The notes beneath the pieces were generated by a model, which worked only from the letters and a program-made list of their open reading frames with translations, was not told the DNA's origin and searched no databases. A stretch of 64,000 nucleotides of DNA. Source: Coffea arabica (Eukaryota > Streptophyta > Magnoliopsida > Gentianales > Rubiaceae). The number at the start of each line of letters is the position of its first letter. Within the stretch, counting starts at the first letter, position 1. The stretch spans positions 41,068,287 through 41,132,286 of the forward strand of contig NC_092326.1 in the NCBI RefSeq assembly GCF_036785885.1. Direction: 5' to 3'. The translations under genes were made by a program, and so were the position numbers. Below, piece by piece: positions 1 through 64,000 of the stretch.

Positions 1-1242
1 ATATAATATATGTAAAGAGGCAAGAAATGAAACAATATGCAGGAAACACCATTCATGCTAAATAAATGAATTCAGACCATGAACCAAAAGAGGAAAAAGT
101 TCCTGCTGACTTAAATATTAACAAATCCATAACCTGGGTAAAACTAAACCTTAATGGTAAAAATGAGAGTTTTACGTGAATGTCACAACAAATGAGTAGT
201 TGAGATTGAACTCTATATGCAGATGAGGAAATACTGCTTGGTTGAACTGATCCTTACAAGAGCAGAATAAAGTTAGGATTGGATGCGTATTCTAAAACAC
301 CATTGTCATGCTTCACTTCTACATTTATCCACAACTCCAAATCTTTCCAACCATAGAAGCATTAAAAACACAGACAAACAAGTGAACTGGGGACCCACCC
401 AGTTCAAACCAATGGGCTTTGATGTCAGCTATGAATGTCAATAAATTGAATCATTTAAATTTCATTGTCTCTTTTCCATATCCCCCTCAGAAGCTTTCAT
501 AGGGCATAAAAATATAAGGGATCACATTGATGGTTGACTGAAATTTGTTTTGCAAACAAGTCCTTGTTTTAAATGTCTTACGTCGTAACTTCTCATAGTA
601 ACATCAAGGGATAAAGACAGAAAAGGGAAAAAATACAAGAAGGTTAGGTGATGGATATTTAGTTTTCCTTGATCAAATCAGATACTAAGTTTGTTACTAA
701 TATCAGCCAAGATGCAACAATCGGAAATGGTTCATCTCCTAAGCAATTGAAGATATCACAAATGTTCAATATAGGAAGGTTCAATTGAGTTCACAATTGT
801 AACACCTCTATCTTTCATACTGTGGAGGTCTCTGTCATGACAATTCCGAAACATCCAGCTTAGAACTCATTTAGTTCTAGATACATATATACTAAGAAAA
901 AGAACTTGATCCTTTGTCAAGTAAGAAGATCAGTTAGATACTGAATTGTCGGAGGGACTCAGCAGTGTTTATCATTTCGCTTAAGCAAATTAATCATGAG
1001 AAAGATCTCTTAACAACTTGAGGAAGATTGGGGATTTTCCACGCTTAGAAAGGTATAGGTTTGACATCAATTTGACATATACAACTCTTGAAATACTATA
1101 AGGACAACAAAACTACAAAAAAATTCTCTCCTAATTCCTTGTAGTTTATTCCAATATCTGTTTACCCCTATACATGAACACAAAAATCAAATATAAAATT
1201 TCAAAAACATTTCTGGAAAGATAAATCAAGAGTCAAACTTAC
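1..1242 (-). other. Intron of UPF2, no exon seen
   Basis: The sequence left of the last visible UPF2 coding exon is AT-rich. I find no continuation of the protein here; the stretch after the first MIF4G part, recognisable in Arabidopsis UPF2, is absent on the minus strand. The simplest reading is one large intron that runs off the window, with the rest of the gene beyond position 1. Confidence 0.6.
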
Positions 1243-4200
1243 GCAGAGATGCCACGGTATAGATTGTCATATGATTTTCGCAGTTTTTCGTATGAAGAGG
1301 CATTTTCGTCACTAAGTTCACCTTTAGCATTTATGATCTTTGCATTCTCATGCTCCATTTGGCGAAGTGACTACAAATTTGAGGTGAATTCCATCAGTGA
1401 CAACAAATCATCTGAACTAAAACAACCAGATGCTTCACCCAAGGAAACAGGAAAGCGAAGGCCCTAATGTTCCCCTATATAATTTATATACTGGAGAATG
1501 AGGTCCAAGCACAATTGTCAAAATCTGCATTTTAAAGGTAAAGAGTTATTACCACATGCTCTGATTGAAGTAGTTCAACAGCAGCATCATAATATGTTTG
1601 AAATGCCTTCCTAAAGAACCTTTTCTGTTCTGCCATCACATTGAGGCTCTTAAAAAACTGCACAAAAGATCAGAAATATCATATAAGGATAGACTTATAT
1701 ACTCAGAATCAAAATAAATGGAAATTGAACCAAATGATAGCGTCCAGATTGCATAACTTGAACAATCATGAGAGAATATTTTCCTATAATTGAATTGCTA
1801 TTTTAGTTTAAAAATACCAACATCATATGAACACCAGTAACTGAAAACCCCATCTGACAAAACTTATAATCATGTAACAGATTCCATGTATGTATGTCCA
1901 TGTAAGGAGCACAAGATACCTATTTCCACATTATTCATCACGCTGCAAAAATGGATCACCAACCCCTGTTGAAGAATCCTAACACATATTACTTGACCCT
2001 CCCATAAGAATATAGTCTTCATTGCAAATGTAATACAAATAGTAAAATGAATTAAACTAGGTGCCTGTCCAACTTATAATGCAGTAGACAACAGACACAG
2101 ATTAGAAAAGTCTAATTACCAGCAAACTCTTTAAGTTCTTGATCATCTGAAGCTCATGCAAATCATTTCAAAAGCCATAAAATCTAATGATTATTTTTTA
2201 CTTAAGTGTCGGTGTAAAGGCATTTTACACTAATAGGCTTGGATGCATGCTACATGTGCAAAAACAGAATCTCAAATTTGAATAAAGGTAGCATGTCATA
2301 CATCCAGACCAGGTAAGGGTTAAAAAGGTCCTTACATTGACAGAGTAGAAAAAATAAATCCAAAAGCCAATATGCAAAACTCTGATTACATTAACTTCAA
2401 GAGAGGAAAATATGACAGGAAAGTAGACAAAACTTGCATAGAAACAGGAAAAAAAAACTGCATGGACAGTAAAATTTGCAAAGACTGATATCCTACGAGT
2501 ATAAAGAAACAAGCAGATGTTAATTTGGATGTACACATTTAAAAGAAGCAAAAGAGGGCTTTCATTCGTTGAACAGTGAGATAAATATCCATGAGATTGT
2601 TGGTGAAACCTTCCATTTGATAGTTAAGAAGAATAAAGAACTGATGCACAATTAATGAAGCACAAGGTCACATATATATAGTGTCAAAGCAGTCATACCT
2701 CTTCAAGAACATCTTGTCCAGTCTGTGGAAGCCCAAGGAGATACCTTCCTTGTCGAGCAAAACTAGCAAGAAGGGACAGATTTGTCTGTGTTGCATCACG
2801 GTCCTTAAAATGCTCTAGGCTAGTGAGATCCTTAATAATGTTAACAAAGATGCCACTATCATCTATGACTCCGACAAAGTAAAGCTCCAGTAGAAGTTTT
2901 AAAGTACTACGTTTCTTCATGGCCTTCAAATTCCTGTCTGCCTCTGGGTCTTCACCAGATTTACCAGGAAAAAAGGTTTTCATGAGACCTTGAACCAGAC
3001 TTGGTGAGAAGTCTTTGTATCTCTGATGAAGCAAAGAACAGATCTGTGCAACAAATTGGATCTCAGAGGGGAGGGAAAAGAAGGGGAAAGAACATCTACA
3101 GAAGTGCGTATTAGTAACAAGTATTTTTCTCATAGCAAAAAGATAACTCATGGTCCACAACCGGTTGTGTTACTGTAAATAACAAGTCATCAAATAAAAA
3201 GCTGTAGCAGAAACCACATAAGAAAACAAGCCAATCTACTAGAAATTCAGAACCAGTGTAACAAAAGGACAGAAAAAGAATAAGAAGCAAATGATTCCAA
3301 AGGCTGCATCTCAGACAGGTCAATAATCAACAAAAAGCAACCAATGCACAATCCAGATATGCCACATATTAACATCATAATAGTGCAAGACTGAAGAACA
3401 ACTGAACTGTATTACAACCTCAGCAAATACAAGACTACATTGTCTCTCAAACGAATCCTTGCCCTTGGCTTAAATGAGTAAAACTACCATATAACTAACA
3501 TAACCTTGCATCTGCAATTTAAAGCAGTGAAATCTACAAAATTGTAGAACTTCAAGAAGCCAATAAGACTGATAATTTCATTAAAATTAAGTTAGCAAAA
3601 TATTCAATATTGCAATAGAGTATCTTTAGTATTTCTCAGAAACTCATAACTAAAGGAATGATACACCAACAAACACAATTGCCAGAGAAGGAAAACAGAA
3701 AACAGTACAAAGAGCAATTCAATTGAGTTTGCGCCAATGCACATTGGGGATAAGAGAAGGTATTAAACAGGAAATGAACTATGTTAATAACAAGACTAGC
3801 GACAGAACTTTTTGATTGTATAGAAGAAGCTATTGTGCTATCCTTCCATCTCAGAACATCTATGCTGATACATGATAGGCCAGCACTGAAGTGTAACGGT
3901 AGCCCATTATGAAGCTTAACTTATCAGGATGCATAATTTTAATACAAAAGACACAAGCTCAAAACAAAGTTGGCCAATTTATTGTATGCACAGTCAATTA
4001 GATAGGAAGGATAGTCACCTGAACAGCAGCTTGAATGTCTGCAGATCTAAGTTTTGCATCACAAATAGCTGCCACTGCTTCACTGACAAATTTGCTTAAG
4101 TTAACACTCCGCAAATCTTCCATCAATCCTTCTCGCTGCTCTTCATTAATTTGCTTAAGTTTTTTAATAACAGCTGTGTTGCGTTTAATGCTGGAATCCA

Positions 4201-4745
4201 ATGTTCTAAGAAAACCTGAGTCTGCAATAAAAAGTCATTCACCCAAAACCCAGGCAAGAGAAATTATATCTTAATTTCAAACATGCTTTGTAAATCATAA
4301 ATGCTACACCTATAAAAGCATCAGAGAGAAACTACTCACCAGGTCTTTCAGGGTTCATGTTACTCTGACGAAGTGCCATTTTAGCTTCTACAGACTTCTT
4401 AAATTCCTCAGAACGAGCAACGGCTTCCTGAACCAGATGCTGTATGTTAGAAAATAAAAGGAAAGGTTCTTCAATCTTAAAATTGTAGAAATTATCAAGT
4501 TTAACATCATTTCTGCCTCTAATAATAGAATGATCCTTGTCATACACTTTAAAAAGAAAAATCCAAGAATTGTTAATTGACTATATCAAAAAATTAGAAG
4601 TAAGAAAAGGCTTTAGCACAGTGCCTGCAACTAAAATCAAAATGCAGAGAAAGAATAAAGAAAAAAAAGACTATCAGATCACCTCATCATCATGTTTTTC
4701 ATGGTGTTCACCTCCAGAACGAGGTTCATCCTCAGGGTGTTCCAT
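1243..4745 (-). CDS. UPF2: UPF2, regulator of nonsense-mediated mRNA decay (5' part, partial)
   Basis: UPF2 bridges UPF1 and UPF3 in nonsense-mediated decay and acts in the cytoplasm and at the nuclear rim. Six coding exons read from the minus strand: 4745-4683, 4427-4340, 4221-4019, 3043-2699, 1657-1553 and 1370-1243. All have GT/AG borders and compatible phases, giving about 310 residues. The protein starts MEHPEDEPRSGGEHH. It contains DSSIKRNTAVIKKLKQINEE, then IQAAVQ joined to ICSLLHQRYKDF, and GLMKTFFPGK, all near-identical to Arabidopsis UPF2 from memory. This is the N-terminus and the start of the first MIF4G domain. The last visible exon ends in phase 2 with a good donor (GC|gtaagt), so the gene continues off the left edge and is not truncated by mutation. 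The ATG at 4745 is the first in frame after a 5'UTR acceptor. Confidence 0.93.
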
Positions 4746-5560
4746 GCTGCTGTTTATAGTTGTACGTAAAAACCTACTAAAAGGGAAAAAAAAAACTAAC
4801 ACTTCTTATACTCAAGAGATGATAGAAACAATGAAAAGAAAAGGAGAAAAGGAAAATACAGCAATAAAATTGAAAACCTCACTTTCATGGTAAACAACAA
4901 TTTAGATGAAATGATAGTTGAGGAGATAGTTTATCAGTGTATTTTTTTCTTTTTGCTCCACCCAGAAAAACATATCACGTTGTCCCTTCAACGAAGAGAT
5001 GTCCCCAACATGCATTGGGATTTGGGACATCAAATACAGCTTATTACAAGTTAAAAAGCGCTCATGATAAAAGTTATTCAGCAAGAATATGAAAGAGAAC
5101 ATATTTCTTTCATTTTCCTTCACCTGCCTCTAAACGTGAACAAAAACATTTCATTCACCTTCATATATTGAAAAAAGTGACATTTATTATCGAGAATTTT
5201 CCAACTTGTACATAGCACTAAATTGCCACTCCACAAAAACTAAATTCCTATCGTTTCCGGAAAAAAAAAAAAAAAAGAGAAAGCTAATACTAAAACCCTA
5301 ACCCTCAATGATTTTATGTAGCAGAAAATTTCAACAAAAAACAAAAAGAAAACAGTGCGAAAATTAATCTAAGAAGAAGGAAATTTGGTAACAAACTCAA
5401 GGAGGAAGAAATGGAGGATGGTACGGTAGGGTTTAGCGATTACCTTCGTTAATCGATCGGAAAATTTCAACAGGGAAATGTGGATTGTCTGAATTTGGCC
5501 TAGTGCCAGTGAATTTGTAGGAGTACGATGAAGAAATCGTTGGATTTTGTAGCGAGGAAA
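4746..5560 (-). other. UPF2 5'UTR with leader intron, and promoter side
   Basis: Upstream of the UPF2 start codon lies a splice acceptor (cccttttag|TAGG, exon resuming at 4776), about 30 nt before the ATG. A matching donor (ACGAAG|gtaatc) ends a non-coding exon at 5444. This predicts a 5'UTR intron of 667 bp (4777-5443), a common expression-boosting arrangement in plants. The first exon probably begins between 5450 and 5560. Seen: the splice motifs. Inferred: the transcription start. Confidence 0.6.
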
Positions 5561-5565
5561 AGTGA

Positions 5566-6610
5566 AAGAAACAAACCCAGAAGTAAGAAGAAAGTCGGAG
5601 CGGGTGATCACGAGTTTTGTCAAAACAAGGGAAAGAGAAAAAACGAGAAATTGCCAGTTGCCACGTTGGCCGTGTACTCTAATGTGCTTAGACAGTAGAC
5701 ACGTTAATTTTTGCACATTCTTCCCTGAAAATTGCAATTTTCAATTTTTTTTTTTCCATTTTTAGGTGTGGACTTAAACTTTTTTTTTTTTTGGTGAATA
5801 GTTGAATTTTTTTTTCGAATAAATGTCAGATCCTCCTACTTACCATCGCTTTCATCTTACCAGCCAATCTAATCCAACCCTCTTATGTGATCTTGTTTGG
5901 ATTGCAGTTTTTCGTCGGAAAATTACGTTGTTTTCCGTAATCACATTTCCCTATTATCTTTTTCCCTCACACACATCAAATCGCTACAGTAATTTTTCCA
6001 TGAAAAATCATGGAAAATGCAATTCAAACACAACTTTGCTCATGTAATTTTTTTGTTTGGGTAAGATGTGAAGATAAATTGTACGAAAAGAGAATATTTT
6101 TTTCTTTTTTCTTTCTAATAAGAAAAAGAACACTTGTGACTAAAAATCTCTTATAGTCTCTGAACTTTATATTTTAGATGATATTAGGTTGAACTGGTAT
6201 GCAAAATTCTTTATAGTTTAAACTAATGAAAAATAGAGAAAATGGAAGATACTTCTTCTTTTGTTACGTATATTTTGTTAAAAAGCAAAATAAGTGCAGT
6301 GTATAAAAATAGGTGAAGTGTATTGTACATTCTAATTCTATTTTCTAGATTACTTTTAAACAAGCTGAATTTCGCTTATTGGTAAACTCTCAAGAATTTA
6401 CCTAAAAAAAATAAGAGTAAATTTTATATACATTGATAGTGTATATATACGGTTGGATGTACGATACATATGTAAAATTTGAATTTCAAATTCAAATTCG
6501 AATTATGTGTCATATATTCAATGGTGAAAGTGTATACACTGTCAGTACGTAGAAAATTAATCCAAAAAATAAACTCTTAAGAATGAGTAAAATGTGGATA
6601 AAATACAAAA
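5566..6610. other. Intergenic, AT-rich, no gene seen
   Basis: Upstream flank of UPF2. It contains long T runs near 5740-5815 and AT-rich sequence, with a short inverted stretch around 6420-6545 (tatacactgtcag-like motifs facing each other). That may be a small decayed MITE. No coding signal was found. Confidence 0.5.
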
Positions 6611-6967
6611 GGGATAATTTCACAAACCTCCCATGAGGTTTCTAATAATTACATAGAGCTCTCATTAGATTTTAAAAATTACATATACCTCATCTACTTT
6701 TATTGTTTAGGAATAATTTCAGAAACCTCCCTTGAGATTTCTGATAATTTCATTGAACTCCCCTAAGATTTGAAAATTTACACTTACCTCCCTTGATTTG
6801 ATAGTTTTAGTAACAAAATTCTAAAATAATATTGATTTGGACAATTTTTTAGATGAATACCAAAAAATGTCCTTGTGGAATGAGTTTTAATTTAGAGAAA
6901 ATGCAGTTTTGGTACCCAAACTTTAACACATGAGCAGTTTTAATTCCCAAATTTTGGACAAAAACAA

Positions 6968-7098
6968 GGGTAAAGTACATAAAACCCCCCTGTGGTTAAG
7001 GAAATTGACACGAAACCTCCTCATTGTTTAGAAACTCCCACTTAACCCCCCTGTGCTTTGGACTTGTTTGGCTTTTACCTGCTAACCGGCTGGGGAGC
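6968..7098 (+). repeat. MULE left terminal inverted repeat
   Basis: This 131-bp arm pairs with 21232-21362 with mismatches only at three places (a C/T near the start and two around CACGAAACCTCC/CATTG). It ends at CTAACCGGCTGGGGAGC, after which the two sides diverge abruptly. Confidence 0.95.
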
Positions 7099-8326
7099 TA
7101 GCGAGTGATATTTACGCGACTTAATGGTAACTTGTGTCTAGCAGAAACTCATTTCATTCCAATTTTGTCCTCCATGTCTCTTCCAAGCTTGCACCCACCA
7201 TAGTTGTAGATCTGCAAATGAAAAATTTCGACAGAGATGCAAAACGAAGACCCAACCTCTATTCAATTGGATTCCAGGTCAGCCTAACCCTTCTTCAATG
7301 GGAAAGCAATAGAGCCTTTCATACCTAATTTCGAAAGAGAATGAAAGAAAGGGCTATAGCTTCGTTCCAATTACCAGGATTGCTAGGCGGGAAGCAAGCA
7401 ATGGTTCATAGTAGTTCTAGGTTGGGCACTGATTCTTGAGTGACTCGCAATTCATAGAGAAAAGGGAGCATCTCCAGCTCATTCCGAACTCAGATTCATG
7501 GGCACTACTTGCTACCAATCTGAACTACCTAACATACGCTCTTAATCCCTGGCTTGCTCAATCCCCAAAGGCAGTTCTCAAGGGCCACAAATCTACCTTT
7601 TTGATCCACTTCGCCCATCTTTCTATCGCATAGCTGCATAGTTAGCCTTTCCATCCACAATGGCATCTCTTCTGGGTTTAGTTGGTTAGCAATTGAGGAA
7701 GTCGCCAGACTGATTCGACTCCTTTTGAAAAGGTTTCAGCCAGATCTAGGCCTAATCAAACAGGCAATCAAAGCCTTGAAAAACAAAAAAACTACAGAAT
7801 GTGTAAGCAAGAGAAGGGAGCAAGCAAAGCAACAAACAGATCAGAAAAAGCGCCTGCGGCTTCTGAGCCAATCCCTGAGATTTTGTACCCAGAACGGAAA
7901 AGACGAAGCTTTAGCTTACTTTGGCATTGATCTACGCGCCCTGAATTAGGGCTGTTTACACTGGTAAGGATTTTCTTTGGGCTTTCGTTCGTTGTTGCTG
8001 GTCCCGGGAACGATCTAGAGAATTAGGCGAGAAGCAGACGGTGTGCATTGAAGATGGGTTTTTCCTCAGGAACAGGAAGAAGGAATGCCTACTTTGGAGT
8101 TGGTGCTGCTTTTGTGGACAACGCTTGCTAGCGAAGAATGTTTTGGGATGCGGAATGCTGCTCCAGCGAATGCGAAGAACAAAGAGATCCTGCCGCTAGG
8201 AAAGGAAGGGACGATGCTCAGCCCATGATGGAGGGAAGCCTATTCAAGAGAAATTTCTAAAAATATGATGAAATTTTAAAAAATTCTACAAAGGGGGCGT
8301 TTTGTGTATCGTTTTCTATGTTGGGG
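7099..8326. other. Insert inside the MULE left end, possibly mitochondrial-derived DNA
   Basis: About 1.2 kb separates the left TIR from the first palindrome array, whereas the right side has only about 175 bp. The part from about 7340 to 8230 is richer in GC than its surroundings. Its texture (short purine-rich words such as gaaagaaagggctatagc and gtcccgggaacgatctagag) resembles non-coding plant mitochondrial DNA. Only short frames are open and I recognise no gene. A captured nuclear sequence is the alternative. Confidence 0.35.
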
Positions 8327-8493
8327 ATCTTCGCATTTAGCAAATGCAAGCTCCTAGAGCTCGCATTTGCTAAATGCGAAGTTGACATGAATTTTGACCC
8401 AAACGAAATTAAAAAAAAAAAAAAAAAAAGCGCATACCTCGCATTTTCTAAATGCGAGGTCATGTTGACCTCGCATTTGCTAAATGCGAGGTC
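8327..8493. repeat. Left CGCATTT palindrome array
   Basis: Four copies of a short palindrome of the form (C/T)TCGCATTT-N3-AAATGCGA(G/A), one slightly decayed, are spaced over 167 bp and split by an A-run. The same unit occurs four times in the mirrored position on the right side of the MULE. Each copy could form a 9-bp-stem hairpin or serve as a dimeric protein-binding site. Confidence 0.85.
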
Positions 8494-8799
8494 TACAACC
8501 ACTCATTTCCTTAATTCTTTTTGACGTTTGATTAATACGTATTTGGACTTTTCAACTTTAGTAAATATTTAAAAGTCAGTACCACTAAATATGTCACAGT
8601 TATGATTTCTTGGCTGTAAAGTTGTGTGAATTTCATTTCACTCGACAACAGTGAGACTAACAATAATCATTTTTTGCATTTAAAACAGCGATTGGTGGAT
8701 TAAAAAAATTGGCGAGTTTTGTAGCTTATTTGGAATTAGTCGGAAAAGGGAGAAAATGTTTGGAAAATTGCAGTTGGTGTAATTAGTGCAGAAGTGTGA
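8494..8799. other. Spacer between two palindrome arrays
   Basis: AT-rich spacer inside the MULE. I see no gene, and no similarity to the equivalent right-hand spacer at 20536-20890. Confidence 0.4.
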
Positions 8800-8996
8800 T
8801 GATCCGAGCTCGTATCCTATAAAACCCAGAAGGATCCGACCTCGGGTCGTTTGAAGAGCAAAAAATTAAAACAGGAGATCCGAGCTCGGATCATTCAAGT
8901 TCCAGTTGGATCCGAGACCTCGGATAAACTTCAGCAGTTGTGGATCCGAGCCATGTAGGATCCGAGGACTAAAAGTACAGATACGCCCTCGGATCT
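8800..8996 (+). repeat. Left GATCCGAG palindrome array (inverted partner at 20341-20535)
   Basis: A 197-bp block built from variants of GGATCCGAG-(C)TCGGATCC separated by short spacers. Its reverse complement recurs at 20341-20535 with roughly 80% identity over the full length, including shared spacers such as ATAAAACCCAGAAGGATCCG and AAAAATTAAAACAGG. It is therefore a second inverted-repeat pair inside the TIRs. Confidence 0.9.
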
Positions 8997-10085
8997 GTTC
9001 GCGGATAAAGCAGAAACGAGGGTTCGTTTCTGCACTTTTCAAATATTTCTTCCCTCTTCTCACCGAAACCCTACCCCCTTTTCTCCAATCTTCTATTTAG
9101 TCTATCAAATCTCCAATCCTTCACCATAAACACCTCCGTAACCCTTGTATGATCATAAACCGTAAGCTATTTCACCACAAAACATCATCAAAAGTGGATT
9201 TTGATATTAAAAAGGCAATTTTGGGCCGCACGGAATTTGTTTTATTTGTGGGTAAAATTGGACTTGTGTCTCCCTCATTTGTCATCATTATCATCCTCCA
9301 GCATCCTCATTTACATTTGAGGTAACAATTTGCAATTTCTTTTGAGATTTTATAACTCCTATTTTTGGATATTTTTTTTAGTTTTTGAGTAATTGTGATA
9401 AAAGCTTATTTGTTGAAATTTCTTGATACAATTGTGTTACATTGTGATAATATATACATTTAGTTATGGTTGTTAGCTTAGATTTGAGAAATTTGTTAAT
9501 ATCCTCCTGAAATTTTATAATTTTTCTCATGAAAGCACACTAGACTTTTGTTTGCAATTTCTTGTTTTCGTGTATAATTTGCATTTGTTTGCTTGAAATA
9601 AGTGCATCTTTATGCAAATTGATGATAAATTGTGGCAAGTATAGTGGGTAGTTATGTATTGGTTTGAAGGAAAGTGCCAAAAGTTGAGAATTGTTTGAAT
9701 TGAAGATGTTTTTCGTAAGCCTGATGTAAGACGCTTCGATGAATTGATGTTTGGGGAAGCTTAATGTTATAGCATAGTGTCATTGATAGTCTACTTGACT
9801 TTCAAATTTTATTCCAATGTTACAAATGGTTTTAATTGTCAAAGTATTGGAAGTATTTAGCGTATCATGACAACCTTGTTGGTAATATTCATTCTCAATG
9901 TGAGAATTGTATTTGTGAGGTCTTACGTAGATTTTTTGCTTGAATTTTTGGTAAATGTTGGCAGGTAGTTTAGCCCTTTTTCAAGGGGAAACTCTGCCGA
10001 AATTTTTTTTAATTCTTATTTAATACGTGCGAGCAAGTTTCTACGATTTCTAATGAACGTTCATCTTGCTTTTGGTATAGGTATT
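8997..10085 (+). promoter_or_regulatory. Leader region and 5'UTR intron of the third MULE gene
   Basis: Sequence around 9060-9321 looks like a plant 5'UTR (pyrimidine-rich, cgaaaccctaccc). A donor (CATTTGAG|gtaaca, exon end 9321) and an acceptor (ggtatag, exon start 10081) define a 759-bp intron ending five bases before ATGGCTCGC at 10086. The presence of a spliced leader suggests a real gene rather than a random frame. Splice use is inferred from motifs. Confidence 0.5.
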
Positions 10086-11450
10086 ATGGCTCGCACAAGA
10101 AGGTCTAGAGCACCGACACCTCCATCTTCGTCGACAGAGGAACACACACCTTCCTTGCATGAGGAGTCACCTGAAGAGGAATCTCCGTCACCAGAGCCGC
10201 CACCTCGCTCTCGCCGGAAGACCGCGTCTACTAGCCGTGACGAGTCACCTCCGGACTACGATACCACTCGATTCACCTCGCTTGAAAACCAAATATGGTA
10301 TGAATTCGGCTTAGACAAGGAGATTATCATCGAGAAGCACTTGGCACCGGAAGTGGATGCACACTACCACATCTCCACAGCATTCAAGCGCCTTGGTTGG
10401 GAGAACATCTTACAACTTCCCAAGCATTACTACCCAACCTTGGTCCGGGAGTTCTAAGCCAACGTGGAAAACAAAGAAAGCCACAGTGGCAATGTCATCG
10501 TCTCGTGGGTTCGAGGCAAGAGAGTGGCTCTTACTCGGGATACACTGGGACAGTTCGTCAAACTCAAAGACGAAGGACAAGATATCAAATTGACGAAGGA
10601 GTTCAAGGCGCGAGACCCTTGGCAGGTGGGAGAGGCGGTTGGACGCCTCAAGGGCCAGTATAGAGAGAGAGGAACTGCGAAGAAGCTTACAGTTTACGCC
10701 GATTCATTCGAGCATAGGTACCACCTAATCTTCTACCTGTTTGCCTTCAATGTGGTACCAAAAAAAAGTGGAAAACGGGAGCTCCGCAATAGTGATCTCT
10801 ACTTTTTGGACAAAATGATGCATGGTGTGGGTGCGCAGCTGACCGGCATTCCTCTACCCAGCATTATCATCAGTTATATGCGGACTACAGCTCGCATGAG
10901 GGCCGGCGAGACCTGCTTCGGGTTTCCAAGACTGCTATCCCTCATATTTGAGAAGGTCAAGGTTCCTCTTGGAACCGAGCGAGCTATCGTCACCAGGTCT
11001 GTCGAGGAGGTTAATACCTCTATACTCAAAGCTTTGGGCATTGCTACGGATTTTGGAGCTGCTCTGGTTCGAGACACTGGAGAGGCATCGACTTCCGCCC
11101 AACCTCCTCCGCACACTGAACCACAAGTGGAAACTCGAGAGGCGGAGGCACAGCAAGCTCTTCCTCCTCCTGTTCCTCGACCACCACCTCCTCCGAGATC
11201 AAAATGGCAAGAGCTCCTAAATGCCATTTGTTGTATGGAGGGACGAGTCGTCGAGCGTATCGATCAAATGGAGAGACGGATGACGGAGCGACTAGACAGG
11301 CATGATCGCCGTCTTCGGGCGATGGAAGAACACTTCAACATCCGCCGGTCGCCTACTCCGACACCTCATCAGGAGGAGGGCCATATTGGTACCTCACAGG
11401 GTCCTCACGGAGCGGAGAAGGCAATAGACCCTCGTTCCGAGCAGCCATGA
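10086..11450 (+). pseudogene. Putative plant transposon protein, broken by one in-frame stop
   Basis: The frame starts MARTRRSRAPTPPSSSTEE and is interrupted by a TAA at 10455-10457. It then continues in the same frame to 11450 (454 residues in all, counting the stop position as one). Order: a Ser/Pro/Glu-rich head (about residues 1-60); a globular part with FTSLENQIWYEFGLDKE and, after the stop, ENKESHSGNVIVSWVRGKRV and LIFYLFAFNVVPKKSG; a Pro-rich linker; and a C-terminal Arg/Glu coiled segment with WQELLNAICCMEGRVVERID. It resembles the family called putative plant transposon protein (PF20167), of unknown function. Context LVREF-stop-ANVE suggests a former Tyr codon (TAT or TAC). Readthrough or a recent loss are both possible. 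Confidence 0.65.
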
Positions 11451-12050
11451 CGCTCAGTAGCGGCTTGGATATTTTATTTCTCTATTTTGCTTTTATTTTG
11501 TTAAGACAAGCTTTGTAGTTTTGTTATTGGATTATCTTGTCCAACTTAGGTAGTTTCGTACCACTATGCAATTAGGATTTTTAGTTTTTAGGAAGTATAT
11601 TCGGTTAAATAAGCAAAATTACCTCGCTTGGAAATTTGCATGATTAATGATATTTGTCATTTTCACTTAATTTCGTTAGTAAGTGCTTGATATAGTCACG
11701 ATAAGGCCAAATTGCAACAAAGCTATGCTTAAATGACAAAAGCAGTTGATGCCTAAATTAAAGAATAATATAATTAATTTTCTGCTCCAATGAATCATGT
11801 ACTGGGTAACAAGGGGGCATGCCTTTTACAAATGTCTACAGGAACTTATTTAAGGGTCGTCTAAACGAATTCAAATTAGTGGATTAATGCGTTAATTGAC
11901 TTAACACCGTGAAGGTTATTGAAGTATGAAATTCATGCACGAACTGAAAGAAATGTAAGGGCTAATTAAGAAAGAAACGCAGAACAGATTGGGAGCAAAA
12001 TTGTACAAATACAGGAAAGGCGTAAAAAATAAAGCGTAGGAGTTGCTGCA
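11451..12050. other. 3' flank of the broken gene, nothing recognised
   Basis: AT-rich sequence following the stop of the third MULE gene, probably its 3'UTR and spacer. No further open frame with coding character was seen. Confidence 0.4.
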
Positions 12051-12052
12051 CC

Positions 12053-12352
12053 CGGATCCGAGGCGCGGATCCTTGTTGACAAGAATGATCCGAGGCCTCG
12101 GCTTTACTTCTGCCGTAAGGGATCCGAGGTCTTCTGTATCCGACCTCGGATCTAGAAGGGAAAGTCCACGGACCACTTGGATCCGCGCACGGATCCGTAT
12201 TAACAAGTTAGATCCGAGGCCTCTGATGTAGTTCTGTAGTAAGTGGTTTGAGGTCGTTAGGATCCGACCTCGGATGTACGATGGAAAGTCCACGGATCAT
12301 ATGGATCCGAGCTCGTATCTATTATCACGAGACAGATCCGAGGTGCGGATCT
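12053..12352 (+). repeat. Middle GATCCGAG tandem array (about 125-bp units)
   Basis: Two full units (12053-12178 and 12179-12302) and a partial third (from 12303) each begin with GGATCCG. Each full unit carries GATCCGAGGCCTC, a TCCGACCTCGGAT palindrome and the tail GAAAGTCCACGGA. It belongs to the same palindrome family as the flanking arrays at 8800 and 20341, but is arranged head-to-tail. It lies between the broken gene and the PMD gene. Confidence 0.85.
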
Positions 12353-12360
12353 GTCTCTTT

Positions 12361-13027
12361 CCTCAGGTCAATTGGCAGAGCCGTTTTGCTACATCTTTCT
12401 CACAGGTTTTACAGCTATTTTGCAGAGCTTAACCTTCAATTGGCTAAGTTTGCTTTTACCTTTGTTCACCTTCCTCTCAAGTGGTTAGTTAATGCGCATG
12501 TTATCATATTTAAATTTCAAATCATCACATTTCCTGATTGCAATGTGTTATTTACAATTCCATTCCAATTGTGACTTCCGTAAGATCATAAGAAGACATA
12601 CAAAATAAAATATTCTTTTCGTGCCCTTGTATTATTTACATATAGGCATTTTTTTTAGACTGAGTACCTCGCATGTTGTCCAAGTGAATTTTTATCAGAT
12701 GATTATGGAGTGATTATTTCTAAATTAGAAATGAGAAAATATGAGATCAAGCTAGACAATGGATATTGCACCGACTCAGATGGATGACAAAAAATGTATT
12801 ATGATTAATATAAAATTTTTTGCTAAAAAAATTTTTTTGACAAAGTCTCCCCTTAAAAGTGGACAAAACTCCTGCCAGCAAACCCAAAATGCACCTGAAG
12901 ATTTTCTCATACCCATATTTCCAGCAACGTGTCCAAATATTTTAAAAATAAAACTACTATTCGCCAAAGTAAAGAATATAAACAATATATGAAACAAACA
13001 ACAACTACAGAATTAAAGTGCTGAATA
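12361..13027. other. Spacer downstream of the PMD gene
   Basis: AT-rich; likely includes the 3'UTR of the minus-strand PMD gene. No gene seen. Confidence 0.4.
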
Positions 13028-15364
13028 TCAATGATGTCCAAGTCTTCCATGAGTGCCACATCCTCTGGGTTTGCGCACTCTCTGTGATCGACGTGGCTGG
13101 ACTGGGATCGCCTCCTCGACTTGAGTAATCTGTGACTCAAGTCTAGCATCAATAGCTTGGAAACTTGGGCCTTCATCTGTACCTCCTACATGTTGTTCAC
13201 CACTTGCAAGATGCAAGTCTGTAAGGGGCGTAAACTCCGCCATAGGCACTGGCGACCTAGGATGGCGGCTGTACATACGGCTGCCCTGATGCTCGGTAGC
13301 CTGTGACCGTCCATCACATCCAGTTTGGACGGTGGGGTCTGGTGACCGGAGTCTACGACGGCGTCCACCACCATGCTGACCTCCGTGAACATTCCTAGGA
13401 GCTCTTTCAAGGCGACGGGGGTCTGTTGGTTGCGGAATTTGCTGGGGTACTAGTGGAGGGCGAAATGCAAGTCGGGATGACTCCCCTACAGTGTCCAATG
13501 TCATGGATGCAAAGTCCTTCATTGCATTAAAATAAATCGTGTGTTGTTCGTCACTCTGTGCGACACAGGTCTCAGCCATGTAATATACTTGAGACATAGC
13601 ATCCATCTGGAGATATAATGTTGGGATGAGTCGGCTAGAATAGAGTTAAATCTTAACAACTTGGGATTTGTTTGAAGGATCTGTTTGAGTAATTGTAAGG
13701 AACACTTACTAGATATTGTGCTCTAGCGCTATCCCCCTGAAAGCCCTCCGGATAAACGGGATGCCTAGTAGGATTTGAAATATATAACACTGTCCGCTCG
13801 CGATACCATTGACGATACTCATCGGACGGATAGGTAGGATCTTCAGTTACAGCACCGTCCTCCACATGCATAGGCCGATCAGTCCACACATCAATATATG
13901 GTGCATGTCTAGTTATCCAGTCTTGATTCCCCTTGCCACGACGATCAAGAGAATGCAGTGCCTGTTGATTATCGGTCAATCTTAGATCAGGCACGGGCTG
14001 ATGATATCCAAACTGTCTCATAACTCGATTCGGAAGATGTGGCTCGACAACTTCCCAACATATGAGATACGTGACAGATCTCCAAATGTCGTGTCCTGCA
14101 GTACAATATGCAGGCAGAGATGCGAGAATATCGTCCGAGTACGGCTGCCATATAAACTGCAAAGCCAATAGTTATTCAATTTCGCCATACACACAATACA
14201 TCACAATATTCATGCTCGTTTTTACATCTAAATTCATGCTTAGTGTACCTCTCGGGCACGTAAGCCTGTCAACTGATCTCGGAATACAGATACAACATGT
14301 CTTGCCACTCTGTGTACATCAAATTGAACATTCCACCTGAGGGAACGAATTGGAAAAATATTTGTCAAAGGAGATAGTTGAGTCGTATTAGTATTACAGA
14401 AATATATCTGATATATACATACCGAGCTCCATATGGACCAGGATAGTGCTCTAACGGCTGCACACGATCAGGGCGCATTGTTGGTATACGTTCCCACGCC
14501 CATAGCTGTAATTTATTATATTTGAATGTATGTGATGACCGTATAATCATCACCTACTTAAAGTTTAACACGTTGAATCTGGAGGAAATGTACCTGAAGC
14601 AAAACTAATGGTCCCGCAATTGCCGATCTACAGGGAGATGTGGCGTTACACAATGATCGATACAGAGTTGCTAATATCGCGCTTCCCCAACTATATTGTC
14701 CAACAGTTTTCAAATCTCGTAGTAATGGCATATACAATAGGGGGACTTTGTTACCGGACTTATCTGCTAATAAATGACCGCCTAATAGCAGGAGCAGGTA
14801 TACACGGGCCCGCTGTCTACATTGGACATCCGAAGCTGCAGGTGTCAACTCTGTATCTAAGACTCTAGCTAAACAGCCTAATTTGAGACGCTGCCCATCA
14901 AAATCTGACATCGCTGGATAAAATCCAATCAACTCCCCACATAAATTCCTCCACTCCTCAACACTATGAGATGTATCAATTCCTATAACTGGAGGACCGT
15001 CTATGGGTAGACCCCACAGAACCTCCACATCCTGCAAGGTAACCGTAGTCTCTCCGACGGGGAGATGAAATGTATGCGTCTCGGGCCGCCACCGCTCCAC
15101 CAAACTAGTTATCAAAGCATGATCGAGCATCATATATCCACAATCAAGCACCCCTTCAAAGCCAGCCAATCGAATATACTGTCGAACGGTCTCAGGGATA
15201 GGTGTATGCTCCCAAAAGTGCCTATCACACCGCCTAACATCAAGCTGCTCACCTGCAATGTGCCCGTGAAATATAGAATGTGCCCGGTGTGCAGTGCCTG
15301 CTGAGATAATATCATACACGAATGGCCCCGGATGCAAGGCTGCATGTGTAGGAACGTCGGCCAT
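13028..15364 (-). CDS. Plant mobile domain (MAIN/MAIL1-like) protein carried by the MULE
   Basis: Five exons with GT/AG borders and matching phases: 15364-14594, 14505-14423, 14336-14249, 14156-13710 and 13606-13028, giving 655 residues with no stop. The first exon holds the plant mobile domain (PF10536): FHLPVGETTVTLQDVEVLWG and GLPIDGPPVIG, then GSAILATLYRSLCNA. Exon 2 gives LWAWERIPTMRP and exons 3-4 give WNVQFDVHRV and REFIWQPYSDDI. The C-terminus is basic (RRSQRVRKPRGCGTHGRLG). Host relatives MAIN and MAIL1 help silence transposons and maintain meristems; transposon-borne PMD proteins have unknown function. It lies about 250 bp downstream of the transposase on the same strand. The ATG at 15364 (MADVPTH) is preferred; one 12 codons upstream (15400) is also in frame. 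Confidence 0.85.
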
Positions 15365-15614
15365 ACAGAAAATAATAGCTGCAAATGCATTATGTAACAT
15401 ATAAGGCTACTACACATTTAGATAGTAGATTGGTAGTTGCTAAAACTAATGCAACACCTGAAATATAGGGATGCTAAAAATGACACTTAAAAATATAACG
15501 AGTAAAGTACTGATAAACAGAATGACATAGCATAAATCATATTAATTCCATAATCCAACATACTGACATAACAAACGTTTAGTACACTGGTTCCCATCCC
15601 TAAAACGGATGATG

Positions 15615-18341
15615 TCAAACTCTAAAATTAGGACAATTTCTTCTATTGTGACCCGACTGATGGCAATTTGTACACCTTCTTGGTTCCTCCGGATCTCTCT
15701 CGTCCATCTCATTCCGAATTCTTCTAGCTCGTACCCTCCCCGCCCGACGGGCAACATATTTACTGCGATCTGCCTGTAACTCCCAATCCGGTTGGAGCCA
15801 AGTATCCGGATGTGGCAAAGGGTAGAACTTTCCTGAATACTGAACTGTCCATCGCCTTTTTGTAAACTGCGGATCTACCTGCGCCCCCGGATTATCCCTG
15901 CGATGCCTGCACACGGCCAACACGTGGGAACAAGGAAGTCGGTAGCACTGCCACTTACCACAAGAGCAAGATTTTTCCAAATACTTGACCGTTTGTATAT
16001 TGCCCCCTTTGCCGTCCACACGGCGGCCAGTCGTCACTTTATACACTCCTGCAGAGCCATCGAACTCAACAACCCGGTGGCTTCCCGCTTTCTGATCCGA
16101 ATTCTTAAACTTTCGCCAAATCTTTGGAGGAAATGGATATTTGCAGTGTCTGGCATCCTCCTTTCTTGTTCTAAACAACTCTACTATCCGATGAAAAGTC
16201 AAATCAATACAAGCCCGGATAGGCAAGTGACGTGCTCCTCTAAGTACATTATTGTAACTTTCGGACATGTTAGTTGTGAGAATACCCCAGCGATGGCCAC
16301 CGTCATGAGTTAGACACCACTTCTCGGTTTCAATGTTAGACAGATAGGTCCATGCATCTGGAAATGTGCTCCTTAATTCTCGTTTGAATGCCCTCCACTT
16401 GCGCAACTGTCTGGCCCTTCCCAGTGCCCAACACAACTTTTTTAGGTTCAAACCTTTGAAGTGAGTCATTAGGTTACTCCTAACGTGTCGTAGGCAAAAC
16501 CTATGAAAGGCCAAATGTTCTTGCCAATAGTCAAAATTTTCCATAGCATGAATAATGCCGGGATGCCGATCTGAAATGACACAAATGGGATACCGATCGC
16601 GGGCGACGTGGTATCTAAGTTGCTCCATGAACCAAGACCAACTAGAAATGGTCTCCTCGTCGACTATGGCATAAGCTATTGGAATAATGTGGTTGTTGGC
16701 ATCCTGCGTCACGGCAACAAGTAGTTTGCCCTTATATTCGCCACGCAAATAAGTGCCGTCAACACATATTACCGGCCGACACATGTGAAATGCATCAATA
16801 GCCGGTGAAAAGGCCCAGAACACATACTTAAATGTCTTCACGTGATCCGTACTACCCGAATGGTGTAACCACCTGATAACGGTTCCCTGATTTGACTTCA
16901 CAAGCGCGTCAAGATATTTTGGTAGTTCGGCAAAATTTGTTTCCCAAGAACCAAAAACAAGTTCAATAGCTTTGCGTCTGCCGTACCACGCCTTTTTATA
17001 AGAAACATCCACCTTCAGCACCTTTTTAACATCACTGACTATGTTCTTTACTTTGTACCCAGGATCGTCTTCGATGCTATGAACAACGTGTCTAGCAATA
17101 ACCGAAGATGTTAGACTAGCATTGCTATTACTCATCAAATCACCCAGACAATTGTGATCGTTCACCCACCTGGTTATTTGCCACAATCCGTGTGTCTTTT
17201 TCTTCACTGCTCGGACACACCAGTCGCATGGAGGTTCCGATGAGTCGGCTGCAGTGGTGAAGCTCCTTTCAATTGCGGATTTACATTTGGCAACCCAGGT
17301 ATTTCTCTTACTCTCAACAACCCTGAACTCCCTATTATGAGTGATAGACCACATTCTAATAGCCCTGCTCAGCTGTTGTTTGCTCTCAAACCTCATATGC
17401 AGCCTTATATTATTATTTTCCTCACTAAATGTCACAATGCGCTCCAACTCATCGTCATCTGTCATATACTCGTCATCATCTATGTCTCCAAGGTTAGAGA
17501 AGAATTTCAAACCTCGTGGAGCATACAAGGGGTTGCTAGATGCATCAAAAGCCCGTTGGTTCTCAAAATCCAGGTGGACTCCATGTTGTCCAATATCGCC
17601 ATCTGAGTCACTGCCTGACACATCAACCGACTCAGATTCCTCTGCATCTTCCACGTCATGCTCCAAATCATCATCTAGGGGGCTGTTGCAATGGCTTGGA
17701 CCGGCAGTGAAATCCAAGCCATAACTACCAAGATGATCCGGCGATTCTGGATGTCTAAAACTTTGAATCGCGTCTAGGCCCTGAACAGATTCAACATCCG
17801 TCCTTAAGCCTGATGTAAGACGTGGCTCTAACGAGTCCCTACCACAATATCCCTGTGCCCATTGTGATACCGATGCCGTCTCAGGTACTGCTGTGCTAGA
17901 GCTTGGTTGAAATCTTGTCGGATCCATGCATGCATGGACAAGCGACATCATCGGACCTAAATTAGTATTTGGTGAAATGAATGTCCCGGTGACTCGAGGA
18001 TTTTGGAATTTTTCATCCTTCTCGATATACAGTTCTGCGGTGTATGGAACAATTTCAGTCCATACATCGTACATTATCGCAAGAGTTTCATCATCAACCA
18101 CTGGGGACACGTTATAAGAGCTCCGGCCACAAGGTTGGCGGAGAAATATATTCAACTTGAACAGCCCCCTATCGACCCCCATATATTCATAGATTCTATC
18201 CACCAACTCATCATATCCAATCCTGCATCGTAATGAGAATGTACGGTTGCAGGTACGAGGCAAGTAACAAATTGACCCATCCTCGTAGTGTAATTTACCT
18301 CCCCAATAAAGAGACACGCGCAGAGGTCTTTCTATAGACAT
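15615..18341 (-). CDS. MULE transposase (MURA-like) with SWIM and CCHC zinc fingers
   Basis: Single open frame of 908 residues starting MSIERPLRVSLYWGGKLHYE. Residues about 200-300 are acidic. The DNA-binding part near 330-400 includes CDWCVRAVKKKTHGLWQITR. The catalytic domain has the first Asp in CVDGTYLRGEYKG (about D528), the second in VISDRHPGI (about D591), the C/H pair FCLRHV, and a Glu in NMSESYNNVLRG (about E694). A SWIM zinc finger follows (SCSCGKWQCYRLPCSHVLA, about 792-809), then a CCHC knuckle (CTNCHQSGHNRRNC, about 890-903). Length and order match full plant MULE transposases, which cut and paste elements with long TIRs and 9-bp duplications in the nucleus. No disabling lesion is visible. 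Whether it is expressed cannot be told. Confidence 0.95.
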   Translation of the reverse strand: MSIERPLRVSLYWGGKLHYEDGSICYLPRTCNRTFSLRCRIGYDELVDRIYEYMGVDRGLFKLNIFLRQPCGRSSYNVSPVVDDETLAIMYDVWTEIVPYTAELYIEKDEKFQNPRVTGTFISPNTNLGPMMSLVHACMDPTRFQPSSSTAVPETASVSQWAQGYCGRDSLEPRLTSGLRTDVESVQGLDAIQSFRHPESPDHLGSYGLDFTAGPSHCNSPLDDDLEHDVEDAEESESVDVSGSDSDGDIGQHGVHLDFENQRAFDASSNPLYAPRGLKFFSNLGDIDDDEYMTDDDELERIVTFSEENNNIRLHMRFESKQQLSRAIRMWSITHNREFRVVESKRNTWVAKCKSAIERSFTTAADSSEPPCDWCVRAVKKKTHGLWQITRWVNDHNCLGDLMSNSNASLTSSVIARHVVHSIEDDPGYKVKNIVSDVKKVLKVDVSYKKAWYGRRKAIELVFGSWETNFAELPKYLDALVKSNQGTVIRWLHHSGSTDHVKTFKYVFWAFSPAIDAFHMCRPVICVDGTYLRGEYKGKLLVAVTQDANNHIIPIAYAIVDEETISSWSWFMEQLRYHVARDRYPICVISDRHPGIIHAMENFDYWQEHLAFHRFCLRHVRSNLMTHFKGLNLKKLCWALGRARQLRKWRAFKRELRSTFPDAWTYLSNIETEKWCLTHDGGHRWGILTTNMSESYNNVLRGARHLPIRACIDLTFHRIVELFRTRKEDARHCKYPFPPKIWRKFKNSDQKAGSHRVVEFDGSAGVYKVTTGRRVDGKGGNIQTVKYLEKSCSCGKWQCYRLPCSHVLAVCRHRRDNPGAQVDPQFTKRRWTVQYSGKFYPLPHPDTWLQPDWELQADRSKYVARRAGRVRARRIRNEMDERDPEEPRRCTNCHQSGHNRRNCPNFRV

Positions 18342-19235
18342 GCGTGTGGAAAGAATCCCTATTTTGGAATAAAATAAGTTAGCTCATGCGGTACAAGAGT
18401 ATACATCAGATAACAATCCCTATCCATTGTTACTGTTTCATGTGTGATACTTAGGACAACTCACCTTAATCGTGTTGCATGTGCGTTTAAGGTACAAGTT
18501 AGTAATCGTGTGCTGTAGTCAGCATGTCATTTTCCATGTGTGTTTGTGTCACCCACTGAGTTTTCCAAACACATAATTATGTGGTCCAAGATAAGGTACT
18601 GGAGCAGAGGATCTGGGGTGCAATGAGGGATTTGTTCAAATGAACCACCTCGTTCCCGTAGATCTTGCTTGTTCCGATATACCTTTTTGGATCTATTCAC
18701 CCAAATTCAAAGAAAATATGCGTCGGTAAACTAGATAACATAGGTATAGAAAACATACTTATACAAAATAAAAAAATGTCCACGCAAGGGGGTTACTTTG
18801 GTGTCCCAAATCCGACAAGGGAGGTGTTCAAGCATTTTAAATGCGACCCCCATATATTCGCATTTCTCAGTTTATGCTCCTTACCAATTCCTTCACACAT
18901 ATTAACAGCTTAAGAGTGTATATTTATCTCATTATTTGTTCTTACTTTGTAAAACCCTTTGTTTCCTTTCTGTTGATGCCAAGGACTAAATCATGATGAT
19001 TGTCTTTTCTTGTTTTTATCATTTTTTCAACTTTTCTATAAAATGCAGATGAACGCCCAACATTTAATCCAACCATAATGTTTTCACAAAAAATAAAATA
19101 CCAAAAATCCCAACAAAGGTGAGTCCTCACATTCACCTTTTCTTTTTTAAAAAAGAATTGTGGATGAGTTTTTCTCTTCCCAAAAATGGGGTTTATTTTT
19201 AAGGACTGTCAAGTTAAAACTAAATAATATCCTCA
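18342..19235. other. Transposase upstream region
   Basis: Presumed promoter and leader of the minus-strand transposase. I recognise no further gene. Confidence 0.4.
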
Positions 19236-19373
19236 ATGACGAAAACTTTGAACGCTAAAATTCCTTATATGAAAGCTTGGTATGATAGAAGAAGAGCTAT
19301 TGAGCTTGTTTATGGCGTTTCGGTTACCGATTTAGTTGATTTACTCACCTATGTGGAAGCGTTTGGCCAATTA
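19236..19373 (+). pseudogene. Fragment of a second MULE transposase
   Basis: The plus strand encodes AKIPYMKAWYDRRRAIELVY followed by GVSVTDLVDLLTYVEAF. It aligns with KVDVSYKKAWYGRRKAIELV of the intact transposase in the same window (about residues 443-490). Only about 46 residues are recognisable and the frame breaks up after them. Divergence from the resident gene and the opposite strand indicate a remnant of a different MULE, captured or left by an older insertion. Confidence 0.75.
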
Positions 19374-20340
19374 AGTAATATTAGTCTATACTTAAAACAC
19401 CCTTGTCGCATGGAATGTTTTTTAAATTCGTCATCAAATTTGCGAATTTGTCAAACACAAATTACACAAAGGCCTCCGGCTGCTTATTGTTTCTATACGT
19501 GAAAAGCATCATAGAGAATCCAATAGCCAATACAAGTATTAGAATTGCAAAGATCACGCTGGATGAAATTGGAACCCCCTCACTTTTGATGCCCACTAAT
19601 TTAACTATGGCTTGAATCTGATATATATAGCATCATTTTCATATCGACAATTGGCAAGTAATGGTTATAGTCAGTCCATTAAAAAGAAAATAAACAAATC
19701 AACAGAAACCGCATATGTATAAACATTTTGTCTTATACACAAAAAGCTTTGGATAAAGAAAGAAACGAACCTTCCTGTACAGAAAATCAAATCATGTTTC
19801 ATCATACAATCTTTGTGTCACCCCACTTTGGTTAATAAAGTTTTCTAATTATAGGATTAAGTGTTTACCTATAACAGCCAAAGATTGAAAGACCGGCAAC
19901 TATGACAAATGGTAGCCAGAGATTATTATTGAACGAGTCATGCTTATTATATCTATGTTACCCTGTTATACTAACCTAGCAAGACAAACAAGAAGATGTG
20001 TTCAACAACTGAAAAACATGTTTTGGAAGATTCTGCCAAATTCTCACTTCACTTCACCAAGTAACCAATCGAGTTCACCAAGTAACCAAGGGAAACTTTC
20101 TACATGCTTCAAGATCAGATTATAATATAACTTCACAATGGCATGGTTATCAATTACTGAATTAAGTGACAGAAGGGACCATTAGATAGGCTGTCGAACT
20201 TCAAGACCGAGGGCTTTTTTTTTTTTCTTTACTCCACTTTTTCAGATAATACCAGAACAAAAAGGCTTTTACTTAGGCCTTTGGTGGAATTTAGCAGTGA
20301 AGTACTGGAATTTAACTGTTTAGTACCCAACACCTAAATA
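19374..20340. other. MULE right interior, no gene seen
   Basis: AT-rich sequence between the transposase remnant and the right palindrome array. Short open frames only, with a small direct repeat near 20050 (caagtaaccaatcgagttca). Nothing recognised. Confidence 0.4.
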
Positions 20341-20535
20341 GATCCGAGGGCGTATGTGTTCATAAAGTCCTCGGATCCGACATGGCTCGAATCCACTATA
20401 ACAGAAATTTATCCGAGGTCTCGGATCCACCAGGAACAGGGGGATCCGAGCTCGGATCCCCCTGTTTTAATTTTTGGCGTTTCAAATGATCCGAGGTCGG
20501 ATCCTTCTGGGTTTTATACATTCGAGCTCGGATCA
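20341..20535 (-). repeat. Right GATCCGAG palindrome array (inverted partner of 8800-8996)
   Basis: A 195-bp block. Reversed, it reproduces the left array in the same order: GATCCGAGCTCG, ATAAAACCCAGAAGG, AAAATTAAAACAGG, GAGACCTCGGATAAA, GAGCCATGT, ATACGCCCTCGGATC. Confidence 0.9.
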
Positions 20536-20890
20536 TACGCCCAAAAATTACAGCAGTACATATTCATCAACGACATAACTTAAACAAACAAAGGGAACAA
20601 GGACAAACAAACCTGGTATAATCTGAGCTGGGTAGCAGTTGAGAAATGCAGCGGCGGCGAAGAGTGTGGTGCAGCGGCGAAGATGCAACGGAATTAAACG
20701 GACAAAGGGACAACCAAAACCCAGCTGCGATGAATTGATGGGTAGCAGCTGAGAAATGAGATTCGAAATTGTGCTCAAGCGGGAAACCCAAGAGTGGCTT
20801 GGAGGCTGAAGTCGGTGGAACTTATGCTTCAACAGGTGAGTTTACACAATTGCGGTCAGAATCCAAATTTTGGTCAAAAAAGCTTGCGTA
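20536..20890. other. Possible captured gene fragment between the right arrays
   Basis: About 20610-20840 is less AT-rich than the flanks, with gcggcggcgaag words and two related motifs (gggtagcagttgagaaatg and gggtagcagctgagaaatg) about 110 bp apart. The left spacer has no equivalent. It may be host DNA acquired in the Pack-MULE manner, but no protein family is recognised. Confidence 0.3.
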
Positions 20891-21055
20891 CTTCGCATTT
20901 CTTGAATGCGAGGAAACAAGCTCGCATTTTTTAAATGCGAGCTCTTGAGCTCCCAACTGACGATCGTAGCTTGTTTTTCTTTTTTTTTTTAAACACCTAC
21001 CTCGCATTTGTGAAATGCGAGGTACCTGAACTCGCATTTCACAAATGCGAAGATC
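20891..21055. repeat. Right CGCATTT palindrome array
   Basis: Four palindromes of the form (C/T)TCGCATTT-N3-AAATGCGA(G/A) (one arm reads TGAATGCGAG), split by a T-run. They mirror the four-copy left array at 8327-8493 including the position of the homopolymer. Confidence 0.85.
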
Positions 21056-21231
21056 ACATTTGTGGAAGCAGACCTTTGAATCACCCTCTTTGTAGTATAA
21101 CTTTTGTTTTTCATCACAAAATAAGAATTTTCTCGCCTATTCAAGATGCAATTTCTCAAATTGACTCATTGCATCTGTAACTTTTCACATATTATATATG
21201 AGGGTATTTTTGGTATTTCATATTATTACCG

Positions 21232-21362
21232 GCTCCCCAGCCGGTTAGCAGGTAAAAGCCAAACAAGTCCAAAGCACAGGGGGGTTAAGTGGGAGTTTCT
21301 AAATAATGAGGAAGTTTCGTGTCAATTTCCTTAACCACAGGGAGGTTTTATGTACTTTACCC
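21232..21362 (-). repeat. MULE right terminal inverted repeat
   Basis: Inverted partner of 6968-7098. On the plus strand it begins GCTCCCCAGCCGG and ends ACTTTACCC, directly followed by the duplicated target CAAAAACAA. Confidence 0.95.
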
Positions 21363-21371
21363 CAAAAACAA

Positions 21372-22614
21372 ATCTAGTACCCAAATTTTCAACTATTGAG
21401 CACATTTAGTACCCTTGACTGATTTGTCCCAAATTACTACCGAACAAAATTATGTCATAGTCATATGTCCGGCAACTATTGTATAAAAAATGCCAAAAAA
21501 ATGTAAAATTTTCTTCTGACACTAAGTTATCACATAAAATATCCTTTTGATACTAGGTACTAAGTTTAAGGACTAATAATTTTATCAATTAAAATATTCT
21601 TCTGACACTAAGTACTAAGTTTAAGAACTAATAATTTCATCAAAAGGATATTTTACATTTTTTGGCAATTTTTATTAATAATTGCTAGACATGTGACTAT
21701 CACGTGACTCTTTCACGTAGCAATTTGGAAAAAAACCCTCAAGAGTACTAAATGTGCTCAAAAGTTGAAAGTTTGGGTATCAAATTATTTTCGTCCAAGG
21801 TTTGAGAACTAAAAATGCTCATCTGTCAAAGTTTAGGTATTAAAACTGCATCTTTTTCTTTAATTTATTTCCCTATACAGTTATAAGATTATTTAGTATA
21901 ATTATAAGGAAAAAGTGCCAAATTTTTCATGTCCATATTTACTATTTGATAAATAATTATAATAATAAATATATTACTATGATATGATATTTTTTATGGT
22001 ATTTTATTATGGATTTAGATTTATAAAATAAAAAAAATGTTGAAATAATTCATTTAAAGTTTATAATTTTTTGAAGTAGTGGGATTATCATAAATTAGTA
22101 GTGCTTTTGGGCCATTTCTTTTTTATTTATTGTTAATTTTAATACCAAAAAATAGAAAACAAAGATCAGCAAAAACATTGGATTACATATAAAATTAACT
22201 CATCAAAAAATCACTAGTTCAATATTTGGTTATAATTGAAACCTAGAGGCAATAGTAGTAGTTCTACAGTTTTATTGGCGAAAAATTTAAAAAAAGGAAT
22301 AAGAAGGAAAAAAATGAAAAAATAATTTTAAAACTCATTCTAAATATAAGCATACCAAATAAGAGAATTTTATTAAAATATTTAAGGGTAAAATTAGTAT
22401 TTTAAATGACAAAGGAGGTATATGTAATTTTTCAAATCTCAGGGAAGCTCAGTGAAATTGTTAAAAACCTCAAGGGAGGTTTCTGAAATTATCCCTAAAT
22501 GTAAAGGTGTTTAAGTGCGACTAATTCAGACAACAATTTCGCCTACCGGACCTTGGACTCTTAGTTGAAGTAGGGAAATTAAAGTGGCTATTAAGAAGAA
22601 ATTGAGGGAAGAAA
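21372..22614. other. Remaining right parts of the middle and outer nested elements
   Basis: Contains the bulk of the 560-bp MITE (to 21858), its duplicated target, and the AT-rich interior and right TIR of the outer element (to 22495). No coding signal. Confidence 0.6.
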
Positions 22615-22905
22615 TGTTAGGCTTGTTTAATAACTCAATTCAACACTTAAATTTAATGAATTTAGATTTTAACATGTGCAGATGCATTTAATAACAAAAA
22701 ATAGAGCATTGACATTAATTAAGTGACACTGAATTTTCTAAACAAATACCATAAAAAGTGATAAATTATTCACTTATTACTTAATGCAATATACACTCAA
22801 ATGTATCAGACTTTTAGTACTTAATAATTCAGTAATTTAACCGATTCAATTTTCAGATTTCGAATTTTAGTTTTTAGATTTCAGTTTTTATTGAATGCAT
22901 TAGTG
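22615..22905. mobile_element. MITE copy A of a three-copy local family
   Basis: Shares order and wording with 36408-36690 and 43160-43402: a TTTAATAACTCAAT start, taacat(g/a)t, aattaagtgacactgaa, a middle ataaattattcacttat, (t)caaatgtat(c/t)aga, then a tail of ttcagattt. Non-autonomous DNA-transposon character is inferred from its length and near-palindromic ends; no target duplication was resolved. Confidence 0.6.
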
Positions 22906-23106
22906 TTTATGCGATGCACCATATAATTATTGGTTTACGAATGTATACAGGACTTATATAATTAAGTACTCCTGTCTTTTTGCAGTATTGGCCTTGGATA
23001 GATTCATAGGCATATGTCCCTGAAAAGAAAAAAAATACCAGAGAAACATGAAGGAACCTCGAATTGAACGTCACTTCATTTTAAGCGCTTTCATCAATAT
23101 TTTTTT

Positions 23107-23670
23107 TGAGACTTCTCGTGCCATTTCTCCGATTGCCTTGCTTGGAACATTTCCTGGCTATTGATTCAGAGTCACTTTCACCGATAAAATCGACCATTTC
23201 ATTCAATTAGTGGGGTTCTTGATGGTGTCTCTTTTGACATTCATTACTGGGGCAAATATGATTACCACAAGAACAACAGGGAGCATATATGGTACTTTGC
23301 AGCACTCTAGCTATATGGCCTAACATTCATCTTTCGTTGTTCCGGCCGGCGGAGTTATTCCCGACTAGGGTTAGATCAACATGCCATGCCATGCATGCAC
23401 TAAAATGCTGCATCTGGGAAGTGGGGTGATGATCCGTGCATTTGCAGTGGATGCAAAGGTACATGCAAGATGTCAAGTTTGACAAAACTGAGAGAGCTAT
23501 ACGTGATAATTTTGGCCTTGACAACTACAAATGCACGGGAGATCAGACCACTAGAAGAAATATGATGAGGCAGAGATGTTGGCCAAAATCATGAGATTCA
23601 AAAGATTGATGAACCCTCCATAACTCGCCGGCCGGAAGCCAGATGGGAGTGAGACAGCTGGTTCATCAGC
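23107..23670 (+). pseudogene. Decayed Pht1 phosphate transporter fragment
   Basis: From gagacttctcgtgccat onward this follows the C-terminal third of the intact Pht1 gene downstream (about 27140-27710): CTTGCTTGGAACATTTCC, the GATAAAATCGACC stretch, TTAGTGGGGTTCTTGATG, GGTACTTTGCAGC, and a late AGATGGGAGTGAG matching the end of the gene. It has several frameshifts, an early stop (ggctattga) and deletions, so it is non-functional. The N-terminal two thirds are absent. It lies 2.5 kb upstream of the intact gene in the same orientation, a remnant of tandem duplication. Confidence 0.85.
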
Positions 23671-25832
23671 AAATAGCCACAAAATGTTTAGTCAGTAAGA
23701 CTATCGATTGGATATCGTTTGATACATTAGTCCATGATCCATCTTACTGTAAAATGTAAACTAGAGATCTTGCTCCAACCAGGGAGATGGTGAATAGGAA
23801 GTCTTCACACCGCCGTCCAACTTTCCTTGGATGGATCGACTCCCGTCCAACTTTCCACTGTTCCCGGTACATCTACACAAGTTTCGCGCTACAGCACTGA
23901 TAGGCATGAAGCACTTGAAAGCCAGCAATATTTCGCGCTAAAACCAAGCAAACATTATATATAGACGGTGGCAGCTCAACCAAAATCCTTCTCCTTTTCC
24001 GCAGCAAAGGACCATTATCTACCTGAGAGAGCTTCTCACTCCACATATACCTGCCTCTAGACGGACCCCCGGAGCATGAACTAAGATTTTCATTCAAGTT
24101 GCAACTGAAAAATTAAGTACACCGAGTCCAATTACTCACCGCTCTCTGATTTCAAAAACACATGAAACACAGTAGTGTGATAGGTTCAGTGATACAAAAA
24201 GTAAGTAAATATTGGATATCAGATCCCATTGCTTATCTAGATTTTCTCAAAAAAGATTGATGTTACTTATTTGAGGGTTGCATTTTTTTTCATTACATAT
24301 CAATTTGAAGAATTTGATGCTAAAGAGAAATTTGGATCATTACGTTTCATATGGAGAGAAGGGATTTGAAGCATACTTCCTGGTAAGTTAGAATTTCGAC
24401 AGCCCTGAGCCAAAAAATTATGGGAACCACAGTTTGATGCAGCCATGCAGGTGGCTTTAACCAAGAAAAAACTTGGGGACAAGTCCTGGAAAGCTCCTAA
24501 ATAACAAAATAAAGAAAGGTGGAGGCATCCATGGAAATATTACGTTGTGTCCAAACCTAAAGTAACAATAAACCCGAATTGTTGAGATCAGCAGAAGTTG
24601 TCGGTCCAAGTCATCCATAGATGTTTCCAAGGCCAAGAACAATATGCAAACAGTTCGGAGTACTATTATAATTAAACTTGGAATTTAGTTAGCCGGAAAA
24701 GGAAACTGCAATTTTGGCATAAACGTCTGTTTCTGTTGGTTGAGAAGAAAAAAGATGGTCCAATGTTAAAAAAATTGAACATTTTACACTTGGGCATTAA
24801 TAACCTCCAGCTAGATTTACTTGCAAATTTTGATCTCCTCTAGAAAATTTTCTAGCTTTGGTGCGCAAAGAAAGTTTGCCTACGTACGTTCTTCTTGTTT
24901 TGCAACATAATTCGTGATCCTAAGAGCGTACTTTCTTCTTGTTTTTGCCTACGTACTATAAGGAAGAAGTGAAGCTCGAATAACATCAATGTGCTATAAA
25001 AAGTGAAACCCTTTTTTAATTTATTTTCATAACAAAGAAAAAGGGTTAGAAATCACAGTGTTTCTTAATTACCTGATAATCTTGTTGACACAAGATGCTA
25101 TAAGTTGCGCTTTAGAAATGAAAGATGAGTTTAAGATGCAGAAAGTACAATCGTGTCGTGTGTACATCACAATGAAGATAAATCTTTGATAAGTTGTGAA
25201 CTTAATATGTTCGTTAATTTACTTAAGTCCTTTTTTTCCGTCAATATACTCTACTTCAGAATGTTATGGACTCAGATTAGGGTTCTAATGAAATTTACAG
25301 ACTAACAAATATGTTTTAGATGAATTTTCTCAAAAAAAAAAAAAAAAAAAAGAGGCCAAAATTTAGCGTTCAACTAGCTCAAATTTAGATCAAGGTTTGA
25401 TTTTGTTTTGGTTCTTGGGTAAGTAAGAATATGTTAGTACTCAAAGGAAAGTAGAACATACACGGGCAAGTCCAGTAAATCACTATAGTAACACAAAATG
25501 CTAATAATAATAAAACCCAAGACCTGCTACACTCCTCCACTGTAGTAGCTACGTAGGAGGCATAGCAAGAGAACAGCTACAGAGACAGTAGCAAACTTTA
25601 CCTCTATGCTCGGCGACCAGAATGACAGAGTTTACATTGTTGTATCTGCAATAATACTACTAATATTTTAAAGAAGCCAAATATTGTACTACGATGACAT
25701 TGGCCTTGTAATATGTCACAGTTGTTCAATTTTATAGTATTGTTTTTTTGTTATCTGGGAAAAATTTTCTAGTGTAGTATATCTTTACCTATCTATGTTA
25801 CATAGACATATAATATCCTAGGGAAGCATAAA
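23671..25832. other. Intergenic between the Pht1 remnant and the Pht1 gene
   Basis: AT-rich with A/T runs (for example 25332-25350). Short frames on the minus strand around 24300-24640 have no recognisable product. No RNA gene seen. Confidence 0.4.
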
Positions 25833-25840
25833 GCATATCC
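25833..25840 (+). promoter_or_regulatory. P1BS-type element (GCATATCC)
   Basis: Matches GNATATNC, the PHR1 binding site that drives phosphate-starvation genes, 282 bp upstream of the Pht1 start codon. An 8-bp degenerate site can occur by chance; its location before a Pht1 gene makes it credible. Confidence 0.6.
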
Positions 25841-26033
25841 CTGAGACAAACAAAGCGAAAGCGAAACAACCAAGAATTGGACTGTCAAAAGAAATTGTTT
25901 GGAAGCCCGCCCCGTACTACTGCATGACATGCATAAACAAGCTCTTTGTCCATTTCTTGTTCCTAGTCTTTAACGTCCTTGGCTTTAGTTACATTTCTTG
26001 ATGTCAAATTTCATTATTCCAATGTACATTTCG

Positions 26034-26042
26034 CTATATATA
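26034..26042 (+). promoter_or_regulatory. TATA box of the Pht1 gene
   Basis: CTATATATAG sits about 80 bp before the start codon, leaving room for a short 5'UTR of roughly 50 nt. Confidence 0.6.
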
Positions 26043-26121
26043 GTGTGCTAAACTGCTGGACAGAAGACACCAAGTATACCTCAAAAGAATTAACCAGGAA
26101 AAAGGCCACCCATTGCCAAAG

Positions 26122-27708
26122 ATGTCCTCAAACAACCTGGCGGTGCTCAGTGCTCTCGACGGTGCACGTACCCAGTTGTACCATTTCAAGGCGATCGTGA
26201 TCGCCGGGATGGGGTTTTTCACCGATGCATATGACCTCTTTTGCATCTCCACCATCTCCAAACTCTTAGGCCGTATATATTACACTGATCTGTCCAGTCC
26301 TAAGCCTGGAAAGCTTCCTCATGTAGTGAACAATTGGGTTACTGGAGTGGCCTTAGTTGGTACCCTAACCGGCCAGTTAGTCTTCGGATGGCTGGGAGAT
26401 AAGCTAGGGCGCAAGAAAGTTTATGGCCTCACTCTCCTTCTCATGGTCGTTTGTGCTATTTGCTCAGGTTTGTCTTTCGGAAGCAGCCATAGATCTGTCA
26501 TGGGAACCCTATGTTTCTTCCGCTTCTGGCTGGGTTTTGGCATTGGCGGAGACTACCCTCTTTCAGCTACTATCATGTCTGAATATGCAAACAAGAGAAC
26601 TCGCGGGGCATTCATTGCTGCAGTGTTTGCTATGCAAGGAGTTGGTATCATTTTCGCAGGCCTCGTTTCAATGATTCTTTCCAAAATTTTCCTCAAATCG
26701 TACGGCGGTCCATCATACCATGCGGACCACAAATTATCCACTGAACCACAGGCAGATTACGTGTGGCGAATTGTTTTGATGCTAGGGGCTCTTCCCGCAC
26801 TTCTCACATTCTACTGGAGAATGAAGATGCCAGAAACAGCTCGTTATACTGCCATCATAGAGGGAAATGCTAAACAAGCCGCTGCAGACATGGGTGGAGT
26901 TTTAGACGTTGAGATTCAAGCTGATCAAGACAAGTTAACACAATTCAGGGCTGCCAACGACTACAAATTGCGGTCAATGGAGTTTTTCCAGCGCCATGGA
27001 CGTCACCTGATTGGCACGATGACTACGTGGTTCCTTCTAGATATTGCATTTTACAGCCAAAACCTAACACAAAAAGACATTTTTCCTACCATGGGACTTA
27101 CAAGTGCTGCAGCTGATGTGAGTGCTTTGAAGGAAATGTTTGAGACTTCACGCGCCATGTTCTTAATTGCCCTGCTTGGGACCTTCCCAGGTTATTGGGT
27201 CACGGTCTTCTTCATTGACAAAATTGGTCGGTTCTACATCCAGCTAGTGGGGTTCTTAATGATGTCTATTTTCATGCTTATAATTGGAGTCAAATATGAT
27301 TACCTCAACACCAAGGAGCACAAGTGGTACTTTGCAGCTCTGTATGGATTAACATTCTTCTTTGCAAACTTTGGCCCTAATAGCACCACCTTTGTTCTCC
27401 CAGCCGAGCTCTTTCCAACCAGGGTGAGATCCACCTGCCATGCCCTCAGTGCAGCATCTGGCAAGGCTGGGGCTATGGTCAGTGCTTTTGGAATACAAAA
27501 CTACACGCAAGATGGCAACGTGCACAAAATTAAGAAAGCCATGATGATTTTGGCCTTCACAAATATGCTTGGATTCTGCTGCACCTTTTTGGTGCCAGAA
27601 ACAAAAGGTAGGTCACTTGAGGAAATATCAGGTGAGGATGCAGGCGAAAGTGAGGCGCAGATGACCGACAAACCACCTAAAAATCGACCAGATGCCTCCT
27701 GGGAGTGA
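26122..27708 (+). CDS. PHT1: High-affinity inorganic phosphate transporter, Pht1 family
   Basis: Intronless 528-residue H+/phosphate symporter of the plasma membrane (major facilitator superfamily), for phosphate uptake or transfer. It starts [20 protein letters not shown]; the ATG at 26122 is the first in frame. Residues 142-150 give the Pht1 signature GGDYPLSAT, continuing [29 protein letters not shown] lies near residue 35, and a hydrophilic central loop (about 245-300) separates two six-helix bundles. [16 protein letters not shown] and [15 protein letters not shown] mark the C-terminal half. Length fits the family (about 520-540). A P1BS element and TATA box precede it, suggesting induction by low phosphate or mycorrhiza. 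The exact subfamily member cannot be fixed by eye. A decayed copy lies upstream. Confidence 0.96.
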
Positions 27709-30297
27709 TCGTTCAATGATGTGAGTTTAGTGGCTGAAACTTCATTCATGATTCAGCTGTGTGCCACTATGAGTAAAATAAATATAGTAATATATAGTTG
27801 TGAATAATTGGCAAAAGACGATGTCATCTCAGGTACTGCTTTCCACAGCTCCCACAAATAAGAACCCATAGCGCCCTGATCTTCATGTATGATTATCAAT
27901 GCAAGCAAGCGTCTTTTTTTTTTTTTTTTAAAAGTTGTTTTATTTTCGTTTTTCTTTTCATGAAATTATGAGTCATGAAAGCAAACACATAGATATATAA
28001 GCCATAAAAGTCTCTTTTGGCCATAGCTCTGTATAAGTTTCTGTTGTTCAATGTAATCGTTCTTTTACAACAATTGCCTTGTTTCCTCCTTTCTTTCCCC
28101 GACCCAAAAAACAGCATAGAACCAAAACAATGATAGAAACATTATTTATCATAATACTGACAATAACAAGATCGGGAAAAAAAAAATCTACAGTCCAGGA
28201 CAAGGATTCAATGCTTTGAGTCGTAATAAATGATTAAATTCTGTCAATCAGAGGTGAAACGGTCAAAAAATTGTCAAGATTTTAGAACTCATTTTTAATG
28301 ATGTTTGAGACTTGTGAAGTTCGCATGAAGAGTAATGAGTTAAACACAAACATCGTCATCAACCTCAAGCAGCAAATATCCAGTCATGTAAATTGATGCT
28401 TGAAACATCATAGACGCCACCTAGTAATTTGCACACATATACTTGTTCTAGAGTTCAGGATCATAAAGCCTATCGCCTGTCATAAATTTTGTACCAGATG
28501 ATGATACAACTAAATTTTTTATGCTGAAGTAAAAGTCGATCATTGGTGGAGAATGATTCAGCTGACAAAGGCAAACAAATAGCTAAACTCAAGATTTATG
28601 ATAGCACTTGCCATATTTGCTGCAAAACACATTTTCTTAGATTACGCAGCTATTCACCTTATCAGACTGACAAAAGTGTTGCATTATTCATCTAATGAGC
28701 TTCACTGATGAATTCATTGCATTATCATCTCCAGGTGCAATAGTGCTAGAGGTATGGTAGTTTGTACATCTGACAAGCTTTTAAGTCTAGATTTGACACA
28801 TTCATGGCTTGATATGCAATTGAATATCTGATGCCAGTAGCCTCCAGGCATAAGGATTGGCTCCATGGTTCTGCGATTTAAATGGTAGCTCTGTAAATTA
28901 TATGTCTAGTTAAAGCATCTCTTTAGCTGTGAGGTTTTGCACAAACCTGAATCAGATGTTGTTTTTGAATTAAAATTCCACAGAACTGACAAATGATTCA
29001 TTAGAATAAAACCAGAAATGGAACAAAATATATGCAAATACACCAGTAAAACCATTCAACTTCTTAACTAGTCATTTGACAGGTCCCGTAATAATTTGAT
29101 TTCAGTATAGGAACTAACGATGATGAACAAATAATACACGTACAACGCAAAGTGGGTTGCTACTTTTTATAAAGGATTGGCATACAGGGGAACTTTCAAA
29201 AATAAGGTCTACATGTATCTCTGTCTCTCATCTTCTCCATTCGATTGACAAACCTCCTGGTGCATAAAGCAAGAAAACTGCAGTCTGCAGAGGCTGTTGG
29301 GTTTTAAGGATAAAGGTGCACCAACACCGTCTCCATGAAAGCTGCTAGCAGCACTTTTCATCAGGTTCAATGTCTTAGGGTAATGATCCTTCTTGTTCAT
29401 CATACATAATTCTGAAGGGTTTTGGATTGCTTGATCATGTCCATCATTGTGTGCTCTCTTTGTCATTATCTAACAAATCAAAAAAACAGAAAGAGATTTC
29501 GGTAACAGCAAAAAACATAAAGGAATACAGAGACACAGAAAGAACAGGAATAAGGACTTAGAAATGTCAAAGCATGCCACTGTATATTGCATAGCATTTA
29601 TTTCATTCAGCAACCGCATGTAAAGAAGAAAGGAATATCAGGCTTTATATCGATCCTGGATCTAATGAAGGAAAAGAAAAGTTAAAGAATATTTGCAAAA
29701 ACAATTTCTAGCAAATTTCTTCTCATCTTAATGCAGATCTTAATCTAAAATGGTTTTAATTCATGATAAATAACTAAGATACTTGACTGTAATTGATGTA
29801 TAAACTTGAATATTCATTTTGAAGTTTTGCTCATAATTTTTTTCTTCTTTTCTTTCCTTGAAAATGTAGAACACAAGAAAATGATTTTCTTTTCCCCTTA
29901 GCGTTTACTGTCCTCTTGTCGCCAAATTCTCAGTTTCAAATCAAACTTCAGTGACTCAAAGGAGTTCAGAAAATCACCATTTCTAAGAATTTCTTTTACT
30001 GTGCCACGGTGAACTGGATTACCACTCACAATCATCAATTTAAATACCTTGTAGACTTAGTAAGGTCAAAACTCTAAGAGGAAAACTAGCAGAATGACTT
30101 CTTCAAGTATGTATGAACATAAGATAAACCAGTTCTTGCAAATCAGAGTGTATTGCAGTACATTCAAAATACTTAAACAGCATATGGTCATATCTATAAA
30201 AGCATGTATGGATTGTCAATGTGACACGTGCTTATATATTTATATGTATAGCTGTAGTATCTACAAACATGAATGGTAAAAGCAGGTACCTTGAGTT
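27709..30297. other. Intergenic, no certain gene
   Basis: Includes the Pht1 3' end and AT-rich sequence. A minus-strand frame at 29466-29209 (starting MTKRAHNDGHDQ, 85 codons) follows an acceptor-like tttgttag. Another at 30441-30289 (starting MLETQQRCFLYFCGIRSSFA) ends at a donor-like CAAG|gtacct. The two do not join in phase, so a 3'UTR exon set of the neighbouring PPR gene or a non-coding transcript is more likely than a protein. Confidence 0.35.
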
Positions 30298-31052
30298 ACA
30301 ATCCTCTGGAGTCTGGACCAAGAATTCACACTTCGCCTAAACACAAAAGGTCCTTGGTTGCTATAGCAACTAGATTTGCGTATCTGAGCAAATGAAGATC
30401 TAATCCCACAAAAGTATAAGAAACACCTCTGTTGTGTTTCAAGCATTGCTACCTGCACACGTGATGGGAGGAATACATCATTAACTTTGAATGTGTGGCC
30501 ACTGACCTTAGCTAGATATATGCAATCAAATACAGATCCATTCTACTGAATACTTAGGAAAGAAATAGATGGAGGACAATAGGGAAGAAAGCTTACACTG
30601 ACTTGGATAATGCGTCAACAAATCTTAAGAAATCTAATAACTCATATGAGATGCAGGTGGAAATGTGGAATGAACTGCTCAATCCTCTGGACCAAGTAGT
30701 CGCACTTCGCCTAAACAAAAATGTCCTTTGTTGCTGTTGCAACTAAAATTATTTAGCAGAGCGAATGAAGATCTAATCCCACAAAAGTATAAGAAACACC
30801 TCTGTGTGTTTCAAGCATTGCTATCTGCACATGTAATAGGAGGAATATATCATTCATTTTGAATGTGTGGCCATTCACGTTAGCTGGATATATACAATCA
30901 AATACAGATCCATTCTACTGAATACTAAGGAAAGAAATAAATGGAGGACAATAGGGAAGAAAGCTTACATTCACTTGGATTATGTGTCAACAAATCTTAA
31001 GAAATCTAATAACTCATACAAGATGAAGGTGGAAATGTGGAATGAATTGCTG
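30298..31052. repeat. Tandem duplication, two units of about 375 bp
   Basis: Unit 1 (about 30298-30680) and unit 2 (about 30681-31052) run head to tail, both starting AATCCTCTGG and ending GGAAATGTGGAATGAA(C/T)TGCT. Shared landmarks include GAAGATCTAATCCCACAAAA, TTTCAAGCATTGCTA and ACAGATCCATTCTACTGAAT. Identity looks near 88-90% with small indels, so the duplication is not very recent. Confidence 0.9.
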
Positions 31053-31426
31053 TTTTGCTCCATTAAGACCTCAGTTCCCAGCTGTCGAAGGACCACCAAA
31101 TTTTCAAACAGTATTTCAAAAAGAACCAGAAAGACATAAAATAGAATCTGCTTAACATACTACCACAGATGGTCAGTAGTTCCCAATTCAGAAACTTAGA
31201 AATTACAATTTTTAAAATACTACACAAATATTGCATGTTCAAATAGTCAACCGAATTGCAGAAAATAGAATATCACCAATAAAGTCTACACTTAAGTTTA
31301 ATCAACCCAACCACATCACACACCTTGGGAATAACCATGTGCTACATCATGACAAGCTATTACCTTAATCGTGATGAACTCTTCCTGACTGAATAATCTG
31401 TGGAATGCCAGGCATCAACTCAACCA
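31053..31426. other. PPR gene 3' flank
   Basis: AT-rich sequence just downstream of the PPR stop codon, probably its 3'UTR. Nothing else recognised. Confidence 0.4.
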
Positions 31427-33385
31427 TTACCAGTAGTCTCCACAAGAACAAGAGCCACCACGAAAATGATGAAATCGGTTAGTATCTCTCAAAATGATTT
31501 CTCTGCCCACCAGCTGTGAGACAAACTTGAATGCTGTATGGCAATCACCACATACTCTAATGTTTTTCTTGATGCGAATTGTGGACCCATGAGGTGTATT
31601 GAGGAGAGCAAATGCTAGAGCAAGCTTTTCACTATGGCACTGCAACCTCACTTCCCTCTCCTGTTGGTCCACGTACCAAAGCACATGACTAGTGTCCGGG
31701 ACATACCCAATTTCTCTAATTTTATCAGCAATCTTCTCCCACATCCTACGAACCTCATTTCTCTGTGGGTGGGAATCATCATTTGCCACAAACATATGGA
31801 CATTATTCTCAATCTCTAACCAACTACATGCAGGTTCCTTTTTTACGCCACTGTCATTCATCATTTTTCTCACATTTGCAGCATCCCTCAATCTACCAGC
31901 AGAGGCATAGATGTTAGACAGCAATATGTGAGGTCCAGAATCATATGGATCAAGTTCAAAAACCTGCTCTGCAGCATAAGCACCTAAATCTATGTTCTTA
32001 TGCATTCTGCAAGCTCCAAGCAGCGCTTTCCAGATTGCTGCTGTGGGTTTGATTGGCATTTCCTTTATGAACTTTTCAGCATGGCCAAGTTGACCGGCAC
32101 GACCAAGCAAATCAACCATTGTCACGTAATGTGAGATATCCGGTTCTAATTTCAATTTCTTCATCAATTCAAAGTAGTATAGTCCTTCCTCTAAAAGCCC
32201 AGAATGGCTGCAAGCAGTTAGAACACAGAGGAAGGTTACTTCATTGGGTAAAATTCCCCTGCTACGCATTTCCTCAAAGCATTCTACAGTTTCCCTTCCA
32301 AGTCCATGTTGCGCACAAGCAGTAAGCATTGAGTTCCATGAAACCACATCGCGTTTCACCAGCCTATCAAAAACCTTGTGAGCATCCTCGATGCTACCGG
32401 CCTTCCCATACATGTCAAGAAGAGTATTCCCAACAAAAGCTATAAGCTTTAACCCCGATTTCACCAAATGCCCGTGTACCCATTTTCCCTGCTCCAAAGC
32501 TCCAATACTTGCACAAGCTGCAAAAACACTAGAATACGTGAAATGCGTGGCCTCAAAACCTGCCTTTTTCATCTCCGAAAACAGCCTCACTGCAATCGCA
32601 GCCTCACTCTTCCTAGCGTGGCCTGCAATCAAAGCATTCCAACAAACCTCATTCTTGCTCATCAACCCGTCAAACACCACTTTTGCCTCTTCCATTTGGC
32701 CACACTTCGCGTACATATCAACAAGAGCACTCCCAACATACACATCATCACCATGACCGCTTTTTAAGCAAACCGCATGAATTTGCCTGCCCTCCATCTC
32801 CCCAACAGCAGTCGCCGCCTTCAACACACTCCCCAAAGTAAATTGATTCGGCACGAATCCATCCCTCAACATCTCCACAAACAAACCCAACGCTTCCTGG
32901 GCTCTATCGTTCTGCGAAAACCCAGTAATCACGGCAGTCCAAGAAACCATATCCCTCTCAGCCATTTCATCAAACACCTTGCGCGCCTCAACTGGCGACC
33001 CACATTTGGCATACATATTAATTATCGAGTTTTGCACAGCAACATAGTTACGATAACTGGAATTCAGGACATGGGCATGGACGAGCCTTCCTTCCTTCAG
33101 CCTCCCCAGCTGGGTACAGCGTTTAAGGAGTTGGTTGTAGAGAGTGGCGTTTGGGTCCATCGCACCATTATCGATGAGGCCCAGCACGTAGAGACCATTG
33201 GGGGTCTTCCTGAGAAGGTCTTTGTCTTGGATTATCCCGCCAAAAGATGCTCCGGTGAATCCTCCGATGTCGTCTTCTAAGTCTAAGGGGGCAGTGGCGG
33301 CGGAGCTGGCGAAATGGCGTGAAGAGAAGAGGACTGTTTTCAGTATTGAATCGGAGAAGGGCGGATTTGTTATATACCTTTTCAT
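31427..33385 (-). CDS. DYW-type pentatricopeptide repeat protein, At3g24000-like
   Basis: Intronless 652-residue PLS-class PPR protein. PPR-DYW proteins bind organelle transcripts and deaminate chosen cytidines to uridine. The N-terminus (MKRYITNPPFSDSILKTVLF, then SSRHFASSAA) looks like a mitochondrial presequence. About ten repeats follow, with typical words such as VQNSIINMYAKCGSPVEARK, RDMVSWTAVITGFSQNDRA and TFLCVLTACSHSGLLEEG. Then come E/E+ motifs (PTAAIWKALLGACRMHKN) and a complete DYW domain with HSEKLALAF (the HxE zinc-deaminase site), CGDCHTAFKF and the terminal CSCGDYW. Wording is close to Arabidopsis At3g24000, predicted mitochondrial. The ATG at 33385 has no in-frame rival upstream. 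The RNA target cannot be read from sequence. Confidence 0.95.
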   Translation of the reverse strand: MKRYITNPPFSDSILKTVLFSSRHFASSAATAPLDLEDDIGGFTGASFGGIIQDKDLLRKTPNGLYVLGLIDNGAMDPNATLYNQLLKRCTQLGRLKEGRLVHAHVLNSSYRNYVAVQNSIINMYAKCGSPVEARKVFDEMAERDMVSWTAVITGFSQNDRAQEALGLFVEMLRDGFVPNQFTLGSVLKAATAVGEMEGRQIHAVCLKSGHGDDVYVGSALVDMYAKCGQMEEAKVVFDGLMSKNEVCWNALIAGHARKSEAAIAVRLFSEMKKAGFEATHFTYSSVFAACASIGALEQGKWVHGHLVKSGLKLIAFVGNTLLDMYGKAGSIEDAHKVFDRLVKRDVVSWNSMLTACAQHGLGRETVECFEEMRSRGILPNEVTFLCVLTACSHSGLLEEGLYYFELMKKLKLEPDISHYVTMVDLLGRAGQLGHAEKFIKEMPIKPTAAIWKALLGACRMHKNIDLGAYAAEQVFELDPYDSGPHILLSNIYASAGRLRDAANVRKMMNDSGVKKEPACSWLEIENNVHMFVANDDSHPQRNEVRRMWEKIADKIREIGYVPDTSHVLWYVDQQEREVRLQCHSEKLALAFALLNTPHGSTIRIKKNIRVCGDCHTAFKFVSQLVGREIILRDTNRFHHFRGGSCSCGDYW

Positions 33386-34596
33386 CTATGCCGATGCCGA
33401 GTTACGCTGCTATTGTACACCCGGTTTTTCAAGCAGCGGCGTTACTGACAGTTGAAATTTAACGGCCAGAAGGGGTATTTTCGCAAAATTCAATTATGAA
33501 TAATTCGTTTTTTGGCCCAGGCAATGAATAATTCGTTTTTTGGCACTATCCAGTATCCACTCCACGAATTAGCTTAAGAGCTATTTTTGTGTCACCTAAT
33601 CATCCAAGATTGGGCTTAGGAAATTTGTTCACGTAACTACTAGTGGAATATTAATTTTATAACAATCAAGTAAAAAATTTCTATTTAAAATTGAAATTAA
33701 TTCTTTATTTATTGATAATAAACTGACAAAAAGGAAAAAAAAAATACTTGTTAATTCTTTTGTTATTCATGATTGGCCAATTTCAATGTTGCACGATATG
33801 TTAATTGTAAAGTGTGAACTACACAATAGCTCAATTAGTCCTTCATTTTCTTTTTATTTCGGTTGAGCTAATTAAATTAGCATCCTTTTCTACTGTAAAT
33901 GAGGTATAAAATCTCTTCTATTAATAAGATGAACTAGAAACTACCCAATATTTCCCTTCCACCTTGAATCATGGATAACCATTTTTACGGCATACATAAC
34001 AATTAGAATTTAATTTAATATCCTGCATATAATTCACATATAATATATCCGTCGAGAAAACGTTTATCTAGTGATTAAAATTGAAATTCAAGAATTTAGA
34101 AGCCTTAAATTCGAATCCTCGCTCCCCTCCTCCCTTCTTAAATCCTACCGCTTTTCTATTAGAGGGGAAAGAATCCACACACGTCCAGCCTTGTTTTTTT
34201 TTTTTTTTTTTTTAATTGGAAATCGCGTCCAAGCTTGTTTGATTATCTCTAATTTTTCATTGCCAAAATAAGCATAAATTGTAAGTTTGGGGTGCCATTC
34301 TGCATGAATCAGAATCAAGAGAATCCCCTTACAATGGATCAAATGGTGGGGTGGGTTGGACTTGGACCCTATGAAATCGCCATCATTCACACAAAGTTAG
34401 TGAACAACAGCCGAGGTAGTCACCGTTCATTAGTAACAGCATCCAAAAAGTTCTCATTGGTGCAAATCAAAGAAACTTTTCTCTTCAACTCACACACTTG
34501 AAGCAGTCACAATGAATCAAGTTACATCCAAGCCAACTAGTCGTTTAGTCACTTCTCAATAAAATTCTACATTGATATGACATTCTTCCTCAAGAC
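33386..34596. other. Intergenic upstream of the PPR gene
   Basis: AT-rich with a short direct repeat near 33500-33545 (aattcgttttttggc twice) and a long T run at 34195-34214. No gene recognised. Confidence 0.4.
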
Positions 34597-34812
34597 ATGA
34601 CGACAACTTTGGTAGACAAGATTATGACGGTGGTGCTGATTCTTTTGCTGTTGGTTTTCCGGGCTCTAGCACAAGATCGAAGCCATGGCAACCCTGATCT
34701 TGAAGCCATTTTGGGTGGCGATCGGGAATCTTCCCAAAATTCAAGATATGATGTTGGGGTACCTCAATACAGAGTTAAGAACAGACGCCACGAACATATG
34801 CCCTCGACCTGA
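34597..34812 (+). CDS. Small predicted secreted peptide (71 residues), hypothetical
   Basis: ATG-initiated frame with a convincing signal peptide (MTTTLVDKIMTVVLILLLLV, then FRALAQ as a likely cleavage site after residue 26). It is followed by a short charged mature part (DRSHGNPDLEAILGGDRESS) ending RHEHMPST. It has no cysteines, so it is not defensin-like. I do not recognise the family. A second frame overlapping its end (PRPEHNILDLQDYLQHMYYG) could be a frameshifted extension. It may be a signalling-peptide precursor, a remnant of a larger secreted-protein gene, or chance. Confidence 0.35.
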   Translation: MTTTLVDKIMTVVLILLLLVFRALAQDRSHGNPDLEAILGGDRESSQNSRYDVGVPQYRVKNRRHEHMPST

Positions 34813-36407
34813 ACATAATATACTCGATCTCCAGGATTATCTCCAACATATGTACTATGGTTCTAGGTTTGGAAACTTTCTTTGACGCAGTCTTTTTTCT
34901 GTTTTTTGCTTTTTGCCTTCTCTTATATATATGCTTCTTTTTCCTTGTTAGGTTTGGTGCTTCCACATTAGACGTTTCAGTTTGGATAGAAGTTTTGGAA
35001 ATAATACCCAAAACTTCTACCATGTAGACGATTGCTGCAGTAGTATTTGCTCTAGCGCACTTGTGTAAATAAAATGTTTGAAGATTGAAACCTTTATGAT
35101 TTTTTTTTTTTTTTTGTGGATATAAACATGCTAGCTATTTGCCAACAATGACCCTAGAGGGCTGTATCTATGATAAGTAATAACTTCTCTATGATTAACA
35201 TAGCAATAAAACTGTACCTGATATGTTGCATTGCTACGAACCATGAAGTCAGTGAACCTCAGTTCAGTCTTGAAATGAGACCAATTCTTCATTTCTTTCA
35301 GATAACTTCACAATGGCAGACAATTCTTTGTCAGTGATCGGAGAGAATAGATCCAAACCAGGACCATCCACCCGATCCAAACTTGAAAGATTCGAGTGCA
35401 AAAGTTATTATTATTTTATGTCACTGCATAATATTCCATTTGCTCGTAATTTTTCCTACCACAGGATTTTGCTTGTAGAATTTGCTACTTTTAAAAATTG
35501 AGCGTGTATCACGTGGAGTTTTGTCTAGTATAAACATTTGCCACCTTTATTCTCTTGCAATCTTTTCATATAGCACATCAACGTTTTTTCGTTGTTCCTC
35601 CGAGGTAGCCGATCTGGTGGTGTAGTCCCTAGTTAGGGCATCCACCAGAGTTACCCTTGTAATAAAAATAGAAAATAACCCAACAATTCAAATAAGGGTT
35701 GGATCTTAAAGTGAGATCAGGTCTTTTTTTTGAAAAAAAAAAAATCAACGTTTTTCACGTTAATCAGTATAAACGTGATTAACGCACAAACAATCAAATC
35801 ATACAACAGTTGGTTGCACTAATTCATTTCATCGCCTACAACTTTTCTGGAATTGGAATATGGGTTTCTTTTACACCAGAAACTTATTTGGATTCCTACG
35901 GTTTGGCCTTTTTTTTTTTTTTTTTTTGGTGGGGTGGGGCGGAGGGGGAGGGATTTTTTTGTTTTTTCATGAATTCTTCTTTTACATGTTTTTCAATTAC
36001 TTTTCTATCTCACACATATTATGTCTTAAAAAGTACTACAATAATTTTCATGCAGAAATCTCAAAAAAAAAAAAAAAAAAAACAAAAAATGCAGTCTAAA
36101 CAACATCTTATCACTGGGGTATTTAGATTTTCTATATCTTTTCTTGGTTTATCTTACCCTTTTTCATAACTTGGCAATTGACTAATATTCTATAGGACGT
36201 ACAATACCACCTAACATGCTACTAATTTTCTCTTCATTTTAAGAGTATTTAAGAAAGAAAATGCGTTGTAAAGCAAATGACTAGTGAACTAAATGAATCA
36301 AATAAATCTAACAGCAATATCATACGAGGCTTTGTGTGTATTCTAACGAATTCATACCAATATTACAGCTTACTTGGATTAGAAACGGGAAAAAATTAGT
36401 GGTTTTA
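34813..36407. other. Intergenic, no certain gene
   Basis: AT-rich with homopolymer runs (35101-35115, 35909-35927, 36063-36081). A GC-richer patch at 35595-35660 (ccgaggtagccgatctggtg) followed by an A-run at about 35740 could be a worn SINE, but I cannot confirm promoter boxes. Confidence 0.35.
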
Positions 36408-36690
36408 GATCCTGTTTAATAACTTAATAAATTTAATGGATTTAAATCTTAATATATTCAGACTGTTTCATAATAACAAATTAAACATTTGAATTAATTA
36501 AGTGGCACTAAATTTATTAGGCAAAACTTGCTTCAAAAATTAAAAGATAAGTTATTTACTTATCACTGAATGTAATGTGCATTCAAATGTATTAGATTTA
36601 ATACTTAACAATTCAATAACTTAATGGATTCAAATTTCAGATTTCAGACCTCAATTTTCAAATATCAATTTTATCAAATGCACTTTTAGT
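36408..36690. mobile_element. MITE copy B of the local family
   Basis: Begins CCTGTTTAATAACTTAAT and ends near TATCAAATGCACTTTTAG. It shares ATGTGCATTCAAATGTATTAG and ATAACTTAATGGATTCA with copies A (22615) and C (43160). Confidence 0.65.
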
Positions 36691-37285
36691 TCTGTACGAA
36701 TTTCATTTTATACGACAATTCTATTTTGCCATTAAATATCCAAAATTATAAGGTTCTAAAAACACAAGGCACCAAATTAAATGCACTATAATTAAATATA
36801 GGATATGCAGTAGTTGGAGTTTGGTAAATATATAAAGGATCAAATATGCTACTTTTGAAGCATACAGGATGAAATTGATATGCTAAACTTCAAATGCAAA
36901 GAATCGTAAAGAAGCTAGTCCAAAAGACAAGGGACTAAAATTGTGATCCTCATTTATCGCTTTAAATAATACAAGATCATTCTTAAATCTAGTTTAATCC
37001 AAGGGATGCTCGAGCTTCACCATAGTGGGCATGGAATCAGAATATGTTTATGGTAAAGTCTAGTTCACATTTTGAATCCTTTTTGACTCAAGAAACTTCT
37101 TCTTTATCAATAGACAACAATCACAATGCCACTGACTCTACCGGCACCCTTTCCTTCATCTACACTTATAAATTCACCTCCCTCTTCTCTTCTTCACCAA
37201 CAAAACTAAACAAGTACAGATTTCTTGATAATTAATCCCTCCCATCCCTCAGTACTTCCCACCTCAAAAATTTTTCTATAAAGTA
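36691..37285. promoter_or_regulatory. Flank and promoter of the first PPERGQIK gene copy
   Basis: AT-rich intergenic DNA. A TATA-like CTTATAAATT at about 37163 lies 120 bp before the first small gene, similar in spacing to an expressed plant promoter. Confidence 0.35.
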
Positions 37286-37432
37286 ATGGAAGTTGAATAT
37301 GGCAAGACGTTGGTGGAAAACCGAAACGCTAGGCTTCCTCCAGAGAGAGGGCAGATCAAATGTATGATAATCCAGGGGTTAGTGAAAAAAGTGGCGACTG
37401 TCACGAGAGGAAAAAGAGAAGGTGGCTACTGA
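37286..37432 (+). pseudogene. Truncated PPERGQIK-family small protein (48 residues)
   Basis: Reads MEVEYGKTLVENRNARLPPE, then RGQIKCMIIQGLVKKVATV, and stops at TGA (37430-37432). The intact copy at 39232 aligns along its core (LPPERGQIKARIFRGLVKKV). At the position of this stop that copy has AGA, followed by matching Ser-rich codons; here matching codons (agt tct gct acg) continue after the TGA. One A-to-T change therefore removed the Ser-rich tail. It could still make a short core peptide, so loss of function is likely but not certain. Confidence 0.65.
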
Positions 37433-38024
37433 AGTTCTGCTACGAAGATGTTATCTCCTGCTACGAAGATGTATGATACATATATATATATATATATATT
37501 TTGAGATCATATAGAGAGCTCATGATGTTAAAGTCTTGAAATCACAATTAAATCTCTTGATTTTCTCTTGTCATTTTCTCTTTTGATTACATGTGGGGTG
37601 CCTCGATTTTTCTTATACCGTATTAGTTAGTTTGCAGCAGTATGCATTTTTCATAAAGCATTCAGCGAAAGTTGATTAGTTTTATTTTTGTTTGATAAAG
37701 ATGAGAGGAAATTGAGACATATCCCCTATTCTCATATATTCCTTAAAACTAAGTTAAAAATTAATACAACATGCCGTAATTTAATTGCTGATGGATATAG
37801 CAAACAAAGTGTGTAATTCTTTCTTTTTATTTATTTATCTCTGGGTGTCAAAAACGCATGGCAATGCAGACTAACATCATGAAATGAAATTTCAAAACAA
37901 AAGCAACAATGATTCTCCAATTAATCAACTTACACGTTAATTAAATGATCGTGAGATCTCTCGTTCCACTTTCAAATTCCCTCATCTATTATTCCTTTCA
38001 AATACATGTTGTACTATGTGTTTT
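37433..38024. other. Intergenic, microsatellite at 37481-37500
   Basis: AT-rich DNA following the truncated gene. Contains a (TA)n run and nothing coding. Confidence 0.4.
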
Positions 38025-38038
38025 CCATCTTTCTACTT

Positions 38039-38228
38039 TTTTTTTTTTTCTGACACAGTGGGTATCCGGGATTCGACAGATTATATTTCCGGGTCCGACT
38101 ATTTTCACTGCGCTTGGGCCTCCACCTCCCAGAAGACACAAAACGATAATAGGGATTGAACCGCGACCACCCGGTGCCATGACCTGATGAGGCTCCCAAC
38201 ACTAGCCGAGCCAACCCCGGGGGTCCGT
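38039..38228 (-). mobile_element. SINE retrotransposon (190 bp) with 14-bp target-site duplication
   Basis: Flanked by perfect direct repeats, CCATCTTTCTACTT, at 38025-38038 and 38229-38242. Read on the minus strand it starts ACGGACCCCCGGGGTTGG. It has an A-box-like TTGGCTCGGCTAGTG and a B-box-like CGGTTCAATCCC (RNA polymerase III promoter, tRNA-like), and ends in a short A tail. Size, tail, boxes and duplication together define a tRNA-derived SINE. The intact duplication suggests a recent insertion. Confidence 0.92.
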
Positions 38229-38242
38229 CCATCTTTCTACTT

Positions 38243-39231
38243 ATTAACTGCTTGTACCTTGTATAAGTTTGAATCTTAAACTAATACCAACGCAGTTCCG
38301 GGAAATCATCCATTTTGCCTCCGTCTAGAAATTGTCGACCGGCTTGCTTAATTAGCACGATTCAAGAGCCACGAAAAAAAGTATAAAATTTACATGATTG
38401 AGCTTTAACTTTTTGATCTACCAATATGCTAATTGAAATGTTCCGACAGTGTTTGGGGATTTACTACAAGAACTACATGATTGAATAAGAAAAGTAACCC
38501 AAATAGAATATATCCATTTTTTAATGGCAAAAGTTAAACGCACGTTCAGGAAGGCTATAAATTTTGGTGCTCACATTTGCTGGAAACTTTTAATTAAGTA
38601 AGGTCCCTTGATCAATATGAGATAAAATAAAGCCAAAACTTCATACAGAGAACTCAATTGAATACATTGCGTTATTCATCACTTGATGCATGGACTAAAT
38701 CTACGAATTAAAACAACAAAATAGTTCTTCTTAATAGTCTATTATTTCTCATGGTTGATGCATGTACTCAATCTTTTAAACCGAAACAATAGAAAATGCT
38801 TCTTTCTATTATTATGTGTGTGTGTGTATATATATTATTCATCAGGGGAAGCTTGATCGATTCCCTTTGTTAATTTGAACAGAAACACCATTGTCTGAAA
38901 CCTTTTGACTAAGAAAAATTCTTGTGTTGATTAAAGCTCCCATACTATATCCCCATATTCTCAAACCTGCACCAAACATACCTACCTCCGGAGTTGCATG
39001 TCTGGTGCTAGCTATATATATATATACAACTATAAAACTGATTCTCTTGTCAGTTTTTTCACCAACACAATCATCAACTACTACAAGTTTCTTCAGAACA
39101 TATTCTCTTCTCTCGTTAATCGCCCCACCAAAAAGTAAAACAGAAAAAAAAAAAACCCCCCTAGAATTTCATTTCTTTCCTTAAGGGCGTAATCAATTAA
39201 TATCGTGCAAGGGACAAAGTTGAGAAAATAT
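38243..39231. promoter_or_regulatory. Intergenic and promoter of the second PPERGQIK gene
   Basis: AT-rich. A long TATA run (39012-39025) lies about 210 bp before the start codon and the leader is CT-rich. A (TG)n/(TA)n microsatellite is at about 38815-38835. Confidence 0.4.
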
Positions 39232-39456
39232 ATGGATACCTGGGTGATGGAAGGTGAAGGAAGTGACGAGTCAGAGAAACCCAAAACGAAGCTTCCTCCG
39301 GAGAGAGGACAGATCAAAGCAAGGATATTTAGAGGATTGGTGAAGAAAGTGGTGGCTGTCGCAAGGATGGGAAGAAACGAAGGTAGCAGCAGAAGTTCAG
39401 CATCGACATCACCTCCTGCTAGCTCCTACAATTCAGATGCCCATTCAGAATATTAA
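39232..39456 (+). CDS. PPERGQIK-family small plant protein (74 residues)
   Basis: Starts MDTWVMEGEGSDESEKPKTK, with a second ATG five codons in. The conserved core LPPERGQIKARIFRGLVKKV is followed by VAVARMGRNEG and a Ser-rich tail (SSRSSASTSPPASSYNSD). No signal peptide or membrane segment. It belongs to a plant-specific family of short basic proteins that I recognise only by this core; the function is unknown to me. Two relatives flank it at 37286 and 44448 on the same strand, pointing to tandem duplication followed by transposon insertion between copies. Confidence 0.75.
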   Translation: MDTWVMEGEGSDESEKPKTKLPPERGQIKARIFRGLVKKVVAVARMGRNEGSSRSSASTSPPASSYNSDAHSEY

Positions 39457-41686
39457 TTCTTATGACTTTATTATCTCTTTCACCCTTTTTGGTTTTTTTT
39501 TTTTTTTTTTTTTTTAAGGGAGTTCATCACCCTATGGTAAATGTTTGAATTTTTTTTAATATATTTACACAGTCGATGAATCCTTTCGTATGGATAGGTC
39601 TTTCCCCTGTATGTACGGTCTTTCCCCTGTATTTACACAGTCCGCGATGGCCTGAAGAAGTATTTTTATTTGTTTCTGCTAACCCAATCTAGGGTAACGT
39701 TATACTTTGCAGATGTATTCGTTTTTTTTTTTTTTTTTTTTTTTTTGGCTGTTCAACCAACTTAATACTTAATTTTTTTCCCCTCGAACCTATGAGGAAA
39801 AGCTAAAGGATTGGCTGTTCAACCAACTTAATACTTTTTTTCTTCCACCAAACTGTATCTATTTACCAATACGCTACAATTAATTGTTAATAGCTATTTA
39901 ATAATGTCTTGCTTTTTATTGTTCATCTAATGGATCGTGTTTAATTACCGGTTCCTTTAGTTATTAGGAAAAAAAATATTTTTGCCAAAACAAATAATAA
40001 TTATCATTTTTTAACGTTGATTGTTAACAATTATTTATTGCCTGATCTGACCCAATATATTGGGTTAGCAAAAAAGTGCCTTTTTGCCTACTTACATTCA
40101 TATTTACCTATCAATTTCTCTCTGTTAATTGTTGCCTTTTCCTCGTCACTTTTTTTTTTTGTTATTGTTAATGATTACTTAATTAGTTGGCCTGCATTTT
40201 AGCTGTTCAAAATAAAATTTGCCTCTCTATTAGTATTTTTTCCTTGAACAAAATCTTTTTTTTCGTATATTTGTCTAAAGAGTTGCACTTTCTGTTGCTG
40301 GCATCGATTTTTGCAATCTACTTTCTGCGCATCTTAATCGAATACATCCTCAGCCATCACTTCTGATTACTTCCATTTGGTGGAGAGTTGTATTTGATGG
40401 GAAAGTTGGTACCTCTATTTTACTAAACTACCCAGCCTTTATCTTTCCGTTTGCTCAGTTTCTCTTTTTTCCTTATTTCCTGCTCATGGACATATTTGTA
40501 AAAATGAAGTGACCGTCATTGTTGCCTTCTGCCAAACATCACCTTTCAGCCTTGCTCTGTTCAGGGATAATCCGTTGTTTTCCCTTTGTACAGTGGTTGT
40601 TACCATTACCTGGTTTGTTCTAGCAGAACCTCGGCAGCTTACCATCATGATCGGCGGTAGATCTACAGCTGCTGCATCCTCCCTTCTAATCCCTTTCGGC
40701 TGCTTTTTTTCTAGACAGAATAGAGGTTAGCTATCAACTTCCTTCTTCTCTTGCTCTTGCTTCTTTTTTGCCTTTTTCATTACTAATTTCCTGACTTTGT
40801 TTCAGCTTGCAAAGTTGCTATCTCTGCTGTTTTGCTGGTGAGTGCCTTGCTCCAAGAACGTTTAACTTAGTCCCTCTGCATCTGTTGAGCTTTTTTTTAC
40901 AAAAAAATAATTGCTTTCCTTTTTTCCCTTGTTGCTTTGTCATTTTACTTAGTTATTGCCTTCTTTTTCCAGCAACGGTTTCTTTCTTTTCTTGCGCACC
41001 AGCTTAATGCCTTTACTTTTTTCATTGCACTCGGTCTATTAGCATGGGCTTATTTTTCCTTGTTCTGTTTCTTTTCGCTATTAGCTTTTGTATGCTCAAT
41101 TTTATCGTGGTACCGCCTGCTTTTCTCTGATTCTGCCCCGAAGCTTTTTTTGCAGCCAGACAGGTTAGTGTTTCTGGTTCTCCTCTCTTTCCTATTTCTT
41201 TTATATTTTGCTATCTATATTCCGTCTCTATCACTTGTATTTTCTGCTATGTGGTTGGTTGCATCTTCTTAGAGCCTCACTTCTTTGACTTGAATTGCGA
41301 GAGCTTATTTACTACTTCCCGAAACTTTTGGATGACTTTGTTGGGTTAACAAGGAGCTTTTCAACTCCTGTTCCTGTACTATTACTGCTGAAGGATGGAA
41401 ATTATAGACAGCCTTGCATTTCATGCTGAACTACTTTTTGTTACTTATTTTATGTGTCCATTTCGTTTGTTTGCTGCTTATTTCCTAGCTGTTGGATTTC
41501 TTATCTTCCTGCTCGTTGCTTGCTTATTAATTTTAGCTTGGACATTTACAGACCTGTTTCCTTTTTTTGTGTTTTTATTTGTTCAATCTTGTGTAACACT
41601 TGTTATATTACTTGCCGTTTGAATTAGCTAATATTGTTCATAAATTACAATTAAATTGGCCATTACTGGGCATAATTGCATTCGCA
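39457..41686. other. T-rich region, probably body of a non-autonomous Helitron
   Basis: Long T runs (39490-39515, 39721-39746) and a short duplicated phrase (GGCTGTTCAACCAACTTAAT at about 39747 and 39813). A very pyrimidine-rich stretch from about 40200 to 41640 has open frames that are mostly Phe/Leu and not convincing proteins. A possible Helitron 5' start (TCTCTATTAG at 40224) is only a guess. Confidence 0.35.
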
Positions 41687-41718
41687 CACCGCGCATCGCG
41701 CGGTGATCCTCCTCCTAG
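41687..41718 (+). mobile_element. Helitron 3' terminus (hairpin plus CTAG)
   Basis: A perfect hairpin CACCGCGC-ATC-GCGCGGTG (41687-41705) is followed nine bases later by CTAG (41715-41718) and then a T. This is the standard rolling-circle transposon end: hairpin, about ten bases, CTRR, inserted before T. The 5' end with TC lies to the left but could not be fixed. No Rep/helicase frame is visible, so the element would be non-autonomous. Confidence 0.8.
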
Positions 41719-42164
41719 TTCTTCTTCAAAGCCTTGAAAACTAAAATTCCAAGGACGTGCCAGAATTTGAAGCAGTACGTGAATTTGGCCGACTAAAGAA
41801 ATCAACAATACATAAACAGAAGATTAAGGGGTTACATCATCCAACATTTTGACTTATTATACTATATATTTGTAGTTGGTTGGGTAGGTTTGAAATTGAA
41901 TGCCTTGCATCCTCTATGTCACTAGCTCTAATCTTTCAATTATCTGCAGTATGTATGTCCTGTCTCTTAATCTGTAAGAAATTTGCTTATTAGCCTTGTG
42001 CTAACTACGTAGATTGTAGCAGCTAACTGACCTTCTTGACTCTCAGAAAGACTGAAAAATAACGATACATACTTTTTGTTTTCAAGCAACAAGGATAGAT
42101 TAGGTTAGACGTGCAAGTGTGAACTCCAATTTCAAAGGATCCATTGTTTTTTTTTTTCTGTCGG
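41719..42164. other. Intergenic, nothing recognised
   Basis: AT-rich sequence right of the Helitron end. No gene or repeat identified. Confidence 0.4.
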
Positions 42165-42274
42165 CAACGATACATATTCTTAAATTTTTTTCGCTGTAGG
42201 TGAAGTTTGACCCTCACCTCAACGATACATATTCTTAAAATTTTTTCGCTGTAGGTGAAGTTTGACCCTCACCT
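42165..42274. repeat. 55-bp perfect-length tandem duplication
   Basis: Units 42165-42219 and 42220-42274 both read CAACGATACATATTCTTAAA to CTCACCT, differing at about one base in the T/A run. Likely a recent local duplication. Confidence 0.9.
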
Positions 42275-43159
42275 ACAGCTCAAGAAGAAATTTAAGTCCC
42301 TCTCTAGTGGCCACTGAGCCATTGGCCCAGTGATTTTCAAAGGGTCCATTGATTGAATCAGTTTTTATGTATCTGGTTTTCCATCACCCTTCTGCCACAC
42401 AATCATACAGACGCAATCATTTTTCATGTCTTTCCTATTACTCATAATTTCCTTGATTTTTTGTTTTTTTTTGGGTGTGAACACAAAATTTGGTCCAAAC
42501 AATTTATCGTCCGATAACTACGTCAACTGAACCTAGCTAGCTGGATTGGACCACTGCGTCGTGGTTTAAGACAAACAACCATAGCAAGCCGGTCAAATTG
42601 GCACCAAGTTGGATGCTACCTCAGATTTTCAATTTTCACGAAACAAATATTCCAAAAGGGATAAAAGAAAAACGGTGATCTAATTAGCCAAAATGGAAAT
42701 TGACGCCGAAAATAAGACGAAAAATGAGAAGGTAACATAAACAAATAGATGGGGCATAGGAATGGCCACGGATCGGGTACCTTTAAAAATCTCTCTTACC
42801 TAACTCTAATTCACGTATTTAAATCCGGCATCCAATCCTACCGGATAACCTTGTGGGTTTAGCTCTCATTACCAATTCCTCTCATTTCGAATTCAGATTA
42901 CCTCTGAATAATTCAAAATTAGAGAGTCACCTTTTTGTCAAACTAAAATCAATACACATCTTGTTAAATCAACAAGCTATATATATTGAATTCTAAACTT
43001 GGGTAGAGCTATAAAAAAACTTTCAATGTTTTATAAAAAATAAATCTAACAGTCTTCCAAAAGAAGATCCAAGCAACCATCTCATATTTTTCAACAAAGA
43101 GTCGTACAAAAAGCATGACAAATAACCGTCTACAAAACAAACATTTGTACCAATTGAAT
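42275..43159. other. Intergenic, possible hAT-like end at 42757
   Basis: The phrase taggaatggccacggatcgg at 42757 resembles hAT-type termini of plants (TAGGGATGGC...). A possible partner (cattcttag read backwards at about 43540) is part of a repeated segment, so the element is not established. No coding signal. Confidence 0.25.
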
Positions 43160-43402
43160 GCAGACTAAGGCCCTGTTACAACATTTAATGGATTCAGATA
43201 TTAACATATTCAGGCCGTTTGGTAACGAAAAATTGAACATCTGAATTTTCTAAGCAAAACCTATTCCCAAAATTAAGTGATAAACTATTCACTTATAACC
43301 GAATATGATATGCGTTCAAATGTATTAGATTTAATACTTAACAATTCAATAACTTAATGGATTCAGATTTCAAATTTTAGATTTCAATCAAAGGCATCCT
43401 AA
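43160..43402. mobile_element. MITE copy C of the local family
   Basis: Starts near AAGGCCCTGTTACAACATTT and ends near AATCAAAGGCATCCTAAG. Shares CAAATGTATTAGATTTAATA and ATAACTTAATGGATTCAG with copy B almost exactly. Confidence 0.65.
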
Positions 43403-43514
43403 GAGAATAAGCAGGTTTTTTAGAGGTATTAATTCATCAATCATCTTGCCAAAACCTAACAGATTACCTATCATCATCTAATTGAATTAACTATCAGGTC
43501 AATTACCGATGGGC

Positions 43515-43607
43515 ATCGAACTTTATCCTACCCCTGCCATTCTTAGACGGGCAGTATTAGGACATTCTTAATTATAATTCAATTAAGGTGGATATCTAGT
43601 TAAACAA

Positions 43608-43638
<31 letters not shown>

Positions 43639-43835
43639 TGAGTTAGAAGCAAATAGCAAGAAGGATAGCTCATAGATAGGGAGAGAGATTCTGATCAAGT
43701 ACACATGGTATCGAATTTTACCCTACCACTGTCATCCCTTCACAGGCAGCATAAGGACATCCGTAATTATAATCCAATTAAGGGGGTATTTAGTTAAAAA
43801 AAAAATGTCATTTCCGTATATTAGAAGCAAATCGC
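43515..43835. repeat. Diverged direct repeat of about 125 bp with poly(T) and (GA)n
   Basis: A segment starting gcatcgaactttatcctacc (43515) recurs as gtatcgaattttaccctacc (43710). Both continue through aattataatccaattaagg to ttagaagcaaat(a/c)gc. A T run (43616-43639) lies between and a (GA)n tract follows at 43836-43859. Confidence 0.8.
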
Positions 43836-43859
43836 GAGAGAGAGAGAGAGAGAGAGAGA

Positions 43860-44447
43860 ACAGGCAGCGTTTGACAAAATCTGAGAAGAGTCTGAGCCAA
43901 CCACAACATCACTGAAGAAAAAGTTAAGAAAGCGAAGTACTGGAAAGCAAACGTACCAAGAGGGCATTGAGAAATTAGTATTTGCTTAATTGCGTTCACA
44001 CCTGGTGGAATTCATGGTAAAACTCCAAATATTTTAAAGCTTATCCGCTTATATATATATACGTACGAGAAGAAGAGGAGCACTAGACACCAGAGACACC
44101 AGGTAGATTCATCCCAAGTCACGCCCTCACCACGCAGAGCGACTACCCTCCTTCCTTCTTCCACGTTTCTTCTTCTTGACTTCTTCACTGCCATTTGACT
44201 CTACGATCATTCAAATTTACAACTTCATTACTATCAAGGTTGGCTCAGTCGCCAAACAAAACCAAGATCTTCAGCGTTCCACCTATATTATAAAGCTAAA
44301 GACCACCCTCTTTTACGTAAAGCTTCAATTTTTCTCCATCTGTGGTACTGTGAGGATTCAACATTTTCTCAATTTGTGATTAATAGCCCAAAACTCTGCC
44401 CTGAAAGTTCCCTACTAATTCCATCTTGCACCAGCTTTTCAGGTGAA
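43860..44447 (+). promoter_or_regulatory. Promoter and leader of the third PPERGQIK gene
   Basis: TATA-like tatatatatata at 44050-44061 and a CT-rich leader precede the gene. A tttcag acceptor-like motif lies just before the start codon, hinting at a 5'UTR intron. Not proven. Confidence 0.35.
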
Positions 44448-44696
44448 ATGGAGAATGAAGGAGCTAAAGACGTGAAACAATGCAACAAGCTGGAGAAACA
44501 ACAACGGGTTGCTCATCCCCCTAAGAGGGGCCAGATCAAGGCCAAAATAGTCGGGGACTTGGCCGAGGCCGTCAGCAACATGTCCAAGGGATTGCGTTTA
44601 TTTCACTCCCGAGATAGCCAGGGTGATCATGACAAGACCTCTGCTTCAGCCACAGCTAGCTCATCACCACCAAATTTCACTGATTCAGCGCGTTGA
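44448..44696 (+). CDS. PPERGQIK-family small plant protein (82 residues), third copy
   Basis: Starts MENEGAKDVKQCNKLEKQQR at the first ATG in frame. The core is PPKRGQIKAKIVGDLAEAVS, followed by NMSKGLRLFHSRD and a Ser/Ala-rich tail ending FTDSAR. Only the core resembles the other two copies, so it is the most diverged member. No targeting signal. Function unknown to me. Confidence 0.75.
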   Translation: MENEGAKDVKQCNKLEKQQRVAHPPKRGQIKAKIVGDLAEAVSNMSKGLRLFHSRDSQGDHDKTSASATASSSPPNFTDSAR

Positions 44697-44883
44697 ATTT
44701 CTCATCGTGCCGGGATTTTATTGTTATTGACGAGGCGCTTATATATGACTTCTGGTCACTAGCTAACCCACAGATTTCTGGATTGTTGCGATGTGTTTTT
44801 GTTAGGAAGGATCATTCTCCCTTGATGATCCGTTAATCTTGTTTTCGAGCTGATTAATATAGGGTAACATAATTTTTTATAGG

Positions 44884-45162
44884 AGCAAATTATCTAGATA
44901 GCCACTGAATTTTTTGAATAGTTGAGTTTTAGCCATTCAACTATTAATAGAGTGTATAAATTTTGGGTCATTCCGTCTGATTTCTGGCAGATCTAAGCAC
45001 GATTTTATGAGATATTAGATCTTTCAGAGTTAACAATGGAATTAGATGGAATGATCCAAAATTTATATATTTAATAATTTAATAAAAAAATTCTATTAAA
45101 AATTGAATGGTTAGAACTCAACCTTTTAAAAAGTTCAGTGGCTATCTGTATAATTTGCTCTA
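44884..45162. mobile_element. Small MITE with inverted ends
   Basis: Left end gagcaaattatctagatagc and right end gctatctgtataatttgctc are inverted copies. Inside them, gaattttttgaatagttgag and ctcaaccttttaaaaagttc also pair. About 279 bp, no coding capacity. Target duplication not resolved (a tagg/tatg context). Confidence 0.7.
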
Positions 45163-45822
45163 TGTCATGGCCATCTATGTAGTGTCTTTTTTTTAAAGGT
45201 ATAAAGTTGGTGCCATTGGTTGATTATGATTCTTCTTGATTTCTCAGTGCAGATTTGGTCACTTCCTTTTTATTTCATTACAATTTTTTAGATTTTTTTT
45301 TTTGGGGTCCTAATTATAAGTACCCTGTAAGCAGCTAATGTTCATGGGCATGTTTTGTCCGTGATAATAATAATCAGAGCTGAAACTATCCAAAATTTAA
45401 AGATATTAATATTGCATGGTCACTACTCATAAATGTATTAGTGATTCTAAGTTCTCGTTGGACCGCTTGCTTTCAACTGATAACTAGTTTTGAGTATGGT
45501 CAAACCTTATTCCTACAGTCATCACAATGATGAATGATCAAATCAAATTCGGCCCAAATTCTTGACAGAAGATAAATAACAAGTACTGAAGAGCAAAACG
45601 TAAACGGGCTTCAATTTCACTTAGTTATCTTTCCTTTTCATTTGAGAGTTTTGAGACTCTTGATCCGAGTTTAAAGACATTGCAAAACTTCAATCCAGTT
45701 TTTGTGCCCCAGTTGATAGTGGAAAGTTCACTTTGGACTGAAGTCGAAAGTTGCGCAAAGCTTTTTCTTTTCTTTTTTTTTTCTTATTTTTTGGTGGTCT
45801 AAACCCACTTTTTTTTTATTGA

Positions 45823-45905
45823 ATTTTTTTTTTTTTACGCAAGTCGGAGGTTTCGAACCTGATATCTCTCGTTTACACTCCCTCCTCTCGTAACACCGAC
45901 ACACT
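45823..45905 (-). mobile_element. Truncated SINE-like sequence
   Basis: Read on the minus strand there is a B-box-like GGTTCGAAACC followed by CTCCGACTTGCG and an A tail. A more worn relative lies at 62935-63000. The A-box half is not evident. Confidence 0.4.
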
Positions 45906-46478
45906 CCTCTCCCAAGATCTAGAACTGCTTTATGTAAATGTTGTTGATCATAAGACCGATATTTACCAAATTTTAGAATTAAACTGTAACTCATTTCCAG
46001 AGTTATTATTATCTAAGACTCAAGAATCAGCATGATAAGTAGTTGCTTTAGAAATTGAGACAATGGCAACGTACTAGTTATGATCCATGTTTAATTTTCA
46101 ACTCTTATCATCATATGTTAAGCAAAATGTCCCATTTTAATATCAACTTTTTGAGTCTCAAAAAAAGAAGAAGAAGAAGAAAATCCTACAACGCCAGATG
46201 AAGTATCTCACATCAAGAAGAGAGGAAGGAAAAGAATGAAATATAACCCTCGGTCTATTGGATTATTAATAATTTTAAATTAATCATTTTGAATTCGTAA
46301 TTTCAGTAATAAAATATTGGCAGAATTTCTTTACAGACCCAAAAGAAAAGGCTTTCTTGGCCCATGAGGACTTGGCTCGAACTGCATGCATGTGCTTTTT
46401 GATCGGAGGCCCATTTAAGTTGATCACATAAAAATACAGTTAGAAGAAATTAGAGAGTTAACCAATCAAATCCCAGAA

Positions 46479-49400
46479 ATGAGGTTCAGATTTCAACCGC
46501 CAGTTCAACTGTCGTCGTCAGGACACCATCTCCTTCCACTTCCAACTCCTCCGCCATTTTTGTCTTCATCACCATCTCTCTCCACCTGCTCAATCTCCCA
46601 TCACCACCGGTTAATGTTCTCCACATTTTTACTGCTTGGTACTACTACTCCTATGACTCTGGAGAAAACAGCTGTGAATTTGTTGTCGTTTTGGAATTGT
46701 CACAGCAGCAGCAGGTGCACAAGTTCATTTGGAATAGCGTTTGATATAGATGGAGTCATCCTCCGCGGCCAAAACCCCATTGGAAATTCTCCCGCCGCTC
46801 TTAAAAGATTGTGTCATGATTATTCCGGTAAAACTAAATTGCCTTCTACTTTCTTACTTCTTCCCCGTCTTTTTTGAATTAGTTTTCTTGAATTTTGTTT
46901 CAATTCTGCTTTTGGAACTATTAGCTTTATACATTTTGCTTACAGTCCAAAGTGCCATCGAATATTACGGAATTTTGACAATTTGAGCCTGGAAAGAGAT
47001 CCCATTTTTTTATTTATGTGGAAAAATATATCTTCTCATTTGCGGTGGCCTTTTCTGTCCTTTATCATCATTCATCTCCCCAGAATGCATATCAACTTTC
47101 TTCTTACACTGCTTAAAAACAATCAAATCATACAAAATTTGGATTTTTTTTTTTTGAAAAATTCTGTGTCACATCAGTCATGATGAAGACTAGTACCTGT
47201 TTTGCTTCCCACCGTTTTTATGTTAATGCTTTAATGATGTAATGAAGCTGATAACTGCTTCTATTTCAGGGAACTTGAAGATCCCCTTTCTGTTTCTCAC
47301 AAATGGTGAGTATTTTGGGATTCTTTTTCTTTTTCTTTTTTTTTTTAACCTGAGCATTCAGCTGTTTTAGATAAGTGTGGATGTAAGATGATAGGAACAA
47401 ATTTGAAGCGATTCTTCAAGTTAAAAGCTCTCCACAAAGAGGAACCATAAGATGAAATATCTGACTTCAATGCAATAATGTCAAAGTAGTTCTGAGTACT
47501 CATGATTGATGTGCATAATGAATTTTCCTGTAATAACACAGTCTTTTACATGGTGCTGCATAAGTGTCAATTGGGTAAATGATCCATTTATTTGGCTTTG
47601 TAGGAGGTGGCACCCCAGAGTCTAGAAGAGCCATTGAGATGAGTCAACTCCTAGGCGTCAAAATTTTACCATCTCAAGTAATCTTTGAACAATTTTCCGC
47701 TGTCACCATGGATTAGATGTTTATTTTTCTATTCATTTTGAACATGTGACATTACATTTGCATGATGTTGTGAATTGGAAGTCATTATAGCGTCAAAGGG
47801 GGGCAAGCTCCCTGTTCAGTTTTGTACCTTGCGGATTTACAATGTATAGATGAATAATTTACTTTTTCATTTTAAATTGATTAAGCTTATATGAAATGGT
47901 AATATTAATTGCTCTTCTGCTCCTTTCTGGCATGTTCATATATCTATGCATTTTTTTCTGGTTTTCTTGGTGAAATCCACTTTTTTCGCCATGGAAAAGC
48001 TTTCTATATTGACATTCGATACAGGTTGTACAGGGGCATTCATCTTTTAGAAGCTTGCTGAACAGGTAGATATGTAATTCATTGAGCTTCACTTCGTTTA
48101 ACTTTCCCGTACATTCCCTTCATTTGTATCTCGCATTCTCCTATTTATCCAGGTTTGAAAATGATTTCATTGTTGCAACTGGAAAAGGGGAACCTGAACT
48201 GGTGATGTCTGAGTATGGTTTCAGGAAAGTTGTAGCATCATATTTCAACATGATGCTTTCGTATTTTAGTATCCAATGCAGTCTGGATTTTTTTATATCT
48301 GCTCAATTAAATTGGTCTATAATTTGAAAATATGTCCAGAAATGTTATCTCACTGGACGACTATGCATCATACTTTGATAATATTGATCCTGTAGCTCAG
48401 TACAAAAGCTGGAAAGTTAGGCAGGAATCAAATATGCTACCATTTTCAATGAAGTCAATTCAAGATGTTTCCCTCGACAGAGTAAAGGCTGCATTTATTG
48501 TTAGTGATCCTGTTGACTGGGGGAGAGATATTCAGGTGTATGATCAATTTTCTTTCTAGATATGGATTGCATGTGTACCTTTTGCCCCTCGGCTACTTAT
48601 AACTGTAATTGTGTGAGCAGATTATATTTTAACTTGATTTCTATTGCAGTGAGTTCACAGATATGACTGCATTATCATGTTAAATTTTCTGCTAGAACCT
48701 ACACTAGTAACTATCATGTAGTGAATAATTTTGAGTCTGTACCAAGCAATGAATCATGACTGGAAGTGTAAATATGGTCGTAATAACCAGTGCCAGTGAC
48801 GCTTAAGCTGTGGAATTTAATGCCTCCAGAATGGTTTTTCTTCAATATGCTTGCAAAGGATAGCTTGGCCACACTAGAGTAGTAATGGCCCCAGCTTCAA
48901 TCCATTGCAAGGATTACAAGTTTATCTTTGCTATTAGCTGCTTAAATCACCTAATGATCTTATGTGGTGATGAAGATGGAAAAGGAAGAAAAAAGAGATG
49001 ACAGAAGTTCTAATCTAGTTAGGAAGGGAACATCAAGGCAAGAAACAAAGCATGGATACTTCAGACACCAAAAATTTTTCTTGTAATTTCTTTCCAGTGA
49101 CAAGTCATAAGCCTTGCTTTCGCTTTGTCTTTTTCCTGTCGAATACTTCATTGCTCACTTATGCCAACGGATACGTTAAAATATAGACAAAATAAGATGT
49201 GATGCAACTATAGCTAAACACGGCTAGTTTTGAGATACACGAGTCTTTGTTCTTTACCTTTACATTGGTTATTCTTTCTTCAATCTTTTCCTGTAATCGC
49301 TGTTTTCCTTGTTTGATGTTTCTCATAAGTAGCAAAAATTTGGGTCGTTAGTCCTTGTGGGTCTACTAATTGATGCATTAGGTTCTATGTGACATTTTAT

Positions 49401-51089
49401 CCTCTAGAGGTCTTCTTGGAGGGGAGGAAGAACATCAGCCACCGCTATTTTTTGCTGCTGATGATCTTCAGTATCAGGTAACTGATTTCCTTCATGTGAT
49501 GTTTGCTTTTAGTTATGTTCGAAAAGTTACTCCTGTCGCTGTAGATAGTCTTTCCTTTCACTAAGGAGATACTGATAATGCATTAATCTAGGACAGGCTG
49601 CATTTCCTTCCGAGCGTCTTGGCATAGGTGCATTCAGAATTGCCCTTGAGAGTGTCTTCAACAGGTGAGCGTAGAGAACCTGCTGTCAAGAAGTAGTAGT
49701 TTTTAAGTACCTGTCCAGAGAACCTGAAGACATTCTCACCAATGCAATTTGGGTCAGAATTTCTCTCTTTTTTTTCATTATATGATATGAAAACTCATTA
49801 AGTACATGTTCCGTGCAGAATTCACGACAAGCCGCTGGAGTGTACAGTTTTTGGGAAGCCAAATCCATTTGTTTTTAGGAATGCTGAAGCTATTTTAAGG
49901 CATATTTGGGCATTCTCATGTCATGGTAATGCCATTAGGCCGGAAGATGAAGACTCGTCGTCACATTCTTTTAAGACCCTCTATATGATTGGTGACAATC
50001 CTTTAGTAGACATCAAGGGGGCATTACAGGTTTGTTTCTGTAACAGTACTCTCTAATCTCAGCTATGCAAAAATTGATGTTTGAAACCAAGTGACATTGG
50101 TCTCTCTTCTCAGTTCTTTTCTTTACCCTTTGAATTCTCAGGCAGGACATCCTTGGTTTTCAATTTTGACTAGAACAGGTGTTTTTAGGCAAACGGAAAA
50201 CCATCCTGAATATCCAGCTGACGTGGTAAGTCTGATGATGATACATTCAATAGATTTCAGTTGTGGTGCTTGATGAGCTAAATCGTTTTGCTGGCTTTTG
50301 GAACAGACTGTTACGGGACACTTGACACGAAAATTAACATCTACTATCGTTATTTTGATATGATGAACTGCAATGTGCAAAAACTCTTGTTTTGGTACAC
50401 TAGTCAATAAGGATAAAGATTGAGTGCCTGAATTATACAACCTCAATTATGAGGATAGAGTTTGAGCGCCCGAATTATGCAGTTCATTATGCGTTTGCAT
50501 TGGCCATTTTTTGAAAAACAAGATTTTCATATACAATGCTCTAGTAATATTGGTCATTTTTTGAAAAACAAGAGATTTTCATGTACAATGCTACAGTAAT
50601 ACACAAACAAAAACAACCTTAAAAACAGCCTAAAAAATAATCTCATCTACAGTAAAACTTTTTCACCCACGTTGCTACACAGTAAAATATTTCAAAAACA
50701 CCCTCAAAAATATCTAATCCTGAACGGAGACGAAACTGTGATTCTTACTGACATATCCACATAATTCCACATTCAGCTTTACCTGATTGATTCAGCTTAA
50801 TGGCCCCAGAGATCTTCCAATAAACCCTGAATATTCATCTGAAGTTCAGCTTACCTTTTGCTGTTTATCCTTTTTGGTTTCTTTGACATTACATTAAGAA
50901 TACATCCACCATGACATGAACCAAATTGGTGAACTGTTTCGTTCAAAAGATAAGCAAATACTTCAACTGTGACCCAGTCAATCTCCTGTGCAGTTGCCGA
51001 CTATGTGTGAATTTTGATTGGCTACACAGGTGGTTGATACAGTGGCAGAGGCGGTTGATTTCATTTTGGAAAGAGAGAGTGCTTCTTAA
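46479..51089 (+). CDS. HAD-superfamily hydrolase, CECR5/YKR070W-like
   Basis: Eleven exons: 46479-46827, 47270-47305, 47604-47677, 48025-48065, 48153-48224, 48340-48535, 49382-49477, 49597-49664, 49819-50029, 50142-50225 and 51030-51089, giving 428 residues. HAD subfamily IIA proteins dephosphorylate small substrates; relatives such as human CECR5/HDHD5 are mitochondrial and of unknown substrate. Motif I is FGIAFDIDGVILRG (nucleophile Asp), motif II FLFLTNGGGTPES, motif III Lys in VFGKPNPFVFRN and motif IV MIGDNPLVDIKGA. The N-terminus is Ser/Pro-rich and may target an organelle. All introns are GT-AG except after exon 5, where the donor reads CAG|gaaagt. The reading frame demands that junction, so this is either a rare GA-AG intron or a splice-site mutation. 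Confidence 0.88.
50500..50601. repeat. About 51-bp tandem duplication in the last HAD intron
   Basis: Two adjacent units, each with TTGG(C/T)CATTTTTTGAAAAAC, then GATTTTCAT and ACAATGCT, within the intron before the final exon. Confidence 0.8.
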
Positions 51090-51723
51090 TTAGTTGGAAG
51101 CCAAAGTTTGATGCTTTGCCCAATCCATCTTCTTCAGCACGTTCTTTACTTTCCAGTTCAGTGCAGCAGACTTTGCATTCACGATTATCAATTCAGACCA
51201 CAAACTATTCTCCACTCAGTCCCTGTGGAATACTTGCAATTGAATTTCGATACCATAAGCAGTTGTCGTACACTTCTGCTCACAGTTCAGCAGCTCATGG
51301 AAACTAAGCTGTGCTGCGCGCCAGCATTTTGATCCGATAACTTTTTTCTGTTTTTACTGTTTTCTGTCATACGTATCTATGGTCTCTCCAGGATGCGAAA
51401 ATAATCTGTGCAAGTCAATTTTTGCAGTCAATAACGACACTTGTAGTTGTTGTAGGACGTTTTCAGCAAAGGCAAACCAATAAAATTTAAGAAAGAAAGT
51501 TGTTTTTTTTATCTCTCAAGTTAAATAGCTTCAGAAATATGCAAGATATAATTGCAGGAACAAAAAGAATTTAAAATTATAATCCTTTGTAAAAGTTATT
51601 CAATTTTAAATTACCTTAATTCCAACCAGATAGAACCTAAATTTTTGTTTGATTCGATAAAAAAATATATATATGACTTTATTATGTGTAATACTACAAC
51701 TTTTTGATGTAGGCTTTCTTCCA

Positions 51724-51756
<33 letters not shown>

Positions 51757-52356
51757 TATGCTTTACTATCATACCATGATAAAGCTACTTAAAGCATATT
51801 CCCCAGTCTTAGATGTAACTATTATTTAGGAGAAAATAATAATGGGAGTGTTTGGATACAAAACTTTTCCAAAATAATATTTCGCTTATATCATAAACAC
51901 ATTTTCCAACCCATCTTTTTATATTCCCAACCATCTTTTTATCTCACATACATCACATCACAAAAAGTGCTACAGTAATTATTCCAAATAATATTTCAAA
52001 TAATACCCTATCCAAATAATAATAGTACTTTTCGTGCCTTCTTTTGCATTAGATGAAGTTTAAGAAGCATTTGAGATGTTTTTGAGAAGCGCTAATATCA
52101 TTTCCCAAATTGACTTGAAGAGGATTGGATCAATTTCAGGAAACAAGTTTTGAAAAGTTAAGGAAATTGTGCTAAAGTTAATTCATATAAAAGTTTGGGG
52201 TAAATGGAGAAAAATGATAAGAATTGATTCGTTAAACGCAGCCGTTTCAGGCCGCTTCCCCCAGCCAAAAGAAAGGATAAGGTGAACAATCTCAGACTCA
52301 GACCCGAAACATTACTGAACCGTTTCAGCAACAAAAAGGCCACAAATCCTCTGGAA
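51090..52356. other. Intergenic with microsatellite at 51723-51758
   Basis: Downstream of the HAD gene. Contains a compound (TA)n(CA)n tract and AT-rich DNA. The leader of the next gene begins in the last 150 bp. No other gene seen. Confidence 0.45.
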
Positions 52357-53067
52357 ATGGAGGCCAATCTCCTCACCTTACCTTCTTCCAGACCCCCAAC
52401 ACCCACCCTCCCATCCAATTCCCACAATGTTTCTCTAAAATACCACTTCAGAAACCCCTTCCTCACCACGCACCACCACCACCACCACTGCCGCCGCCCA
52501 AAGTTCGCACCTTTAACAATCCGCTCAGCCATCAGCAGAACCAAGAAAGAAGAAACTGTTGAATCAGTCAAACGACAGCTTCAAGGTTGCTATCTCATCG
52601 CTGGCATTGGCTATAAAGGCTTTACCGTGAAACAATTTCAAGAACTTAGAAGGCAACTCCCAGAATCCTCGAAACTTCTCGTTGCTAAAAACACTCTTGT
52701 TTATAAAGCCATTGAAGGGACTCAGTGGGAAGCACTGAAGCCATGCATGAAGGGAATGAATGCTTGGTTATTTGTCCATAGTGAAGAAATCCCAGCTGCA
52801 ATAAAGCCTTACAGGGAGTTTCAGAGGGAGCAAAAGTTGGAAGGGAATGATTTTACTGGGGCTGTTTTTGAAGGGAAGTTGTATGGGCCTGAGGAGTTTA
52901 AGGCCTTGGAATCTTTACCATCAAGAGCTGAAATTTATGCTAAGATTCTGGGATCGCTCAAGGGTCCTGCATCTGCTGTTGTTGGAACTTTGCAGGCCCC
53001 TGCTAGGAATTTGGTTATGACGCTACAGGCTTATGTGAAGAAGTTGGAGGAGGAGGGTGGTAGTTGA
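52357..53067 (+). CDS. RPL10: Chloroplast 50S ribosomal protein L10
   Basis: Intronless, 236 residues. bL10 forms the base of the L7/L12 stalk of the plastid ribosome, where translation factors bind. The first about 60 residues are a Ser/Thr/Pro/His-rich transit peptide (MEANLLTLPSSRPPTPTLPS, with a run of six His). The L10 domain begins TKKEETVESVKRQLQGCYLI and includes KLLVAKNTLVYKAIEG, LKPCMKGMNAWLFVHSEEIP and SRAEIYAKILGSLKGPASAV. The end (LQAYVKKLEEEGGS) is the helix that carries L7/L12 dimers. The ATG at 52357 is chosen because it begins a typical transit peptide; no ATG lies upstream in frame close by. Confidence 0.95.
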   Translation: MEANLLTLPSSRPPTPTLPSNSHNVSLKYHFRNPFLTTHHHHHHCRRPKFAPLTIRSAISRTKKEETVESVKRQLQGCYLIAGIGYKGFTVKQFQELRRQLPESSKLLVAKNTLVYKAIEGTQWEALKPCMKGMNAWLFVHSEEIPAAIKPYREFQREQKLEGNDFTGAVFEGKLYGPEEFKALESLPSRAEIYAKILGSLKGPASAVVGTLQAPARNLVMTLQAYVKKLEEEGGS

Positions 53068-55209
53068 GGAGAATAGTTGGTTGCTCTTCTTGTTTTGCTA
53101 TTGGCTGTAATGCCTGCCCTGTAAGTTTTGTTAATTAGACTTCATTTCTTCATCAAATTCAAGTGGGAAAGCTTGTAGTTTATATCTCTTCTGACACAAC
53201 TTGATGAAGATTTTTATAGGCTGATTATCCTGAATTTGTTTCTTTGGTTTTTGACTAGAGTGATACTCTTCAATCAGGTTCAACTAGAGTGTCATTTTTG
53301 GGAGAAACTTTTGTTCCAGATGAGTAGTTTCAACTGTTGTGACAATGTCGTTGATGATTCTGAATGAGATGCAACCTTAGTGAGGTTTGGATGTGTCGAC
53401 TAGGTATGTAGGTGGGTGATCATATATTTCTGTTGTAAAATTGACTCATTACTAATTGATTAATCTCCAAATAATGATGCTGTGGGACAAGAATATCGTG
53501 CGGTAAAAAGATGGGGTGTTGTTATTTAATGATTTAATGATTGCTTTGGTCCTTTAATCTGAGTCAGACATAGCTATGCGTTATGTGATACTAATGAATT
53601 GCATCGTCGGAATTGTTTTTGAGATTCGCATCTTAGTAGAGTTGTTAATTTGATGTAAGTTTTATAAATTATGAAGGGCTGCATTTGATTGAAGGTTTCT
53701 TGGCATACAGATACTTTAGAGCCTTCAGGGGGATCAATTAGGTTTCTAACTGACAACCAGACTCCCTTCAAGCTGATTCTCTTAATTTGTATGGGTTCCA
53801 GCAACATTTGAGGATATCAAACCATTAGCCCATTTTCATATGATTTCAATGCATGAGAGTTTCTGTATTACATGAAGAGTCCCTAATTATGCAGCAAGTA
53901 CTAGGAACCGCAGAAAAATTATGATCAGGTTATAACCAATTCCAGATTCTGTGACTGAGAGAGAGTTGCCAAAGCTAGTGATAGGCAATTTGGATATGCC
54001 TACTACAACCTGACTTAATACTTGAGCCACCTCATCCCTCACTTCCTGTCTTGCTTTCTGCTCCATCATGGGCAACCCTCCTTCCCCCCAAAATTACACA
54101 AATTTTCTGATCAAACATCTTTGAGACATGGTATTCTGAGACATGATTAATTGTTACTTTCTTGAGTCATTCTTACTATTGACTTGCCATTGATGTAGAG
54201 GAAATGTTGTTTGTGATGCTGGCGATGTGCCTTGACCGCCGCGCACTCTGCTGAATTTCATTTTTAGCTTAGAAGCATCTTCCAAGATGAACAGAAGCTT
54301 CTTGTATCAATCAACTCAGTATCCAGTTTTTTCTTAATCAGGAAACTTGAAGCTCAGGTTCATTTGGGGATTGGTATGTTTCATCTCCATTGCGGAGATG
54401 GTGTATGGGAACCACAAGAAATTGAGAGTGGGTACTGGTATTTTATTCTCAGACAAGTACATTTTCTCAAAGGATTCTAGTAGCATAACAAACTCTGTAA
54501 CTTTCGCTTGGTACTCTTTGAGTATTTGCGAAAGTGTCTAAACAATCACCCCGAAGTGTCTAAAAATGAGGGGGTGGTAATACCTAATACAATACAGGAA
54601 TTATCTGGGATCTCATAATTTAGTATCAACCCCAGAACATGTACCAAACACGGGCAGTTGGACTCGTACCTCCAACTTTCTTGAAGAAAATTGATACCTG
54701 TAATCACTTTCATATTTTAGTCTAATCTTTTACTGATTCTAAGTGAGCGAGCAATATGTCAGTTACATATTAATGTAATTGCTTGTGATATATTGCAAAC
54801 GCTATATAATTTGTTTATATTATCTGAAACCTGAATCAAGAGATACCGAATAAAGTCTGAATATAGTTGGTGCATGCACTCACAACTTAAAATTGAAAAG
54901 TTGCAAGTCCTACCAACATGTTACATCATACAGCAAAAGTCACAACTTCCCCTCTTTTCTGTGTACCTGAAAGTCATGTCAATAGCATTCCTAAAACCTC
55001 TTCAGAAGAGATATGGCGCCTTACAAGCACAAAATACAACCAATGCCACATTGCATTTTTTAACTTCTTCAGGCACTGAACAGAAGATCGTCCTTTTAGA
55101 TGCCTGTCCTTCTTATAGCTACGTGCTTGAAAAATGCCCCATATAAGAAGCCTCGAGGGACGGCATTGAATAACCTCTTTAACTCATGAAGTAATCCACC
55201 TACATTCTG
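53068..55209. other. Intergenic between L10 and the P450 copy
   Basis: AT-rich with only short frames (for example minus strand 54075-53887) and no recognisable product. No RNA gene seen. Confidence 0.4.
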
Positions 55210-56759
55210 ATGGCTATCATTCTATACCCTCAGATTCTCTGTGTGGTCGTCTACTTTCTTTTTGCGTGCTATAGGTATTGGAGGAGGAGGAGGAGAGAAC
55301 CTCAATTCCCTTTAACTGGCCGGTTATTGGCATGATGCCAGACCTGTTCCTAAATGTGCACCGCGCACAGGATTATATAACCGAGATTTTGCAAGAAAGT
55401 GGAGGCACATTTGAGTTTAAAGGTCCTTGGTTCGCAAATATGGATATGCTGGTCACCAGCGATCCTGCTAACGTCAACCACATATTGAGTAAAAGCTTCT
55501 CAAACTTTCAAAAGGGTCCTGAGTTTGAAAAGATGTTTGACATTCTAGGAAAGGGGATCTTCAATGCTGAATGCGAATCTTGGGAAAGCCCAAGGAAAAC
55601 GATCATGCCACTAATTAATCACCAGGGATTCCAGAAGTTTGTGGGAATAACTAGCTGGAACAAGTTGGAGAAAGGGCTGATCCCTGTCCTGGAGCTTGCG
55701 GCCAAGTCAGGTATGGAGGTGGACTTGCAACAACTATTTGCCAAGTTTACCTTTGACACCACTTGCCTATTAGTATTGGGTCATGATCCTGCTTCACCCG
55801 GTATTGACTTGCCAGAAAGTCCATTAGGAAATGCCTTTGCTGATGCCGAGGAAGCAGTCTTTTACAGACATGTGGTACCCAGAACTTGCTGGAAGATTCA
55901 GAGGTGGCTTCAAATTGGTGCGGAAAAGAAGTTAACTAAAGCTCGGGAGAACCTTCATCAATTTTTAGCTACCAACATCTCATCTAAGTCGGAAAACTTG
56001 GAAGGCATAAACCAAACTGCGATTTCGCAAGATGGAGGAGGCCTTGACTTGTTAGCAAGGTATATGAAAGCAGTCGGTGTCCTCAAAGAAGAGAATAGAA
56101 CATCTGATATAGTGTCTCAAAAAATTTGGAGAGACGCTTTACTCAATTTAATCTTTGCGGGTAAAGATATCAAAGGTGCAGGTCTCACTTGGTTCTTTTG
56201 GCTCCTTGCTTCAAATCCTATTGAAGAAAGTATGGTTCGAAAAGAGATACTGAGTAACTTACAGGTAAAAGAAGGAAGGTGGCAGTTTTCCAACCTAGAA
56301 GAGATGAAGAAACAGGTTTATCTGCGCGGCGCATTATGTGAATCACTTCGCCTGTTCCCTCCGGTTGCAACGCAGCACAAAGCTCCTGTCAACCCTGATA
56401 TTCTTCCAAGTGGTCACAGCATAAATCCTAATACCAAGACGCTGTTGCCTTTCCATGCGATGGGCAGGATGGAAACAATCTGGGGCAAAGTCTGCTGGGA
56501 ATTCAAACCACAGAGATGGATTTCAGAGCAAGTAGGTATTGCACATGAACCATCTTTCAAGTTTACAGCATTCAATGCAGGACCTAGGAGTTGCAAGGGC
56601 AAGGAAATTTGTTTCATCCAAATGAAAATTGTTGCAGTAGCCCTTCTCTGTCGTTTCCACTTTCATATCTTAGAAGGTCATCAAACTGTTCCAGATAATT
56701 CTGTGATACTTCATATGAGACATGGACTGAAATTGAAGGTTTCCACAACAAGCATTTGA
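55210..56759 (+). pseudogene. CYP96-like cytochrome P450 with an N-terminal frameshift
   Basis: CYP86-clan P450s of the CYP96 type hydroxylate alkanes or fatty acids for cuticular wax in the endoplasmic reticulum. An ATG at 55210 opens a membrane-anchor frame (MAIILYPQILCVVVYFLFAC, then YRYW and an Arg run). The body, starting near SIPFNWPVIGMMPDLFLN, lies in another frame. The two meet in a GGA-repeat tract at about 55280-55300, and a TAG precedes the body in its own frame. The body is open for about 490 residues with an ExxR helix (ESLRLFPP), a PxxW-type PQRW and the haem loop FNAGPRSCKG (Cys ligand present). The I-helix reads AGKDIKGAGLTWFFWLL, where the family has AGxDTT, so the usual catalytic Thr is missing. 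Intronless. Probably a recent pseudogene; a sequencing slip in the repeat is the alternative for the frameshift only. Confidence 0.8.
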
Positions 56760-57442
56760 TAGCCCATATAGAATTGGCATATTTACTGTTTCTGGGCAAA
56801 AGAGACGATGTTCCTAGAACTAATGCTATAGTGCCTTGTATGTTTCTCTTTTAGTGTTATACTTCTATGAAAAACCACATCACTGCAAGAGGAACAGGAC
56901 CCTGCTATATCCAGAACCAGAAACAAATATCAAATACATGAGAAAGAGATAGAGTTAGTAGAACATGCTATTCTTTAGCTAAAGAAAATTATGGAAATTG
57001 ATGATTAAGACATTAAATGAAGAAGAGTTGAGGTCTCAGTTACCAAAACAATCTAACTTCATATAATTATGTTAACAATCTAAGTCAGCTCCTTCGTACA
57101 AACCAGCCCTTACTCATTAAATGGGTTAAAGAAGTAAAAGGATGATAGAAGTCCCCAAGTAAAGCTTCCGAGCTTCTGCATGACTGTTTTAAGTTCACAA
57201 CTTTGCAGCTAAAGGCCTCCAAAAAGGTCTTGGTTTATGAATATGGGAATTATCAAAGGAACAAACTTACCAATAAAACCTGTACAAAAATCCAGTAGTT
57301 AGAAAGAAATCTAGATCAACAAAAGCACCTAGAAGGATGATTTAGCTTTTAAACATTTAAGGCACCAGCACGTAAGATACCAGACATCAAAAGTTACATC
57401 AGAAATTAGATTAGTGCATATTGTTCGAACATATATGCTATT
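56760..57442. other. Convergent spacer between the P450 and the aminopeptidase
   Basis: The two genes end facing each other here. AT-rich; presumed 3'UTRs. No gene seen. Confidence 0.4.
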
Positions 57443-60400
57443 TTACACGTATTTTCTCAGGATGGTCTCAACCACTCCCTGAGCTATTGGATGGTAGCAA
57501 TCTCGAGCTTCTGAGAACACCCTCTTCGCAAAAATTTTCTCTTCATCCTTTCCAGCACCTTGAACAAGAGCAGTATAAAGTGGGCGAAGGTACTTCATCC
57601 TCCCAACTTCTTTTAGAGTTTTCTCCACCTCACCAAAATAGTCTCTGCACTTCGATGCAATCGCCAGCTGAAGAAAAGCAACCTTGACCTCATAGTCTTT
57701 TGATTCTGAAAGCCTATAGCGAGCATCCAAAGCTAAAGCCTGTGCAACAACCGCAAATTGAAAGACAAAACCAACTTTACAATCTTAATTCTTCATCACA
57801 AAATGCTGTTATCTCTCACCTGAAACTATCAATTAAGCATATCCTTTTAACTCATAAAGCCAAGGCTTTGGTGTTATGTATCTTAATAAGAAGGGCAGAA
57901 ACAAAGTATTGGGAAGTACCAAATAGCATAAAGGAACCAAACTGTAGCCAAAGAAATAGATAAATGCTTATTTAGAGTCAATTGGACACTTTCTCAAGTT
58001 GAACAGATACACTAACGCCACAAAGAGGCCTATTCTTCACAAGAGCAATAACTTCATCCTCTTAACCGCTTGTATCAAGCTCTCCTAAAAGCTACCGCAT
58101 CTTTGAATGGTAGCAGTGAAAAACTAGAGCTAATTGAGAGAAAACTCTACTTGTAGTTCATCTCTTTCCAGATGTACAAATGTAAGATTCAAGATCTTTT
58201 TTAGGCCAGAATTAAGCCGTAAGTCATCTCAAACCTGTCAACATCTAATTTCTTTCAAGGCTAGAAAAGTTGAGAACCAATTTGAACATATTAAATTAGT
58301 TGATAAATCAAAACTATAGAAAGATCTGTTGAGCTTGGAGGTCAATCAAAGGATTGTCATTTATCAACAACAGTAAGAAACAAATTTTTCTAACGTCTGA
58401 GAAAATGTAGCAACCAATTTAAATCTGCTTCTGCTTATCCAAGCCCAAAAGCAATTAACAAAGTCAATAATTTCAACAGACTCCAAACTCAGAAACACAT
58501 GGTGGAATTGAAGGGTCAAATGATACCAACCAGTTCTTTTATACATTCCATACAACACAAGGCTAGCATACACAAAAAGTTGAAAGATACAAAACATTAA
58601 GATATCTCCATGAGGATCAAATGATACCTACCAGTTTTTTAATACATTCCATACAACAAAAGGCTAGTATAAACAAAAAGCTAAAGGATACAAAACATTA
58701 AGATATCCCCATGAGACCAACAAAGCAATTGAAAAGTATTAAGGCTCATCCTGTATGCTATTTATTAACTACCAGGAATGATTTCCAAGTAAATGAAACA
58801 TAGATAAGTAAAAGAAAAGATACAAAGACAGGTCTAGGAAACAACAATAAAAAATAATTACCACAGATTTTCTATTCCAAAAGAACTTACTTGTGAAGCT
58901 TCAACATATTTAGGCAGGTTCTCAAGGTAAAGCTCCCACTCTTGTCCATGCCAATCGGCAACTTCATCCTCCCTCGGCATCCTGCCTAGTTTAAACTCAT
59001 TAGCCAGTGACACAATCTTTGTATAGATACTGGAAACTGGCTCCATGGCATCAGGTGGGATGCCAATACCTTCTGTCCATAGTTTTAAATCAATCTGATT
59101 CTCAATTCCAGGCACGTTAGCTTTTAAGAAATTGAGAAACGTGTCTGTATCAATAGATTGGAACTTGAAGGTTGCAATGTACTTTTTGATGAATTCATCA
59201 AATGCAGGTCTTCCAATCTGAATTTGGGAAAACAAAACTCTATTAAACTGCTAATAACTTCAGATGAAGTCCCTCTTATTAATTAAAGTAAATAGATTGG
59301 CAGTGGTAATATTTTCCACGTGAAGAAAGAAATTAGACTGATAAAAAGAAACATCCGTTAGTCAACAATTAACAGCCTTGAAGGCATAGGGAAAAACTGG
59401 CATATACACCTGTCTCTCAATACGCCACAAAAACTGGAAACCTTTCTCATATGGAATCTCAGAATATATTTCATCTGGATCCACACCTTCTTGGTTCGTT
59501 TTCAGCTTTGTAAACTCCATGTTATCCTTGAATCTCTCAACTGCATCGACAAGCCCCTTCCAACCAATTCCAATATTCAGTGCAGCTCTGTCTTCCCCCT
59601 GCACAGCTTCCACTATTCGCCGCTCCGCGTAAGTGGTAAAACCCTATAAACGTGTAAATTTTGTGATGAATTAAATCTATGCAAAATTCAAGCAAGCACA
59701 AGAAATCCTTTGCCTGTCCATTTCTTTCATATAGAAGCATCCAACATGACAAGGACAATCATTGTTCTACTCCTAACTACAAAAAGAAAATCCATATACA
59801 ATACAGATACACATTAATGCACATAAAAGTGACTTTCTCAACTACAGAATTGTGTAGTTCCAGGGGAAAACCTTCAAGAAGCAGCTTAAAAAATAGATAG
59901 GATCCTTTAATAACTTACTCCATGAGAGTTCAATACCATCACTTATAGTGCATCTTTTCAAGGCATTAAAAGGTGAGAGCTATTTTATTTTGGTTTAAGT
60001 CATTCTAGTACTCCTACTAAAGATGTCCACTACCCTCCTGTACCATTTCTACTACATTAACAATTCTTCCACCTATCTACACAGCCATCAGAAATGAATT
60101 ACAACCAACTCCAGTTGGAGGAGGTACACGACCTAAAGAGGGCACCAACCTAATCTTTCATAGTCAGATAACTCAAGAAAGAACATCAATTTAGCAAAGA
60201 CTTGCAAAAGAAATACAGAAAACATTCGTGGTGATTTTGTTCCTGTTGATATGTAATATTACCGTCATAAGTCTCATGTAAAAAACAAAGTATTAATCAA
60301 TTTAACTGCAAATTCCTCATTCAACAGTTAATTTAAGACCATCCACAAGGATGCCACCAATTCCTTGTAATCACAGGCTTTGTGGAAATTCAATAGGAAA

Positions 60401-61862
60401 CTGTGACAAACCACACTTTCATAGCCCTAACAAAAAACAACACTGATAAGAGCAGTTTAAGGTTGTAAACCATTTGCTGAAATCAAAAATAGAACACGAT
60501 AATCTAGATTATGTCTGTTAACTTATCCATGGAATTACTACCATTTCAGGAAATATCTCTGCTGACTCACATCACAACATAAGCAAGGCCTCAATCAATT
60601 GTTCCTTAGTCTATATTCTAAAGATTAGATACCTCATTCAACCAGAAATGTTCATTGGTCTTGTTAGTAATCAAGTTTCCCGTCCAGCTATGAGCAAGTT
60701 CATGAGCCACCACCTGCGCCCCAGTGGCATCACCCTTGATGACAGTGGGTGTCAAGAACACCATCCGCGGATTCTCCATCCCACCATAAGGAAAACTCGG
60801 GGGCAGCACCAACAAATCGAACCTCTCCCAGTCATAAGGCCCAAAAAGTTTCTCCCCAACCCTGATCATATCCTCTGTCCCAGCAAACTCCCTAGCAGCA
60901 GCATCCAACACTGCTGGAGCCGCCTCCGAATACACCCTCGAGCGTGGTCCCACATCCCTGAACCCCAACTCTCCAACAGCAAAAGCAAACAAATAAGGCG
61001 GTATAGGCTGCTCCATCAAAAAATCGTCCACAACCCTATCATCCCCACACCAGAGAGAATCATCACAAGCTCCCCTAGCCTCACCAGACCCGACAACAGG
61101 GGCCCGCCTATCAACATGTCTGGCGGACATAACAGCGAACAGTTGGCGAGGGATATTCAACTTAGCATCATAACGAATGCGGGCAGCAGGGGTATCCTGG
61201 CAAGGGAAAATAGACCTAGCATGGATGGACTGGCACTGGGTATAAACAAAAGGAAATGCTTTATTAAATGTTTGCGGGGGCGAAAGCCACTGAAGGGCTG
61301 AGCTAGAAGCTGAGGTTTTGGAGATGATGATGACTTGGGAGTGATTGGAGAGGGTGATGATGAGGGACTGGCCGAAAACAGGATGAGGGATTGGTGGGGT
61401 GAGGGTAAAGGGGAGTGGGGTGAGGGTGGTGGGATCAAGAACTGAGGTTATGGAGAGGGAGCGGGTGTCAAGCGTGAAAGGGCCAGAGTGGGTGGTAGGG
61501 AGGGAGATGAGGGTGGAGGCGAGGATGGTGGATGATGGGAAGTCAAAGTAGAGAGAAAGGGAGATGTGGGTTGTGAGGGGGTGAGTCGAGTCTGTGAAGG
61601 AGTGAGGATCAACGGCTGCCATGGGAGAAGAAGGGGGAATTGAGAAGAATTTATCGACTGAGACTGAGGGCTCTGCGGAGGCTGTTGGGGGTGGCGGGCC
61701 GGCAGTTTTGTCGGTGGAAATGTTGCGGAGAATCTGACAGAGGAATAATGGGAGTGAGGTTGTCCTGTTGCTGCGTCTGCTCTGCTGGCGTTGGAGTGGA
61801 GCACTGAATAGGGTTTTAAATTTGGAGGGAGAGGGGAAGAGGTGAATAAAGGTCAACAGCAT
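57443..61862 (-). CDS. M1-family aminopeptidase / leukotriene-A4-hydrolase-like
   Basis: Four exons: 61862-60633, 59643-59410, 59217-58891 and 57739-57443, with GT/AG borders, all in phase 0; 695 residues. The enzyme is a zinc aminopeptidase of the LTA4H branch; plants lack leukotrienes, so peptidase or epoxide-hydrolase activity is expected. The substrate loop YGGMENPRM precedes HELAHSW (H387, E388, H391), and the third zinc ligand is E410 in WLNE, split from GFTTYAERR by the first intron. A C-terminal helical domain ends YHPIAQGVVETILRKYV. Arabidopsis At5g13520 is about 616 residues. The start at MAAVDPHSFTDSTHPLTTHI (61622) gives 615, while the upstream ATG at 61862 adds 80 residues (MLLTFIHLFPSPSKFKTLFS...) that look like an organelle presequence. 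Both starts may be used. Confidence 0.92.
58517..58718. repeat. 101-bp tandem duplication in the third aminopeptidase intron
   Basis: Units 58517-58617 and 58618-58718 both run from CAAATGATACC to AAGATATC(T/C)CCATGAG with about ten differences. Confidence 0.9.
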
Positions 61863-62700
61863 AGATTTTCAGCATCGGGCTGTACGATGTTGGTGACTTT
61901 CCTTCGTGGGGCTGTACTTGTCTTTGTGTTGGTGGCCCTGGCAGTGGCCGGCAGCAACAAGGACAACAAAAACCTAAACAAATGAAGAATAATGCCAAAT
62001 CGAACCCTTGAGGAAAAGATTTAATCCTATTAGAAAATAATGAGGTCCAAAAGATTTATTCTTGACATCTAACCGTTTGTTCATTGCTTTCTTGATCATT
62101 GGATCACCGTTTGATTGTCATAATGGAAAAAAGTTAAGGATTGGAGTTGAAATTGTGAATTATTTCCAATGTAAAACATGTATGCACTAAAAGATCAATG
62201 GTCCCAAAAAAAAATTGCACAAAGTGTAGATTGTGGACACTATATTTTGATGGGAGAGGCGATAAATTCATATCCTTTTTTTAAGGCTTGTTTTTTTAGT
62301 TGATTATTTTAACTGATTATATGTTTTAATTTTAATTTTTTAACAATAAAAAAGTTAAAATTTATAATTGCACAAAGAGTAACTTTTGCAAAGTCATTAT
62401 AAACTGATTTTGGTTGATTACAGATTATTCTCTATAATCACTTTTCATAATTAGATTTTACAAAATCTAAAGTAAACGAAAATATGGCCATAACTTTCAA
62501 TGCTAATGTCCAATTCACCAATCCATGAAAGGTGTTTGTTAATTTAAGATGGATGAAAGAGCATGCATTTATTCTTGCTTTTTGATGATTCCAAGTGTAG
62601 CATTTGTATTAATGTATTCCATTTGATAGCTATAGTAAGTACAGTTTTAAAATCTAAGATATGGCCAAAGCTTGGCAACTTACAAGAGAGGGAGAGAAAG
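61863..62700. promoter_or_regulatory. Aminopeptidase promoter region and intergenic
   Basis: The first 150 bp may be 5'UTR. The rest is AT-rich with an inverted-looking patch near 62290-62470. No gene recognised. Confidence 0.35.
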
Positions 62701-62785
62701 GATATATATACATGTACATATAGATACATGCACGTGCGCGTGCGCGCGCACACACGCATATATATATATATATATATATATATAA
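62701..62785. repeat. Compound microsatellite (TA, TGCA, GC/CA, TA)
   Basis: Alternating purine-pyrimidine tract, including tgcgcgtgcgcgcgcacacac then (TA)n. Such a tract can adopt Z-DNA in the middle part. Confidence 0.85.
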
Positions 62786-64000
62786 TGTAAAAAACTTAAT
62801 CATATACATATATCTTACTTTGTTTGTCCCAAACTATCCATATTGATGACATTTTGAGTCATGTTTCCTTGGTTTTGTGGTAAGAAAGTGCTCCTACAAA
62901 GTTAATAGTTCAAGTTTTTTTTTGTCTTTTGTTTTTTTAATGTAAGTCAGAAATCTCAAATCCAGAATCTTTCACTTACACTTTTTCCTTCTAAATTAAT
63001 AGTTCAAGTTGCATTACTATAATACGAAATTAGTATCATTTATGCGTTATCATGAATAATTATTGCTAATGATCAAATTCATTCAAAACCTTAAACCTCA
63101 ATATACATCCTTAAACTTACATATAAAAACAAATGATGGTGTGAAGTGTAACATTGGGGTTATGTCATGGACCAAAAAGTATTAGAGTCTTTTCACCAAC
63201 GGGGAGAAAAAAAAAAGAAGTTTTGGTTATAATAAATGTCATGTGCATTCAATGGCAAAATTGTTTAAAGTACTTTGTTAGAGTAATAATTTTGTTACAC
63301 TTCATGGGCCTTAAATTAGAATTGGATACCTCGCGGGTAGTCCGATCGGTAGAGTATACAAAATTGAAAAATTCTGATTTATCGATCGAATTTGAATTAA
63401 ATTCTAAAATTTTGAAATCCATTATTTGGAATTCAGAATTGAAACCTGGTTTTTCGATTCGAATTATAATAATCTGATTTGAATTCGGTAATGGAATTTT
63501 TCAAATTTCGATTTCGATTTCGAATTCGGAATTCCTATTTTGCTTTCAAATTCATTTTTCATATACATATATATATATAATATTTTATATATATGTAATA
63601 TAACATTTATATAATAATAAAAATTTTTATATTCCTGATTTCGATGAAATCAGAATTTACCGAATTTCAAAATGAATTCGGAGTTAATGAATTCAAAATC
63701 GAATTCGATTGAAAATTTTGATATCAAAATTTTGAATTCAAATTTTTGAATTATTGATTTCGAATCCGATTCACACCCTTACTGACTGTTCCGTAGCCTG
63801 GTAGTTATCAGTGTATTTTTGGGACAAAGCTCTGTATAATTTAGGTGATTAGTCTGGCCTAAAGGTTAGATATTCTAAGTGAAAAAAAAAAAAATTTTGA
63901 ATCGGGGACCAGGGATGTAATTCGGACTGGGCTGTAAGTCCTAGAATCTGGAGTATGGAGCATTTGGTATATGGCGTTCGGGTATGAAATGAGAAAAGTC
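62786..64000. other. Intergenic with a possible hAT-type element end
   Basis: From about 63330 to 63780 the DNA is made of gaattcgaaat-type words. On the minus strand it starts TAAGGGTGTGAATCGGATTC, resembling hAT-family plant termini (TAGGGGTGTGNATCGG). The other end is not clear. No coding signal. Confidence 0.35.

Follow-up and report, generated by a model that had tools for sequence, protein, structure and literature searches.

T32, an accessory gene of a nested Mutator-like element in Coffea arabica, is a candidate sequence-specific regulator of array-bearing transposon promoters

Introduction

Where does a transposon that carries several accessory genes begin and end, and which of these genes might act against host silencing? 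A locus in a 64,000-nucleotide stretch of the Coffea arabica genome (the window) raises both questions. The initial annotation placed here a single Mutator-like element (MULE) with exact boundaries at 131-bp terminal inverted repeats (TIRs), carrying a MURA transposase, a plant-mobile-domain (PMD) gene and a PF20167-like gene, and it proposed the PMD protein as an anti-silencing factor. An anti-silencing role of MULE-borne PMDs has already been published as speculation (PMC5418596; repeated in PMC8616336).

Results

The gene-bearing MULE is nested in an unrelated element

The 131-bp TIRs (6968-7098 and 21232-21362, 3 mismatches) delimit a non-autonomous element of 1,498 bp in total, which has a 9-bp target site duplication (TSD), CAAAAACAA, and is split into a left part (6968-8247) and a right part (21135-21362); elements, repeats and arrays are given without strand. 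The joined outer flanks aligned without gaps over 1498 bp to locus L002 (99.67%), and with a single gap each to L003 (98.1%) and L005 (98.4%). These three uninterrupted copies of the outer element can be aligned end to end at 98-99.7%. The alignment of the joined flanks over 1,498 bp ruled out the 131-bp TIRs as the ends of the gene-bearing element.

The real ends lie at 8248 and 21134, and all three annotated genes fall between them. This inner element is 12,887 bp long, with termini GAGAAATTTC...TTTCTC, and is flanked by a 10-bp TSD, GCCTATTCAA, at 8238-8247 and 21135-21144, the second copy opening the right part of the outer element. The empty site was found in L002, L003 and L005, where GCCTATTCAA occurs as a single copy. 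Moreover, the C21 copy of the inner element has identical termini and its own TSD, CATGCAATTG, and is without the 131-bp TIRs. Because of the empty sites and the separate TSDs, the gene-bearing element is shown to be a 12.9-kb MULE that sits inside a 1.5-kb TIR element unrelated to it. The TSD is 10 bp in both the window and C21 copies, within the 8-11 bp of MULEs; a TSD of the C4 copy was looked for and not found. The TIRs of the inner element have diverged in the window (20 of 26 terminal bases match) and are nearly identical in the C4 copy, as expected of a MULE. Subterminal repeats CTCGCATTT/AAATGCGAG at 8326-8515 and 20880-21055 are candidate MURA-binding end repeats; CTCGCATTT was counted 10, 14, 2 and 5 times in four MULE lineages, and not at all in the gypsy unit described below or in the remainder of the window.

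The 131-bp TIR had also been proposed as a probe for whether the three genes travel together. It matched only outer-element ends at seven other loci (L002-L008, with 1.5 kb flanks), comprising five whole short elements (L002-L006), one nearly whole (L007) and one covered at one end (L008). The initial annotation had named such an outcome as a sign of accidental passengers; it arises because the TIRs belong to another, smaller element. When co-travel was retested with the correct element, the genes were found to move together.

A conserved MURA-PMD pair

The MURA gene (15615-18341, minus strand) is a single stop-free exon of 908 aa. Its MULE domain (PF10551) scored 65.7 bits against a cut-off of 27.6 (E 5.3e-18), as in a MULE, and a SWIM match was obtained (E 4.1e-7), whereas the DBD_Tnp_Mut and CCHC matches fell under the Pfam cut-offs. 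The annotated intact transposase with a SWIM finger was confirmed.

The PMD gene (13028-15364, minus strand) is separate from MURA, 250 bp away on its 3' side. In agreement with the annotated intact five-exon structure, its exons (15364-14594, 14505-14423, 14336-14249, 14156-13710 and 13606-13028) are joined at GT..AG junctions throughout and encode an open frame of 655 aa. The PMD domain (PF10536), which marks the PMD-C (MAIN/MAIL) class, was matched by exon 1 (E 8.5e-50) and by the exon-4 frame (E 8.8e-23), and there was a weak DUF1985 match (E 0.002). A PDB search with exon 1 as query gave no match up to E 1. In a tree of 14 sequences, none of them a named MAIN/MAIL1 sequence, the MULE PMDs grouped next to intron-bearing host PMD genes (43-51% identity) and a single-exon host gene stood apart.

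At 41 of 50 MURA loci, a PMD follows MURA on its 3' side in the same orientation; the count drew on 105 of 148 PMD matches (the 43 omitted being mostly low-scoring) and 50 of the 61 MURA matches (the other 11 being second pieces of the same loci). Eight MURA loci without a listed PMD were checked: three held PMD remnants, and five had no PMD within 1.5 kb. Between subfamilies, dN/dS against the window was 0.18-0.25 for MURA (22 loci) and 0.10-0.20 for PMD exon 1 at 15 of 16 PMD loci, the remaining one, a short remnant, giving 0.33. Constraint was weaker among the closest copies (MURA 0.31-0.45, PMD exon 1 0.16-0.39). These results show that MURA and PMD are a conserved pair that forms the core of the element and is kept together across subfamilies, and that PMD is evolving under purifying selection, which bears out the view that it is no accidental passenger.

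T32 is an accessory gene exchanged between element classes

The third gene, T32 (PF20167), was confirmed at 10086-11450 on the plus strand; the window copy is interrupted by an in-frame stop (10455-10457), its second part matching with E 1.2e-12. Intact copies exist elsewhere. T32 lies 3' of PMD in all four MULE lineages examined, and a listed T32 occurs within 20 kb at no fewer than 13 of the 50 MURA loci; at least 20/40 was obtained in a PF20167 count that used 82 of 150 matches. Among type-2 T32 matches, 7 of 11 tested had a PMD nearby (11 of 103 matches, against 7 PMDs). The dN/dS of T32 was 0.08-0.11 in six comparisons, and 0.31 between the close copies of the window and C21, where constraint is weaker. 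Hence dN/dS is far below 1 for both PMD and T32, unlike the fragmentary, unselected captures of Pack-MULEs. Unselected passengers, as an account of PMD and T32, were excluded by the 41/50 linkage and the low dN/dS.

In a domain search up to E 1, four T32 proteins matched PF20167 alone, and DUF1985 and DUF287 were not found. A single-sequence structure model of the second T32 frame was poor (pLDDT 43.7, pTM 0.24), and the only prominent part of this low-confidence model is a C-terminal helix (249-296). T32 relatives were sought in viral contigs and none was confirmed. A divergent fourth type of 378 aa was found at L055.

T32 also occurs in a Ty3/gypsy retrotransposon (L048/L049), 3' of gag-PR-RT-RH-INT and followed by a PPT-like box. 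This is the Athila-type arrangement, in which a PF20167 protein lies 3' of pol; in sunflower Athila such a protein carries an NLS (PMC11728184). Synonymous divergence of T32 conflicts with that of MURA and PMD in both directions. Between the window and C4, bootstrap ranges of dS were 0.42-0.60 for MURA, 0.25-0.47 for PMD and 0.82-1.42 for T32; between the window and C9 they were 1.29-2.03, 1.18-2.65 and 0.64-1.04, respectively; and between the C9 and gypsy T32s the range was 0.21-0.35. In addition, the PMD 3' regions of the C9 and C11 MULEs are 86% alike, yet their T32s are 39% identical, and no fewer than two strongly divergent T32 types are found among the MULE lineages. Because T32 divergence disagrees with that of MURA and PMD, the same gene lies 3' of gypsy pol and the MULE T32 types differ, T32 is shown to be an accessory gene that has moved between elements more than once, crossing between class I and class II. 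No paper linking T32 to a MULE or to PMD was found in the literature, a weak negative result as most subscription journals lay outside the scope of the search.

Each of three T32 types has its own motif array

A distinct CpG motif array stands upstream of each of three T32 types: ATCCGAG (type 1), AAAACGCG (type 2) and ATCCGGCC. No array was present in the upstream stretch read for the divergent T32 at L055. In the window, a type-1 array of 8 sites lies at 8791-8999, 1.1-1.3 kb upstream of T32, another at 12063-12341 on the downstream side of T32, and a third at 20337-20534 upstream of MURA, which repeats the T32-upstream array in inverted orientation (84-91%). There are 6-19 sites in each type-1 block, compared with at most 1 per 300 bp elsewhere in the window, and the type-1 array is additionally found in the gypsy LTR. 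The large inverted arrays at 8791-8999 and 20337-20534 were absent from the initial annotation.

The top CpG 8-mer was counted in 2-kb stretches upstream of nine T32s (the gypsy upstream stretch not being among them). It occurred 11-20 times at C4, at C11 and at two type-3 loci, and 7 times each at C21, at C9:5859578 and in the window, whereas shuffling gave a maximum of 3-5. Seven of these nine stretches have the array at a promoter-like distance; a C9 array lies 3.0-3.5 kb upstream of T32, the nearest 2 kb being array-free. The C11 lineage has the type-2 array upstream of T32 only, with 1 site in 1061 bp upstream of MURA, and motifs of both type 3 and type 1 are present in the type-3 copy L056. 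Among window-clade copies, short ones included, 15 of 16 T32-side arrays have an inverted partner (20 of 103 T32 matches against 40 of 44 array matches).

The DOWN motif of the host was rejected as the target of these elements: a single site with one mismatch was found in the whole inner element, and the 5' stretches scanned in C4, C9 and C11 were free of it.

Discussion

The pairing of T32 types with arrays led us to a reading that we put a little short of an even chance: T32 would be a sequence-specific regulator, acting like VANC, that keeps array-bearing promoters active against host silencing, in the nested MURA-PMD-T32 MULE as in the retrotransposon. T32 would be a nuclear DNA-binding factor with sequence specificity for the array that matches its type, and its binding would keep or make the promoters of T32, MURA-PMD and the gypsy LTR active despite host silencing, as VANC does in VANDAL MULEs. 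The second accessory factor would be PMD, which is constant and might compete with MAIN/MAIL1-type proteins of the host. With its interrupted T32, the window element would need T32 supplied by intact copies. T32 with its array is a candidate self-protection module moving between very different transposons. A wider version, which we advance only tentatively, is that this portable anti-silencing module arose in LTR retrotransposons, split into mutually blind types while still in them, was repeatedly adopted by MURA-PMD elements and had its array copied to the transposase promoter in type-1 lineages, giving a self/non-self code across classes I and II.

T32 is physically linked to its upstream array, and co-variation by descent is expected even without function. 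Linkage might therefore suffice: the array would be a fast-evolving T32 promoter, bound by a host factor and not by T32, acquired with T32 and duplicated to the MURA side. The prevalent promoter-like distance, the MURA-side array being a copy of the T32-side one and the C11 lineage having none at MURA all fit this account, which is a doubtful but serious contender. Taken alone, it leaves unexplained that a change of T32 type goes with a change of motif, that type-1 motifs recur in a gypsy LTR and that both arrays are kept in nearly all window-clade copies, even short ones.

It is improbable, in our judgement, that PMD is the anti-silencing factor, as proposed in 2017 and in the initial annotation, and T32 a retrotransposon-derived passenger. 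PMD is constant with MURA, is under purifying selection and groups with intron-bearing host PMD genes, and host MAIN/MAIL1 function in silencing (PMC5418596, PMC9899485); however, constraint on T32 is at least equally strong, the scanned stretches hold a single, mismatched DOWN site, and the arrays track T32 rather than PMD, the C9 and C11 PMDs being similar in the part compared while their arrays differ. The cis/trans evidence points to T32 as a stronger anti-silencing candidate than PMD. That the ATCCGAG arrays are subterminal MURA-binding sites required in cis for excision seems very unlikely. In the window-clade element they form an inverted pair, one towards each end, and copies with closely spaced arrays retain them, but the examined parts of the C11 element, which has a 71% identical MURA, contain none, a retrotransposon does carry them, and a distinct end repeat, CTCGCATTT, is present in all four MULE lineages and lacking from the gypsy unit.

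The natural swaps between element classes provide matched pairs, in which MURA-PMD is similar and T32 and array differ, so the role proposed for T32 can be tested directly. Binding of T32 to its array, if real, would take sequence-specific anti-silencing past VANDALs to abundant gypsy elements.

Several known systems share parts of this arrangement. MULEs with PMD-C domains, for which an anti-silencing role was proposed, have been described in grasses and Amborella with PMD fused to the transposase (Ikeda et al., 2017, PMC5418596); here PMD stands apart from the transposase as a five-exon gene, the family is large and spans several lineages, and T32 is added. Ogre retrotransposons bear PMD extra ORFs as accessory genes of gypsy elements (PMC6317226), whereas here a single MULE combines PMD with T32. 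Athila-type Ty3/gypsy elements have a 3' extra ORF of the same Pfam family as T32, PF20167 (PMC11728184), which in coffee is also carried by a cut-and-paste DNA transposon. The VANDAL MULEs of Arabidopsis (PMC5735166) likewise combine a transposase with accessory genes, and their dense non-coding motif arrays vary between families along with the accessory protein VANC. VANC carries DUF1985 and DUF287, whereas T32 matches PF20167 alone, so T32 may act like VANC without being a member of its family. Array binding was demonstrated for VANC, compared with array co-variation for T32, and, unlike in VANDALs, the gene and its array are here common to a MULE and a retrotransposon.

Nesting of the gene-bearing MULE

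The initial annotation had placed three genes in one element ending in 131-bp terminal inverted repeats (TIRs). The repeats were borne out (6968–7098 and 21232–21362, 3 mismatches), and a 9-bp duplication, CAAAAACAA, flanks the TIR element in the window. However, they are the TIRs of another element, known from copies without genes and from empty sites, and not the ends of the gene-bearing one. In a genome search with the 131-bp TIR (best 40 of 349 candidates scored), matches at seven other TIR loci (L002–L008, 1.5 kb per side; one end for L008) covered the window-element ends only. The joined window flanks (6968–8247 plus 21145–21362; 1,498 bp) aligned end to end and without gaps to L002 at 99.67% identity, and end to end to L003 and L005 at 98.1% and 98.4%. 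GCCTATTCAA is single in these three short copies and duplicated in the window, flanking 8248–21134. Moreover, contig C21 carries the inner element again, with identical start and end bases, a 10-bp duplication of its own, CATGCAATTG, and no 131-bp TIRs. Therefore, the genes belong to a 12,887-bp MULE, 8248–21134, that is inserted in an unrelated non-autonomous element. The C4 copy ends as in the window, with no recognisable target site duplication.

Further inverted repeats surround the outer element (6898–6967/21785–21854, 81%; 21366–21499/21658–21791, 73%), and it seems to lie itself within a further small TIR element, making a threefold nest. Outer-family TIR pairs about 6.1 kb apart (C13:36345710–36351821 and C3:50297634–50303651) may mark larger elements related to the 1.5-kb outer one. 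Long open frames elsewhere in the window (26044–27708, 31427–33385, 52228–53067, 55275–56759 and 60618–61868), named by eye, resemble host genes (phosphate transporter, PPR protein, ribosomal protein L10, cytochrome P450 and aminopeptidase); the nest sits in gene-rich DNA.

Gene content and the MURA–PMD pair

Frames and domain matches confirmed all three proposed genes between the 131-bp repeats: the MURA transposase (15615–18341, − strand; 908 aa, zero stops), the plant mobile domain (PMD) gene (13028–15364, − strand; five exons, 655 aa) and the PF20167 gene, T32 (10086–11450, + strand). The third gene is thus present, but its window copy is not intact because of an in-frame stop at 10455–10457; T32 copies with an open frame were found elsewhere in the genome. 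A second MURA-like transposase relic lies within the inner element at 19224–19502 (+ strand, opposite the intact MURA; 44% identity over 43 aa, E 3e-8). Inside PMD exon 1, the frame at 14561–15364 (− strand) weakly matches DUF1985 (E 0.002), described as a VANC protein domain (PMC5735166), and a distant kinship between PMD and VANC is possible.

The MURA protein was found at 50 loci in this genome (61 rows; best 50 of 3102 candidates scored), and at 41 of them PMD lies 3' of MURA on the same strand, a count drawing on 105 of 148 PMD matches. Of the other nine MURA loci, eight examined with their flanks yielded PMD remnants in three and no PMD within 1.5 kb in five. Once the correct element is used, the proposed association of MURA and PMD holds as a stable pair.

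Relative to the window copy, dN/dS between subfamilies was 0.18–0.25 for MURA (22 loci) and 0.10–0.20 for PMD exon 1 at 15 of 16 PMD loci (0.33 in a short remnant), and was higher in the seven closest copies (MURA 0.31–0.45; PMD exon 1 0.16–0.39). For T32, the ratio was 0.08–0.11 in six comparisons, 0.31 for window–C21, 0.22 between two type-3 copies, and 0.04–0.07 for C9:5859578, a comparison with nearly saturated dS. These ratios indicate that MURA, PMD and T32 are under constraint. A small tree placed the MULE PMDs in one group adjoining intron-bearing host PMD genes (43–51% identity), apart from the single-exon type. Two chromosomes (C10:47700792–47714090 and C9:52679385–52696848) carry, in matching order, clusters of PMD genes whose frames are long and whose domains are full-length and uninterrupted; these are probably host genes.

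T32 in a Ty3/gypsy element and its exchange

The T32 search (best 121 of 1545 candidates scored) gave at least 18 places near PMD or MURA among the matches listed. At least 13 of the 50 MURA loci had T32 within 20 kb among the matches listed, one of these neighbours, 15.6 kb from MURA, being perhaps incidental. Two T32 copies spaced 11.7 kb apart enclose gag, then pol (protease, RT, RNase H, integrase), with T32 3' of pol. This unit is a Ty3/gypsy element, which by analogy with sunflower Athila 14 may be Athila-like. Just after T32, the gypsy element and the C4 and C11 MULEs carry a PPT-like box; the window copy lacks it, and in C9 it has decayed. The location 3' of pol and the PPT-like box point to a retrotransposon ancestry of the T32 module. 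T32 also occurs in regular series (C8:8279002–8294915, C22:20344872–20416075, C15:45753122–45781220 and C11:19355038–19379414) with units of about 7.7, 8.6, 9.0 and 11.7 kb, of which the 11.7-kb unit alone was read; the pattern resembles LTR elements joined head to tail through common LTRs.

T32 lies 3' of PMD in each of the four MULE lineages examined in DNA; the two genes share a strand in C4, C9 and C11 and are on opposite strands in the window clade. Bootstrap ranges of dS were 0.42–0.60 (MURA), 0.25–0.47 (PMD) and 0.82–1.42 (T32) for window–C4, and 1.29–2.03, 1.18–2.65 and 0.64–1.04 for window–C9, indicating that T32 diverged more than MURA in the former pair and less in the latter. T32 of C9 and the gypsy element differed by a dS of just 0.21–0.35. 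Between C9 and C11, the PMD 3' region is 86% alike, whereas T32 identity is just 39%. Type-2 T32, as in C11, has PMD alongside in 7 of 11 rows tested, and also occurs in series with units of 8.6–9.2 kb, which we infer to be retrotransposons. By these sequence comparisons, T32 has evidently been exchanged between element classes. Across L009–L038, MURA and PMD exon 1 divergence is discordant (dS 0.50 vs. 0.35 from the window to the C4 clade; 0.34–0.35 vs. 0.62–0.71 from the window to the C16/C6 copies), as if these modules too recombined between lineages.

Motif arrays associated with T32

Three of four T32 types have type-specific upstream arrays: ATCCGAG (type 1), AAAACGCG (type 2) and ATCCGGCC (type 3). 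The most frequent CpG 8-mer in the 2 kb preceding T32 occurred 7 times each in the window, C21 and C9:5859578, 20 times in C4, 14 in C11, and 15 and 11 in two type-3 copies; 200 first-order shuffles gave at most 3–5. The MULE-end repeat ties with this 8-mer in the window and C21. Over the same 2 kb, nothing exceeded the shuffles in C9, whose array lies 3.0–3.5 kb upstream, and no 8-mer exceeded chance for a divergent 378-aa T32. Relative to T32, sites span −1284 to −1098 in the window, −1303 to −1142 in C9:5859578, −1328 to −934 in C11, −1407 to −1088 and −1376 to −1088 in the type-3 copies, and −1887 to −1339 in C4, plus one at −845. Furthermore, among the genome matches listed, at least 20 of 40 type-3 arrays had a T32 domain 981–1053 bp downstream, and at least 19 of 40 type-2 arrays a type-2 T32 903–1013 bp downstream. 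One type-3 T32 locus (L056, C16:34793500–34796500) carries a separate type-1 block of six ATCCGAG sites beside its type-3 array.

ATCCGAG sites number 8, 6 and 8 upstream of MURA and 8, 19 and 14 upstream of T32 in the window, C4 and C9, with 8 (window) and 7 (C9) downstream of T32. The gypsy unit has 7 in the pol–T32 spacer and 9 in the LTR, located by eye from the PPT and primer-binding site; elsewhere in the window the density never exceeds 1 per 300 bp. In the 1.5 kb upstream of MURA, all 10 C4-clade loci fetched had 4–7 sites and the remaining 20 MURA loci had none, a range that stops short of the window-clade array, 2 kb upstream. Upstream of the C11 MURA there are zero ATCCGAG sites and one AAACGCG site, which argues against a general rule of arrays at MURA. 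For 15 of 16 T32-side arrays of the window clade, a partner in inverted orientation lay no more than 40 kb away (nine at 9.4–15.3 kb, two at 24 and 33 kb, and four at 4.0–8.1 kb, probably short derivatives). The near-end repeat CTCGCATTT, a candidate transposase site, occurs in all four MULE lineages (10, 14, 2 and 5) and not in the gypsy unit.

Discussion

We infer that T32 may recognise its own array and, once bound, would counter silencing or activate transcription in a VANC-like manner. The strongest rival explanation is that linkage alone accounts for the pairing of T32 with its array. A single-sequence structure model of T32 was too poor for a fold to show.

Ikeda et al. (2017; PMC5418596) describe MULEs of grasses and Amborella in which a PMD-C domain is fused to the transposase, and suggest that it serves anti-silencing; in contrast, PMD here is a separate gene. 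The 3' extra ORF of sunflower Athila 14 is reported as PF20167 with a nuclear localisation signal (PMC11728184), and the coffee gypsy unit likewise has a PF20167 gene 3' of pol. VANC proteins are described as acting via motif arrays in VANDALs (PMC5735166); T32 would resemble them through its type-specific arrays.
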